NCBI RefSeq assembly: GCF_000307775.2 | Contig: NZ_KK020676.1 | Span: forward strand, 933,487 to 997,486 | Reading direction: 5' to 3' | DNA length: 64,000 nucleotides | Origin: Stutzerimonas stutzeri KOS6 | Lineage (GTDB): Bacteria > Pseudomonadota > Gammaproteobacteria > Pseudomonadales > Pseudomonadaceae | Part shown: piece after piece, positions 1 through 64,000 of the stretch | Position numbering within the stretch: position 1 is the first letter of the stretch | Layout of the letters: each line of letters starts with the position of its first letter | The notes under the pieces: model-generated | What the model was told of the DNA's origin: nothing | Seen by the model: the letters and a program-made list of their open reading frames with translations, nothing else | Databases searched by the model: none | Translations under genes and position numbers: made by a program

Positions 1-71
1 CCAACGGCTCTCGGTACTGCTGGAAAAGCCTCTACACTCGAAACGTCTTGCCATTTACGGAGTACCACCCG

Positions 72-497
72 ATGACCCTTTCGCCTTTCCATCTCGCCAT
101 TCCCGTGTACGACCTGGCCGCCGCCCGTGCCTTCTACGGCGAAACGTTCGGCTGTGCCGAAGGCCGCAGCAGCGATCACTGGGTGGATTTCGACTTCTTC
201 GGCCACCAGCTGGTGATTCACGAGGCGCCGAAGATGGCGCATCAGGAAGCGGCACACAGCAACCCGGTGGACGGCCATGACGTGCCGGTGCCGCACTTCG
301 GCGTGGTGCTCGGCTGGGAGGCGTGGGAGGCGCTGGCCGAGCGGCTGAAATCGCGCGGCACAGGTTTCGTCATCGAGCCCTATGTGCGCTTCCAGGGCCA
401 GGTCGGCGAGCAGGCCACCATGTTCCTGCTCGACCCCTGTGGCAACGCCCTGGAATTCAAGGCGTTCAAGGACATCGGCCAGCTGTTCGCCAAGTGA
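72..497 (+). CDS. VOC (glyoxalase/dioxygenase-like) family protein
   Basis: A 141-residue single-domain protein of the vicinal oxygen chelate fold. The opening [19 protein letters not shown] is the usual first beta-alpha unit with a candidate metal His, and the end [14 protein letters not shown] is the typical closing strand with its Glu. Substrate cannot be told from sequence; such proteins include glyoxalases, extradiol dioxygenases and resistance proteins. An ATG eight codons upstream (position 48) is also in frame. I prefer 72 because GGAG lies about nine bases before it and homologues usually begin close to the first strand. It runs convergently toward the carbonic anhydrase-like gene with only a few bases between the two stops. 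Confidence 0.8.
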
Positions 498-503
498 GCC
501 GGA

Positions 504-1040
504 TCAGCCGCGCTCGGCGAGGTGCTGGTCCTTGAGCTTGACGTAGTTGCCGGCGGTGTAGCTGAAGAAGCTGCGTTCCTTGTCGGTCAGCGGGCGCGCC
601 TGCTTCACCGGGCTGCCGACGTAGAGGTAGCCCGATTCCAGGGTCTTGCCCGGCGGCACCAGGCTGCCGGCGCCGATGATCACCTCATCCTCGACCACCA
701 CGCCGTCCATGACGATCGAGCCCATGCCCACCAGGATGCGGCTGCCCAGGGTGCAGCCGTGCAGGGTGACCTTGTGCCCGACAGTGACCTCGTCGCCGAT
801 GGTCAGCGGGAAGCCGTCCGGGTTGTACGGCCCGGCGTGGGTGATGTGCAACACGCTGCCGTCCTGGATGCTCGAACGTGCGCCGATGCGGATGCGGTGC
901 ATGTCGCCGCGGATCACCGTCAGCGGCCAGACCGAGCTGTCGGCGCCGATTTCCACATCGCCGATGACCACGGCGGAGTCATCGACGAACGCGCGCTCGC
1001 CCAGTTTCGGAGTGCTGTTTTGGTAGCTGCGTATCGCCAC
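504..1040 (-). CDS. Gamma-class carbonic anhydrase-like hexapeptide repeat protein (YrdA/PaaY type)
   Basis: A 178-residue left-handed beta-helix protein with regular hexapeptide repeats (I-G-A/D-x-x motifs such as VVIGDVEIGADSSVW). The metal-ligand histidines of gamma carbonic anhydrases are visible in HITHAG and in GHKVTLHGC. The fold and ligands support Zn-dependent trimers. Activity as a carbonic anhydrase is family inference, since many YrdA/PaaY members have unknown or thioesterase-like roles. It is divergent from prlC, as I recall for the P. aeruginosa pair PA0066/PA0067. The 225 bases between the two starts must hold both promoters; I could not pick convincing boxes there. Confidence 0.85.
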   Translation of the reverse strand: MAIRSYQNSTPKLGERAFVDDSAVVIGDVEIGADSSVWPLTVIRGDMHRIRIGARSSIQDGSVLHITHAGPYNPDGFPLTIGDEVTVGHKVTLHGCTLGSRILVGMGSIVMDGVVVEDEVIIGAGSLVPPGKTLESGYLYVGSPVKQARPLTDKERSFFSYTAGNYVKLKDQHLAERG

Positions 1041-1265
1041 GATAGAAACCTCTTTGGCTGCGTGAAGGGTCGATTGTAATTAAGATGACCGGCATTGCCG
1101 CTGCGGAACAGGGCTGAGCAGCATGCCGCCTGCCGTGGTCAGAGTAACAACCGGCCGACCGGCGTTGAAAAACCTCGACAGCGCGTCCATCTAGGACATC
1201 TGCCTGCCACTTCCGGCCTCGCTCTTGCGAGCGGCCTGCAATCCTCTTCGTCACAAGGTGCCCCC

Positions 1266-3317
1266 GTGAGCGCGAACAATCCCCTGCTGCAAGACTTCGA
1301 CCTGCCACCCTATTCCGAAATCCGTCCGGAGCACGTCGAGCCGGCCATCGACAGCATCCTCGGTGACAACCGCGTGGCGCTCCAGGAGCTGCTCAGCCGC
1401 CCGGCCGAGAGCCTTGACTGGCAGACCCTGGTGGTCGGGCTGGACGAGCTGAACGATCGCCTCGCCCGCGCCTGGGGCCCGGTCGGCCATCTCAACTCCG
1501 TGTGCAACAGCCCGGAACTGCGTACAGCCTATGAGGCCTGCCTGCCCAAACTGTCGGCTTATTACACCGAACTGGGGCAGAACCGCGAGCTGTTCGAGGC
1601 CTATCAGGCACTGGCCGCGAGCCCCGCGGCGGCTGGCTTCGAGGTGGCGCAGAAGACCATCCTCGAGCATTCGTTGCGCGACTTCCGGCTGTCCGGCATC
1701 GACCTGCCACCGGTCGAGCAGCAGCGCTTCGGCGCGATCCAGATGAAGCTCGCCGAACTCGGCAGCAAGTTTTCCAACCAGCTGCTGGACGCGACCCAGG
1801 CCTGGACCCGGCACATCACCGACGACAGCCTGCTGGCCGGCATCACCGATTCGGCCAAGGCGCAGATGGCCGAGGCAGCCAAGGCCAAGGGCCTCGATGG
1901 CTGGCTGATCAGCCTGGAATTCCCGAGCTACTACGCGGTGATGACCTACGCCGACAATCGCGACCTGCGCGAGGAGGTCTACACCGCCTACTGCACCCGC
2001 GCCTCGGACCAGGGCCCGAATGGCGGGCAGTTCGACAACGGTCCGGTGATGGCCGAGATCCTCGAGCTGCGCCACGAGCTGGCCGGCCTGCTCGGCTACG
2101 GCAACTTCGCCGAGCTGTCGCTGGCGACCAAGATGGCCGAGTCCACCGAGCAGGTACTGAGCTTCCTGCGCGACCTGGCGGTGCGCAGCAAGCCGTTCGC
2201 CGAGCGCGACCTGGCCGAACTGCGCGCCTTCGCCGCCGAACAGGGCCTGGACGACCTGCAGAGCTGGGACCTCGGCTACTACGCCGAGAAACTGCGCCAG
2301 CAGCGCTACAGCCTGAACCAGGAAGAGCTGCGCGCCTACTTCCCGATCGACAAGGTGCTCTCCGGGCTGTTCAGCATCGTCCAGCGTCTGTATGGCATCG
2401 AGATCCACGAGCTGGAAGGCTTCGACGGTTGGCATCCGGACGTGCGCCTGTTCGAAATCAGCGAGAACGGCGAGCATGTCGGGCGCTTCTTCTTCGATCT
2501 CTATGCGCGACCGAACAAGCGCGGCGGCGCCTGGATGGACGGTGCCCGCGACAAGCGCCGCACCGCTGACGGCACGCTGCAGACGCCGGTGGCCAACCTG
2601 GTCTGCAACTTCACCCCGCCGGTGGGCGAGCGCCCGGCGCTGCTGACCCACGACGAGGTCACCACCCTGTTCCACGAATTCGGCCACGGCCTGCACCACC
2701 TGCTGACCCAGGTCGAGCACGCCGGTGCCTCGGGCATCAACGGCGTGGCCTGGGATGCCGTGGAACTGCCGAGCCAGTTCATGGAGAACTGGTGCTGGGA
2801 CCCCGAGGGCCTGGCGCACATCTCCGGCCACTACCAGACCGGCGAGCGCCTGCCGCAGGACAAGCTGGACATGATGCTGGCGGCGAAGAACTTCCAGTCC
2901 GGCATGATGATGGCGCGCCAGCTGGAGTTCTCGCTGTTCGACTTCGAGCTGCACGCCACCCACGGCGACGGTCGCAGCGTGCTGCAGGTGCTCGAACACA
3001 TCCGTGACGAGGTCTCGGTGATGCGCCCGCCGGCCTACAACCGCTTCCCCAACAGCTTCGCGCACATCTTCGCCGGCGGTTACGCGGCCGGTTACTACAG
3101 CTACAAGTGGGCCGAGGTGCTGTCATCCGACGCCTTCTCGCGCTTCGAGGAAGAAGGCGTGTTCAATGCCGAGACCGGCCGCGCCTTCCGCGAGGCGATC
3201 CTGGCGCGTGGCGGCTCGCAGGAGCCGATGGTACTGTTCGTCGATTTCCGAGGCCGCGAGCCGTCCATCGACGCCCTGCTGCGCCACCTCGGGCTGGTAG
3301 CGGAGGCCGCGGCATGA
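1266..3317 (+). CDS. prlC: Oligopeptidase A (M3 family zinc metallopeptidase)
   Basis: A cytoplasmic zinc endopeptidase that degrades short peptides, including cleaved signal peptides. The M3 active-site motif HEFGH is at residues 470-474, inside TTLFHEFGHGLHHLL, with the downstream conserved E and GYAAGYYSYKWAEVL region of the family. I chose the GTG start at 1266 (VSANNPLLQDFDLPPY), giving 683 residues, the usual PrlC length. The frame is open upstream to an ATG at 1095, but that extra 57-residue stretch does not look like a PrlC N-terminus. Its stop overlaps the next gene by four bases, so the two are probably co-transcribed. Confidence 0.95.
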   Translation: MSANNPLLQDFDLPPYSEIRPEHVEPAIDSILGDNRVALQELLSRPAESLDWQTLVVGLDELNDRLARAWGPVGHLNSVCNSPELRTAYEACLPKLSAYYTELGQNRELFEAYQALAASPAAAGFEVAQKTILEHSLRDFRLSGIDLPPVEQQRFGAIQMKLAELGSKFSNQLLDATQAWTRHITDDSLLAGITDSAKAQMAEAAKAKGLDGWLISLEFPSYYAVMTYADNRDLREEVYTAYCTRASDQGPNGGQFDNGPVMAEILELRHELAGLLGYGNFAELSLATKMAESTEQVLSFLRDLAVRSKPFAERDLAELRAFAAEQGLDDLQSWDLGYYAEKLRQQRYSLNQEELRAYFPIDKVLSGLFSIVQRLYGIEIHELEGFDGWHPDVRLFEISENGEHVGRFFFDLYARPNKRGGAWMDGARDKRRTADGTLQTPVANLVCNFTPPVGERPALLTHDEVTTLFHEFGHGLHHLLTQVEHAGASGINGVAWDAVELPSQFMENWCWDPEGLAHISGHYQTGERLPQDKLDMMLAAKNFQSGMMMARQLEFSLFDFELHATHGDGRSVLQVLEHIRDEVSVMRPPAYNRFPNSFAHIFAGGYAAGYYSYKWAEVLSSDAFSRFEEEGVFNAETGRAFREAILARGGSQEPMVLFVDFRGREPSIDALLRHLGLVAEAAA

Positions 3318-3592
3318 GCAACGAAGTATCCCGTGTCACCACCAAGCGCTTCATCGCCGGGGCCGTATGCCCGGCGTGCAGCGGCAGCGACTGCATCAAG
3401 ATGTGGGACGTCGACGGTGTGCCGCACCGCGAATGCATCGACTGCGGCTATGCCGACACCCTCAACGCCCAGGGCCAGTCGGTGCCGATGGAGCTCGGCA
3501 CGCGCGTGAACAAGGCGCAGTCCAAGCCGGCCAACCCACAGGTGCAGTCGGTGCAGTTCTTCCCCAATCCGAAACTGAAAAAGCCGGAGTAA
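3314..3592 (+). CDS. yheV: YheV-like putative zinc ribbon protein
   Basis: A 92-residue protein whose ATG overlaps the prlC TGA (ATGA). Two cysteine pairs, CPAC near residue 18 and CIDC near residue 42, form a compact zinc ribbon. The C-terminal third is polar and ends VQFFPNPKLKKPE, characteristic of the YheV/DUF2387 family, which I recall occurring right after prlC in pseudomonads. Function is unknown; translational coupling to prlC suggests joint expression. It is followed by a repeat-rich non-coding stretch rather than another gene of the operon. Confidence 0.85.
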   Translation: MSNEVSRVTTKRFIAGAVCPACSGSDCIKMWDVDGVPHRECIDCGYADTLNAQGQSVPMELGTRVNKAQSKPANPQVQSVQFFPNPKLKKPE

Positions 3593-3635
3593 GCACTGTT
3601 CTGCGGCGATCTGGCGGCATAACTGGCTGCTGCAC

Positions 3636-3957
3636 AGGTTAGGCGTGCACAGACTGCCTTGACTTTGCTGGGCGGCCCGCCTCGGGGCGAGGCTTTTGAG
3701 CTCGATGGTTGCTGCGGAGCCCATCAGCCGTCGATCTGCGGCGACGTAGGTTGGCTTGAGGCGCGCAGCGCCGGAGCCCAACATTGCACGCCCATTCTGG
3801 CGCGATGCTCCGCTCGTTGGGCTTCGCTGCGCTCAACCTGTACGCATCGCCGCGAGGGCGCGCCTCCCACAGGTTCGGGGCGTGCAGACTGCTTTGGCTT
3901 GGTGGGAGGCCCGCCCTCGGGGCGATGCTTTTGAGCTTCTGGCTGCTGTGGGGCCTT
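3636..3957. repeat. Cluster of REP/BIME-like palindromic repeats
   Basis: This non-coding stretch between the yheV and acyltransferase stops is made of repeated units. A segment beginning at 3636 (aggttaggcgtgcacagactg...) recurs, diverged, from 3871 (aggttcggggcgtgcagactg...), each running through gcccgcc-ctcggggcga and on to ttttgagct. Within 3846-3926 two arms, atcgccgcgagggcgcgcc and gcccgccctcggggcgat, form an inverted pair around a short spacer. The same composite element lies in the opposite orientation at 15903-15978. Between the direct copies is a different imperfect inverted pair (GTAGGTTGG...GAGCCCAAC at about 3746-3781 and GTTGGGCTTCGCTGCGCTCAACC at about 3818-3840). No gene is seen. 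Confidence 0.75.
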
Positions 3958-5028
3958 TCAGCCCCCCACCTTCGGTGACGCCCGTCCCGGCTGCGGCGTG
4001 CGGGCGAACAGGCGCTTGAGTTTCATCGCCGGCGCCTCGATCAGGTGCCAGGACAATGCGGCGAGGATCAGCGTCGGCACGAAGGCGATCAGCGCGAGCC
4101 CGGCCACGCCGACCTGCGGGCCGAACAGGTGGATCGTCAGCTGCTGGAACGGGAAGGCGTAAATGTACAGGCCGTAGGAAAAATCGCCGTACTTGCCGAA
4201 GCGCGAGATCCACGGCAGCGGCGCATAGGCCAGGTAGAGCACCAGATACGGCAGCGCAAGGAAGTACACCAGCGGACCGATGTCGGTGCGGAAGGTCGCC
4301 ACCAGCGCGACGAACAGCAGCGCGGCGATCCAGCCACGCCAGGGGATGTCGTCGCGGTAGAGGAACAGCGCCGAGCCGCTGTAGTAGAGCAGGCCCAGCT
4401 TGAAGATGTTCTTGATGAAGTAGGATTCGATGCCGAGCTTGCCCAGTAGCCAGAAATGCCCGACGGCGAGCACGGCGATAGGCAGGAAGATCAGCCGGCG
4501 CTTGAGGAAACCGGTCAGCCCCAGAATCATTACGCCGATGTACATCAGCACTTCCAGCGGCAGGGTCCACAGCGAGCCGTTGACCACATCGGCATAGATG
4601 TTTTCGGTGAACACGCCGGGCAACTCGTAGCGGGTCACCAGCAGGATGTTCTGTAGGTAGGTCCAGGTGCCGTCGGCCGCCAGGTATCGGCCGAGATCGA
4701 ACTGTGTGACCAGCGGTCCGATGACGAAGGCCGAGAGCAATACCGCAACGATCAGCGCCGGGAAGATGCGCAGCGCGCGTTTGATCAGGAAGCTCTTCGG
4801 GCTGCTGCTGGCCAGCCACGACGAGGCAATCAGGTAGCCGCTCATGACGAAGAAGATGCCAACGGCAATCGAGCCGCCTTTTTCGTAGCCGGTCAGCAGC
4901 GACAGCGGTTCGTCTTCGCGGCGGCCGACCAGGGGGTAGCAGTGGGCGAACAGCACCAGCGCAGCGGCGAAGAAGCGAAGGAAATCGAAATTGTTTTCCC
5001 GGGTATGGAAGGAACCGGTGGGATGCAT
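3958..5028 (-). CDS. Acyltransferase family 3 (OafA/YrhL-like) membrane protein
   Basis: A 356-residue polytopic inner-membrane protein of the acyltransferase-3 superfamily, which acetylates or otherwise acylates cell-surface sugars. It begins ENNFDFLRFFAAALVLFAHCYPLVG. The R in FLRF and the H in FAHCYP are the conserved family residues, and FFVMSGYLI is the next hallmark. About ten hydrophobic segments follow. I chose ATG 5028 because CAGGAGCAGCTC precedes it; the frame is open further upstream but without membrane-protein character. It sits alone on the minus strand between yheV and the radical SAM gene, two genes I recall as adjacent in P. aeruginosa, so it looks like an accessory insertion. 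Its 3' end touches the repeat cluster. The acylated substrate is unknown. Confidence 0.85.
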   Translation of the reverse strand: MHPTGSFHTRENNFDFLRFFAAALVLFAHCYPLVGRREDEPLSLLTGYEKGGSIAVGIFFVMSGYLIASSWLASSSPKSFLIKRALRIFPALIVAVLLSAFVIGPLVTQFDLGRYLAADGTWTYLQNILLVTRYELPGVFTENIYADVVNGSLWTLPLEVLMYIGVMILGLTGFLKRRLIFLPIAVLAVGHFWLLGKLGIESYFIKNIFKLGLLYYSGSALFLYRDDIPWRGWIAALLFVALVATFRTDIGPLVYFLALPYLVLYLAYAPLPWISRFGKYGDFSYGLYIYAFPFQQLTIHLFGPQVGVAGLALIAFVPTLILAALSWHLIEAPAMKLKRLFARTPQPGRASPKVGG

Positions 5029-5338
5029 GAGCTGCTCCTGACTGACGGCAGTGATTTGGGAACGGGAAGGCGCCGCAGATAGGGCGCCCATGCCGGTACT
5101 GCCGGATCGGGTGCCGACGGGCAGTCCGATCATCCCTGTCGTTTGCCGGCGGGTTCCGTCGACAGGCAGGCGCTCACGGTGCGATCGCTGCCTGATGAGC
5201 CCCTTTTGTCCGAAACGCAGCCCAAATGTTCCCCGGCCATCCGACGGGTGGTGACAGCGACCATCGATCAGCCGCGCTGGCATCCGGTCGGGCAGGCGAT
5301 TACTGTATGCATGAACAGTAATAGCGGCGGCGACCATC

Positions 5339-6403
5339 ATGACGTTCACCATGCCGACTCCACGCGGCCGCGGCACCGCGATCAATCCCGACAACCGCTT
5401 TGCGCCAATGCGCAGCGAGGCCTATGACGATGGCTGGGAACAGGATGTACCGCCGACCCGTGCCACCGAGGTGCGCCGGGAGATCGCCAAGTCGGTACTG
5501 ACCCGCAACCAGTCGCCGGACGTGGGGTTCGATCGCTCGGTCAACCCCTACCGCGGCTGCGAGCACGGCTGCATCTACTGCTTCGCGCGGCCCACTCACG
5601 CCTACTGGGACCTCTCGCCCGGCATCGATTTCGAGACGAGACTGATCGCCAAGACCAACCTGGCCGAGCGCCTGGAAGCCGAGCTCTCCAAGCCGGGCTA
5701 TGTGCCGCAGCCCATCGCGCTGGGCGTGAACACCGACGCCTACCAGCCGCTGGAGCGTGAACAGCGACTGACGCGCCAGGCACTGGAGATCCTGCTGCGT
5801 TTCAGGCATCCGGTGCACATCATCACCAAGGGCTCGCTGGTGCTGCGCGATCTCGATCTGCTGGTGCCTTTGGCCGAGCAGCGGCTGGTCAGCGTCTCGG
5901 TCAGCCTGACCACGCTGGACGACGAGCTCAAGCGCATCATGGAACCGCGCGCAGCTTCGCCGACGGCACGTCTGCGGGTATTGCGTACCCTGCACGACGC
6001 TGGCGTACCGGTCAGCGTGATGTGCGCGCCGATGATCCCGATGATCAACGACATGGAGCTCGAACGCCTGCTGGAAGCGGCGCGCGAGGCCGGTGCGCGC
6101 TCGGCCGGCTACGTGCTGCTGCGCCTGCCGCACGAAGTCGCCGGGCTGTTCGAGGGCTGGCTGCAGGAACACTTCCCGCAGCGCGCCACCCATGTCATGA
6201 GCCTGGTGCGCCAGTCGCGCGGCGGCAAGGATTACGACGGCCGCTTCGGCAGCCGCATGCGCGGCGAAGGCCAGTTCGCCCAACTGCTCGCCCAGCGCTT
6301 CCAACTGGCCTGCAAGCGCCTGGGCTACAACCGGCGCGACCAGAACTACGGTCTGGATTGCAGCATTTTCGCGCCGCCCGGGCAGCAGCTGAGCCTGATC
6401 TGA
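5339..6403 (+). CDS. PA0069-family radical SAM protein (SplB-like)
   Basis: A 354-residue radical SAM enzyme. The iron-sulfur motif CEHGCIYC (CxxxCxxC), about 80 residues in, lies in NPYRGCEHGCIYCFARP, typical of the SplB-like/Rv2578c group. The substrate is not known; resemblance to spore photoproduct lyase does not prove a repair role. The start MTFTMPTPRGRG is the usual N-terminus. It is divergent from the acyltransferase gene. Its stop is followed at once by a GGTGGGCT-type palindrome, which may mark the end of the transcript. Confidence 0.85.
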   Translation: MTFTMPTPRGRGTAINPDNRFAPMRSEAYDDGWEQDVPPTRATEVRREIAKSVLTRNQSPDVGFDRSVNPYRGCEHGCIYCFARPTHAYWDLSPGIDFETRLIAKTNLAERLEAELSKPGYVPQPIALGVNTDAYQPLEREQRLTRQALEILLRFRHPVHIITKGSLVLRDLDLLVPLAEQRLVSVSVSLTTLDDELKRIMEPRAASPTARLRVLRTLHDAGVPVSVMCAPMIPMINDMELERLLEAAREAGARSAGYVLLRLPHEVAGLFEGWLQEHFPQRATHVMSLVRQSRGGKDYDGRFGSRMRGEGQFAQLLAQRFQLACKRLGYNRRDQNYGLDCSIFAPPGQQLSLI

Positions 6404-6415
6404 CAACAACACTTT

Positions 6416-6514
6416 GGTGGGCTGAAGCCCACCCTACGGGCGTGTGCCTGCCAACGCGTCGCCAGCCGTGGGGTGGGCTTCCACGTAAGGTGGATGACGC
6501 TTCACCCATCCACC
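6416..6514. repeat. Intergenic palindromes of the GGTGGGCT and GGTGGATG type
   Basis: GGTGGGCT-GA-AGCCCACC at 6416-6433 is a near-perfect hairpin followed by CTACGGG. A second stem, GGTGGATG (6489-6496) with CATCCACC (6507-6514), has a ten-base loop. The first is the same unit as the two copies at 10047-10104. Such short palindromes are common between genes of P. stutzeri-like genomes and may act as transcript ends or as REP elements; the sequence shows only the palindromes. Confidence 0.7.
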
Positions 6515-6654
6515 GCAGCGCAGCACGCACCGCGAGCTATGCCGCTCGGTAACACGGACCCGTCGGTCGTCGCGCCCATCCGGCCAGCGAACCCGCGGCG
6601 GAACTATCCCCCACCCCGTTGCACCAATCCCTGTATCCCCGCACCGGAGGCATC

Positions 6655-6918
6655 GTGGACTGGATCGATTTGCTGCAATGGCCGGCCATGGTGGTCACGG
6701 TACTGGCCGCCTGGCTCATCGGCTCGCTGAATCCGGCCCGCCGCACGCTGGGATTCTGCTGTTTCCTGCTGAGCAACCTGCTCTGGGTGATCTGGGGCTG
6801 GCAGGCCCAGGCCTGGGCGCTGATCACCCTGCAGGTGTGCCTGGCGCTGATGAACCTGCGCGGGGTGAAGAAGAACGATGCCCCCGCACGACCCGAGCCA
6901 GACACGCCCCGCGCTTGA
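6655..6918 (+). CDS. Small integral membrane protein, function unknown
   Basis: An 87-residue protein with about three hydrophobic segments: MVVTVLAAWLIGSL, LGFCCFLLSNLLWVIWGW and WALITLQVCLALMNLRG. It ends in a charged tail (KKNDAPARPEPDTP). The GTG at 6655 is preferred over the in-frame ATG at 6619 because GGAGG lies five to nine bases before it. The three-helix pattern and the NLLWVIWGWQAQAWAL stretch recall small PnuC-like or semiSWEET-sized proteins, but I cannot assign it. It lies just upstream of the cox promoter, on the same strand. Confidence 0.65.
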   Translation: MDWIDLLQWPAMVVTVLAAWLIGSLNPARRTLGFCCFLLSNLLWVIWGWQAQAWALITLQVCLALMNLRGVKKNDAPARPEPDTPRA

Positions 6919-6919
6919 A

Positions 6920-6947
6920 TTGCCAGAGTGGGATCGCTGTCTATACT
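6920..6947 (+). promoter_or_regulatory. Candidate sigma-70 promoter of the cox cluster
   Basis: TTGCCA at 6920-6925 and TATACT at 6942-6947 are separated by 16 bases, a good match to the housekeeping promoter. Transcription would begin near 6954, about 195 bases before coxB, leaving a long untranslated leader. AAGGGGAA just before the coxB ATG is its ribosome binding site. Judged from sequence only. Confidence 0.5.
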
Positions 6948-7149
6948 CCGAATCGTAGGCGTACCTGATTGAGTTCCGACTGCGCGTGCAAGCGCCCATG
7001 TCGCCATCGAACATTTCGCTGGCAGCGTTGGGCAGAATCGGACCGATCGAAAACGTAGCTGGCATGACGGGAATGGTTTCCCGGCCAGCCGATTTTCGGC
7101 GGTGCGATGGCGGTCGGCGGGATAACAAGAATCATAAGGGGAACCCGCA

Positions 7150-8283
7150 ATGTCTCGACATCCATGCATCTGGATGGGGCTTGGGCTTTCGGCATTATTT
7201 GGCCAGGCTCAGGCGGCCTGGGACGTGAACATGCGCTCCGGCGCCACCGACGTCAGCCGTTCGGTGTTCGACCTGCACATGACGATCTTCTGGATCTGCG
7301 TGGTCATCGGCGTGCTGGTGTTCGGCGTGATGATCTGGTCGATGGTCGCCCACCGCCGCTCCAGGCGTCAGCACTCAGCCAACTTTCACGAGAACACCCG
7401 CGTCGAGGTGCTCTGGACGGTCATCCCGCTGCTGATCCTGGTGGGCATGGCGGTGCCGGCGACGCGCACGCTGATCCACATCTACGACTCCAGCGAGTCC
7501 GATGTGGACGTGCAGATCACCGGCTACCAGTGGAAATGGCACTACAAGTACCTGGGCGAGGACGTGGAGTTCTTCAGCAACCTCACCACGCCGCGCGACC
7601 AGATCAACAACCAGGCACCCAAGGGTGAGCATTACCTGCTGGAAGTCGATGAGCCGCTGGTGATCCCGGCCGGCGCCAAGGTGCGCTTTCTGATCACCTC
7701 GGCGGACGTCATCCATTCCTGGTGGGTGCCGGACCTGGCAGTGAAGAAGGACGCCATCCCCGGCTTCATCAACGAGTCCTGGACCCGCGTCGAGGCGCCC
7801 GGCATCTACCGCGGCCAATGCACCGAGCTGTGTGGCAAGGACCACGGCTTCATGCCGGTGGTGGTGGAGGTCAAGTCCCGCGAGGACTACGCCACCTGGC
7901 TCGGCGAGAAGAAGGCCGAGGCCGCCAAGCTGGCCGAGCTGACCAGCAAGGAATGGACACTGGACGAGCTCACGGCCCGCGGCGAGAAGGTCTACCAGAC
8001 CAACTGCAGCTCTTGTCACCAGGCATCGGGTGAAGGGCTGCCGCCGATGTTCCCGGCACTCAAGGGCTCGGCCATCACCACCAGCGACGTCGAGGCGCAC
8101 ATCGAGATCGTCGTCAACGGCAAGCCGGGCACCGCCATGGCGGCCTTCGGCAAGCAGCTGTCGGAAGTCGATCTGGCCGCGGTCATCACCTACGAGCGCA
8201 ACGCCTGGGGCAACGAGACCGGCGAAATGGTCACGCCGAAAGACGTGCTCGACTTCAAACAGGCCGAAGAAGCCACCCAGTAA
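7150..8283 (+). CDS. coxB: Cytochrome c oxidase subunit II with fused cytochrome c domain
   Basis: A 377-residue exported subunit of a caa3-type oxidase. A signal peptide ends near residue 22 (FGQAQA-AWDV). Two membrane helices follow, then the periplasmic cupredoxin domain that holds the binuclear CuA centre: C224 and C228 in GQCTELCGKDHGFMP with the following His and Met. The C-terminal extension is a class I cytochrome c with heme site CSSCH at residues 286-290 and a later Met-containing segment. That fusion defines the caa3 form, which takes electrons from a cytochrome c pool and passes them to subunit I. First gene of the oxidase cluster; coxA begins 12 bases after its stop. Confidence 0.97.
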   Translation: MSRHPCIWMGLGLSALFGQAQAAWDVNMRSGATDVSRSVFDLHMTIFWICVVIGVLVFGVMIWSMVAHRRSRRQHSANFHENTRVEVLWTVIPLLILVGMAVPATRTLIHIYDSSESDVDVQITGYQWKWHYKYLGEDVEFFSNLTTPRDQINNQAPKGEHYLLEVDEPLVIPAGAKVRFLITSADVIHSWWVPDLAVKKDAIPGFINESWTRVEAPGIYRGQCTELCGKDHGFMPVVVEVKSREDYATWLGEKKAEAAKLAELTSKEWTLDELTARGEKVYQTNCSSCHQASGEGLPPMFPALKGSAITTSDVEAHIEIVVNGKPGTAMAAFGKQLSEVDLAAVITYERNAWGNETGEMVTPKDVLDFKQAEEATQ

Positions 8284-8295
8284 GAGGATTCGGTG

Positions 8296-9933
<1,638 letters not shown>

Positions 9934-10046
9934 GCAGCGGGCCTGATCGGTATGTGCCGATCCTGCAGCCTGTACCGGCCCCGGTTAGCCGCCTGGGCCG
10001 GGCAGGGCTTAGCTTGCGCCAATCCGCATGGCCGGACCTTGGTGGC

Positions 10047-10104
10047 GGTGGGCTGAAGCCCACCCTACGGGGTTTGTGGCTGCCTGGGTGGGCTTCAGCC
10101 CACC
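10047..10104. repeat. Pair of inverted GGTGGGCT palindromes inside the cox operon
   Basis: GGTGGGCTGAAGCCCACC at 10047-10064 and its reverse-complement form GGTGGGCTTCAGCCCACC at 10087-10104 lie 22 bases apart. Each is a self-complementary hairpin, and as a pair they can form a larger cruciform. The first is followed by CTACGG as in the copy at 6416. They occupy the 232-base gap between coxA and cox11, so any transcript covering the whole cluster must carry them. Confidence 0.8.
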
Positions 10105-10165
10105 AGATCGCGGTAGTTGCTCACCAAATCACAGGCGCCCCGTTCGCCTGCCAAGGAGGCTTGCC

Positions 10166-10741
10166 ATGAGCACCGAGCTTCCCCTGCGCCGCTTGGTACT
10201 GCGGCTGACGCTGGTGGTGGTCGCCATGTTCGGCTTCGGCTTTCTGCTGGTGCCAATCTACGACGTCATGTGCCAGGCCTTCGGCATCAACGGCAAGACC
10301 GCCGGCGCCTACACCGGCGTGCAGAACGCCGACGCAGCACGGGCCGTGCGGGTGCAGTTCCTCGCCACCAACGCCGCCGGCATGCGCTGGGAGTTCGGCC
10401 CGCTGGCCGACCAGCTCAGCGTGCACCCGGGCGCCAGCCAGGAAATCCGTTTCGTCGCCTACAACCCGACCGACAAGCCGATGACCGCGCAGGCGATCCC
10501 CAGCGTCTCGCCGTCGCGGGCAGCCGCGTACTTCCACAAGACCGAATGCTTCTGCTTCACCCAGCAGGTGCTGCAACCGGGCGAGCGCATCGAGATGCCG
10601 GTGCGCTTCATCGTCGATCGCGACCTGCCCGCCGACGTGCACAACCTGACCCTCGCCTACACGCTGTTCGACATCACGTCCCGCCAGCCGCCGGTGGCCG
10701 TCAACGCCACATCGGCCCCGGCCAAGGAGAGTCTGCAATGA
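10166..10741 (+). CDS. ctaG: Cytochrome c oxidase assembly protein Cox11/CtaG (CuB insertion)
   Basis: A 191-residue protein anchored by one N-terminal helix (LVLRLTLVVVAMFGFGFLLVPIYDVMC) with a periplasmic immunoglobulin-like copper domain. The copper-binding CFCF of the family is seen in KTECFCFTQQVL, and the typical YNPTDKPMTAQA stretch precedes it. It delivers copper to the CuB site of CoxA. ATG 10166 has AAGGAGG upstream. Its TGA overlaps the coxIII ATG by four bases, so the two are translationally coupled. Confidence 0.95.
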   Translation: MSTELPLRRLVLRLTLVVVAMFGFGFLLVPIYDVMCQAFGINGKTAGAYTGVQNADAARAVRVQFLATNAAGMRWEFGPLADQLSVHPGASQEIRFVAYNPTDKPMTAQAIPSVSPSRAAAYFHKTECFCFTQQVLQPGERIEMPVRFIVDRDLPADVHNLTLAYTLFDITSRQPPVAVNATSAPAKESLQ

Positions 10742-11634
10742 GCCAACAGACCACCCACGAGCAGTATTACGTTCCCGATCAGAGCAAATGGCCGATCATC
10801 GCCACCGTCGCCCTGCTGGTCACCTTCTACGGCCTGGGCAGCTGGTTCAACGACCTCAAGGCCGGACGTGATGAGTCCAGCGGGCCGATGATCTTCTTCG
10901 CCGGCGCCCTGCTGATCGCCTACATGATGTTCGGCTGGTTCGGCTCGGTGGTGAAGGAAAGCCGCGCCGGGCTGTACAGCGCCCAGATGGACCGCTCGTT
11001 CCGTTGGGGCATGAGCTGGTTCATCTTCTCGGAGGTGATGTTCTTCCTCGCCTTCTTCGGCGCGCTGTTCTACATCCGCTACTGGGCTGGCCCCTGGCTC
11101 GCCGGCGAAGGCGACAAGGGCATCAGCAACATGCTCTGGCCCGGCTTCGAATACACCTGGCCGCTGCTCAACACCCCAGATCCCAAGCTCTATCCGGCAC
11201 CGGAAGGCACCATCAGTGCCTGGGGCCTGCCGCTGATCAACACCATCCTGCTGGTCAGCTCCAGCTTCACCCTGACCTGGGCGCATCATGCGCTGCGCAA
11301 GAACAATCGCCAGCACCTCAAGCTCGGCCTGGCGCTGACCGTGCTGCTCGGCGCCGCGTTCCTGGTGCTGCAGATCGAGGAGTACGTGCATGCCTACACC
11401 GAACTGGGGCTGACCCTCGGCTCGGGCATCTACGGCGCGACCTTCTTCATGCTCACCGGCTTTCACGGGGCCCACGTGACCATGGGCGCGATCATCCTCA
11501 CGGTGATGCTGGTGCGCATCCTGCGCGGGCATTTCAGCCCGGAGCAGCACTTCGGTTTCGAGGCGGCGGCCTGGTACTGGCACTTCGTCGACGTGGTCTG
11601 GATCGCGCTGTTCGTCTTCGTCTATGTGATCTAG
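10738..11634 (+). CDS. coxC: Cytochrome c oxidase subunit III
   Basis: A 298-residue membrane protein with seven predicted helices. Family signatures include the EVMFFLAFFGALFY segment, HHALRKNNR before a helix, the buried glutamate in QIEEYVHAY, and the closing FHGAHVTMGAI and WYWHFVDVVWIALFVFVYV. Subunit III stabilises the catalytic subunit during turnover and supports proton uptake. It overlaps cox11 by four bases. Its TAG is only four bases from the stop of the convergent DUF2909-like gene, leaving almost no room for a terminator. Confidence 0.96.
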   Translation: MSQQTTHEQYYVPDQSKWPIIATVALLVTFYGLGSWFNDLKAGRDESSGPMIFFAGALLIAYMMFGWFGSVVKESRAGLYSAQMDRSFRWGMSWFIFSEVMFFLAFFGALFYIRYWAGPWLAGEGDKGISNMLWPGFEYTWPLLNTPDPKLYPAPEGTISAWGLPLINTILLVSSSFTLTWAHHALRKNNRQHLKLGLALTVLLGAAFLVLQIEEYVHAYTELGLTLGSGIYGATFFMLTGFHGAHVTMGAIILTVMLVRILRGHFSPEQHFGFEAAAWYWHFVDVVWIALFVFVYVI

Positions 11635-11638
11635 CGAA

Positions 11639-11842
11639 TCAGAAACCGAACGCCGGCCGCAGTTGGCCGGACCAGAAACCCCAGCCGATCAGCGCAACGG
11701 TCAGCGCGCTGAGGCTGACGCGGATGAACAGCGCCGTGATCACGCGGGAGCTGCGGCCCTCGTCCCTGACTAGGAAGAACAATCCACTGAACAGACTGGC
11801 CAGCGTGGCCACTAACAACAGAACGATCGCCGCCTTGAGCAT
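11639..11842 (-). CDS. Twin transmembrane protein (DUF2909-like)
   Basis: A 67-residue protein with two membrane helices (MLKAAIVLLLVATLASLFSGLFFL and ALTVALIGWGFWSG) joined by a charged loop (VRDEGRSSRV). It lies on the minus strand between subunit III and SURF1, where I recall DUF2909 proteins occurring in pseudomonads (position of PA0109). I chose ATG 11842; the frame is open to 11908 but that extension is not hydrophobic and would overlap the SURF1 leader. Its function is unknown; a role in oxidase assembly is suggested only by location. Confidence 0.75.
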   Translation of the reverse strand: MLKAAIVLLLVATLASLFSGLFFLVRDEGRSSRVITALFIRVSLSALTVALIGWGFWSGQLRPAFGF

Positions 11843-11913
11843 GAGCGATTCCACGACAGGGGTATTTGGGGGTGGAGTATAGCCAGCCGTATCGACATCC
11901 CAAGGCACCGGCC

Positions 11914-12651
11914 ATGAGCGGCTTCAGGCCGGGGCTGCTGCCGACCGTACTGGTACTGGCCATGCTGCCGGTACTGGTGTGGCTGGGCTTCTGGCAGCTG
12001 GAGCGCGGCGAGCAGAAGCGCGAGTTGCTGGCTAGCCAGGAAGCACGCCAGCAGGCCGCGCCGCTGGCACCGCACGAGATTGAACGGCTGAACGATCCGG
12101 CCTTCGCCCGGGTCTTTTTGCAGGGCCGTTTCGATGCCGATCACAGCTTTCTGCTCGACAGCCGTACCCGCGACGGCCAGGTTGGCGTCGAACTGCTGCA
12201 ACCCTTCCATGACGAGCTCAGCGATCGCTGGGTGATGCTCAATCGTGGCTGGATACCCTGGCCGGATCGCCGCGTGCCGCCCGTCTTCGACACGCCGAAA
12301 CAACCGCTGAAGCTCGCCGCCTGGGTCTACGTGCCGCCAGGCAAGCCGTTCGTCTTCAGTCATCGCATGGCCGAAGGCTGGCCACGCCTGATCAACCATG
12401 TGGACATCGAGGCGATGTGGCAGCAGACCGGCCACCAAGGCGGGCTCCACGAGCTGCGTCTGGAGCCCGGCCCGGGCGCCTACCGCGCCGACTGGCCGAT
12501 CACCAGCATGAGCCCATCGCAGCATCTGGGCTACGCGGTGCAGTGGTTCGCCCTGGCCGCCGCCCTGCTGGCCCTGTTCATCTATTTCGGCGTGCATCAG
12601 GCACGGGGGAAGCAAAGTGGAAACGATGAATCCAACCCTCGCCGGCCGTGA
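11914..12651 (+). CDS. SURF1 family cytochrome oxidase biogenesis protein
   Basis: A 245-residue protein with two membrane helices flanking a periplasmic domain. The N-terminal GFWQLERGEQKRELL follows helix 1, and the C-terminal helix LGYAVQWFALAAALLALFIYFGVHQ is characteristic, including the conserved GYAVQWF. NRGWIPWPDR in the middle is another SURF1 signature. Family role: heme A delivery to, or early assembly of, subunit I. Start MSGFRPGLLPTV at 11914. Its 3' end overlaps the next gene by about 35 bases. Confidence 0.93.
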   Translation: MSGFRPGLLPTVLVLAMLPVLVWLGFWQLERGEQKRELLASQEARQQAAPLAPHEIERLNDPAFARVFLQGRFDADHSFLLDSRTRDGQVGVELLQPFHDELSDRWVMLNRGWIPWPDRRVPPVFDTPKQPLKLAAWVYVPPGKPFVFSHRMAEGWPRLINHVDIEAMWQQTGHQGGLHELRLEPGPGAYRADWPITSMSPSQHLGYAVQWFALAAALLALFIYFGVHQARGKQSGNDESNPRRP

Positions 12652-13204
12652 ACCGAAGCGCGGTCACGGGCGGCTGCAACTGCTGCTGATCATCGGCGTG
12701 GTGCTCGGGCCGATGCTGCTGGCTTCGGCCATGTACCGTTTCGGTTTCTGGGTGCCACAGAGCCGCAGCTATGACGGCGTACTCATCGCCAATGGCCTGG
12801 ACCGTGCGGCCATCGGCGTGACGACGGCGGCAGCCGAACGCCGCTGGGAACTGCTGGTCACCGCGCCTCAAGGTTGCGATGCGCAATGCCGGGAGCTGGT
12901 CTACCTGGCCCGGCAGATCAATATCGGCCTGGCCCGCGAAGCGGCCCGCGCCAGCCATGCCCTGGCCAGCGCCACGCCTCTGGACGAAGCCTACGAGCAA
13001 CGCCTGCGCCGCGAGTATCCGCAGCTGCAGCGCCATGCACTGGATGCCGGCGTGTATGCCCGCAACCCCGAGGCGCCAGCCGCGCCACAGCTGTGGATCG
13101 TCGATCCGCACGGCAACCTGGTGCTGCGCTACGACGCCGGGGCCAACGGCAAGGCAATCCTCGATGACCTGAAATACCTGCTGAAGATCTCGCAGATTGG
13201 CTGA
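12617..13204 (+). CDS. Membrane-anchored cytochrome oxidase accessory protein (PA0111-like)
   Basis: A 195-residue protein with one N-terminal helix (LQLLLIIGVVLGPMLLASAMYRFGFW) and a periplasmic thioredoxin-like domain. It keeps a cysteine pair at CDAQC, in the position of the SCO CxxxC, followed by LWIVDPHGNLVLRYD, which resembles the SCO or thioredoxin strand with its metal-ligand region. I infer a diverged SCO-like redox or copper role. The GTG at 12617 (spaced well from GGGGGAAG) and the ATG at 12626 are both possible starts. Its position between SURF1 and heme A synthase matches what I recall of P. aeruginosa. Confidence 0.75.
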   Translation: METMNPTLAGREPKRGHGRLQLLLIIGVVLGPMLLASAMYRFGFWVPQSRSYDGVLIANGLDRAAIGVTTAAAERRWELLVTAPQGCDAQCRELVYLARQINIGLAREAARASHALASATPLDEAYEQRLRREYPQLQRHALDAGVYARNPEAPAAPQLWIVDPHGNLVLRYDAGANGKAILDDLKYLLKISQIG

Positions 13205-13256
13205 GGCACTGCGCCGCTGCGCTGCGGTCCCAAACAGGCCGCCCAAGGAGAACCCG

Positions 13257-14315
13257 ATGGCCAGACCCGGATACCGCCTCGCCCTGATCGCCACGCTGCT
13301 GGCGGTGGTGGTCGTGCTGCTCGGTGCCTATACGCGGCTGACCCACGCCGGCCTCGGCTGCCCGGACTGGCCTGGCTGCTACGGTTTCCTCGCGGTGCCG
13401 ATGAGCGAGCAGGCGCAAGGGCTGGCGGCACTGCGTTTTCCCGAGGCGCCACTGGAGGTGCAAAAGGGTTGGAACGAGATGATCCACCGCTATTTCGCCG
13501 GCGCGCTGGGGCTGATGATCCTCGCGCTCGCGGTGCAGGCCGTGCGCCGCCGCAGCCAGTCCGGCCAGCCGCTGAAGCTGCCGCTGCTGCTGCTCGCCGT
13601 GGTGATCGCCCAGGCACTGTTCGGCATGTGGACGGTGACCCTGCAGCTCTGGCCGCAGGTGGTCACCGCGCACCTGCTTGGCGGCTTCAGCACGCTGAGC
13701 CTGCTGTTCCTGCTGTGTCTGCGCCTGTCCGGCGCCATCGCACCCTTGCCAGGTGCCGATGGCCGGCTGCGCACCTTCGCCGCCCTCGCCATGCTGGCGG
13801 TGATCGGCCAGATCACCTTGGGCGGCTGGGTCAGCAGCAACTATGCGGCGGTGGCCTGCACCGATTTCCCGACCTGCCACGGCGAATGGTGGCCGCGAAT
13901 GGATTTCGCCAATGCCTTCAACCTGGCCCATCACGACATCGGCCCCAACTACCTCGGTGGATTGCTCTATGGCGAGGCACGCACCGCGATCCATGTCAGC
14001 CACCGCATCGGCGCACTGTGCGTGACGCTGATCCTGCTGTTGCTCGCCGCCATGCTCATGCGTCGCGGGCTCGGCCGGCTGGCCGGGCTGCTCATCGCCG
14101 CACTGGCGCTGCAGGTCGGCCTGGGCATCAGCAATGTGCTGTTCAACTTGCCGCTAGTGGTGGCCGTCGCGCACAACGGCGGTGGTGCCGCGCTGCTGCT
14201 GGTGCTGGTACTGGTCAATTACCGGCTGCGGCTGCCCGCCGGCGTCGCTCAGCGTGACGAGGTTCCGGCATCGATTTCGAACACGACGGGGCAGCTCGAT
14301 CTGCCCCGCGCATGA
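13257..14315 (+). CDS. ctaA: Heme A synthase (Cox15/CtaA)
   Basis: A 352-residue, eight-helix membrane enzyme that oxidises the C8 methyl of heme O to a formyl group, giving heme A. Signatures: GAYTRLTHAGLGCPDWPGCYG near the N-terminus, EMIHRYFAGALG with one conserved His, TAHLLGG, and HVSHRIGAL and AVAHNGGG for the remaining heme-binding histidines. Start ATG 13257 has AAGGAGAA upstream. The last codons encode GQLDLPRA over a perfect hairpin (GGGGCAG/CTGCCCC at 14288-14307). Its stop lies just upstream of the heme O synthase start. Confidence 0.95.
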   Translation: MARPGYRLALIATLLAVVVVLLGAYTRLTHAGLGCPDWPGCYGFLAVPMSEQAQGLAALRFPEAPLEVQKGWNEMIHRYFAGALGLMILALAVQAVRRRSQSGQPLKLPLLLLAVVIAQALFGMWTVTLQLWPQVVTAHLLGGFSTLSLLFLLCLRLSGAIAPLPGADGRLRTFAALAMLAVIGQITLGGWVSSNYAAVACTDFPTCHGEWWPRMDFANAFNLAHHDIGPNYLGGLLYGEARTAIHVSHRIGALCVTLILLLLAAMLMRRGLGRLAGLLIAALALQVGLGISNVLFNLPLVVAVAHNGGGAALLLVLVLVNYRLRLPAGVAQRDEVPASISNTTGQLDLPRA

Positions 14316-14332
14316 CCACAAGGAGAACCCCC

Positions 14333-15232
14333 ATGGCGACTCTACTCAGCGAACGCAGCGCCCAGGCCAGCTGGCGCGACTACCTGGAGCTGACCAAGCC
14401 GAAGGTGGTGCTGCTGATGCTCATCACCTCGCTGGTGGGCATGTTCCTCGCCACCCGCGCCGGCGTGCCCTGGACGGTGCTGCTGTTCGGCAACCTGGGC
14501 ATCGCCCTGTGTGCCGGTGGCGCGGCGGCGGTGAACCATGTGGTGGACCGGCAGATCGATTCGGTGATGGCCCGCACCCACAAGCGCCCCCTGGCCGAAG
14601 GCCGGGTCTCGCCAGCGGCGGCACTGACCTTCGCCTTCGTTCTCGGCGTCAGCGGGCTGGCCCTGCTGCTGACCTTCACCAATGCCCTCGCCGCCTGGCT
14701 GACACTGGCCTCGCTGATCGGCTACGCGGTGATCTACACCGGCTTTCTCAAGCGCGCCACCCCGCAGAACATCGTCATCGGCGGCCTCGCCGGCGCCGCA
14801 CCGCCGCTGCTCGGCTGGGTCGCGGTGACCGGCCAGGTGAGCGCCGAGCCGCTGCTGCTGGTGCTGATCATCTTCGCCTGGACGCCGCCGCACTTCTGGG
14901 CGCTGGCCATTCACCGCAAGGACGAGTACGCCAAGGTCAACGTGCCGATGCTGCCGGTGACCCACGGCGTGCCCTACACCAAGGTGCACATCCTGCTCTA
15001 CACGGTGATGCTGCTGGCGGTCAGCTTCATGCCCTTCGCCATCCACATGAGCGGCCCGCTGTATCTTGCTGCCGCAACGCTGCTGGGTGCGCGCTTCCTC
15101 TACTGGGCCATTGCGCTATACCGCGACAGCCGGCCACATGCGGCAATCAAGACGTTCAAATTCAGCATCTGGTACCTGTTCGCGCTGTTCATCGCGCTGC
15201 TGGTTGATCATTATCTGCTGCTCGATTTCTAA
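14333..15232 (+). CDS. cyoE: Protoheme IX farnesyltransferase (heme O synthase)
   Basis: A 299-residue UbiA-superfamily prenyltransferase that attaches a farnesyl group to heme B. The first Asp-rich motif is seen in NHVVDRQIDSVMARTHKRP; TPPHFWALAIHRKDEYAKVNVPMLPV is the second signature. About nine membrane helices. I chose ATG 14333 because AAGGAGA precedes it; a second ATG at 14312 would overlap heme A synthase but lacks a ribosome site. It supplies heme O to the neighbouring heme A synthase and so to CoxA. Confidence 0.96.
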   Translation: MATLLSERSAQASWRDYLELTKPKVVLLMLITSLVGMFLATRAGVPWTVLLFGNLGIALCAGGAAAVNHVVDRQIDSVMARTHKRPLAEGRVSPAAALTFAFVLGVSGLALLLTFTNALAAWLTLASLIGYAVIYTGFLKRATPQNIVIGGLAGAAPPLLGWVAVTGQVSAEPLLLVLIIFAWTPPHFWALAIHRKDEYAKVNVPMLPVTHGVPYTKVHILLYTVMLLAVSFMPFAIHMSGPLYLAAATLLGARFLYWAIALYRDSRPHAAIKTFKFSIWYLFALFIALLVDHYLLLDF

Positions 15233-15253
15233 GCAGTTGCACTAAGGACATCC

Positions 15254-15889
15254 ATGACCCGCATCCAGAAAACCGTCTTCATTCTCGTGGCGCTGATCGC
15301 GCTGGTCGTCGGGCTGACGGTTTCCAAGGTGCTCAACAGCCAGCGCCAGCTCGATCCCACCCAGCTGCTGGACGCCGGCATCGTCCTCCTGCCACAGAGC
15401 CGCACGGTGCCGGCGCTGAGCCTGACCAACCAGGACGACGAAGCAGTAAAACTGGATGAACTGGAAGGGCAGTGGACGCTGCTGTTCTTCGGCTACACCT
15501 TCTGTCCGGACATTTGCCCCACCACCCTGGCCGAGCTGCGCCAGCTCAACGGCATGCTGCCGGACACCGTCCGCGACCAGCTGCGCATCATCCTGGTCAG
15601 CGTCGATCCGAACCGCGACACGCCCGAGAAGCTCAAGGAATACCTCGGCTACTTCAATGCCGGCTTCCAGGGTCTGACCGGCCCGCTGGACGATATCCAG
15701 ACCCTGGCCAATGGTGTCGGCATACCCTTTATTCCCGGCGATACCAGCAAGGAAAACTACACCGTCGACCACAGCGGCAACCTGGTCCTCATCGGCCCGG
15801 ACGGTCGTCAGCAAGGGTTCATCCGCTCGCCGCTGCGGGTGCAGAAGCTTGCCGAGCAATTGCCCGAACTGGTCAACCGCGAACCTTAG
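15254..15889 (+). CDS. SCO1/SenC family copper chaperone
   Basis: A 211-residue protein with a single N-terminal anchor (VFILVALIALVVGLTVSKVL) and a periplasmic thioredoxin fold. The copper-binding CPDICP has C84 and C88, and the partner His lies in YTVDHSGNLVLIG. It acts in CuA assembly of CoxB. It is the last gene of the oxidase cluster, beginning about 20 bases after cyoE, and is followed by a long inverted repeat that may end the transcript. Confidence 0.93.
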   Translation: MTRIQKTVFILVALIALVVGLTVSKVLNSQRQLDPTQLLDAGIVLLPQSRTVPALSLTNQDDEAVKLDELEGQWTLLFFGYTFCPDICPTTLAELRQLNGMLPDTVRDQLRIILVSVDPNRDTPEKLKEYLGYFNAGFQGLTGPLDDIQTLANGVGIPFIPGDTSKENYTVDHSGNLVLIGPDGRQQGFIRSPLRVQKLAEQLPELVNREP

Positions 15890-15902
15890 CATCGCAACAG
15901 CT

Positions 15903-15978
15903 ATCGCCCCGGGGGCGGGCCTCCCACCAGGCAGTCTGTGCACACCCGAATCTGTGGGAGGCGCGCCCTCGCGGCGAT
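15903..15978. repeat. REP/BIME-like composite inverted repeat
   Basis: Two arms, atcgccccgggggcgggcc at 15903-15921 and gcgcgccctcgcggcgat at 15961-15978, lie around a spacer carrying cagtctgtgcacacccgaat. Read on the other strand, the whole unit matches 3846-3926 almost base for base, including the spacer. It is thus a second, inverted copy of the same mobile-like repeat. It follows the SCO stop and could serve as a transcript end. Confidence 0.75.
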
Positions 15979-16135
15979 GCAGGCCGCAGGCCTGCCAGTG
16001 CCACAGGCCGCTGAAACGGAAACGCCAGGGACAACTCACAACAAAATGCAAATCAGGCAACCGACCGACATCCGGACGGTGTTTTCGCCATGGGCTCGAC
16101 TAGGCTGACAAGACATTCGCTTCCGGAGACCGCCC

Positions 16136-16663
16136 ATGACTCGCCTGCCAACGTTTGCCGCCCTGGCCATCCTTTCGCTGCCCCTGTTACCGGCACATGC
16201 GCAACAAATATTGCCCGGGCTGTGGGAATTCAGCAGTAGCGACGTCCAGGTCGACGGACAGCAGATGCCGGGCATGGACCAGATGCTGGAACAGATGCGG
16301 AACCTGCCGGCCGAGCAGCGGCGGCAGATGGAGGAGATGCTTGCCGCGCAAGGCGTGCAATTGGGCAGCAAGGGCGTACAGGTCTGCCTGAGCAAGGCCC
16401 AGGTCGAATCCGGCGAGCTGCCGTTTCAGGATGATCCGGCCTGCACCCAGTCGATCACCGAGCGCAGCGACCAACTGTGGAAGTTCAGCTTCGAATGCCC
16501 GGGTGCCCGTGGCCAGGGGGAGGCGCGCTTCATAAGCCCCCGCGAATTCACCAGTACCGTCGAGAGCCAGTATCGCCAGGGCGCCGAGACGGGCACCACG
16601 CGGATGCAAACCCATGCGCGCTGGATAGCCGACGACTGCGGGCAGCTCCGGCCGGCACGCTAG
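16136..16663 (+). CDS. Exported DUF3617-type protein
   Basis: A 175-residue protein with a clear signal peptide (MTRLPTFAALAILSLPLLPAHA-QQ). The mature start ILPGLWEFSSSDVQVDGQQMPGM and the later cysteines in VCLSKAQ, DPACTQ, FECPG and DDCG fit the DUF3617 family of periplasmic proteins of unknown function. A methionine/glutamine-rich helix (QMLEQMRNLPAEQRRQMEEMLAAQ) follows the first strand. It stands alone, and its TAG overlaps a parS-like sequence. Confidence 0.75.
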   Translation: MTRLPTFAALAILSLPLLPAHAQQILPGLWEFSSSDVQVDGQQMPGMDQMLEQMRNLPAEQRRQMEEMLAAQGVQLGSKGVQVCLSKAQVESGELPFQDDPACTQSITERSDQLWKFSFECPGARGQGEARFISPREFTSTVESQYRQGAETGTTRMQTHARWIADDCGQLRPAR

Positions 16664-16678
16664 GTTCCACGTGAAACC
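16663..16678. promoter_or_regulatory. parS-like ParB binding site
   Basis: GGTTCCACGTGAAACC, with the core GTTCCACGTGAAAC, matches the Pseudomonas parS palindrome TGTTCCACGTGGAACA at 13 of 16 positions, and combines it with the Bacillus-type half TGAAAC. It is non-coding, immediately after the DUF3617 stop and about 40 kb from oriC. ParB binding is inferred. Confidence 0.55.
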
Positions 16679-16700
16679 CCCATGCCTGCTGGCATCGGGC

Positions 16701-17063
16701 CTAGTCGCCGCTCCAGGTGCCCTGGCTGTTCTGCTCGCAGGCGGGCCGGAGAAAGCGTGCGTCACTGGCGACGCCGTAGTAGTGGATGTCCTGCCGATAC
16801 GGCATGTTCGATACCTGGGCGTCGCGGCAGACACCGAACGCCCCATCCGGGCAATGCTCGACGAACTCCACCTCGACCTGCTGATCCCTGAGCTGCGGCT
16901 GGCAGAAGCCCTTGCGGAACAGCTCGGCGGGGATGCTGCGGTTCTCCTGGCAAAGCTTCACCCGAACCCGATCAGCGTGGCTATGTATGACACAGGCCTC
17001 GGCCATGGCCTGACCCGCGACGCTCATGCTCACCAAAGCCGTCAGCAATACCGGTAACCGCAT
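16701..17063 (-). CDS. Small secreted six-cysteine protein, function unknown
   Basis: A 120-residue protein with a signal peptide (MRLPVLLTALVSMSVAGQAMA-EA) and six cysteines in the mature part (ACVIH, LCQEN, GFCQ, EHCP, GVCR, PACEQ), an even number that suggests three disulfides in the periplasm. I do not recognise a family. ATG 17063 gives a proper signal peptide; upstream in-frame sequence is not protein-like. It is convergent with the DUF3617 gene and divergent from the CobW gene, so it is monocistronic. Confidence 0.7.
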   Translation of the reverse strand: MRLPVLLTALVSMSVAGQAMAEACVIHSHADRVRVKLCQENRSIPAELFRKGFCQPQLRDQQVEVEFVEHCPDGAFGVCRDAQVSNMPYRQDIHYYGVASDARFLRPACEQNSQGTWSGD

Positions 17064-17137
17064 GATTTGCGCCCTCCCCCGATCGCGGGCGACTTTAGCA
17101 CGAGCGGGGGGACTACCTCTTTCAGCCGCCACGGAAA

Positions 17138-18127
17138 ATGCGCACCATAGGCGCCATGCTCGAACGTATCCCGACCCATCTCATCGGCGGCCCACTCGGC
17201 GCAGGCAAGACCAGCCTGATCCGCCATCTGCTCACCCAAAAGCCAACCAATGAACGCTGGGCCGTCCTGGTCAACGAGTTCGGCCAGATCGGTCTGGATG
17301 CCGCCCTGTTGAGCAGCGCTAACGCCGACGTCACGCTGGCGGAGATACCCGGCGGCTGCCTGTGCTGCGTCAACGGCGTGCCGTTTCAGGTGGGCCTGGC
17401 GCGCCTGCTGCGCCGTGCGCGACCGGATCGCCTGCTGATCGAGCCATCCGGCCTGGGGCATCCGGCCGAGTTGCTGCACCAGCTCGGTCAACCACCGTGG
17501 CAGCGCGTGCTGGCGGTCCAGCCGAGCGTGCTGGTCCTCGACGCCCGGGCGCTGAGCGAAGGCATGCCATTGCCGGACAGCCAGCAGCAGGCGCTGGGCG
17601 ATGCCGGCCTGCTGTTGCTGAACAAGAGCGAAGCACTCGACGAACCGACACGCCGCCAGCTGGCAAATCGGCTGCCAGACGTGCCGCTGTATTGGGCCAG
17701 CCACGGCCAACTGCCGCTCGATCGGCTGCCGGGCATCCACGCCCGCGCCAGCGAGCAGCAGGCAGGGACAACCAGCCTGCCGCCAGCACCGGCGGCACTG
17801 CCTCAGGTCTGGCTCGATCCAGGCCAGCCCATCTGCCAGATCCAGGCTGCGCCCGAAGGTTGGAGCATCGGCTGGCGGTGGCACCCGACCCAGCATTTCG
17901 ATCTCGAACGCTTGAGGCACTGGCTGGTGCAATGGCCGTGGCGGCGCGCGAAGCTCGTGGTGCATGGCCGCGACGGCTGGCAATCGGCCAATGCGCTGGA
18001 TGGACAGCCGCTGCGTTTCAGCCCGAGCGAGTGGCGCAAGGATTCACGCCTCGAGCTGATCTTCGCCGAGCCGCAGGCACAGCAGGAGCTGGAGCACGGC
18101 ATGCGCAGCTGTCGTATCGTCGACTGA
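17138..18127 (+). CDS. CobW/COG0523 family GTP-binding metallochaperone-like protein
   Basis: A 329-residue G3E GTPase. Walker A is GGPLGAGKTS near residue 20; the family metal motif CLCC is in EIPGGCLCCVNG; a Walker B/switch region is LLIEPSGLGHP; and NKSE serves as the guanine-specificity motif. The C-terminal part (GWSIGWRWHPTQHFDLERL) fits the CobW C-terminal domain. Members insert zinc, cobalt or iron into client proteins; the metal cannot be told here and no Zur box was seen upstream. ATG 17138 (after ACGGAA) and ATG 17156 are both possible starts; homologues tend to begin with the second (MLERIPTHLI). Confidence 0.85.
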   Translation: MRTIGAMLERIPTHLIGGPLGAGKTSLIRHLLTQKPTNERWAVLVNEFGQIGLDAALLSSANADVTLAEIPGGCLCCVNGVPFQVGLARLLRRARPDRLLIEPSGLGHPAELLHQLGQPPWQRVLAVQPSVLVLDARALSEGMPLPDSQQQALGDAGLLLLNKSEALDEPTRRQLANRLPDVPLYWASHGQLPLDRLPGIHARASEQQAGTTSLPPAPAALPQVWLDPGQPICQIQAAPEGWSIGWRWHPTQHFDLERLRHWLVQWPWRRAKLVVHGRDGWQSANALDGQPLRFSPSEWRKDSRLELIFAEPQAQQELEHGMRSCRIVD

Positions 18128-18132
18128 GCGGC

Positions 18133-18507
18133 TCAGTCACGCGAGCGGCGCCATTCGTCCAGCTGGATTACCCGGCCCGGCTCGTCGGTCGGCCGGAAGG
18201 GATGCGCCGCCAGTTCGATGCGGCCGACCTGGCTGCCGAACATGACGATGCTGCCGGGATGGCGCTGCTCGCCAGTGACGGTGAATTCGAAACCGTAGAC
18301 CCGCGCCAGCCGGCGCCGCCCGCGCGCATCTGGAAGCCAGGTCAGGCGGCGAAAGGCGACGTTGCCATCGAGCAGCTCGACATCCTGCTGCTTGCAATGG
18401 CGGCGTACTGCCAGCAGCGCTCGCTCGCGAATGCCATGCGAATGCCAGAGCCAGGCGCCTGCGGCAGCCAGCAGCATGAACAGGAACAGGTTGCCCAGAG
18501 TCAGCAT
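18133..18507 (-). CDS. DUF3301-like membrane-anchored protein
   Basis: A 124-residue protein with one N-terminal helix (LTLGNLFLFMLLAAAGAWLWHSHG) and a basic cytoplasmic domain. The sequence ERALLAVRRHCKQQDVELLDGNVAFRRL and the following RRLARVYGFEFTVTG match the DUF3301 family as I recall it; function is unknown. It converges on the CobW gene with six bases between stops. Confidence 0.75.
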   Translation of the reverse strand: MLTLGNLFLFMLLAAAGAWLWHSHGIRERALLAVRRHCKQQDVELLDGNVAFRRLTWLPDARGRRRLARVYGFEFTVTGEQRHPGSIVMFGSQVGRIELAAHPFRPTDEPGRVIQLDEWRRSRD

Positions 18508-18588
18508 GGAAATCGGAAAAGTGGCCAGCGGGCGCCCAGCTTAGCAGGCCGTTGCCCGGCTACCCTGTAGAGGTGGTCGAACATGCTC

Positions 18589-18996
18589 TCAGCTTTCCAG
18601 CCAGACATCGCGGGCCCAGTGCCAGACCGACTCCCAGCTCTCCTCGGTCAACTCGCCGTCGTCCCCGTCCCACAGCGTCACCTGCCCATCCAGATCGACC
18701 ACGTAATAGTCGCGTCCATCCTGGCAGATCGGGATCAGGTCGCGCGGCACGCCAGCGTCCCAGGCATTGGCCGCCACTTCCGGCAGATAGGTATGCGATT
18801 GCGGGTCGGTGGCGGTGACCGGCTCCAGGCGACCGTAGATCACGTCACTGACCTGCAGCAGAAATTCCCGCAGGCCGAACGGCAGGTTGATCAGCAACTG
18901 TTCCTCGATCTCCACCAGCAGATCATCGTCTGGCAACTCCAGCGGTACCGGCACCGGCTCGTTGAGTTCGCGCAGCTGTTCGATGACTTCTTCCAT
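18589..18996 (-). CDS. SMI1/KNR4 family-like protein
   Basis: A 135-residue acidic protein. It has the SMI1/KNR4 pattern: an N-terminal helix of alternating acidic residues, LLINLPFGLREFLLQVSDVIYG near the middle, and DGRDYYVVDLDGQVTLWDGDDG before a final WARDVWLES. ATG 18996 is preceded by AGGAGGTGG, an excellent ribosome site; the frame is open upstream but unlikely to be translated. In other bacteria this fold occurs as immunity proteins to contact-dependent toxins, but no toxin gene is adjacent, so only the fold is claimed. Confidence 0.75.
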   Translation of the reverse strand: MEEVIEQLRELNEPVPVPLELPDDDLLVEIEEQLLINLPFGLREFLLQVSDVIYGRLEPVTATDPQSHTYLPEVAANAWDAGVPRDLIPICQDGRDYYVVDLDGQVTLWDGDDGELTEESWESVWHWARDVWLES

Positions 18997-19224
18997 CTCC
19001 ACCTCCTGTCGTAAGGCCCCGGGCAAGGCCACGTTTATACAGCCCGCTCGATTGGCGAGCCAGTTCCATCGGGGTAAAGTGCCAACCAAGCAAAACACTC
19101 TACTATTTCGTTTGCAGTCGATTCACCGGATTCTCCCGCACAGTCGCCGAAATTAGGTAGCAACTTGCATTGGTGCCTGCCGTCGCTGTCGGCCCCGACC
19201 GGGCCTGAACAAGGACAACACGCA

Positions 19225-21501
19225 ATGACCACTACCGAAGCCACGGACCTGCTCGAGGCCATCGCCCGATGTGCCAAGGAACCCATCCACGTTCCGGGCA
19301 GCATCCAGCCGCACGGCTTTCTGCTGGCCGTCAGCGAGCCCGAACTGCGCGTCCAGCAGGCCAGTGAAAACGTTCGGCACTGGCTCGGGGTCGAGGCCAG
19401 TGCGCTGCTCGACCAGCCCTTGTCGAGCCTGCTGCCGGCTGCACCGCTCGAGGCTGGCCTGGCCTCGCTGACCGAGGAAGACCACAACCCTTTTCACCTG
19501 AGCGATGTCAGCTTCGCCCTGCAAGGTGCCGGTGACCAGGCCTTCGCGCTGATGGCCCACCGTCACGCAGGGCGGCTGATCCTCGAGTTCGAACGCACCG
19601 GCAATTCCGGCCAGGCCTACGACACGCTGTATCCACTGATGCGTACCTTCGTCGCCCGGCTGCAGGAAACCGGCCGGATCGACGATCTGTGCCAGCTGGC
19701 GGTCGAGGAGGTCAAGCGCATCACCGGCTTCGGCCGCGTCAAGGCATACCGCTTCGATGCCGAGGACAACGGCGTGGTACTGGCCGAGATCGCCGATCCG
19801 GGCTATCCGAGTTATCAGGGACTGTGCTTTCCAGCCGCCGACATACCGCCGCAGGCGCGTCGCCTTTACCGCGACAACCTCATCCGCGTCATCCAGGATG
19901 CCGACTACCGGCCCTCGCCGCTGGTGCCGCCGCTCAACCCGGCCTCCGGTGCGCCGCTGGACCTGAGTTTCGCCGCGCTGCGCAGCGTGTCCCCGGTGCA
20001 CCTGCAGTACATGCGCAACATGGGCACCCGGGCATCGATGTCGATCTCCCTCGTCATCCAAGGTCGACTCTGGGGGCTGATTTCCTGCCACGATGCCGAA
20101 CCCCGCGCGGTCAGCTACCAGACGCGCACTGCCTGCGAGCTGCTCGGGCGCATCCTCGCACTGCAGATCGAGGCACGAGAGAGCGAGACACTGGCGCAAC
20201 GCAAGCTGGAGCTGCGCCGGCAGATCGTGCATCTGCTTTCGGCCATGGCCGACTGCGACAGCGTGGTCGAGGGCTTCCGACAGTTGCCCGAGGTCGTGCT
20301 CAGCTTCGCCGAGGCCAACGGCGCGGCAATCATTTCCGCCGACCGCTGCGAAACCGTCGGCGACACGCCCGATAACGAACAGATCTCGCAGCTGGTGCGC
20401 TGGCTGGGCGAGCGGCATGCCCAGATGGTCTTTCACAGTGATTGCATCAGCCGGGACATCCCCGAGCTGCCCGGCCTCGCCGAACACTGCGCCGGAGTGC
20501 TGGCGATCTCGATCTCCCGCCTGCATGCGCATTATCTGATCTGGTTCCGACGCGAGCAGATCAAGACCGTCGACTGGGCCGGCCAGCCGCAGAAGCACAT
20601 CGACAGCCAAAGCGGTGCCCTCAGTCCGCGCCACAGCTTCGAGCGCTGGCGGGAGATCCTGCGCGGCTATGCATTGCCCTGGGACCCGGTGGAAATCGAA
20701 TGCGCCCTGGAATTGCGCAACGCGGTGCTCGGCATCGTGCTGCGCAAGGCCGAGGAAATGGCGCAGCTGACCGGCGAACTGCGCGCCAGCAACAAGGAGC
20801 TGGAGTCGTTCTCCTACAGCGTGTCCCATGATCTGCGTGCGCCGCTGCGGCACATTGCCGGCTACACCGAACTGCTCGGCGAAATGGAAGGCAGTCACCT
20901 GAGCGAACGCGGCATGCGTTTTCTCGAAAACATTGCCGATGCAGCGCGTTTCGCCGGCACCCTGGTGGACAATCTGCTGAGCTTTTCGCAGATGGGCCGT
21001 GCGGCGCTGCGCCTGTCCGACGTCGACCTCGGTGCACTGGTCGCCTCGATCCGCGAGGAGATCGCGCCGGACTGCGAAGGCCGACAGATCGAATGGCACC
21101 TGTTGCCGATGCCAATCATCGTCGCCGACGCCTCGTTCATCCACATGGTGCTGCGCAATCTGATCGGCAATGCCGTCAAGTACAGCCGCAAACGCGAAGC
21201 GGCAGTGATCGAGGTGGGCGCAGAGCAGCGTGTGGGCGAGGTAGTGGTTTACGTACGCGACAACGGCGTGGGCTTCGACATGCAGTACGCCAGCAAACTG
21301 TTCGGCGTCTTCCAGCGCCTGCATCGCATGGAAGAATTCGAGGGCACCGGCATCGGCCTGGCCAGCGTGCGCCGCATCATCGAGCGCCACGATGGCCAGG
21401 TCTGGGCCGAAGGCGAGCTCGACAAGGGCGCCACCTTTTATTTTTCCTTACCCAAACTGACCTATACCCAGTCCCTACCGGACCGAGGCAACCGATGCTG
21501 A
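19225..21501 (+). CDS. bphP: Bacteriophytochrome histidine kinase
   Basis: A 758-residue red/far-red light sensor kinase with the full PAS-GAF-PHY core and HisKA-HATPase output. The biliverdin-attaching cysteine C16 is in ARCAKEPIHVPGSIQPHG. In the GAF domain D206-I207-P208 (PAADIPPQARRLY) and H259 (SVSPVHLQYMRNMG) are the conserved pocket residues. The PHY tongue ends SPRHSFERW. The kinase H-box is YSVSHDLRAPLRH with H535, followed by ATP-lid motifs DNGVGFD and GTGIGLA. ATG 19225 is preferred over an in-frame start at 19165. It overlaps the following receiver gene and belongs with a downstream heme oxygenase that makes its chromophore. Confidence 0.95.
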   Translation: MTTTEATDLLEAIARCAKEPIHVPGSIQPHGFLLAVSEPELRVQQASENVRHWLGVEASALLDQPLSSLLPAAPLEAGLASLTEEDHNPFHLSDVSFALQGAGDQAFALMAHRHAGRLILEFERTGNSGQAYDTLYPLMRTFVARLQETGRIDDLCQLAVEEVKRITGFGRVKAYRFDAEDNGVVLAEIADPGYPSYQGLCFPAADIPPQARRLYRDNLIRVIQDADYRPSPLVPPLNPASGAPLDLSFAALRSVSPVHLQYMRNMGTRASMSISLVIQGRLWGLISCHDAEPRAVSYQTRTACELLGRILALQIEARESETLAQRKLELRRQIVHLLSAMADCDSVVEGFRQLPEVVLSFAEANGAAIISADRCETVGDTPDNEQISQLVRWLGERHAQMVFHSDCISRDIPELPGLAEHCAGVLAISISRLHAHYLIWFRREQIKTVDWAGQPQKHIDSQSGALSPRHSFERWREILRGYALPWDPVEIECALELRNAVLGIVLRKAEEMAQLTGELRASNKELESFSYSVSHDLRAPLRHIAGYTELLGEMEGSHLSERGMRFLENIADAARFAGTLVDNLLSFSQMGRAALRLSDVDLGALVASIREEIAPDCEGRQIEWHLLPMPIIVADASFIHMVLRNLIGNAVKYSRKREAAVIEVGAEQRVGEVVVYVRDNGVGFDMQYASKLFGVFQRLHRMEEFEGTGIGLASVRRIIERHDGQVWAEGELDKGATFYFSLPKLTYTQSLPDRGNRC

Positions 21502-21968
21502 AACCCATCCTGCTGGTCGAGGACAACCCTCACGACCTGGAACTCACTTTGATTGCGCTGGAGCGCAGCCAGCTCGCCAACGACGTGGTGATCATGCGTG
21601 ACGGCGCCGAGGCGCTGGAATACCTGCTGCGCAGAGGTGCCCATGCCGGTCGTGCGGACGGCAACCCTGCAGTGCTGCTGCTGGACCTGAAGCTGCCCAA
21701 GGTCGATGGGCTTGAAGTCCTCAAGACGGTACGCGACACCGCCGAGCTGCGCAGCATTCCGGTGGTCATGCTGACATCCTCGCGGGAAGAGCCCGACCTG
21801 ATGAAAGCCTACGAGCTCGGGGTGAACGCTTACGTGGTCAAACCGGTCGAATTCAAAGATTTTGTCGCCGCAATTTCCGACCTCGGCGTCTTCTGGGCCG
21901 TGCTCAACGAGCCACCACCCGGTTCACTGCGGCTGAAGCGCGCGCGCAACAAAGACGAACAGAACTGA
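21495..21968 (+). CDS. Rcp1-like single-domain response regulator
   Basis: A 157-residue receiver domain protein. The acidic pocket is E9-D10, the phosphorylated aspartate is D64 (LLLDLKLPKVDG), followed by Thr/Ser in VVMLTSS and Lys in YVVKPVEF. A C-terminal tail (LGVFWAVLNEPPP) extends past the domain, as in the phytochrome partner Rcp1. There is no output domain. Its ATG lies inside the 3' end of bphP, seven bases of overlap, so it is most likely the direct phospho-acceptor of that kinase. Confidence 0.9.
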   Translation: MLKPILLVEDNPHDLELTLIALERSQLANDVVIMRDGAEALEYLLRRGAHAGRADGNPAVLLLDLKLPKVDGLEVLKTVRDTAELRSIPVVMLTSSREEPDLMKAYELGVNAYVVKPVEFKDFVAAISDLGVFWAVLNEPPPGSLRLKRARNKDEQN

Positions 21969-22034
21969 AACAGCGACTGCCCGCTGCATCTGGCGGGCCG
22001 TTCCGATGACTCCTGCTTGCTCGACCGGATGGAT

Positions 22035-24440
22035 ATGTCAGCGTCAAAGAACATCAGTGTGCTGTTCATCGAGGACAGCCCGCACGACGCCGAACTGGCC
22101 CAGCTGGCGCTGGAGCGCAGCGGTTACACCCTGCACACCGAACTGGTGTATGACCACGCCGGTGTGGTCGAAGCCCTGCAACGGCGCGAGTTCGACCTGA
22201 TCCTCGCGGATTTCATCCTGCCCGGTTTCTCCGGTAGCCAGGCGTTGCAGGAGGCGCGTCGACTGGCACCGCAGATCCCCTTCATCTTTCTTTCCGGGGT
22301 TTTCGGTGAAGAGCATGCCGTCAACATGATGCGCTCCGGTGCCGTCGACTACGTGCTCAAGCAGAATCTCGGCTTTTTGCCCAAGGCCGTTGAACGCGCG
22401 CTGGGCGAGGTCAACGAGCGCCGCCGTCGGCTGCAGGCCGAGCAGGCACTGCGAGAAGTCGAAGTGCGTGCGCGGCTGGCCATCGATGCGGCGCGGCTGG
22501 GCATGTGGGACTACGAACCGCAGAGCGGCACGCTGATCTGGGACACACGCTGCCGCAAAATGATGGGGGTCGCCCCGCAGGCACAGGTGAACATGCCGCT
22601 GTTCGAACGGCTCTGTCATCCGCAAGATCGCCAGCGGATACGCGAGCAGGTCGCCCGCGCTATCTCCAGCACGGACGCGGGAGAGTTCTGCACCACCTAC
22701 CGGGTGCTGCTCGACGACGGGCGCATCCGCTGGATAGAGACCCGTGGGCAGGCTTCCTTCGAAGGCGAAAGATGCACACGCTTCGTCGGCGTGGTGATGG
22801 ATATCACCGAACAAGAATTGGCGACACAAACGCTGCGGCAGATGAACGAAGCCCTCGGCGAGCGCGTTCAGGAGCGCACCCGCGAGCGCGACCGCACCTG
22901 GGAGCTGTCACGCGACCTGCTGGCAGTGACCCATCCGGACATGATGCCCATCGCGCTGAATCCGATCTGGGAGCACGTCTTCGACTGGTCGCTCGAACAA
23001 CTGATGGAGCATCCGCTGACCCGAATGGTCCACCCGGACGACCTGCAGGCCACGCTGGAGGAGACCGCCCGCGTCGGGCGCGGCAAGGTCACCAACCGCT
23101 TCGTCAATCGCATGCGGCACCGCGACGGCAGCTACCGCTGGCTGGCCTGGTCGGCGGTGGCCGACGGCGGTCGCATCTACTCGGCCGCACGCGACATTAC
23201 CAGCGAGATCGCTGCCATCGACAGGCTGGCCGAGGCCAACCGCGAACTACGTGCACAGATTCAGGAGCGCGAGCGCGTCGAGGCGACCCTGCAGCAGATG
23301 CAGCGACTCGAAGCCGTCGGCCAGCTGACAGCCGGTGTCGCTCACGATTTCAACAATCTGCTGACCGTTATCCTCACCAGCGCCAGCTTCCTGCAGAAGG
23401 ATCTGGAAAAGGGCGCGCCGGTGGAGCGCTGTCTGCGTCGACTGCAATACATACATGACTCCGGCGAGCGCGGCGCGATGCTGACCAGGCAGCTACTCGC
23501 TTTTGCCCGCCGTCAACAGCTGGCACCCACTGCGGTCGACCTCAACGAGGCCCTGGTCAATCTGCTCAGCCTGTTGAAAAGCACGCTGGGCGGCAGCGTC
23601 AGCATCGAAACCGACACCCAGGCGGACATCTGGCATGCGCTGGTGGACCCGACCCAGATCGAAATGATCATCCTCAACCTGGCGATCAACGCACGCGACG
23701 CCATGGGCGATGGCGGTCGGCTGACGCTGGCCACGCGCAACGTGCTGATCAGCGAGCCGGCCCGGCGCGCCGAGGACCCCGGTCCCGGCGAGTACGTGGT
23801 GCTTTCGGTAGCCGACACCGGCACCGGAATGAGCGAGGAAGTGCTGAGCAAGGCATTCGAGCCTTTTTTCACCACCAAGGAGGTCGGCAAGGGCTCGGGG
23901 CTGGGCCTGGCGCAGGTATTCGGCTTCGCCAAGCAGTCCGGCGGCGGTGCCCGCATCGAGAGCCGTGAGGGCATCGGCACGACGGTCGAAGTATTCCTCC
24001 CACGCACGACGGCCCCTCGCCAGCCAGAGCCCGTTGCCACGTCGAACGCCGACGCCGGCGAGGACTGCAGCCGGCACAGTATCCTGCTGGTGGACGACGA
24101 CCACAGCGTGCGCGAGGTGACCGCACAGATGCTGAAGAACCTGGGCTTCGCGGTTACCACCGCGGATAGTGGTGATGAAGCATTACAGCGCCTCGCCAAC
24201 GCTACCGATGTCGATCTGTTGCTGGCCGATTTTGCCATGCCCGGCATGAATGGCGGCGAGCTGGCGCGTACCGTGCGCGCCCGTCACCCCGAGCTGCCGG
24301 TGGTGTTCGTCACTGGCTACGCCGAGCTGTGCGAGCTGGGCCTGGAAGGCTATTCGGTCATCCAGAAGCCATTTCGCGAGGAGCAGTTGGCGCACAGGAT
24401 TCATCTGGCTTTAAGGGAAGGCAGTCTTACCGATGGCTGA
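22035..24440 (+). CDS. Hybrid histidine kinase (REC-PAS-PAS-HisKA-HATPase-REC)
   Basis: A cytoplasmic protein of about 801 residues. An N-terminal receiver (FIEDSPHDAELAQLAL, phospho-site D59 in ILADFILPG) is followed by two PAS domains, a helical linker, a kinase core with H437 in GVAHDFNNLL, ATP-binding motifs (NLAINARDAM, DTGTGMS, GSGLGLA) and a C-terminal receiver with D732 (LLADFAMPGMNGG). No membrane segment. The first receiver may accept phosphate from BphP; this is inferred from position. Starts at 22029 (ATG) or 22035 (ATG) are both possible; I used 22035, with GGA a few bases upstream. Its TGA overlaps the heme oxygenase start. Confidence 0.9.
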   Translation: MSASKNISVLFIEDSPHDAELAQLALERSGYTLHTELVYDHAGVVEALQRREFDLILADFILPGFSGSQALQEARRLAPQIPFIFLSGVFGEEHAVNMMRSGAVDYVLKQNLGFLPKAVERALGEVNERRRRLQAEQALREVEVRARLAIDAARLGMWDYEPQSGTLIWDTRCRKMMGVAPQAQVNMPLFERLCHPQDRQRIREQVARAISSTDAGEFCTTYRVLLDDGRIRWIETRGQASFEGERCTRFVGVVMDITEQELATQTLRQMNEALGERVQERTRERDRTWELSRDLLAVTHPDMMPIALNPIWEHVFDWSLEQLMEHPLTRMVHPDDLQATLEETARVGRGKVTNRFVNRMRHRDGSYRWLAWSAVADGGRIYSAARDITSEIAAIDRLAEANRELRAQIQERERVEATLQQMQRLEAVGQLTAGVAHDFNNLLTVILTSASFLQKDLEKGAPVERCLRRLQYIHDSGERGAMLTRQLLAFARRQQLAPTAVDLNEALVNLLSLLKSTLGGSVSIETDTQADIWHALVDPTQIEMIILNLAINARDAMGDGGRLTLATRNVLISEPARRAEDPGPGEYVVLSVADTGTGMSEEVLSKAFEPFFTTKEVGKGSGLGLAQVFGFAKQSGGGARIESREGIGTTVEVFLPRTTAPRQPEPVATSNADAGEDCSRHSILLVDDDHSVREVTAQMLKNLGFAVTTADSGDEALQRLANATDVDLLLADFAMPGMNGGELARTVRARHPELPVVFVTGYAELCELGLEGYSVIQKPFREEQLAHRIHLALREGSLTDG

Positions 24441-24981
24441 ACTGCGCGCCCGTCTCAGACAGGCCACGGCACCACTGCACGAGCAGGTCGATGCCGCCTT
24501 CTCCAGCTTTGGCCTGGATCATCCGGACGGCTACTGCCGCTTCCTGCGTGCCCACAGCCGGGTGCTGAGCGCCACGGAGATCGCGCTGGAGCAGGCCGGC
24601 ATGGAAAAATGGCTGGACGACTGGCCGGCGCGGGTTCGGCGCCATGCGCTGCTGGATGATCTGGCCGAGCTGAACTGCCCGCCGCCGGCACCGCTGCAAG
24701 TGCCTGGACTGAACGATATCGGCAGCTGCTGGGGCGCTGCCTACGTCCTGGAAGGATCGCGTCTGGGCGGACGGGTGCTTGCACGGCAGGTGCGCAAGTC
24801 CGACCCGGCAGCGCCTGTACGCTACCTGGAGCATGGCGAAGTCTCCAGGCTCTGGCCGACCTTCCTTGTCCACCTCGAGCAGCACGCGCCGGGCTGCCCA
24901 TGGGAGCGCATCCTGGCGGGCGCGCAGGCCACCTTCGGCCTTTTCACCTCGGCCGCCCTGCTGGAACAAGCCTGTCCCTAG
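24433..24981 (+). CDS. bphO: Biliverdin-producing heme oxygenase
   Basis: A 182-residue all-helical heme oxygenase. It opens ARLRQATAPLHEQVD, where H16 is the proximal heme ligand. GSCWGAAYVLEGSRLGGRVL is the distal-helix signature with flexible glycines. The reaction opens heme to biliverdin, carbon monoxide and iron, and biliverdin is the phytochrome chromophore. The ATG overlaps the end of the hybrid kinase gene, so bphP, the receiver, the hybrid kinase and this gene form one operon. It may supply both phytochromes of the region. Confidence 0.94.
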   Translation: MAELRARLRQATAPLHEQVDAAFSSFGLDHPDGYCRFLRAHSRVLSATEIALEQAGMEKWLDDWPARVRRHALLDDLAELNCPPPAPLQVPGLNDIGSCWGAAYVLEGSRLGGRVLARQVRKSDPAAPVRYLEHGEVSRLWPTFLVHLEQHAPGCPWERILAGAQATFGLFTSAALLEQACP

Positions 24982-25032
24982 CCCCCAAGCGAAGCGGTGC
25001 CACGGCGCCTTTCAGCCTTGAGGGGCGCTGAG

Positions 25033-28000
25033 TCAGGCAATCGCCCGATCAGCCGCCAACACCTCCACGAGCTGTTCTGCCGGCATCGGCCGGGCGAACA
25101 GGTAACCCTGGAACGCGGCGCACCCGTGGGCCAGAAGGAACGCCAGTTGCTCTTCATTTTCAACGCCTTCCGCAACGACGCCCATGCGCATGGTTCGACC
25201 CAGCGTGATGATTGCATTGACGATGGCTGCATCGTCCTCGTCTCCAGGGATGGCCCGGGTAAAGGACTGGTCGATCTTTACCTCGTCGAAGGGCAGTTGA
25301 CGCAGCCTGGACAACGATGAGTAACCGGTACCAAAGTCATCCAGCGAAATGCGCACCCCTAGGCTGCGCAAGCTGTGCAGCTTGGCGGCGATACTGCCAA
25401 TTTTCTCGTCCAGAATGCTCTCGGTCACTTCGAGTACCAACCGCTCTGCGCTGGCCCCGGTGGTCTGCAGTGCGCTGACTACATGGCTCACGAAGTTTTC
25501 CTGTCGTAACTGCTGGACGCTGACATTGACCGAAATTTTCAGGCCGCTCAACGCCTCGACTCTGCTCCACTGCGCCAACTGACGGCATGCCTCGGCAATG
25601 ACCCAGCGCCCCAGTTCCACGATAAAACTCGAACGCTCGGCCAACGGAATGAAGTCGGCAGGCGAAATCATGCCTTTGGCCGGATGCCGCCAGCGCAGCA
25701 GCGCTTCTACGCCATACGGTTTACGCGAGCTGTCGAACTGCGGCTGGTACCACAACTCGAACTGCTTCTGTTCAAGCGCTTTCCTGAGTTCGGCAGCGAG
25801 CATTGCCTTGCTGGAAGTAAGCGCATCCAACTGGCTGTCATAAACGCAATAGGTATTGCGGCCTCCGTCCTTTGCTTCGTACATCGCCAGGTCAGCGTGA
25901 CGCAGCAATTCATCGAGCTGATAGCCATCTCCGCGGAACAGTGCAACGCCAATGCTGGCGGTGCCGACAACCGATATTTCTCCTAGCTGGAGCGGCACAT
26001 TGAAGCTTTCGAGCAACTGCCGGGCCACATGCCGGGCCTGTTCGGTCGCCGCATCCTGATCGGTATGCAGCCCCTCGAGAATGATGACGAACTCATCCCC
26101 GCCCAGTCTCGCCACCGTATCACCTCGCCGCACGTTGCCGCTTAGCAGGCGGGCTATGGCGACCAGGAACTCATCCCCCTTGAGATGCCCATGGAGGTCA
26201 TTCAAGGTCTTGAAGTTGTCCAGATCGATGAACATCAGCGCAGCATGGCTACGATCACGAACCGTGTTGTCACGCGCCTGGCTCAACCGTTCCATGAACA
26301 GCCGCCGGTTCGGCAAGGCCGTCAAGGTATCGTAATAGGCCAGTCGCTTGATCTGCTCTTCGGCGCTGCGTTTCTCGGTGACGTCCGATCCCACTTTCAG
26401 AATCGAGCGCGGCTCGCCATTGGGCTCCCGAATCAGCGTCCAGCTCTCCTCGACGAACATCTTGCTGCCATCGCGGGCGCGGATCTGACAGAACTCCTGG
26501 TTGACCTGCTCCGCGTGCATGACTTCGCTGAACACGCGGAGCAGCGCCGACTCATCTTCATAGCACACCGACACGGACTGCCCCACGGCCTGCACTTTGC
26601 TCAGGCCATACATCTGTTCGGCGCCCTTGTTCCAGAAGCGAACCCTGAGATCCAGGTCAAGCACGACAATCGATTCACTGGCGTGATCGAGCAACTCGGC
26701 CTGCTCCTTAAGCAGACTGTCAGCTTCTATTCGCCTGATTTCGGCGGCAGCCCTGACCGCAAACACCTGCAATACGGACGTCGCCAGGACCGAGCGCTCA
26801 AGTGGCTTGCTGTACAGCAGGTAAATGAAGCCGATCACCTCCCCTTGAGCATCCAGTAACTGCCCCCCGAGATAGGAGCGGGCCTGGAGTCCGCCGATGC
26901 CTGCACCCGGGAAAATCCCGGAGAGGTTGTCAGGAATATGGCACTCGACGTCTCGCAGCAGGTTCTCACAGGGCGTGCCTTCAACGGCATAGGTAAAGTT
27001 GTCAATGCGAACACCGTCGATCACAACTGCAAGCGTGGTGGCCATAGCCGGAGAGCGGGAGGAGAGTCGAGCGATGCAGCCGCCATCGGCCTCAAGACCC
27101 GCCATCAGGTTGCGTAGCAACACGGAAAAGAACTGCTCATCTTCGAGACTGGCGACGCTGGCTGCCATATTCATCATCGCAGCCTGCATCTTTCGGCGTT
27201 TGGTCAGATCCTGCGCGCCACCCACGACGTGGTGAGCGACTCCATTCTCATCTCGCAAAAATGCAGCTTGCGAATACAGGGTCTCGATCTCTCCGTCCGA
27301 GCGAACATAGCGAAACTCGCGATCCCAGACGGTACTGCCACCGTGCAAGGCCTGTCTGAAACTTTGTATTACTCCGGCCTGATCATCAGGATGAACACCT
27401 TCCAGCCACTGGCAGACATACTGCTGCTGCCTCTCGCCAACTGCCGCCTTCTTCAGATTGTGGGACAGAATCTTGCGTTCCAGATCGAGTTCCCAAATGG
27501 AGTCATTGGTGACCTGGGCGATGGACAGCAAACGCTGTTCACTCCTGACCAACGCTTGTACTTGGGCGTTGATCTCCGTGACATCCCGGGCCGCCCCTTC
27601 TATGGAAACGACTCGGCCATCCTCCAGCATCGCCTGGCCGATAAGCTCGAGATAGAGAGCCTCCCGCTCGGGCCGCTTGATCAGTAATTGCAGTTTGAAA
27701 TTACTGAAATCAGCGCTGCAACGCCGAATCGCATCCAGAAGGGCCTTGCGCGCGGAGCGCTCCAGCATGCGCAAGAAGCGCCTAGGGGATAGATCACCAA
27801 TTGGACTGCCGAGGAGCAAGGCTTTCACTAGCGATCCGAGCTCAAGTTGGTAGCTCGGAAGCGACAATGACCATCCATCCACACCCGCCAGCTGAGAGGC
27901 ATTGCGCATGAGCGTTTCGTATTTTCTGAGACGTCGCTGGCGCTTGATATCCTCGGTGAGTTCGTGAGCGAGTATCAGTATTCTCCGTTCGCCCGCCTTG

Positions 28001-28944
28001 ACTGCGAAGTCCGCCAGTGTCAGACGGGTCCAGACAGAGAGGCCGGCGTTCTGGAAGCAGACATCAAGGGTGGCTACCTTTTCCTTGCGCTCACCTGTGC
28101 TGGCAAGCGCATCCGTGAACCTGACCCGACCATCCCATCTGACCAACGTCTGTAGTTCGATACCTAGCAGAAAATCACTATCCGCTTCGAGCATATCCCC
28201 GAAACTGTTGTTCACCGAGTGCACACGGCCGTGCTCATCGACAACCAACATGCCGATTGCGACTTCGTTAAATACCGTTGCATAAATCCGCTCGGACCTT
28301 GAGGCCTGCTCTTTTATGCGTTCACGCTGGTTTACCGCTCTCGCCCAGTGCATCAACAGCAGATAGAACAGCACCGCCGACGAAATGACCCCAAACACCA
28401 AAGCCAGCAAAATGCTGCGTTGCGTATTCTGTCTGTTCTGCACAAAGTTCTTGATAGCAGAAGAAATAGCACCTGCCTTATGGCGGATCTCGTCCTGCAA
28501 TGAGACCCCCTGATTAAGCTTCTCCAGCTGATAGCCAGCATCCCGTTCATAAAGACGCTGCCCTGCGAGATCGCGGGCGAACTTCACACGCTCGGTGACC
28601 AACTGCTCGAATACATTCAGATCGACATTCTCGAGCTCAAGTCCATGCAGCGATGCCTCCAACTTTTTTAAGCTGTTGTCCAAAGCCTGCTCGGCATCGA
28701 TCAACGGAGCCAGGAAAGGCATCTGTTTCGTCAGGTTATAACCACGGGCGGCCGTTTCTGCATCGACGCTGAGTCGCAGTACATTAACGAGTTGCAGTTC
28801 GGCCTGCATGGCCTGAGCAACTTGAAGATGAACAAGGTGCACCTGGTAAATGAGATAGAGCACAAGGCTGCTACCCACACCAATAGATACGCCAACGCGG
28901 ACAAGCCAATGGCTTGAGGCAATATAGCTAGCAACTCGTTTCAT
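25033..28944 (-). CDS. CHASE3-PAS-GAF-PAS-GGDEF-EAL membrane signalling protein
   Basis: About 1303 residues. Helix 1 is near residues 14-34 and helix 2 near 177-200; the periplasmic loop between carries the CHASE3-type DAETAARGYNLT. Several PAS domains follow, with a GAF domain around 590-760. A GGDEF domain with intact ARLGGDEF is near residue 946, preceded by RRGD five residues upstream (inhibitory site). An EAL domain with EALLRWRHP is near 1077 and DDFGTGYSSL near its end. Both catalytic motifs are intact, so it may both make and break cyclic-di-GMP. It uses more AT-rich codons than the cox genes. It converges on bphO with about 50 bases between. ATG 28944 gives a normal membrane-protein start. 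Confidence 0.9.
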   Translation of the reverse strand: MKRVASYIASSHWLVRVGVSIGVGSSLVLYLIYQVHLVHLQVAQAMQAELQLVNVLRLSVDAETAARGYNLTKQMPFLAPLIDAEQALDNSLKKLEASLHGLELENVDLNVFEQLVTERVKFARDLAGQRLYERDAGYQLEKLNQGVSLQDEIRHKAGAISSAIKNFVQNRQNTQRSILLALVFGVISSAVLFYLLLMHWARAVNQRERIKEQASRSERIYATVFNEVAIGMLVVDEHGRVHSVNNSFGDMLEADSDFLLGIELQTLVRWDGRVRFTDALASTGERKEKVATLDVCFQNAGLSVWTRLTLADFAVKAGERRILILAHELTEDIKRQRRLRKYETLMRNASQLAGVDGWSLSLPSYQLELGSLVKALLLGSPIGDLSPRRFLRMLERSARKALLDAIRRCSADFSNFKLQLLIKRPEREALYLELIGQAMLEDGRVVSIEGAARDVTEINAQVQALVRSEQRLLSIAQVTNDSIWELDLERKILSHNLKKAAVGERQQQYVCQWLEGVHPDDQAGVIQSFRQALHGGSTVWDREFRYVRSDGEIETLYSQAAFLRDENGVAHHVVGGAQDLTKRRKMQAAMMNMAASVASLEDEQFFSVLLRNLMAGLEADGGCIARLSSRSPAMATTLAVVIDGVRIDNFTYAVEGTPCENLLRDVECHIPDNLSGIFPGAGIGGLQARSYLGGQLLDAQGEVIGFIYLLYSKPLERSVLATSVLQVFAVRAAAEIRRIEADSLLKEQAELLDHASESIVVLDLDLRVRFWNKGAEQMYGLSKVQAVGQSVSVCYEDESALLRVFSEVMHAEQVNQEFCQIRARDGSKMFVEESWTLIREPNGEPRSILKVGSDVTEKRSAEEQIKRLAYYDTLTALPNRRLFMERLSQARDNTVRDRSHAALMFIDLDNFKTLNDLHGHLKGDEFLVAIARLLSGNVRRGDTVARLGGDEFVIILEGLHTDQDAATEQARHVARQLLESFNVPLQLGEISVVGTASIGVALFRGDGYQLDELLRHADLAMYEAKDGGRNTYCVYDSQLDALTSSKAMLAAELRKALEQKQFELWYQPQFDSSRKPYGVEALLRWRHPAKGMISPADFIPLAERSSFIVELGRWVIAEACRQLAQWSRVEALSGLKISVNVSVQQLRQENFVSHVVSALQTTGASAERLVLEVTESILDEKIGSIAAKLHSLRSLGVRISLDDFGTGYSSLSRLRQLPFDEVKIDQSFTRAIPGDEDDAAIVNAIITLGRTMRMGVVAEGVENEEQLAFLLAHGCAAFQGYLFARPMPAEQLVEVLAADRAIA

Positions 28945-29693
28945 AACCTGCACTCGAAAGTATGGAAGCGACTCGAAATAAAGGTGCAACGAAACACAGC
29001 TTTAAAAAACTTTTCTGAATCGCACGTGCGCTGCCCTGCCCGCTTCTAGCCAGCTGCCCAGACTGACCTGACAGCAGAGGTACAGCCTCGCGAACTACAG
29101 GCACTTACGCCTCAAAGCGTTAGCAATCGACAGGTTTTTCGCCCGGTAATGCCGGTAGTGGTCTCGAAGAAGAATGACGGCGTATCACGGACAAGCCCAA
29201 CGTACGCAGGGCATAAGCGCTGACCTCGCATCATGCCCATCCACGGATCGCTCTGCGCCGCAGACAGTGGAAGCTTAGGGGATGATGGCAACGAGCCACA
29301 ATAGCTTCGGTGCTAAATAGGCGAGTCGTTGCCAGCATCCGCGGCAGAGCACAAGCCAGGGGTGAAAAAACGCAGAATTTCGAAAACTTTTGCAAAGAAC
29401 TCGATTTTATTGCAGCGAAAAACCAGGCCCACACGGCCTTTGGTATGCAATTCATTTCAGGGGTTTTCCATATACCTACACTGGCAGGCAACGTTTCATG
29501 TGGCTCATGCCCGGCAATGAACTGTCCGGCACATAGCGAGCGCCGATGCCTGTTCAGGGACTTTCGATTGCCCACACGAGGCCTCAGGTAGCGATTTGAT
29601 CCAGCTATGCCTCGCTACTGCTCCAGCCTGCAACAGTCGTCTGCGGTGTCCGTACACAGGGATTCTAGAAGTCGATGAGCATGGCTGACTGCG
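28945..29693. other. 749-base gap without a recognisable gene
   Basis: This lies between the CHASE3-GGDEF-EAL start and the end of the phytochrome-core gene. It must hold the promoter of the former. A locally AT-rich patch occurs at about 29355-29480. I see no convincing open frame with a ribosome site, no RNA gene and no insertion-sequence ends. It may be the remains of a lost gene, but nothing proves that. Confidence 0.5.
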
Positions 29694-31154
29694 TCAGGAC
29701 AACAGGTCCAGCAACAGTTTTCTCAGGTTTAGCAGTTTGATGCGTGTTTCGTCGGGCCACTCACGGCAATAACCCAGCCGGGTTTCCACCCAGCGTTCGA
29801 ACGAGTTCCGCGGGGTGACAAGAAGACCGCCTGCATGCTGCTCTGCGGGTTTGTTGGGATTGCCGCCCCAACTGACTTCGTGAATTTCCTCGGTACGAAA
29901 AAGCAGACAGCGGGATTCGGTGCGACCGCGCTGGCGAACCGACACGCTGGCGATACCGGCGACTTCGGTCAGCAGCGGGTCCGGGCAGTCTACGATCAGG
30001 CTCTGGCTGATACTGATGCCATTTGCATCCTGTGTACCGGCCAGCCATGGATCGATAATTTCCATGCTCTCGGCATCGGGTATCACACCGGCCGTGAGCC
30101 TTTCGTGGCCGCTCTCCAGCAACACGCCCTGGGCGCCGAATTCATCCATGAGGTACTGGCTGAAGGCTGGCCAGGCCTGGGCAACAGTGCCGACATTGGC
30201 AATGCTGTCGAGCCACTGGTTCTGCCTGTCAAGATACTCGTGCAGCCCGAGGAGCAAGCCAGTGAGTAACTCGCGGACACGCAGGTTGTAGCTTTGCACT
30301 TGCTCAGCCAGCAGCTGTAGTTCAGGCAGACTCAGGCTTCTGGCTGTCGATGAGTGGCAGGAAAGCAAGGCCCGCAGGCCACTTGCGGTCTTTATCGGGA
30401 AGGAAATGGCACCCGCCACGCCCATGTTCTGCATGTAGCCTCGGTGTACGGGCGAAACGCTGCGCAGATCGACATACGAAAGATCAGGGACACTACCATG
30501 TCCGAGCAGGTCCACGGCCGCTGCCCCGGCGTCGGGAATGCTACGCCAGGGCGATTTCAGGTACAGCTCCCGGGCAACCCTGGGAATGTCGCTGGCGGGA
30601 AACCTGAGTCCAAGGTAAGTGCCTTTGCACTGTGGACTGCGAGCTTCGGCTATCACTTCCCCGGTATCGTCATTGCGAAAAAGGTAAAGCATCACGCGAT
30701 CAAAACCGGTATGCGCCTGGATGTGCTCGACCAGTTGTTGTTGGGCGCTGGCCAGATCATTGAGGTCGGCGAATGGGACGAAGCCCAGCAGTGGAATGGG
30801 GCCGTGGGCGGGTGGATTGCTTTCGTTCGGCAGCAGCTCCATCGTGATCGAGCCATTGCCAGAACGGGTTGCGACGGCTGAGGCGGGTCGCCGAGAAAGG
30901 GTCACATTGTTTCGCGCATAGCGACTGCCGGGCGCCTGCCCCAATTCCATGGCAAGCATCGTCAGTTCATCCGGCAGGACGGTTCCGATCAGTTGCTGGG
31001 GAGCCTGCGCCAGCCATTGCTCGATGTTTGCCGAAGCATGGGTGATGAGCCGATCACCGTCGGCAACCAGCAAGGCACCGTAAGCCTGGATGGCCCCGGA
31101 CAAGTGCAGCTGCTCCTGCTCGCACAGGTCGATAAACCCACCGATCATGGCCAT
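29694..31154 (-). CDS. Stand-alone phytochrome photosensory core (PAS-GAF-PHY, no output domain)
   Basis: A 486-residue protein containing only the sensory core. C11 in LCEQEQLHLSGAIQAYG aligns with the biliverdin-attaching cysteine of bacteriophytochromes. The GAF domain keeps D189-I190-P191 (FPASDIPRVAREL), H237 (SVSPVHRGYMQNMG) and the pocket His in LLSCHS. The PHY tongue is complete, with WGGNPNKP and the PRNSF motif at 448-452. After a short helix (LLNLRKLLLDLLS) the protein ends; there is no kinase, GGDEF or other effector. It overlaps the end of the upstream CheB-CheR-GGDEF-EAL gene by about ten bases (four if the ATG at 31148 is used), so it is translated with it and probably acts on it by protein contact. 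Confidence 0.92.
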   Translation of the reverse strand: MAMIGGFIDLCEQEQLHLSGAIQAYGALLVADGDRLITHASANIEQWLAQAPQQLIGTVLPDELTMLAMELGQAPGSRYARNNVTLSRRPASAVATRSGNGSITMELLPNESNPPAHGPIPLLGFVPFADLNDLASAQQQLVEHIQAHTGFDRVMLYLFRNDDTGEVIAEARSPQCKGTYLGLRFPASDIPRVARELYLKSPWRSIPDAGAAAVDLLGHGSVPDLSYVDLRSVSPVHRGYMQNMGVAGAISFPIKTASGLRALLSCHSSTARSLSLPELQLLAEQVQSYNLRVRELLTGLLLGLHEYLDRQNQWLDSIANVGTVAQAWPAFSQYLMDEFGAQGVLLESGHERLTAGVIPDAESMEIIDPWLAGTQDANGISISQSLIVDCPDPLLTEVAGIASVSVRQRGRTESRCLLFRTEEIHEVSWGGNPNKPAEQHAGGLLVTPRNSFERWVETRLGYCREWPDETRIKLLNLRKLLLDLLS

Positions 31155-34100
31155 GTGCGGTTTCCGTTTTTCAATTTTTCGGTGAAGTCGAGGTATTCCA
31201 GGGGACGGGAGCAGAGATACCCCTGGATGTAGTCGCAGCCATTATCGCTCAGCCATTGCAGTTGCCCTTCGGTTTCCACACCCTCGGCTACGGTTAGGAG
31301 GTTGAGGGCCGCTGCCATGGCCAGAATGGCCTTGGCGATGGCTTCGTCACTCTTGTCCTTGCCGCCGAGGCCATCGACAAAGGTCTTGTCGATCTTTAAC
31401 TCGGCCAGCGGGAGTCGTTTCAGGTAGCTCAACGATGAGTAACCGGTGCCGAAGTCGTCGATGGAGAGGCGAACGCCCATTTCCTTAAGTCGCTGGATAT
31501 TGCCAAGAGCTGTGCTGGTGCGCTCGAGCAGGGTACCTTCGGTGATCTCGACCTGCACCAGTGTCGCGGGCACCCGATATTGGTGCAGGCGCTTGGCAAG
31601 CATGTCCGGGAAGTGATCGTCCTGAATGCTGCGAGCGGAGATATTGACGGCAACGGGTACCGGGTCCAGCTCGTTGCCCTGCCAGTACGCCAGCGCCTGC
31701 ACCGCCAGCTGGATCACCTTGCGGTCGACCTCCTTGATCAGTCCACCGGTTTCTGCAGCCGGAATGAAGTCGGCAGGAGAGACCACCCCCATCTCAGGGT
31801 GGGTCCAGCGCAGCAGTGCCTCGGCACCAATCATGCGCCGCGGTGCTTCGGTGGTGAATTTGGGTTGGAACACCAGCCGCAAATGACATTCGCGCAAGGC
31901 CTCGCGCAATGCGGCTTCGAGGTTGCTCTGACGTTGAAGCTGCGCATGCAGCTCCGGCTTGAACAGTTCGAACCCGTTGCGCCCGTTATGTTTGGCCCGG
32001 TACATGGCCGTATCGGCTGCCTTGATCAGGGTAGTGCTGGTTTCGCCGTCATCCGGATAAAAGGCCAGGCCGATACTGCCGGTGACATACAGGTTTCTGC
32101 TGCCTACCTCTATGGGTTGGCGCAATGCCTGGATGATGCGCTCGGCCACGCGTTCGGTGCCGGCAAAGTCGATATCGGTCAGCACCACGGTAAACTCATC
32201 CCCGCCAAGACGTGCCACGGTATCCACTTCGCGCATAAGGCTCGAAAGGCGTCGTGACACCTCGACCAGCAATTGGTCGCCGATATCGTGCCCCAGGGTG
32301 TCGTTGATGCCCTTGAAATTGTCCAGATCCATGAACATCAGGGCGGCGATGCCGTTGCTTCGGCGCGCCTGGGCAATGGCCAGATCGAGACGATCCTGAA
32401 ACAGCGACCTGTTGGGTAGCCCGGTCAGGGCGTCGTGGGTTGCTAGGTATTCGGCCTTGGCCTGGCTTTCCTTGATCCGGGTAATGTCGGAGAAGACCGC
32501 AACATAGTAGTCGTTGGCGCTTTCGTGAATACGATTGATGGTCAGCCACTCGGAAAACAGTGCCCCGTCCTTGCGACGGTTAGTAAGCTCACCCTGCCAG
32601 AAGCTCCGGTTCTCCAGTCCGCTCCACATGGACTGATAGAGTTCCTGAGGATTTTCGCCTGAATCCAGCAAGGCGTCGATCTGGCAGCCAATGGCCTCTT
32701 CGGCGCTATAGCCGGTAATCCTGGTGAAAGCACTGTTGATCGAGCGAATGACCATGTGCCGATCAGTGACCACGATGGCCTCGCCGGCCTGCTCGAACAC
32801 CTTGGCGGAAATGCGTAGCTGACGTTCGGATATCTTGTGGGCGGTAATATCTTCCGCCTCGTTGATGATCAGGTTGGGACGCCCGTGCTCGTCCCGCAAT
32901 ACCTGATGCACGAACCTGAATACCCGTTCCTGTGCACCGGGCAGGACATGCTCGCTTACCACGACGCGCTTTTCCCGCAGGGCTTCCAGGTCGCAACTCC
33001 ACGAAGCTGTGGCAAAGGATTCGGGGAACAGCTCGAAGTCGTTACGGCCTTCTACCTTGCCATCGACCAGACCAAAGGACTCCAGAAAGGCCGGGTTGGC
33101 AAAGGTGTAGTTGCCACTCAGGTCCTTCATCGACAGCAGCACGATGGTGTTCGCCATCAGCGTTTCAAGCTGTGCTCTGGAACTGCGAAGGTCGGACTCG
33201 GTTTTACGTATGTCAGTCACGTCCACCAAGCTGCACACAAGCAACTCGACATGCTGTTCCAGACTCACCCCTGGGGTGATCTGCAGGTGAAACTGCCGGC
33301 CATGGTGTTCAATCAACAGCTCTTGCGGCTCGCGGCGGTTTTTGGCCTGGTCCAGGCAATCCTCGATGACGCGGAAATGGCTCGGTAGCCGTATCCGGCT
33401 GACATGCTGGTGGATGGCTGCGTGCTTGAAACCGAAAAGTCGCGCCGCTGCAGCATTGAAGCGCACCAGATGCTGTTCGCGATCGAACACCAGCACGGCA
33501 AAGTCAAGCGCATCATAAACGTGGGTGTACTCGTCGTTGAGGGCCTGAAGCTCACCAGTTCTGACATTGAGCTCTTCATTCAGGCTCATCAACTCCTCGT
33601 TGGTGGCCTGCAGTTCCTCGTTGGCAGCCTCCATCTCCTCGTTGGTGGCCTGCAACTCTTCGTTGGACGCCTGAGCCTCCTCGTTGAGCGACTGCATTTC
33701 CTCGTTAGCGGTCGCCAGCTCCTCGATCAGGGCCTGTAGATGTTCACGGGTGGCGACCAGTTCCTCTTCGGTGCTGCCACTGACCAGCGGCGACGCCTGC
33801 AGCGGCTCGGGCGCGGCTTTGCCGGTTTGCACAGACTCAAGGATGACCAGCAGTTGCTGTTCGTGCAGTCCGGGAACAGGCCTGACCGATAGGCGCCAGG
33901 CTTCACCGTCGAAGATGCGCGGGCGCCCGAAATGAGACTGAGGGTTCTTGTTCAACTGGTGCAGCAGCGAAATCAGCTCGCCACGGAAAACGCTGGTAAT
34001 CAGTTCGCTGACATGGCTGTTCGCGCGTCCTCTGGGTACATGGAAAAACTTATCCACCTCACCGGCCGTACGCAGGACATTTGCGTTGACGTCACACAGC

Positions 34101-35629
34101 GCGACGGTGATGCCAAGGTGCAGCACCACGGTTTCCAACAGATGCTGGATCTCGACATCCTGCCGGCGACGCGCCTTGATCACCGAGAGCGAGGGGTCGA
34201 TTGCCGCTACCTGCAGGCTGTGGCCACCTTTCTGCTTGCGAAAAATGCGCTCGCGGCGGTCCAGGGGAGCAAACAGGCTATCCGAGGTGCCGATACTTTC
34301 GCTGCGGCCGAGAAACAGAAGACCGCCGTGTACCAGAGCGAAATGGAAACGCTTCAGTACTTGCTGCTGAAGACTGCTGTCGAAATAGATCAGCACATTA
34401 CGGCAGGTAACCAGATCTATACGCAGGAAGGGTGGATCACTCACCAGGTTGTGCCGGGCAAACACAATCATGTCGCGCAGTCGCTTGCCTACCTCGTAAT
34501 TACTGCCAACAGGGACGAAATAACGCTGCAGGCGCTGTTCCGAGAGTATCTCCAGCGCAGCAGAGGGATAGAGCCCGCGACGTGCTACTGCCAAAGCTTC
34601 GTCATCTACATCGGTGGCAAATATCTGAATCGATGCGCTTACCCCCAGATGCGCCAGGGCCTCGTCAAACAGCATGGCAATGCTGTAGGCCTCTTCTCCT
34701 GTTGCACAGCCGGCTACCCAGGCGCGAATCTCGTTGCCCCGTTCGATGGCGTTGCGGCAGACGTCTTCGACGTAGGACCTGAGAGTATCGAACGCCGTGT
34801 TGTCACGAAAAAAGGCCGTGACGGAAATCAGGATGTCCTTGGACAGGTTGTCCAGTTCCTCAGGATGCTGTTTCGTCAGGAGCAGATAATCCTCTACCGA
34901 GGTATGACTGGTTGCGACCATTCTGCGGCGAAGACGACGGGATATGGTTCCGGGCTTGTAGCCGGAAAAGTCGATGTCCCGGCGTGACTTGAGCAGCTCT
35001 AGCAGTTCTGCCGGCAGCTCGGTATCGCCGTCCTGTTGTGGTACCTGCACTTGCAGGCGGGCCAGTTTTTCCAGTTTTGTGGCAATACCCTCCGGCGGCA
35101 GGATGAAGTCGGCCGCCCCTGCACTTATGGCGGAGCGCGGCATGCCGTCGTACTTGGCGGTTTCCGGGCACTGAACCAAGGTAGCGCCACCAGCGGCCAT
35201 GATTGCACGAAGGCCGGCTGTGCCATCCGATCCGGTTCCGGACAGCACGATGCCCGTAGCTTGCTCACCGTGCTCCGCCGCGAGGGAAATAAAAAAGTCG
35301 TTGATCGAAGGCTTGGGGAAAACGTCCGGCCTGGCCGCAAATAGCAGGAAGCGCCCGTCGCGGACGACGGCATTGCTGTTTGGAGGGACCACATAGACCA
35401 CACCGGCCTCAGGTATCACTCCGTCATCCATGGCGCAGACGGTGAGGCGTGTTTCCCGGGCGAGTATTTCTGGCAACAGGCTTTTGTGGGTCGGGGATAC
35501 GTGCTGCAACACCACATAGGCAAACGGCAGTTCCACATTCAGGGCATGCAGCAGATGCGAGACTGCTTCCAAGCCTCCTGCCGATGCGCCTATGGCAACG
35601 ATCGAAGCCGATGCCAGACGCTTTTCCAT
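31145..35629 (-). CDS. CheB-CheR-coiled coil-PAS-GGDEF-EAL fusion protein
   Basis: A soluble protein of 1494 residues. Residues 1-195 are a CheB methylesterase domain with the catalytic triad S16 (IGASAGG), H43 (LQHVSP) and D135 (GTGSDGT), but without the usual receiver. Residues about 205-470 are a CheR methyltransferase domain with the SAM motif GCATGEEAYS near 305. A heptad-repeat coiled coil lies at about 620-705, then three PAS domains. GGDEF (ARLGGDEF near 1141, with the inhibitory REVD before it) and EAL (EALLRWTHP near 1268, DDFGTGYSSL later) both look active. It is the first gene of a two-gene operon with a phytochrome core, so I infer light control of methylation and/or cyclic-di-GMP turnover. 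No chemoreceptor gene is nearby. Confidence 0.92.
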   Translation of the reverse strand: MEKRLASASIVAIGASAGGLEAVSHLLHALNVELPFAYVVLQHVSPTHKSLLPEILARETRLTVCAMDDGVIPEAGVVYVVPPNSNAVVRDGRFLLFAARPDVFPKPSINDFFISLAAEHGEQATGIVLSGTGSDGTAGLRAIMAAGGATLVQCPETAKYDGMPRSAISAGAADFILPPEGIATKLEKLARLQVQVPQQDGDTELPAELLELLKSRRDIDFSGYKPGTISRRLRRRMVATSHTSVEDYLLLTKQHPEELDNLSKDILISVTAFFRDNTAFDTLRSYVEDVCRNAIERGNEIRAWVAGCATGEEAYSIAMLFDEALAHLGVSASIQIFATDVDDEALAVARRGLYPSAALEILSEQRLQRYFVPVGSNYEVGKRLRDMIVFARHNLVSDPPFLRIDLVTCRNVLIYFDSSLQQQVLKRFHFALVHGGLLFLGRSESIGTSDSLFAPLDRRERIFRKQKGGHSLQVAAIDPSLSVIKARRRQDVEIQHLLETVVLHLGITVALCDVNANVLRTAGEVDKFFHVPRGRANSHVSELITSVFRGELISLLHQLNKNPQSHFGRPRIFDGEAWRLSVRPVPGLHEQQLLVILESVQTGKAAPEPLQASPLVSGSTEEELVATREHLQALIEELATANEEMQSLNEEAQASNEELQATNEEMEAANEELQATNEELMSLNEELNVRTGELQALNDEYTHVYDALDFAVLVFDREQHLVRFNAAAARLFGFKHAAIHQHVSRIRLPSHFRVIEDCLDQAKNRREPQELLIEHHGRQFHLQITPGVSLEQHVELLVCSLVDVTDIRKTESDLRSSRAQLETLMANTIVLLSMKDLSGNYTFANPAFLESFGLVDGKVEGRNDFELFPESFATASWSCDLEALREKRVVVSEHVLPGAQERVFRFVHQVLRDEHGRPNLIINEAEDITAHKISERQLRISAKVFEQAGEAIVVTDRHMVIRSINSAFTRITGYSAEEAIGCQIDALLDSGENPQELYQSMWSGLENRSFWQGELTNRRKDGALFSEWLTINRIHESANDYYVAVFSDITRIKESQAKAEYLATHDALTGLPNRSLFQDRLDLAIAQARRSNGIAALMFMDLDNFKGINDTLGHDIGDQLLVEVSRRLSSLMREVDTVARLGGDEFTVVLTDIDFAGTERVAERIIQALRQPIEVGSRNLYVTGSIGLAFYPDDGETSTTLIKAADTAMYRAKHNGRNGFELFKPELHAQLQRQSNLEAALREALRECHLRLVFQPKFTTEAPRRMIGAEALLRWTHPEMGVVSPADFIPAAETGGLIKEVDRKVIQLAVQALAYWQGNELDPVPVAVNISARSIQDDHFPDMLAKRLHQYRVPATLVQVEITEGTLLERTSTALGNIQRLKEMGVRLSIDDFGTGYSSLSYLKRLPLAELKIDKTFVDGLGGKDKSDEAIAKAILAMAAALNLLTVAEGVETEGQLQWLSDNGCDYIQGYLCSRPLEYLDFTEKLKNGNRTWP
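33575..33720 (-). repeat. 21-bp tandem repeats encoding a coiled-coil heptad
   Basis: Imperfect 21-base units encode successive NEELQAT, NEEMEAA, NEELQAT, NEELMSL heptads. Two nearly identical stretches, 33594-33612 and 33636-33654 (tcctcgttggtggcctgca), lie exactly 42 bases apart. The array keeps frame in multiples of seven residues. Confidence 0.7.
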
Positions 35630-35710
35630 AAATTTGATCGCCCCTGTGGACTTTTTACTGCAGATATAGGGGATTAGGCACTATGTCAAACTATGTCTAC
35701 GCGTTCGTTC

Positions 35711-35760
35711 CCATTATTTTTATCCATTTATTGCTTAACCAACTATCACCATTATTTTTA
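35711..35760. repeat. 12-bp direct repeats at the expected attTn7 position downstream of glmS
   Basis: CCATTATTTTTA occurs at 35711-35722 and again at 35749-35760. The glmS stop is at 35770-35772, and Tn7 usually inserts about 25 bases beyond it, near 35745, between the two copies. The segment is AT-rich compared with its surroundings. Tn7's own target duplication is 5 bp, so these repeats are not a Tn7 scar by themselves. Confidence 0.5.
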
Positions 35761-35769
35761 GCCAGACGA

Positions 35770-37620
35770 TCACTCCACCGTCACCGACTTGGCCAGGTTG
35801 CGCGGCTGGTCGACATCGGTGCCACGCAGCACGGCGACGTAGTACGACAGCAACTGCAGCGGCAGGGTATAGAGGATCGGCGCCAGGGCGTCGTGGATGT
35901 GCGGCATGTTCACCAGGAAAATGCCTTCGCCATTTTCGAAGCCCGCCTCGCGATCGGCAAACACGATGAGTTCACCGCCACGGGCGCGCACTTCCTGCAG
36001 GTTGGACTTGAGCTTTTCCAGCAGCTCGTTGTTCGGCGCTACCGTGACCACCGGCATGTCGGCATCCACCAGCGCCAGCGGGCCATGCTTGAGCTCGCCG
36101 GCCGGGTAGGCCTCGGCGTGGATGTAGGAGATTTCCTTGAGTTTGAGCGCGCCCTCCATCGCCACCGGGTACTGGGCACCGCGGCCGAGGAACAGTGTGT
36201 GGTGCTTTTCGGCGAAGTGTTCGGCAATCTTCTCCACCGTGGCGTCCATGGCCAGCGCCTCGCCCAGGCGGGTCGGCAGGCGGCGTAGTTCGTCGACCAG
36301 CTCGGCTTCGCTGGTTGCGCTCAGGGTGCCACGTACCTGACCCAGCGCCAGGGTCAGCAACATCAGTCCGACCAGTTGAGTGGTGAAGGCCTTGGTCGAC
36401 GCCACGCCGATTTCGGGACCGGCCTGGGTCAGCAATGTCAGGTCCGATTCACGCACCAGCGAGCTGATACCCACGTTGCAGATCGCCAGGCTGGCAAGAT
36501 AACCGCCGTCTTGATTGGAACGCTGCTTGGCATTGCGCAGCGCTGCAAGCGAATCGGCCGTCTCGCCGGACTGGGAGATGGTGACGAACAGGGTGTCCGG
36601 CTGCACCACCACCTTGCGGTAACGGAACTCGCTGGCAACCTCGACCTGACAGGGAATGCCGGCCAGTTCCTCCAGCCAGTAACGGGCGACCATGCCGGCG
36701 TGATAGCTGGTGCCACAGGCGACGATCTGCACATTGCGCACCTTGGCGAACAACTCGGCGGCCTGCGGTCCGAACGCCTGCACCAGCACCTGATGATCGC
36801 CTAGCCGACCTTCCAGGGTGCGCTGCACGACCTTGGGCTGCTCGTGAATCTCCTTGAGCATGAAGTGCCGGTACTCGCCCTTGTCCGCCGCTTCGGCACC
36901 TTCGTGGTACTGCACCGCCTCGCGCTGCACCGGCTGACCGTCGATGTCCCAGATCTGCACCGCATCGCGGCGGATCTCGGCGATGTCGCCCTCTTCCAGA
37001 TACATGAAGCGGTCGGTGACCTGGCGCAGGGCCAGCTGATCCGAAGCGAGGAAGTTTTCTCCCAGGCCCAGACCGATCACCAGCGGGCTGCCGCTGCGCG
37101 CAGCCAGCAGACGATCCGGCTGCTTCGCGCTGATCACCGCCAGACCGTAGGCGCCATGCAGTTCCTTGACCGCCGCCTTGAGTGCAATGGTCAGGTCACC
37201 GAGCGCCTCGAGTTTGTGATGCAGCAGGTGAACGATGACTTCGGTATCGGTATCGGAGTGAAAGACGTAACCCAGCCCCTTGAGCTGCGCCCGCAGCGCC
37301 TCGTGATTCTCGATGATGCCGTTGTGTACGACGGCCAGGTCATCACCGGAAAAATGCGGATGAGCGTTGCGCTCGCACGGCGCGCCGTGAGTGGCCCAGC
37401 GGGTATGCGCGATGCCCAGGCGCCCGGCCAACTGCTCCTGCTGCTGGGCGTGCTCCAGTTCGGCCACCTTGCCGTTGCGGCGCAGACGTCGCAGCGTTGC
37501 GCTGCTATCCAGCACGGCAAGGCCGGCACTGTCGTAGCCACGGTATTCCAGGCGCTTGAGGCCCTCGAGAAGGATCGCAGTGATGTTGCGTTCGGCGACG
37601 GCGCCAACGATGCCACACAT
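35770..37620 (-). CDS. glmS: Glutamine-fructose-6-phosphate aminotransferase (isomerizing)
   Basis: A 616-residue enzyme making glucosamine-6-phosphate from fructose-6-phosphate and glutamine, the first step toward UDP-GlcNAc for peptidoglycan and lipopolysaccharide. The N-terminal nucleophile is Cys2 ([12 protein letters not shown]), in a class II glutamine amidotransferase domain with RWATHG. Two SIS domains follow, with [10 protein letters not shown] and the typical end [13 protein letters not shown]. It lies two bases after the GlmR stop. Its 3' end contains the conserved TnsD recognition region for Tn7. Confidence 0.97.
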
Positions 37621-37622
37621 GG

Positions 37623-38405
37623 TCAGGTCTCCAGATGGGTTTCGACGGCCACGCAGATCAGCTTTACGCCGCGGGCCAGGATGCTGGTGCGCGCCTCTTC
37701 ACTGAGACGCTCATCGGTAATCAGGGTATGCACACTGCTCCAGGGCAGTTCGAGATTGGGGATGCGCCGGCCGATCTTGTCCGCCTCGGCGAGCACGATG
37801 ACTTCGCGCGCAACGTCAGCCATCACCCGGGACAGCCCGAGCAGCTCGTTGAAGGTCGTGGTGCCGCGCTGCAGATCGATGCCATCGGCACCGATGTACA
37901 GCTGATCGAAATCATAGGAGCGCAGCACCTGCTCGGCGACCTGCCCCTGAAAGGATTCGGAATGCGGATCCCAGGTACCGCCGGTCATCAGCAGCACCGG
38001 TTCATGTTCGAGTTCACGCAGCGCGTTGACCACGTTCAGGGAGTTGGTCATCACCACCAGGCCGTGTTTGTGCCCCAACTGCGGAATCATTGCCGCCGTG
38101 GTGGTGCCGCTGTCGATGATGATGCGCGCATGCTCGCGGATGCAGCCGACCGCGGCGCGGGCGATGGCCTGCTTGTAGGGCGAGACGGGCTGCACGCTGT
38201 CGCCGATCAGCTCCTGCGGCAGCAGCACCGCACCGCCATAGCGACGCAGCAGCAAACCGTTCTTTTCCAGGGCGGCCAGATCCTTGCGAATGGTGACTTC
38301 CGAAGTTTCGAAACGGCGCGACAGCTCGTCAACGCTGACCTCGCCACGCTCGTTGAGCAAGGCGAGGATCGCGTGGCGACGTTGTGGGGTGTTGCGCTTC
38401 GACAT
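37623..38405 (-). CDS. glmR: DeoR-family transcriptional regulator GlmR
   Basis: A 260-residue repressor-type protein. The N-terminal winged helix-turn-helix is [24 protein letters not shown] followed by [26 protein letters not shown]; the C-terminal sugar-phosphate domain shows [12 protein letters not shown] and [11 protein letters not shown]. It sits between glmU and glmS, matching GlmR of P. aeruginosa, and probably adjusts amino-sugar synthesis to sugar phosphate levels. No clear ribosome site precedes its ATG, and a palindrome lies eight bases upstream. Confidence 0.88.
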
Positions 38406-38412
38406 AAATATG

Positions 38413-38425
38413 TTTCGATTCGAAA
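38413..38425. promoter_or_regulatory. Candidate GlmR operator palindrome
   Basis: TTTCGATTCGAAA is a perfect palindrome about a central T, eight bases before the glmR ATG. A related half, CGAATCAAAACA, follows at about 38436-38447. DeoR-family proteins often bind repeated TTTCG-type words, so autoregulation is plausible but inferred. Confidence 0.4.
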
Positions 38426-38502
38426 GTTATTGGCGCGAATCAAAACATAAGTGCTTCAGGGCTGCAAGCTGTTAGCCGGCCTCCCCAACCCCAAAACTGG
38501 AT

Positions 38503-39864
38503 CTACGACTGCTTCTTCGGTCGCTGCCAGCCTTCGATATTGCGCTGGCGGCCGCGGCCCAGGCCAAGGGTATGCGCCGGCACGTCCTCGGTGATGGTCG
38601 AACCGGCGCCGGTGGTCGCCCCGTCGCCCAGCGAAAGCGGCGCGACCAGCGAACTATTGGAACCGATGAAGACATCCTCGCCCATCACCGTCCTGAACTT
38701 GTTGGCACCATCGTAGTTGCAGGTGATGGTGCCGGCACCGATGTTGGTCCGCGCGCCGATCTCGGCATCACCGAGATAGCTGAGGTGACCGGCCTTGGCG
38801 CCATCGCCCAGGGTCGCATTCTTCAGCTCGACGAAATTGCCCACATGCGCCTTGGCGCCCAGGACGCTGCCCGGACGCAGCCGCGCGAACGGTCCGCAAT
38901 CGGCACCTTCACCGACTACCGCACCTTCGAGATGGGAACTGGCCTTGACGATCGCCCCGCGACGCAGCGTACTGTCCTTGATCACGCAATTCGGCCCGAT
39001 CTGCACGCCGTCTTCGATGACCACCTTGCCTTCCAGTACCACGTTCACATCGATCAGCACATCACGACCAACGCTGACTTCGCCGCGCAGATCGAAGCGT
39101 GCCGGGTCACGTAGCGTCACCCCCTGCGTCATCAGCCAGCGGGCCGCGCGCCGCTGGTAGTGGCGCTCCAGTTCGGCGAGCTGGATGCGGTCGTTGGCAC
39201 CTTGCACTTCCATGGCGTCCAGTGGCTGCTCGGTAGCCACGCGCAGGCCGTCGGCAACCGCCATCGCGATCACGTCGGTCAGGTAGTACTCGCCCTGAAG
39301 ATTGCTGTTGGACAGTCGTCCCAGCCATTCGCCGATACGGCTGCCGGGCACGGCCAGAATTCCGGTATTGCCCTCACGAATCGCGCGTTGCTCATCGCTG
39401 GCATCCTTGTGCTCGATGATCGCCTGCACCTCGCCACGCTCGTCCCGGACGATGCGGCCATAGCCGGTTGGATCGTCCAGCGTCACCGTCAGCAACGCCA
39501 GCTGCTCCGATCCGACCTTTTGCAGCAGGCGCTGCAGGGTTTCGGCTTCGATCAGCGGCACATCGCCATAGAGAATCAGCACGCGCTCGGCTGCCAGATG
39601 CGGCAGCGCCTGAGCCACCGCATGGCCGGTACCCAGCTGCTCGGCCTGGATCACGTAGCTGAGGTCGTTGCCGGTCAATTGCTGACGCACCTGCTCGGCA
39701 CCATGGCCGATGACCACCTGGATGCTGCGCGGCTGCAGAGCACGCGCCGTATCGATGACATGGCCGAGCATGGATTTGCCGGCAACAGGATGCAGCACCT
39801 TGGGCAGTGCGGAACGCATGCGGGTGCCCTGACCCGCGGCGAGAATGACGATATCGAGGGACAT
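38503..39864 (-). CDS. glmU: Bifunctional N-acetylglucosamine-1-phosphate uridyltransferase / glucosamine-1-phosphate acetyltransferase
   Basis: A 453-residue enzyme of UDP-GlcNAc synthesis. The N-terminal uridyltransferase begins [22 protein letters not shown], the nucleotide-sugar loop. The C-terminal half is a left-handed beta helix ([20 protein letters not shown] and further hexapeptides) with the acetyltransferase site region NFVELKNA and YDGANKF. It lies downstream of atpC after a strong terminator, and heads the glmU-glmR-glmS group. Confidence 0.97.
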
Positions 39865-39957
39865 GAAGCGATTCCTGAGCGGTCTTTCGATCCGACGGCC
39901 CGGCGTAGCGCGTCCGGGTGTTGCTGGTGTCGGAAACGATAAATGGCAGAAAAAAGA

Positions 39958-39983
39958 AAAAGGGTAGCCAAGGCTACCCTTTT
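39958..39983 (-). terminator. Intrinsic terminator after atpC
   Basis: AAAAGGGTAGCC and GGCTACCCTTTT form a 12-bp stem with a very short loop. On the minus strand the stem is followed by TCTTTTTT. It closes the ATP synthase operon. Confidence 0.9.
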
Positions 39984-40011
39984 ACTCGTACGCGATGAAG
40001 TCGCTTGCCTA

Positions 40012-40440
40012 TCAGTGACGGCCGTACTTCTTGCGCATCTGCTCGACGGTACGCAGCTGAGCTGCGGCCTCGGCCAGACGAGCGGCCGCGGAGCCGTAGT
40101 CGAAATCCGCGCCCTTCTCGTGCAATGCCTTTTCGGCGGCCTTCACGGCAGCCTGAGCAGCAGCCTCGTCGATGTCCTTGGCGCGCGTAGCGGTATCGGC
40201 GAGAACCTTCACCATGTTCGGCTGGACTTCGATGAAGCCGCCGGAGATGTAGAAGATCTCCTCGTCACCACCCTGCTTGATCACTCGAACCGGACCCGGC
40301 TTGAGATCGGTCAGCAGCGGCGCGTGACCCGGCAGAACGCCGATGTCACCCAGGTTGCCGTGGGCGACGACCATTTCCACCAGCCCCGAGAACAGCTCTT
40401 CTTCCGCACTGACGATGTCGCAATGCACTGTCATAGCCAT
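40012..40440 (-). CDS. atpC: ATP synthase F1 epsilon subunit
   Basis: A 142-residue subunit of the F1 rotor that couples rotation to catalysis and can inhibit ATP hydrolysis. The N-terminal beta sandwich ([59 protein letters not shown]) is followed by two C-terminal helices. I prefer the third ATG of MNMAM, at 40440, because GAGG lies at a normal distance and homologues start MAMTVHCD. Last gene of the operon. Confidence 0.95.
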
Positions 40441-40514
40441 GTTCATGCCTCGGTAATCAGCCTGATCGGCAGCTGCCGCTCAGGCTGGTTGGCGCCCGCG
40501 AACGGGCGCGCCAG

Positions 40515-41921
<1,407 letters not shown>

Positions 41922-42788
41922 TTAAACCGCGGCAGCGCCGCCGACGATTTCCGAAATTTCCTGAGTGATCGCAGCCTGACGGGCCTTGTTGTAGACCAGT
42001 TGCAGGTCGCCGATCAGCTCACCGGCGTTGTCGGTTGCGTTCTTCATGGCAATCATCCGCGCGGCCTGTTCGGCTGCGCCGTTCTCAACCACCGCCTGAT
42101 AGGCCTGGGACTCGATGAACCGTACCAGCAGGGCATCCAGCAGTTGCTGGGCATCCGGCTCGTAGAGGTAGTCCCACTGACCTTTCTTGACCGGCTCGGC
42201 GTTCTCGTCTGCGGCCAAAGGCAGCAGCTGGTCGACCGTGGGCTTCTGGGTCATGGTGTTGATGAACTTGTTGGATACCAGGTACAAGCGATCGATACGG
42301 CCTTCGTGGAAGCCGTCCAGCATGACCTTGACGCTGCCGATCAGATCGTTGATCGACGGCTCTTCGCCGAGGTTGCCGATCGCCGCGACGACGTTGCCGC
42401 CGAAGCTGCGGAAGAAGCTCGCGCCCTTGTTGCCGATCACGCACAGGTCGACTTCGACCTTCTGGTCGTGCCACTCCTTCATGTTCTTGATCAGGACCTT
42501 GAACAGGTTGATGTTCAGGCCACCGCAAAGACCACGATCAGTAGACACGACGATATAGCCGACACGCTTGACCGGACGCTCCACCATGAACGGGTGACGG
42601 TACTCCGGGTTGGCAAAGGCCAGATGGCCGATGACCTGCCGGATCCGCTCCGCATAAGGGCGGCTGGCAGCCATGCGCATCTGTGCCTTGCGCATCTTGC
42701 TGACGGCCACCTTTTCCATGGCGCTGGTGATCTTCTGCGTGCTTTTGATGCTCGCAATCTTGCTGCGAATCTCTTTTGCGCCTGCCAT
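41922..42788 (-). CDS. atpG: ATP synthase F1 gamma subunit
   Basis: A 288-residue central rotor shaft. The N-terminal helix [27 protein letters not shown] and the C-terminal helix [37 protein letters not shown] are the conserved coiled coil that turns inside the alpha-beta hexamer; [11 protein letters not shown] is the middle signature. Normal in length and place. Confidence 0.98.
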
Positions 42789-42838
42789 TTGACACCTATC
42801 GGGTTAGCAGGCGGGAGCCTTTCGGCTCCCGCTGCGGC

Positions 42839-44383
<1,545 letters not shown>

Positions 44384-44398
44384 GCCATGACCCTCAAA

Positions 44399-44935
44399 TC
44401 AGGATTTCAACGATTCGGCCAACTGGCTCAGTTTGCCGCGGACCGAACCGTCGACAACCACATCACCGGCGCGAATCAACACGCCGCCGATCAGCGCAGG
44501 ATTCACGGCCTGCTGGAGGTTGACGGTGCGATCTAGCCGCTTCGACAGGGCGGCAGCCAAAGTTTGGAGTTGCTCGTTGCTGAGCTCGAAGGCGGTTTCA
44601 ACTTCTGCCTCGAGCGTTTTCTCGGCTTGCGCCTTGATGTCCTCGTACAGCTCCCACACGGTCGGCAGGACCGACAGGCGATCGTTTTCGCCAAGGGTCT
44701 GGACGTAGTTGCGGAAAGCTTCGTCGGCATCGTCACCGAGTAGACGCACCAGCCCCTGGACCTTGCTTTCGCTGGTCAGGCGGGGGTCGTTCAGCAACGC
44801 TGCGACTTCTGGGACTTCAACAGCGATGGCGGCCAGGTTCAGCATTTTCGACCAGGACTCGGTCGTTCCTGCGGCGCTGGCGAACTCGAAAGCGGCTTTC
44901 GCGTAAGGCCGAGCAAGCGTCTGGGTATTGATCAT
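44399..44935 (-). CDS. atpH: ATP synthase F1 delta subunit
   Basis: A 178-residue stator subunit joining F1 to subunit b. Conserved start TLARPYAKAAFEFA and C-terminal GGVLIRAGDVVVDGSVRGKLSQLAESL. It lies 12 bases after atpF. Confidence 0.96.
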   Translation of the reverse strand: MINTQTLARPYAKAAFEFASAAGTTESWSKMLNLAAIAVEVPEVAALLNDPRLTSESKVQGLVRLLGDDADEAFRNYVQTLGENDRLSVLPTVWELYEDIKAQAEKTLEAEVETAFELSNEQLQTLAAALSKRLDRTVNLQQAVNPALIGGVLIRAGDVVVDGSVRGKLSQLAESLKS

Positions 44936-44947
44936 CGCTTGCCTCGC

Positions 44948-45418
44948 TTAGAGTTGGGAGGCCAGTTTTTCGACCAGCTCGTTGTGCACCTTGGCGTCCA
45001 CCTGGGACTCCAGGATCTTCTCTGCACCGGCGACGGCGAGAGCCGCTACCTGACTGCGCAGTTGGTCCCTGGCACGGTTCACTTCCTGTTCGATCTCGGC
45101 GCGGGCGCCGGCGACCAGTCGCTCGCCTTCGACACGTGCCTGCTGCTTGGCTTCCTCGATGATCGCGTTGGCGTGCTTGTTCGCCTGCTCGATGATCTGG
45201 GCTGCCTGCTCCTTGGTCTCGCGGAGGGTGTTGGACACCTTGTCCTGAGCCAGTTTCAGGTCTTGCTGCGCACGGCCTGCCGCATCCAGTCCTTCGGCGA
45301 TCTTCTTCTGGCGCGCTGCCATGGCTGCCGTGATTGGCGGCCATACGAGCTTCATGCAGAACCAGACGAAGATAGCGAAGGCGAGCGTTTGACCGAACAG
45401 CGTCAAGTTAATGTTCAC
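44948..45418 (-). CDS. atpF: ATP synthase Fo b subunit
   Basis: A 156-residue peripheral stalk protein with one N-terminal helix ([25 protein letters not shown]) and a long charged coiled coil. The [25 protein letters not shown] end is typical of the delta-binding region. Confidence 0.96.
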
Positions 45419-45511
45419 AGCGATTTACCTCGTGCTATCTCGTTCAACGCGGGAGTCATTCCACGGCGACGGGGCTCGCCCGGCGAACCCCATCTCAAAC
45501 CGGAAAAATGA

Positions 45512-45754
<243 letters not shown>

Positions 45755-45796
45755 CTAAGGGGGTTAAGGTTTTTCGGTTGAAACGTTTAACGGTTT

Positions 45797-47064
<1,268 letters not shown>

Positions 47065-47125
47065 CTGATTTCCATCACTGCAGCCGCCGCGTAAATAATT
47101 GTACGCAGTCAAAAAAAGCGCGGCG

Positions 47126-47154
47126 AGTATAGGAGCAGGGCAGTCCCGGTTCAA
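47126..47154 (-). promoter_or_regulatory. Sigma-70 promoter of the ATP synthase operon
   Basis: Read on the minus strand, TTGAAC (47149-47154) and TATACT (47126-47131) are 17 bases apart. Transcription would begin near 47119, some 55 bases before the atpI GTG. Confidence 0.65.
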
Positions 47155-47197
47155 CTCTCCGGTAGTATTTTCCGACCAGCACTACAAACATTTTGTA

Positions 47198-48070
47198 TCA
47201 ACGAATGTGCGCCAGAACGCCCTGCAGTTCATCCAGCGAACTGTAACGAATCACCAGCTGGCCTTTGCCCTTCTGTCCGTGCCGGATCTGCACCGGTGAG
47301 CCCAGGCGTTCCGCCAGGCGCTGTTCCAGACGGCTGATGTCCGGGTCGACCCTGACCTCGGCTTTCGCCACTTCCTTGCCGCTCAGCCACTGGCGCACCA
47401 ATGCTTCGGTCTGGCGGACAGTGAGTCCCCGTGCGACAACATGCCGCGCGCCTTCCACCTGCCGCTCCGCCGGCAAGCCGAGCAATGCACGGGCATGGCC
47501 CATCTCCAGATCGCCATGGGACAGCAGTGTCTTGATTTCCTCGGGCAGACCGATCAGGCGCAGAAGATTGCTCACCGCGACGCGCGACTTGCCCACGGCA
47601 TCGGCAACCTGCTGCTGGGTCAGCTGGAATTCCTGCTGCAGGCGCTGCAGCGCCACGGCTTCCTCGATCGGGCTGAGGTCCTCACGCTGGATGTTCTCGA
47701 TCAGCGCCATGGCGATGGCAGCCTCATCCGCTACCTCACGGACCAGTGCGGGCACGCTCTGCAATCCGGCTTGCTGGCTGGCCCGCCAGCGCCGCTCGCC
47801 GGCGATGATCTCGTAACGCCCGGCGCCGACGGGGCGCACGACGATAGGCTGCATCACACCGTGGTTCCTGATCGACTGCGCCAGTTCTTCCAGTGCCTGG
47901 GCGTCCATGTCGCGGCGCGGCTGATACTTGCCGCGCTGGATCAGATCCAGCGGCAGGTGCTGCAGTTCACGGGTGTCGACCTTCGCGGCCTCTTCCTGCA
48001 TCGCCGACACACTGGCGCCGCCGAGCAGGGCATCGAGTCCGCGGCCTAGGCCTCTTTTCTTGGTCGCCAT
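47198..48070 (-). CDS. parB: Chromosome partitioning protein ParB (Spo0J)
   Basis: A 290-residue CTP-dependent clamp that loads at parS. The nucleotide-binding region carries PIVVRPVGAGRYEIIAGERRWRAS and LIENIQREDLSPIEEA; the helix-turn-helix is LTQQQVADAVGKSRVAVSNLLRL; the C-terminal dimer domain ends LVIRYSSLDELQGVLAHI. Three parS-like sites are visible in the window (16663, 59364, 59994). It lies nine bases after parA. Confidence 0.97.
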   Translation of the reverse strand: MATKKRGLGRGLDALLGGASVSAMQEEAAKVDTRELQHLPLDLIQRGKYQPRRDMDAQALEELAQSIRNHGVMQPIVVRPVGAGRYEIIAGERRWRASQQAGLQSVPALVREVADEAAIAMALIENIQREDLSPIEEAVALQRLQQEFQLTQQQVADAVGKSRVAVSNLLRLIGLPEEIKTLLSHGDLEMGHARALLGLPAERQVEGARHVVARGLTVRQTEALVRQWLSGKEVAKAEVRVDPDISRLEQRLAERLGSPVQIRHGQKGKGQLVIRYSSLDELQGVLAHIR

Positions 48071-48079
48071 GAATAGTCC

Positions 48080-48868
48080 TTATGCGGGGGTGCCGCGCAC
48101 CGATTGTCGCTGGCGCCGCGACAGTTCTCCGGCCAGGGCCAGATAGGCCAGAGCACCCTTGGATTGCTTGTCGTAGACCAGCGCCGGCATGCCATGGCTG
48201 GGCGCCTCGGCGAGCCGGACGTTGCGCGGAATCACGGTGTCGTAGAGCTTGTCGCCGAAATGCGCCTTGAGCTGTTCGGAAACATCGTTGGTCAGGCTGC
48301 TGCGCGAGTCGTACATGGTGCGCAGCAGACCCTCGATCTTCAGGCTCGGGTTGAGTGCCTGTCCGATCCGCTGGATCGAATTGACCAGGTCGGTGAGCCC
48401 CTCGAGGGCGTAATACTCGCACTGCATGGGAATGATCACTCCATCGGCGGCGGCCAGTGCGTTGATGGTCAGCATCGACAGCGAAGGCGGGCAATCGATG
48501 AGAATGTAGTCGTAGTTCTCGCGTACTGGCGCCAGCGCTTCGCGCAGGCGTTTTTCCTTGGCCGGCAGGTTGAGCAGGGCAACCTCGGCTGCCGTCAGGT
48601 CACGATTGGCCGGCAGCAACTGGTAACCGCCATGCTCGGAGAACTGCATGGCGTCCACCAGGCTGCACTCACCGATCAAGACGTCGTATATCGAATACTC
48701 GAGTCCGAGTTTGTCCACACCGCTACCGGTGGTGGCATTGCCCTGTGGGTCGAGGTCGATCAGAAGCACCCGCCGGCGCGTGGCAACCAGCGAGGCCGCC
48801 AGATTGATGCAGGTGGTGGTCTTGGCGACACCGCCCTTCTGGTTGGCAATGGCGAAAACTTTAGCCAT
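48080..48868 (-). CDS. parA: Chromosome partitioning ATPase ParA (Soj)
   Basis: A 262-residue deviant Walker ATPase. The P-loop is QKGGVAKTTTCINLA, with Ala where many relatives have Gly before the Lys; the signature lysine is kept. LLIDLDPQGNATTGSGV and YILIDCPPSLSMLTINAL are the switch regions. It moves origin regions together with ParB. It follows rsmG in a continuous minus-strand group. Confidence 0.96.
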   Translation of the reverse strand: MAKVFAIANQKGGVAKTTTCINLAASLVATRRRVLLIDLDPQGNATTGSGVDKLGLEYSIYDVLIGECSLVDAMQFSEHGGYQLLPANRDLTAAEVALLNLPAKEKRLREALAPVRENYDYILIDCPPSLSMLTINALAAADGVIIPMQCEYYALEGLTDLVNSIQRIGQALNPSLKIEGLLRTMYDSRSSLTNDVSEQLKAHFGDKLYDTVIPRNVRLAEAPSHGMPALVYDKQSKGALAYLALAGELSRRQRQSVRGTPA

Positions 48869-48886
48869 GGTCAGTGTCTGTCCGGG

Positions 48887-49534
48887 TCATGAAGTGCGGC
48901 GCAGTATCAACAGATGGCGCTGGCCTTGGCAACCGGGAACCTTGAGTACGTGACAGGCATCGAGGCGGAAGTCCTCCGGAAGTCGTTGCAGCTCGTCATC
49001 CGGCTGCACGCCCTTCATCGCCAGCCAGCGGGTGCCGAGATTGCCCAGGTGGCGCGTCCAGCTGGAGAAATCCTCGAGCGAACTGAATGCTCGCGAGGTA
49101 ATACCATCGAACGCATTCGATGGCTGGAATTGCTCGACGCGGCTGTGTACCACTTCAAGATTGGCCAGCTTCAGTTCCAGTTTCACCTGGGTCAGGAAGC
49201 GCGTCTTCTTGCCGTTGGAATCCAGCAGGGTGAAGGACAGCTCGGGGAACATGATCGCCAGCGGTACTCCGGGCATGCCGCCGCCACTGCCGACATCAAG
49301 CCAGTTCCGGCCTGTCTCGGCCACGAACGGCACCACACTCAGGCTGTCGAGCAGATGGCGCGAAACCATTTCGTTAGGGTCACGCACTGCTGTGAGGTTG
49401 TAGGCCTTGTTCCATTTGATCAACAGCGCCAGATAGGCAAGCAACTGCTGCTGTTGCCATTCATCCAGCTCGATGCCCAGTTCCCGGGTGCCACGCACCA
49501 GTTCGGCGGCGTGCGATTCGCTGACCAGAGTCAT
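48887..49534 (-). CDS. rsmG: 16S rRNA m7G527 methyltransferase RsmG (GidB)
   Basis: A 215-residue SAM-dependent enzyme that methylates G527 of 16S rRNA. The SAM loop is [40 protein letters not shown] is the N-terminal signature. Its ATG shares one base with the mnmG stop. Loss of this enzyme gives low-level streptomycin resistance in other bacteria; the copy here looks intact. Confidence 0.96.
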
Positions 49535-51426
49535 CAGGCGCTTTGCTCCAGTTGCTGGCCGGCGCTGCGTTTCTTCAGATGGATCATCAGCAGCGACACT
49601 GCGGCCGGCGTCACACCCGGTATGCGCGATGCCTGGCCGAGCGTCTCGGGCCGGGCCTGGCCAAGCTTGTGCTGGATCTCCTTCGACAGACCGGGAATCC
49701 CCGCGTAGTCCAGGTTGTCCGGCAGTGCGACGTTTTCGCTGGCACGCAGCCGCTCGATCTCTTCCTGCTGTCGCTCGATGTAGCCGGCGTACTTGGTCTT
49801 GATCTCCACCTGTTCGGCGACCTGCGGATCCTGCGCACCGTCACCGGTCAGTTCGATCAGACTCTGGTAATCGATTTCCGGACGGGCCAGCAGGTTGAGC
49901 AGGTTGTACTCGCGGGCCAACGGGCTGCCGAAGCGCTCGGCAATGGCCTCGCCTTCCGGCGTTCCCGGGCGCACCCAGCAGCTCTTCAGCCGCTGCTCTT
50001 CGCGCTCGATACCCTCGCGCTTGGCACAGAAGGCGGCCCAGCGGCCGTCATCCACCAGACCCAGCTCGCGGCCTTTCTCGGTCAGGCGCAGATCGGCATT
50101 GTCCTCGCGCAGGATCAGCCGGTATTCGGCGCGCGAAGTGAACATGCGATAGGGCTCCTGAGTACCAAGGGTGATCAGGTCATCGACCAGCACACCGAGG
50201 TAGGCCTCATCCCGGCGTGGGCACCAGCTGTCCTTGCCTTGCGCGCGCAGCGCCGCGTTGGCACCGGCGAGCAGGCCCTGGGCACCGGCTTCTTCGTAAC
50301 CGGTGGTGCCATTGATCTGGCCCGCGAAGAACAACCCGCCGATCACCTTGGTTTCCAGACTGTACTTGAGATCGCGCGGGTCGAAGTAGTCGTACTCGAT
50401 GGCATAGCCCGGCCGCACGATATGCGCGTTCTCCATGCCGCGGATGCTTTGCACGATCTGCAGCTGCACGTCGAAGGGCAGCGAGGTGGAGATGCCGTTG
50501 GGGTACAGCTCGTGGGTAGTCAGGCCCTCGGGTTCGAGGAATACCTGGTGGCTGTCCTTGTCGGAAAAACGATGAATCTTGTCCTCGATGGACGGGCAGT
50601 AACGTGGGCCCACGCCTTCGATCACCCCGGAATACATCGGCGAGCGATCCAGGTTGGAGGCAATGATCTCGTGTGTACGGGCATTGGTGTGGGTTATCCA
50701 GCAACTGACTTGCCGCGGATGCTGTTCACGGCTACCCAGGAAGGACATCACCGGCAGCGGTGTGTCACCGGGTTGCTCGGTCATCTTCGTGAAATCCACC
50801 GAGCGCCCGTCGATTCGCGGTGGCGTACCGGTTTTCAGGCGTCCGACGCGCAAAGGCAACTCACGCAGACGCTGCGCCAGGGCGATCGAAGGCGGATCGC
50901 CCGCGCGCCCACCCGAATAATTCTGCAAGCCGATGTGGATAAGTCCGCCGAGGAAGGTCCCGGTCGTCAATACAACTGAACTGGCGAGGAATCTCAGGCC
51001 CATTTGCGTAATGACGCCACGCACTTCGCTTTGTTCGACGATGAGATCGTCGGCGGCCTGCTGGAATATCCACAGGTTCGGCTGGTTCTCCAGCAACTCC
51101 CGAATTGCAGCCTTGTAAAGCACCCGGTCCGCCTGGGCGCGCGTCGCTCTCACCGCCGGGCCTTTGCGGCTGTTCAGCACGCGAAACTGGATGCCACCTT
51201 TGTCGGTGGCCGTGGCCATGGCGCCGCCCAGCGCATCGATCTCCTTGACCAGATGACTCTTGCCGATACCACCAATGGCCGGGTTGCAGCTCATCTGACC
51301 GAGGGTTTCGACATTGTGGCTGAGCAACAGGGTCTTCGCGCCCATGCGTGCGGCTGCCAATGCAGCTTCGGTACCGGCATGACCGCCGCCGATCACGATC
51401 ACGTCAAAACGGGAAGGGAAGTCCAC
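49534..51426 (-). CDS. mnmG: tRNA uridine-5-carboxymethylaminomethyl modification enzyme MnmG (GidA)
   Basis: A 630-residue FAD protein that with MnmE modifies the wobble uridine of tRNAs. The dinucleotide site is [19 protein letters not shown]; later LLTHNV-type and GTFLGG segments and the cysteine motif region are normal. Two GTG codons lie in tandem; 51426 is preferred (spacing from GAGG, and homologues start with MDFPSRFDV). Upstream is an intergenic region with DnaA boxes. Confidence 0.96.
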
Positions 51427-51552
51427 CACGCACCTCGTGCCTGTTCAGAATATGGGAATTCGGGAAATCGCGAAGTATAGGGATATAGCGTTCGCTAAAG
51501 AAGGGCTTTGGACAAAAAATGATCAACCGCCTGACCGATGATCACGAGCGGG

Positions 51553-51811
51553 ACAAAATAGAAAATAGAGAAGAAATATATAAAGAGCTTGTTTATATGT
51601 TTATGTATGGTGAAGCCCTTTTCTGTGGATAACCACTTGAAAGCCCCATCGTTTCTGGCTTACGCAAAAGGATAAAGCTGTGCTGCGGCTGGGTGGTCCC
51701 GGTGTGATTGCCGTCAACAGGCTGTGCGTAAATTGCGCTGTTATGCACAGGCGACGTTTTGCGCAGCTTACGAGATGGGTTTTCGACTGGGCTCAGGCCT
51801 GCTTTTCCACA
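51553..51811. promoter_or_regulatory. DnaA-box cluster with AT-rich block between mnmG and mnmE (second origin-like region)
   Basis: In a 500-base gene-free stretch, DnaA boxes occur at 51624-51632 (TGTGGATAA, perfect) and 51741-51749 (TTATGCACA, fits TTATNCACA). Weaker ones are at 51723-51731 (TGTGCGTAA) and 51803-51811 (TTTTCCACA). A purine-rich AT block at about 51553-51607 includes agaaaatagagaagaaat, closely like the block in oriC. The sequence shows the boxes; origin activity is unproven. The rest of 51430-51932 holds the mnmG promoter and no gene. Confidence 0.65.
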
Positions 51812-51932
51812 GGGCTTAGTCAGCAGAAGGCGGTATTTTTCAGGCAGCCGAAAGCCCATTGCGGCGGCAATGATCGACTTGTTTGAAGACAGATGGATGG
51901 CGTTTAGGCGCTCTGCAGCGCCTCGGACTGCG

Positions 51933-53300
51933 TCATTTGCCGATGCAGAAGCTCGAGAAGATGCGACCGAGCAGATCGTCGGAGCTGAATGCGCCGGTAA
52001 TCTCCCCGAGGGCTTGTTGGGCCAGGCGCAGGTCTTCGGCCAGCAACTCGCCGGCCCCCGCCAGGGTCAGCTGGGCGTGCCCATGTTGCAGGTATTGTTC
52101 GGCCAGACGCAGGGCGTCCAGATGACGGCGACGGGCGCTGAAACTGCTTTCCGCGGTCTGCTCGTACCCCATGCAATGCTTGAGGTGTTCACGCAGCAAG
52201 TCGATTCCCTCCCCCGAGCGCGCACAGAGGTTGAGCGTAACCTGCCCATCGGCACTGACTCGCAGCGCGATCGGCTCGCCAGTGAGATCCGCCTTGTTGC
52301 GGACCAGTGTGACTTTGCCGGGATCAGGCGTGAAATCGAGGAATTCCGGCCACAGAGCCAGCGGATCGGCGGCTTCAGGCGCGCTGGCATCGACCATCAG
52401 CAGAATGCGATCCGCTTCGCCGATCGCGCTGAGTGCGCGTTGCACGCCGATGCGCTCGACCTGGTCCTCGGTGTCGCGTAGACCGGCCGTATCGACCACA
52501 TGCAGCGGCATGCCGTCGATGAGGATATGTTCGCGCAACACGTCCCGCGTGGTGCCGGCGATGTCGGTAACGATGGCGGCCTCTCGTCCCGCCAGGGCAT
52601 TGAGCAGACTCGACTTGCCGGCGTTCGGCCGTCCCGCGATCACCACCGTCATGCCATCGCGGAGCAAGGCCCCCTGTCCTGCTTCACGCAATACTGTGGA
52701 TAACTCGGCACGCACACCGTCGAGTTGAGCCAGCACATGCCCATCGGCGAGGAAATCGATTTCCTCCTCGGGGAAGTCGATGGCGGCTTCGACATAGATT
52801 CGCAGCTGGATCAGCTTCTCGGTGAGCTGATGCACACGCCGTGAGAATTCGCCTTGCAGCGAACGCACCGCGTTACGGGCGGCCTGCGCAGAACTTGCTT
52901 CAATCAGGTCCGCTATCGCTTCTGCCTGGGCCAGGTCGAGCTTGTCATTGAGAAATGCGCGTTCGCTGAACTCGCCGGGCCGCGCCAGGCGCACGCCCAG
53001 TTCGACACAGCGCTGCAGCAGCATATCCAGCACTACCGGTCCGCCGTGCCCCTGCAGCTCAAGCACATCCTCGCCTGTGAAAGAGTGCGGCCCCGGAAAG
53101 AACAGCAAGAGGCCTTCGTCGATCACTTCGCCGTCGTCGGCGTGAAATGCGCCGTAATGAGCATGGCGTGGCGTTGGCTCCCGTCCGCTCAGGGTAATCG
53201 CGATAGCCTTGGCGCGCGGTCCCGAAACTCGGACGATACCGACACCTCCACGGCCGGGTGCGGTGGCGACGGCGGCGATCGTATCGCGAGCTGGACTCAT
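51933..53300 (-). CDS. mnmE: tRNA modification GTPase MnmE (TrmE)
   Basis: A 455-residue G-protein partner of MnmG. The N-terminal tetrahydrofolate-binding domain starts [22 protein letters not shown]. The GTPase domain has [35 protein letters not shown] and NKADL. The C-terminal CIGK motif (FSSFCIGK) is intact. ATG 53300 has AGGAGCCCCC upstream; sequence further up is not protein-like. Confidence 0.97.
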
Positions 53301-53326
53301 GGGGGCTCCTTTCAGATAGGCAGATA

Positions 53327-53356
53327 GCACAACGCCCCAATCAAGGGGCGTTGTGC
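53327..53356. terminator. Perfect 12-bp hairpin between yidC and mnmE
   Basis: GCACAACGCCCC and GGGGCGTTGTGC pair perfectly around AATCAA. It lies between the yidC stop and the mnmE start. On the minus strand there is no T-run after it, so it may be an attenuator or processing signal rather than a full intrinsic terminator. Confidence 0.5.
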
Positions 53357-53371
53357 ATGGCGGTTGAGGCG

Positions 53372-55042
53372 TCAGGCGGGCTTCGCCGCGGCCTCGATCT
53401 TGCGGGTAATGTACCACTGCTGAGCGATGGACAGGACGTTGTTGACCACCCAGTACAGCACCAGACCGGCCGGGAACCAGAGGAAGAAGAAGGTAAAGAT
53501 GATCGGCAACAGCTTCATCACCCGTGCCTGCATGGGATCCGGCGGCGTCGGGTTCAGCTGCTGCTGTATGAACATGGTCACGCCCATGATGATCGGCAGG
53601 ATGAAGAACGGATCCTTGATCGACAGGTCGGTGATCCAGAACATCCAGGGCGCCTGGCGCATCTCGACGCTTTCCAGAAGCACCCAGTAGAGCGCCAGGA
53701 AGACAGGCATCTGCACCAGAATCGGCAGACAGCCGCCGAGCGGATTGATCTTCTCCTTCTTGTACAGCTCCATCATCGCCTGGGACATCTTCTGGCGATC
53801 ATCGCCATGCTGTTCCTTGAGCGCCTGCATTTTCGGAGAAACGGCACGCATACGCGCCATAGACTTGTAGCTTGCGGCCGAAAGCGGAAAGAACGCCAGC
53901 TTGATGACGATCGTCAGAACGATGATCGACCAGCCCCAGTTGCCCAGCAGGGCGTGGATGTTCTCCAGCAGCCAGAAGATCGGCTGTGCGATGAACCACA
54001 GGATGCCGTAGTCGACCGTCAGGCGTAGCCCCGGCGAAAGCTCTTCCAGCTTGTCCTGGCTCTTCGGGCCGGCGTACAGCGTGGCGCCGGTTTCACCCTG
54101 GGCGCCAGCGGGCACGGTGACGGCAGGTCCGGTGAAGCCGATAATGTAGTTGCCCTGGCTATCCTTGCGAGTCTGCACCTGATTGGTGTCGCCTGGCTGA
54201 GGAATCCATGCCGTGACGAAGTAATGCTGCAGCCATGCGATCCAGCCACCCTGGACGCTTTCGCGCAGGTTGTTTTCGTCCATGTCGCCCATGGAAACCT
54301 TGCGATAGGGCTCCTCCTTGGTCCACAACGCAGCGCCGAGGTAGGTAGCGGTGCCGGTAGCGGTGCTCGAGGATGGATCGCTGCTCTTGTCACGCTTGAG
54401 CTGACCGAACAGATAACCGGTCCATGGCTGTTCGCTCTGGTTGTCGATCAGATAGCTGACACCCAGTGCGTAATTGCCACGCTCGAGAGTGAAACGCTTG
54501 ATGTAGTTGATCCCGTCAGCGCTATATTTCAGGTCGACAACCAGTTGGTCCTGACCCTCGCTCAGCTGGTAGTCGGTTTTCTCGCTGCTGTACTGGGGAC
54601 GGCCGCTGGCCTTGTCCGGCCCATCGCCGATCAGCCCGCTCTGTGCCTCATAGGTGCGCTCGCCGCTGCGCTCGAACAGCTGGAACGGGACATCCGGACG
54701 ATCCTGGCGACGCGGGAACTGAGGTAGATGCAACTCTACGATGTCGCCGCCACGCGGATCGATCGCCAGGTCCAGTACGTCGGTACGGACGCGAACGAGC
54801 TGGGTGCTCGGTGCCGAACTCGGCATGGCGCTGGCCTGTTGCTGGCCGGCCACGGCTGGCACGTCTTCAACACCACCTTCGCTTGATGCGCTCGGGCTTT
54901 CCGGCAGCGCAGGAACGCCAGGCTGGCTTTGCGCGGTTTCGGTCGGCAGTGCTGCCTGACCGTAGTCCTGATTCCACTGAAGAACCATCAGGTAGGCAAC
55001 GACTGCTAGAGATACAAGCAGTATCGAGCGTTTGATATCCAT
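53372..55042 (-). CDS. yidC: Membrane protein insertase YidC
   Basis: A 556-residue inner-membrane insertase. N-terminal helix [20 protein letters not shown], then a large periplasmic domain (about residues 60-340), then the conserved five-helix core: [55 protein letters not shown] and the final helices. The positively charged KK in the cytoplasmic loop and the hydrophilic groove arginine ([17 protein letters not shown] region) are normal. Confidence 0.97.
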
Positions 55043-55044
55043 GG

Positions 55045-55290
55045 TTACTCGGCCATCGGAGATGAATTGGAAGTGTTATGGGAAGGCACGGGATCGTAAC
55101 CACCGGGATTCCACGGGTGGCAACGCCCCAACCTGCGCAGACTCAGCCAGCCGCCACGTAGCAGACCATGAGTTTCGATGGCCTCCAGTGCGTAGCAGGA
55201 GCAGCTTGGATAGAAACGGCAGTGACTAGCCATCATGGGACTGATGGCGTACTGGTAGACCTTGATCGAAGCGGTGGCCAATTTACGCAT
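55045..55290 (-). CDS. yidD: Membrane protein insertion efficiency factor YidD
   Basis: An 81-residue protein with the family's signature cysteines in [19 protein letters not shown] and the [17 protein letters not shown] end. It sits between rnpA and yidC, overlapping rnpA by eight bases and ending two bases before yidC. Confidence 0.95.
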
Positions 55291-55678
55291 GAGGGCTTTT
55301 GGCGGCTCCAGGTTCGACGGTGGTCTTGGATGGGCTGCGTGACAGTCGCTTCCAGAGCTTGGCGAATTGACGCGCCAGTTCGGGATTGTCCAGATCAGCC
55401 AACCCCTTGCGGGCGACGATCACGATGTCCCAACCCGCCAGTTCCACTTGGTGATGGCGAAATGTCTCGCGAATCTGCCGCTTGATGCGATTGCGCTCGA
55501 CCGAAAGCTTGACGCTTTTCTTGCCGATCACCAGCCCTAGGCGGGGGTGCTGCAGATCGTTCTGCCGTGCCAGCAGCAATACATTCCTGCCTGGCACCTT
55601 ACCGGAAGGGGAGTCGAAGACTGCCTTGAATTGGCGGGGAGTCAGCAGACGCTTTTCCCGGCCGAAGCCCCGACTCAC
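55283..55678 (-). CDS. rnpA: Ribonuclease P protein component
   Basis: A 131-residue basic protein of RNase P. The RNR motif is [17 protein letters not shown]-terminal [16 protein letters not shown] is conserved. GTG start ([12 protein letters not shown]), with GGAACAGG upstream. It follows rpmH closely, the two being transcribed together away from oriC. Confidence 0.95.
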
Positions 55679-55692
55679 TACCTGTTCCGATA

Positions 55693-55827
55693 TCAGACGG
55701 TCAGACGCTTGCGGCCTTTAGCGCGACGACGCGCCAGGACTTGACGACCGTTCTTGGTGGCCATACGGGCACGGAAGCCATGGGTACGAGCGCGCTTGAT
55801 GGTGCTGGGTTGGAAAGTGCGTTTCAT
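55693..55827 (-). CDS. rpmH: 50S ribosomal protein L34
   Basis: A 44-residue, very basic protein read directly from the minus strand: [18 protein letters not shown], ending KGRKRLTV. Typical Pseudomonas L34. It is the first gene on the minus-strand side of oriC and is driven by a strong promoter. Confidence 0.97.
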
Positions 55828-55886
55828 GGTGCGTTTACCTGGTGATCCATTGCGGGCCGGAATAGCCCCCTTTTAAGAGACCGGCG

Positions 55887-55915
55887 ATTGTAGAGAAGCT
55901 AGCGAGCCAGGTCAA
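55887..55915 (-). promoter_or_regulatory. Sigma-70 promoter of rpmH-rnpA
   Basis: On the minus strand TTGACC (55910-55915) and TACAAT (55887-55892) are 17 bases apart. A transcript would start near 55880, about 53 bases before the rpmH ATG. Confidence 0.65.
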
Positions 55916-55929
55916 TTTCCTGGCCGCGG

Positions 55930-56290
55930 CCTGCTAGCAGAAAATATAAGAGAGAAGAAATATAAGCTTTTAAGATGTAGTGCTTATAGATGGTCTCGCC
56001 ATATTCTGTGGATAGATCGCCACAGGCCCCGCGGTTACTGGCATATACCGTATTGGAAAGGTGGTGGGAAAGCGGTGTCGGTCCGGTGCAGGGCTTCTGC
56101 ACAAGCTGGGGATGAAATGCCTAGATATCCACAAGCGCGGTCGTGCTCCGCTTTTCAACAGCCTCGTCCACCCTGCTCAGGCTGGGTTATGCACAACCTT
56201 TGTATGGCGTCGTGTGGTTTACAGACACACATTCGTTGACATGCTTCGGTTGGCCTTCGTTTTCCTGTTGTTGTGGATAACCACACCTCG
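55930..56290. other. Chromosomal replication origin oriC
   Basis: A gene-free stretch between rpmH and dnaA, the usual Pseudomonas origin position. DnaA boxes: 56272-56280 TGTGGATAA (perfect), 56187-56195 TTATGCACA (fits TTATNCACA), 56007-56015 TGTGGATAG and 56125-56133 ATATCCACA (one mismatch each). An AT- and purine-rich block at about 55938-55990 (agaaaatataagagagaag...) is the likely unwinding element. The downstream end also serves as the dnaA promoter region. Confidence 0.85.
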
Positions 56291-56302
56291 CCCAGCTACA
56301 AT
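56271..56302 (+). promoter_or_regulatory. Possible dnaA promoter overlapped by a DnaA box
   Basis: TACAAT at 56297-56302 is a good -10. The region where the -35 should lie overlaps the perfect DnaA box TGTGGATAA (56272-56280), which would allow DnaA to repress its own gene. No good -35 at 17 bases is seen, so this is tentative. Confidence 0.35.
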
Positions 56303-56341
56303 ACCGGCCGTTTAACCTCGACGATGTCGATAGGAGTTTCC

Positions 56342-57793
56342 GTGTCGGTGGAACTTTGGCAGCAGTGTGTGGAGCTTTTGCGCGACGAGCTACCTGCCCA
56401 GCAATTCAACACATGGATTCGCCCACTGCAGGTGGAGGCCGAGGGGGATGAGCTGCGTGTCTACGCGCCTAACCGTTTCGTGCTCGACTGGGTTAACGAG
56501 AAGTATGTGTCCCGCCTGCTTGAGCTATTGTCAGAGCGCTCGACGGGCCTCGCCCCATCGCTCTCTCTGCTAATTGGAAGCAAGCGCACTTCGGCAGCAG
56601 CACTGCCTTCTGCTGCTGTTGCTCGTGCTCAGCCGCAACCTGTGGTCTCGACTACGCCCGCACCTGCTGCGCAGCCGCAGGCCCCGCGTTTCGAGCCGTT
56701 GTCTGCCGATACCAGCGAGCCCGAGCAACCCCGGGTCGAACGCACCGTGCAAGTCGAAGGTGGCCTCAAGCACACCAGTTATCTGAATCGGACCTTTACC
56801 TTCGAAAATTTCGTCGAAGGCAAGTCCAACCAACTTGCGCGCGCTGCCGCCTGGCAGGTAGCCGATAATCCCAAGCACGGCTACAACCCGCTTTTTCTTT
56901 ATGGCGGCGTCGGGCTGGGCAAGACTCACCTGATGCACGCGGTGGGCAATCACCTGTTGAAGAAGAACCCGAATGCCAAGGTGGTCTACCTGCATTCCGA
57001 GCGCTTCGTGGCCGACATGGTCAAGGCGCTGCAGCTCAATGCCATCAATGAGTTCAAGCGCTTCTATCGTTCTGTCGACGCGCTGCTGATCGACGACATC
57101 CAGTTTTTTGCCAAGAAAGAGCGCTCGCAGGAAGAGTTCTTCCACACCTTCAATGCGCTGCTTGAAGGTGGTCAGCAGGTCATTCTCACCAGTGATCGCT
57201 ACCCGAAGGAAATCGACGGGCTGGAGGAGCGTCTCAAGTCGCGTTTTGGTTGGGGCCTGACTGTCGCGGTCGAGCCGCCTGAACTGGAAACCCGGGTCGC
57301 TATCCTGATGAAGAAGGCTGATCAGGCGAAGGTGGATCTGCCCCATGATGCGGCGTTTTTCATCGCGCAGCGGATTCGTTCCAACGTGCGCGAACTCGAA
57401 GGCGCCCTGAAGCGGGTCATCGCACATGCTCACTTCATGGGGCGCGACATCACCATCGAGCTGATTCGTGAGTCCCTGAAGGACTTGCTGGCGTTGCAGG
57501 ATAAGCTCGTCAGCGTCGACAATATCCAGCGCACCGTGGCCGAGTACTACAAGATCAAGATTTCCGATCTGCTGTCCAAGCGACGGTCGCGCTCCGTGGC
57601 TCGTCCACGTCAGGTGGCGATGGCGTTGTCCAAGGAGCTGACCAACCACAGCCTGCCGGAAATCGGTGATGCGTTCGGTGGGCGAGATCACACCACGGTG
57701 TTGCACGCCTGCCGTAAGATCGCTGAATTGCGGGAAACGGATGCTGATATCCGTGAAGATTACAAGAATTTGCTGCGAACTTTGACAACCTGA
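56342..57793 (+). CDS. dnaA: Chromosomal replication initiator protein DnaA
   Basis: A 483-residue AAA+ initiator. Domain I begins [18 protein letters not shown]; a Pro/Ala/Gln-rich linker (about 85-150) follows; the ATPase domain has [11 protein letters not shown] and [11 protein letters not shown]; domain IV has the DnaA signature [16 protein letters not shown] chose GTG 56342, with AGGAG upstream and the standard (M)SVELWQQ start; in-frame ATGs before it are not conserved. Confidence 0.98.
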
Positions 57794-57826
57794 GTGCGAC
57801 CCATTTTTTAGGCAAGGGACCAGACC

Positions 57827-58930
57827 ATGCATTTCTCCATTCAGCGCGAAGCCCTGTTGAAACCCCTGCAGCTGGTTGCTGGCGTCGTCGAGCGGCGGCA
57901 GACCTTGCCTGTGCTCTCCAACGTTCTCCTCGTCGTGCAGGACCAGCAGCTGTCGCTGACCGGCACCGATCTCGAGGTCGAGTTGGTCGGGCGCGTTACG
58001 CTGGAGGACGCCGCCGAGCCGGGCGAGATCACCGTCCCGGCGCGCAAGCTGATGGATATCTGCAAGAGCCTCCCCAGCGACGCGCTGATCAATGTTCGGC
58101 TGGACGATCAGAAGGTCGTGATCAAGTCCGGGCGCAGCCGCTTCACGCTGTCGACCTTGCCCGCCAATGACTTTCCTACCGTGGAAGAAGGCCCGGGTTC
58201 GCTGTCATTCAGTGTTGAACAGGGCAAGCTGCGCAGGCTCATCGAGCGCAGCAGTTTCGCCATGGCTCAGCAGGATGTTCGCTATTACCTCAACGGAATG
58301 CTCATCGAGGTTTCAAGCGGCATGTTGCGTGCGGTGGCCACTGACGGCCATCGCCTGGCGATGTGTTCGATGCAGGCCGGTATCGAGCAGCCTGATCGCC
58401 ACCAGGTGATCGTTCCGCGCAAGGGCATCCTCGAACTCGCTCGGCTGCTCACCGACCAGGACGCCGAAGTCAGCATCGTGCTGGGCCAGCATCACATTCG
58501 GGCGAACACGGGTGAGTTCACCTTCACCTCCAAGCTGGTCGATGGCAAGTTCCCCGATTATGAGCGCGTTCTTCCACGTGGCGGTGACAAGCTGGTAGTG
58601 GGTGATCGCCAACTCCTGCGCGAAGCCTTCAGTCGCACGGCGATTCTTTCCAACGAGAAATATCGCGGTATCCGTCTGCAGTTGGAAAATGGCCTGTTGA
58701 AGATTCAGGCAAACAACCCCGAGCAGGAGGAGGCAGAGGAGGAAGTGGTGGTTGATTACAACGGTGGCTCGCTGGAAATCGGCTTCAATGTCAGCTACCT
58801 GCTGGATGTCCTTGGTGTGATGACGACCGATCAGGTCCGCCTGATTCTCTCCGATGCTAACAGCAGCGCGCTGGTGCAGGAGTTCGACAATGACGACTCC
58901 GCCTATGTCGTCATGCCCATGCGTTTGTAA
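57827..58930 (+). CDS. dnaN: DNA polymerase III beta sliding clamp
   Basis: A 367-residue ring protein, starting MHFSIQREALLKPLQLV and ending DSAYVVMPMRL. It encircles DNA and tethers polymerase III. It follows dnaA after 33 bases and precedes recF by 12. Length and ends are standard. Confidence 0.98.
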   Translation: MHFSIQREALLKPLQLVAGVVERRQTLPVLSNVLLVVQDQQLSLTGTDLEVELVGRVTLEDAAEPGEITVPARKLMDICKSLPSDALINVRLDDQKVVIKSGRSRFTLSTLPANDFPTVEEGPGSLSFSVEQGKLRRLIERSSFAMAQQDVRYYLNGMLIEVSSGMLRAVATDGHRLAMCSMQAGIEQPDRHQVIVPRKGILELARLLTDQDAEVSIVLGQHHIRANTGEFTFTSKLVDGKFPDYERVLPRGGDKLVVGDRQLLREAFSRTAILSNEKYRGIRLQLENGLLKIQANNPEQEEAEEEVVVDYNGGSLEIGFNVSYLLDVLGVMTTDQVRLILSDANSSALVQEFDNDDSAYVVMPMRL

Positions 58931-58942
58931 CGTCCTTTTTAA

Positions 58943-62466
<3,524 letters not shown>

Positions 62467-62495
62467 TTTCCGTTTCAGACCAGGGCAACAAACAG

Positions 62496-62524
62496 AACCC
62501 CGATCCTCTGGATCGGGGTTTTTT
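62496..62524 (+). terminator. Intrinsic terminator after gyrB
   Basis: AACCCCGATCC, loop TCT, GGATCGGGGTT, then TTTT. An 11-bp stem with a T-run, 30 bases after the gyrB stop. It ends the dnaA-dnaN-recF-gyrB group. Confidence 0.93.
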
Positions 62525-62667
62525 ATCTTCGAAGATAGGCTGTCTAAATCGGCCCGACTGGTTTAATCAATTTCGAAATCATCCCTGCTCGGAGTAAGGT
62601 TGCTTCATCGAAGATTCATCACCTTGCCGGGCCCTGAGGGCCAAATATTTCACGAGGACATTTGTCA

Positions 62668-64000
62668 ATGTTGGACACCAATCTCAAGACCCAGTTGAAA
62701 GCCTACCTGGAGAAGGTCACCCAGCCCTTCGAGATCGTCGCGTCCCTCGATGACGGCGAAAAATCCCGGGAAATGCTGAGCCTGCTGCAGGACATCGCCG
62801 GCCTCAGCGACAAGATCACCCTGAAGACCGACGGCGACGATGCACGCAAGCCGTCGTTCTCGCTCAACCGCATCGGCGGCAGCATCAGCCTGCGTTTCGC
62901 CGGCATCCCCATGGGCCACGAGTTCACCTCGCTGGTGCTGGCCCTGCTGCAGGTCGGCGGTCATCCGTCGAAGACCGCACCCGAGGTGATCGAGCAGATC
63001 AAGGCGCTCGACGGTGACTACCGCTTCGAAACGTACTTCTCGCTGTCCTGCCAGAACTGCCCGGACGTGGTTCAGGCGCTGAACCTGATGGCCGTGCTCA
63101 ACCCGAACATCAAGCACGTCGCCATCGACGGCGCGCTGTTCCAGGACGAAGTCGAAGCCCGCCAGATCATGTCCGTGCCGAGCATCTACCTTAACGGCGA
63201 GCTGTTCACCCAGGGTCGCATGAGTGAGGAAGAGATCCTCTCCAAGCTCGATACCGGCTCCAGCGCCCGTGACGCCGAGAAGCTCAAGGCCAAGGACGCC
63301 TTCGACGTGCTGGTGGTCGGCGGTGGCCCGGCCGGTGCCGCAGCGGCCATCTACGCGGCGCGCAAGGGCATCCGCACCGGCGTCGCGGCCGAGCGCTTCG
63401 GTGGCCAGGTGCTGGACACCATGGCCATCGAGAACTTCATTTCGGTGAAGGAAACCGAAGGCCCGAAACTGGCCCGCGCGCTGGAAGAACATGTGCGCGA
63501 GTACGACGTCGACATCATGAACCTGCAGCGCGCCAGCCAGCTGATCCCGGCCGGCGACGACGGGCTGCACCGCGTGCAGTTCGAAAACGGCGGCGAGCTC
63601 AAGGCCAAGACCCTGATCCTCGCCACCGGCGCGCGCTGGCGCGAAATGAACGTGCCCGGCGAGCAGGAATACCGTGGCCGTGGCGTCGCCTACTGTCCGC
63701 ACTGCGACGGCCCGCTGTTCAAGGGCAAGCGCGTGGCGGTGATCGGCGGCGGCAACTCCGGTGTGGAAGCGGCCATCGACCTGGCCGGCATCGTCGCCCA
63801 TGTCACCCTGCTGGAATTCGGCGAGCAACTGCGCGCCGACGCCGTGCTGCAGCGCAAGCTCAACAGCCTGCCCAACGTCACCGTGTTGAAGATGGCGCAG
63901 ACCACCGAGGTCAAGGGCGACGGCCAGAAAGTCACCGGCCTGGTCTACAAGGACCGCGCCAGCGAAGAAACCCACCACGTCGAACTGGAAGGCATCTTCG
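62668..64000 (+). CDS. ahpF: Alkyl hydroperoxide reductase subunit F (partial, cut by window end)
   Basis: The first 444 residues of a flavoprotein disulfide reductase that reduces AhpC with NADH. Two N-terminal thioredoxin-like folds, the second with the redox pair C-Q-N-C ([14 protein letters not shown]; the usual sequence is CHNC). Then FAD motif [21 protein letters not shown], the second redox pair in YCPHCDGP, and NAD motif [19 protein letters not shown]. The ATG at 62668 has CGAGGA upstream. No convincing OxyR site was seen in the 140 bases after the gyrB terminator. Confidence 0.96.

Follow-up and report, generated by a model that had tools for sequence, protein, structure and literature searches.

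The 64,000-nt window analysed here, from Stutzerimonas stutzeri KOS6, contains two overlapping genes that probably encode a split bacteriophytochrome acting in trans on cyclic-di-GMP (c-di-GMP), and perhaps on receptor methylation, as judged from sequence and conservation. An output-less phytochrome lies directly behind a four-enzyme gene in many species, and thus the two proteins are probably one light switch in two pieces.

A core-only phytochrome overlapping a multi-enzyme gene

The downstream gene (29694..31154, minus strand) encodes a phytochrome of 486 aa that, according to its ORF and Pfam matches, consists of the PAS-GAF-PHY core without an output domain. The upstream gene (31145..35629, minus strand) encodes a protein of 1494 aa, for which the ORF, Pfam and conserved residues give the order CheB-CheR-PAS0-coil-PAS1-PAS2-PAS3-GGDEF-EAL. 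By ORF coordinates, the partner stop and the phytochrome start overlap by 10 nt (31145..31154, minus strand). The original prediction, a core-only phytochrome behind and overlapping a CheB-CheR-PAS-GGDEF-EAL gene, was exact in its coordinates and agreed with Pfam in its domains; the CheB-CheR-GGDEF-EAL order stood, while its single PAS domain has to be replaced by about four PAS-like domains.

In the phytochrome, Pfam matched PAS_2 (residues 11-65), GAF (133-284) and PHY (313-484) and nothing else, and the stop codon follows 2 aa past the end of the PHY match. The predicted landmarks of a bacteriophytochrome photosensory module, namely the N-terminal Cys (C11), DIP (189-191), the GAF His (H237) and the PRxSF tongue (PRNSF, 448-452), were all present: C11, D189, P191, H237, P448, R449, S451 and F452 are invariant among 51 aligned core-only phytochromes, and I190 is nearly so. 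Cys11 (codon 31122..31124, minus strand) is the residue expected to bind biliverdin, and we take it to be the attachment site. Residue 301 is Leu in the window protein versus Arg in 58 of the 59 other phytochromes compared.

No kinase output (HisKA/HATPase) was matched by Pfam in the phytochrome chain, which scored 166 bits against the BphP histidine kinase model NF041576, below its curated cut-off of 1040. A hidden output domain was also sought downstream: the 704 nt that separate the phytochrome from its neighbour hold two ORFs of at least 80 aa, neither of which had a Pfam match at E<=1. An uninformative promoter scan of the region 28900-36000 gave 0 sigma-70-like sites, with a shuffle mean of 2.7.

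Domain organization of the partner protein

The partner begins with a CheB methylesterase domain (Pfam CheB_methylest, residues 11-186; 35072..35599, minus strand), in which S16, H43 and D135 are present and are presumably the Ser/His/Asp residues of the methylesterase. As predicted, no receiver domain stands in front of it, the match starting at residue 11 with no Response_reg match in Pfam. CheR_N (208-256) and the CheR methyltransferase domain (270-457) follow, together spanning residues 208-457 (34259..35008, minus strand; Pfam). At the other end of the protein lie a GGDEF diguanylate cyclase domain with an RxxD inhibitory site (residues 1063-1218; 31976..32443, minus strand) and an EAL phosphodiesterase domain (residues 1239-1476; 31202..31915, minus strand), both recognized by Pfam and by their residues. 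The GGDEF motif and the residues that we take to be the metal, RxxD and EAL catalytic positions are all present, which predicts a c-di-GMP enzyme. Across the partner rows aligned for the partner tree, the activity residues of CheB, CheR, GGDEF and EAL are nearly invariant.

The middle part contains three PAS domains recognized by Pfam and the predicted model (approximately residues 706-804, 831-930 and 950-1050; 32480..33514, minus strand), and we read approximately residues 507-599 (33833..34111, minus strand) as a fourth, cryptic PAS-like domain from the strand/helix order in the predicted model (block pLDDT 71-93). A PDB search with the partner's middle part, rather than with the cryptic PAS by itself, returned mostly GGDEF chains. 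Between the cryptic domain and the other three, the repeats and the model indicate an 84-residue helix, a heptad-repeat coil encoded by 21-nt repeats (residues 624-707; 33509..33760, minus strand). This coil is the segment densest in sites specific to paired partners, and overall it is the best-conserved segment as well.

Distribution of the gene pair

A single-protein scan of genome contigs found nothing; wider sampling later recovered a family, and the view that the pair is a single-genome curiosity was rejected. In a scan of the genomes of 84,980 species, the best 80 of 171 matching loci were kept, and 60 of these 80 carried core-only phytochromes. A CheBR-GGDEF-EAL-type partner lay directly upstream in 53 of the 56 core-only loci with visible upstream sequence (best 80 of 171), compared with 0 of 19 longer-chain control loci; the counts over the core-only loci L054-L113 include near-copies (L065/L066, L107/L108) and partial loci. 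The original prediction had proposed such a count and named absence from all relatives as an argument against itself; the pairing is instead widespread. The two genes overlap or nearly overlap across the paired loci.

A feature that the original prediction had missed is the usual third gene of the operon, a heme oxygenase gene, which follows in 42 of the 60 core-only loci (best 80 of 171). An adjacent heme oxygenase gene is absent from the window operon, the Marinobacter copy and the Idiomarina/Pseudidiomarina copies.

The nearest kin found for the window pair was in Marinobacter bryozoorum. Among 398 genomes of the taxonomic family, of which 208 matched at E<=1e-30, no close relative was found; none of the non-self matches listed exceeded 38% identity, and their open frames were 725 aa or longer. 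The partner protein had no match in viral contigs. On plasmids, 130 records matched the phytochrome, all at <60% identity and, among the matches listed, mostly annotated as kinases; no plasmid covered 80% of the partner. In addition, 11 CheBR-GGDEF-EAL proteins were found without an adjoining phytochrome, indicating that this architecture does not need one.

Phylogeny and covariation of the two proteins

The core-only phytochromes (60 rows) formed one branch against 34 comparison rows, and the paired partners (50 rows) formed one branch against 11 comparison rows, each with support 100. Both trees were built by a quick method in which SH-aLRT was the sole support measure, and the program warned of long branches. 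The phytochrome tree left out L054, L081, L084, L087, L091, L097 and L101, as well as L118 and L125 of the longer-chain group, used only the even-numbered loci of L004-L032, and took the longest single piece for L106 and L113. In the partner tree, 2 of 13 unpaired loci (L157 and L158, kinase-ended) were left out, and L106, with most of its EAL domain missing, was kept.

The distances of phytochrome and partner covary across 44 pairs (L106, L066 and L108 left out). Among partner segments in these 44 pairs, the correlation with the phytochrome was highest for GGDEF (0.764) and EAL (0.770) and lowest for the coil (rho 0.293). The original proposal that the output-less phytochrome may signal in trans to its overlapping partner is therefore well supported by conservation, namely by the pairing, the separate branches and the covarying distances.

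Proposed mechanism and alternative explanations

Binding, chromophore and light control of the pair are what we infer in the following scheme. Heme oxygenase would supply biliverdin, which would bind Cys11, and red/far-red light would then toggle the phytochrome between Pr and Pfr. Because its PHY domain ends without an attached effector, the phytochrome would dock on the partner and shift the balance between cyclase and phosphodiesterase, so that light would set c-di-GMP. The two lines of evidence on the docking site differ: the paired-specific sites may point to the tier of coil, PAS1 and PAS2, with the coil favoured, while the distance correlation would rather point to GGDEF, EAL and PAS1. 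Light may also alter CheB/CheR activity on chemoreceptors, a less certain branch. As first suggested, the phytochrome might also stand in for the receiver domain that CheB lacks. Points against the scheme are the three informative core-only loci without a whole partner upstream, the CheBR-GGDEF-EAL proteins that occur without a phytochrome, the copies with no adjoining heme oxygenase gene, Leu301 in the window phytochrome, the broken frame of its nearest relative L106 and, for docking on the coil, the low distance correlation and general conservation of that segment. A broader and tentative proposal, which we hold to be somewhat improbable as a whole, is that one red/far-red switch controls in trans two opposed pairs of enzymes within a single chain, cyclase/phosphodiesterase and methyltransferase/methylesterase, that light thereby writes both c-di-GMP and the methylation memory of chemoreceptors, and that the pair represents a widespread, apparently undescribed class.

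It is unlikely that the phytochrome acts on another protein, for example in a heterodimer with a canonical BphP kinase, and that the two genes are merely co-regulated. Phytochromes dimerise, such a kinase is also present in this genome, and no whole CheBR partner lies directly upstream at four core-only loci: L099, L111, L101, which shows just one fragment each of CheB and phytochrome, and L177 of genome G1273, where a core-only phytochrome and a heme oxygenase have no partner within 7 kb upstream. However, pairing in 53/56 loci with overlap or near-overlap, together with the covarying distances, points to the two proteins as each other's partners. Less probable again is a bilin-binding subunit that senses a non-light cue (bilin or heme supply, temperature or redox) and relays it to the partner: phytochromes revert thermally, and a heme oxygenase as third gene in 42/60 loci (best 80 of 171) would suit such a role, whereas the invariance of the photoactive landmarks (Cys11, D189 and P191 of DIP, H237 and the tongue PRxSF) in 51 rows argues for photosensing.

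The missing output domain, and frames broken in the phytochrome or partner at L051, L053, L081, L106 (the nearest relative) and L113, might suggest a pseudogene left by truncation of a kinase-type BphP. This reading is highly improbable, as the core-only proteins form a branch of their own whose 60 members are built alike, the window frame is intact, and the phytochrome:partner divergence ratio between the window and L106 (1.59) falls within the range of the 25 closest pairs (0.79-1.90). Both a pseudogene and a missed output domain, the weak points foreseen in the original prediction, were rejected: the conserved family contradicts the pseudogene, and no further domain was matched by Pfam downstream.

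Comparison with known phytochrome systems

Phytochrome signalling, also beyond PadC, is usually described as passing from PHY into a fused effector. In RpBphP1-PpsR2 and plant PHYB-PIF the phytochrome signals in trans to a separate protein, as is proposed here; RpBphP1 and PHYB carry C-terminal modules, and their partners PpsR2 and PIF regulate transcription, whereas the partner here is a four-enzyme c-di-GMP/chemotaxis protein from the preceding gene. In the PadC/PadC-EAL proteins a phytochrome is fused to GGDEF or to GGDEF-EAL, as in IsPadC (Idiomarina) and BphG1 (Rhodobacter sphaeroides), and in PadC the signal is described as motion passed from PHY into the fused effector (PMC9587094). The window system resembles them in that a biliverdin phytochrome core would work with GGDEF and EAL c-di-GMP enzymes. 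However, in PadC/PadC-EAL a coiled coil joins PHY to GGDEF within a single chain, whereas the window phytochrome and partner are separate reading frames, each with its own stop and start. The end of PHY is therefore free here, and CheB, CheR, about four PAS domains and a coil of its own come in addition with the partner.

Canonical BphP histidine kinases share the PAS-GAF-PHY core and a nearby heme oxygenase gene with the core-only proteins but have a fused kinase output and lie on the opposite side of the phytochrome tree. Likewise, the phytochrome-less CheBR-PAS-GGDEF-EAL proteins (n=11) match the partners in domain order and, for the most part, in conserved residues but fall on the other side of the partner tree, which leaves out the two CheBR-PAS-kinase hybrids (L157 and L158). 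The pairing was not found described in the accessible parts of the open literature, including PMC5812497, PMC8846402, PMC9587094, PMC8396549 and PMC1183210, a scope beyond which most subscription papers lie. A natural family of sensor cores with a fixed partner and no fused effector would directly test phytochrome signalling through the surface, would tie red light to c-di-GMP and chemotaxis adaptation enzymes in, for example, Halomonas, Azonexus, Methylomonas and Idiomarina, and may serve as an optogenetic switch that comes in two parts by nature.

Insertion of the pair into the KOS6 genome

An insertion of approximately 10.8 kb (24975..35766, unstranded), which the original prediction had missed, carries the pair together with a third c-di-GMP gene. 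It is absent from the four relatives compared, the empty site being read at 4 of 55 same-genus glmS places picked for a phytochrome near glmS. The insertion adjoins glmS and has a lower G + C content; no repeat bracketing it as transposon ends was found. In our best explanation, the pair was recently inserted and reached this genome by horizontal transfer. Next to it, at 19225-24981 of the window, lies a canonical operon of BphP kinase and heme oxygenase, and its resident heme oxygenase-like gene (24433..24981, plus strand) is a possible source of biliverdin, which may serve the pair, whose own operon has none.

Pairing of core-only phytochromes with a CheBR-PAS-GGDEF-EAL gene

Genome contigs were scanned with an alignment of the PHY C-terminus, and the best 80 of 171 matches were kept. 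Among these, 60 loci (L054-L113) carry, so far as readable, core-only phytochromes, which end after PHY like the 486-aa protein of the window (29694-31154, minus strand), and 20 (L114-L133) carry longer-chain phytochromes, of which 17 also match a kinase. The upstream side was visible in 56 of the 60 core-only loci (hidden in L063, L068, L091 and L097). In 53 of these 56, retrieved with a query whose 7 seeds all had the partner, a counterpart of the window's 1494-aa CheB-CheR-PAS-GGDEF-EAL protein (31145-35629, minus strand) lies directly upstream, compared with 0 of the 19 longer-chain controls with a visible upstream side (L133 begins at a contig edge). The pairing of the two genes, which the original prediction had drawn from this one locus and proposed to count across genomes, is thus borne out.

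The partner is a single chain of 1336-1545 aa in 43 of the 56 loci, is truncated by a contig edge in five, has a broken frame in three (L081, L106 and L113) and is divided into separate CheBR and PAS-GGDEF-EAL genes in two (L084 and L095). In all 43 intact loci the nearest phytochrome start is at most 66 nt from the partner stop, and in 27 it precedes that stop, with start codons as chosen by us. By record title, the genera include Halomonas/Vreelandella, Marinobacter, Marinobacterium, Nitrincola, Neptuniibacter, Idiomarina, Pseudidiomarina, Methylomonas, Methylobacter, Azonexus, Parazoarcus and Nitrosomonas; the label Mycobacterium on one survey MAG is doubtful.

The counted partner is missing directly upstream in L099, L101 and L111. 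The upstream neighbour in L099 (6034-8300) is 263 aa long and matches HAMP weakly, below the cut-off; in L111 (2788-6076) it is a receiver-domain protein and, in a further core-only locus, L177 (5709-8695), a UDP-glucose/GDP-mannose dehydrogenase; partner switches are possible in these three. Frames of the phytochrome or the partner are also broken in L053 (7297-8813) and L051 (182-4695), which, together with L081 and L113, hints that intact copies were lost repeatedly or that the draft assemblies contain errors.

A gene directly downstream of the phytochrome in 42 of the 60 core-only loci (three of the 42 cut by a contig end, the match in L112 weak at E 1.2e-9, the downstream side hidden in L111) was identified as a heme oxygenase gene because of its profile match to HemO among solved heme oxygenases (E 8.6e-23), a Pfam match in 14 of 16 cases and an invariant His.

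The taxon samples overlap, so that their counts are not additive. In the class sample (369 genomes), three better phytochrome matches were found, all in short frames (493-581 aa), all preceded by CheBR and GGDEF-EAL (one chain in genomes G645 and G476, two genes in G543) and all followed by a heme oxygenase-like gene. The phylum sample (398 genomes) gave four matches at E<=1e-50, namely the window itself, one long-frame and two core-type phytochromes; the order of G645 gave five in 121 genomes, and the window's own order five in 101 (itself, two long-frame and two core-type). The partner lies upstream in 10 of the 11 core-type genomes from the samples (G476, G543, G645, G772, G1125, G1136, G1215, G1227, G1235, G1273 and G1305), four of which reappear in the survey of named loci; the exception is G1273, the genome of L177. 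The partner of G772 and the phytochrome of G1125 are each split into two frames.

Joint inheritance and probable acquisition of the pair

In quick trees, both with long-branch warnings, one branch with support of 100 separated the 60 core-only from 34 longer-chain phytochromes, and one of equal support parted 50 paired partners from 11 unpaired CheBR-GGDEF-EAL proteins. No phytochrome was found in the stretch read around each of these 11. Immediately behind one unpaired CheBR-PAS-GGDEF-EAL protein (L148, 1872-8371) comes a 562-aa protein with an N-terminus that appears KaiC-like by eye. Over 44 pairs, phytochrome and partner distances were correlated (rho 0.711; top of 1000 permutations, 0.336), which shows joint inheritance rather than contact, as shared operon descent yields the same pattern. 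The window phytochrome is sister to that of Marinobacter bryozoorum (L106, 2901-8291; support 100). This closest relative of the window pair looks decayed, with most of the EAL part gone and the phytochrome in two frames.

A single-protein scan of genome contigs returned no relative, and among the non-self matches listed from the same-family sample (398 genomes) identity was at most 38% and open frames were at least 725 aa. In the four relatives compared, glmS comes after a resident block (BphP, regulator, hybrid kinase and heme oxygenase), and the aligned pieces are 73-188 nt apart. At this junction the window holds a segment of about 10.8 kb (24975-35766) that contains the pair together with a CHASE3-PAS-GGDEF-EAL gene (25033-28989, minus strand). 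The G + C content is 0.52-0.60 across 25-36 kb versus 0.62-0.66 in the adjoining 18-25 kb; to the right it is 0.63-0.64 in 36-41 kb and 0.59 again at 41-43 kb. Given this extra segment, its lower G + C content and the presence of the partner in only 1 of 56 genus genomes, the window's own (E<=1e-180), horizontal gain is the best reading. Three stretches of 70-99 nt in the CHASE3-PAS-GGDEF-EAL gene are 72-73% identical to the GGDEF/EAL DNA of the pair.

The window operon and the Marinobacter copy have no heme oxygenase gene of their own. The resident block is an apparent operon (19225-24981, plus strand) with genes for a canonical BphP kinase, response regulator and hybrid kinase and, last, a divergent heme oxygenase-like gene (24433-24981) that could serve the pair. 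This last gene matches HemO at E 7.1e-4 (phmmer) and, at 1e-3, nothing in Pfam or NCBIfam.

Predicted signalling within the pair

Phytochromes acting in trans are represented by RpBphP1-PpsR2 and by plant phytochromes. A literature search, mostly of papers outside subscription, found none on this phytochrome-CheBR-GGDEF-EAL operon. The nearest described kind is PadC/PadC-EAL, which are fused proteins (PMC9587094). As the phytochrome of the pair has no fused effector, its signal would pass by contact with the partner. We consider it probable that biliverdin, the putative chromophore, is bound at Cys11, that light switches the phytochrome, and that a light-dependent contact carries the signal to the partner and shifts its cyclase/phosphodiesterase balance; CheB/CheR may also be affected.

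We scored residues that we take to be the catalytic sites of CheB, CheR, GGDEF, RxxD and EAL. Among 50 paired partners, the CheB Ser, His and Asp are kept in 48, 48 and 47; the checked CheR residues and all five GGDEF letters in 50; the RxxD R in 49 and D in 50; and the EAL residues in 49 or 50, save Lys 1415 (K in 42, R in 6). By this conservation, all four activities look usable.

In the predicted model of the partner middle (residues 466-1226; pLDDT 84.5, pTM 0.40), a cryptic PAS-like unit is followed by an 84-residue helix (624-707, the coil), three PAS domains (PAS1-PAS3) and GGDEF. Sites conserved in paired and not in unpaired partners are densest, per 100 sites, in the coil (12.3), PAS2 (8.3) and PAS1 (7.3), followed by GGDEF (5.9), CheR (3.8), PAS3 (3.3), CheB (3.1) and EAL (2.6), which hints that the phytochrome may dock on the coil/PAS tier. 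However, the coil is conserved in general and the unpaired comparison set is small; moreover, phytochrome distances are tracked best by EAL (0.770), GGDEF (0.764) and PAS1 (0.693) and worst by the coil (0.293). On the phytochrome side, residue 301 (30252-30254), which lies on the long helix that follows the GAF domain, is Leu in the window and Arg in 58 of 59 relatives, a change that could tune or harm signalling.
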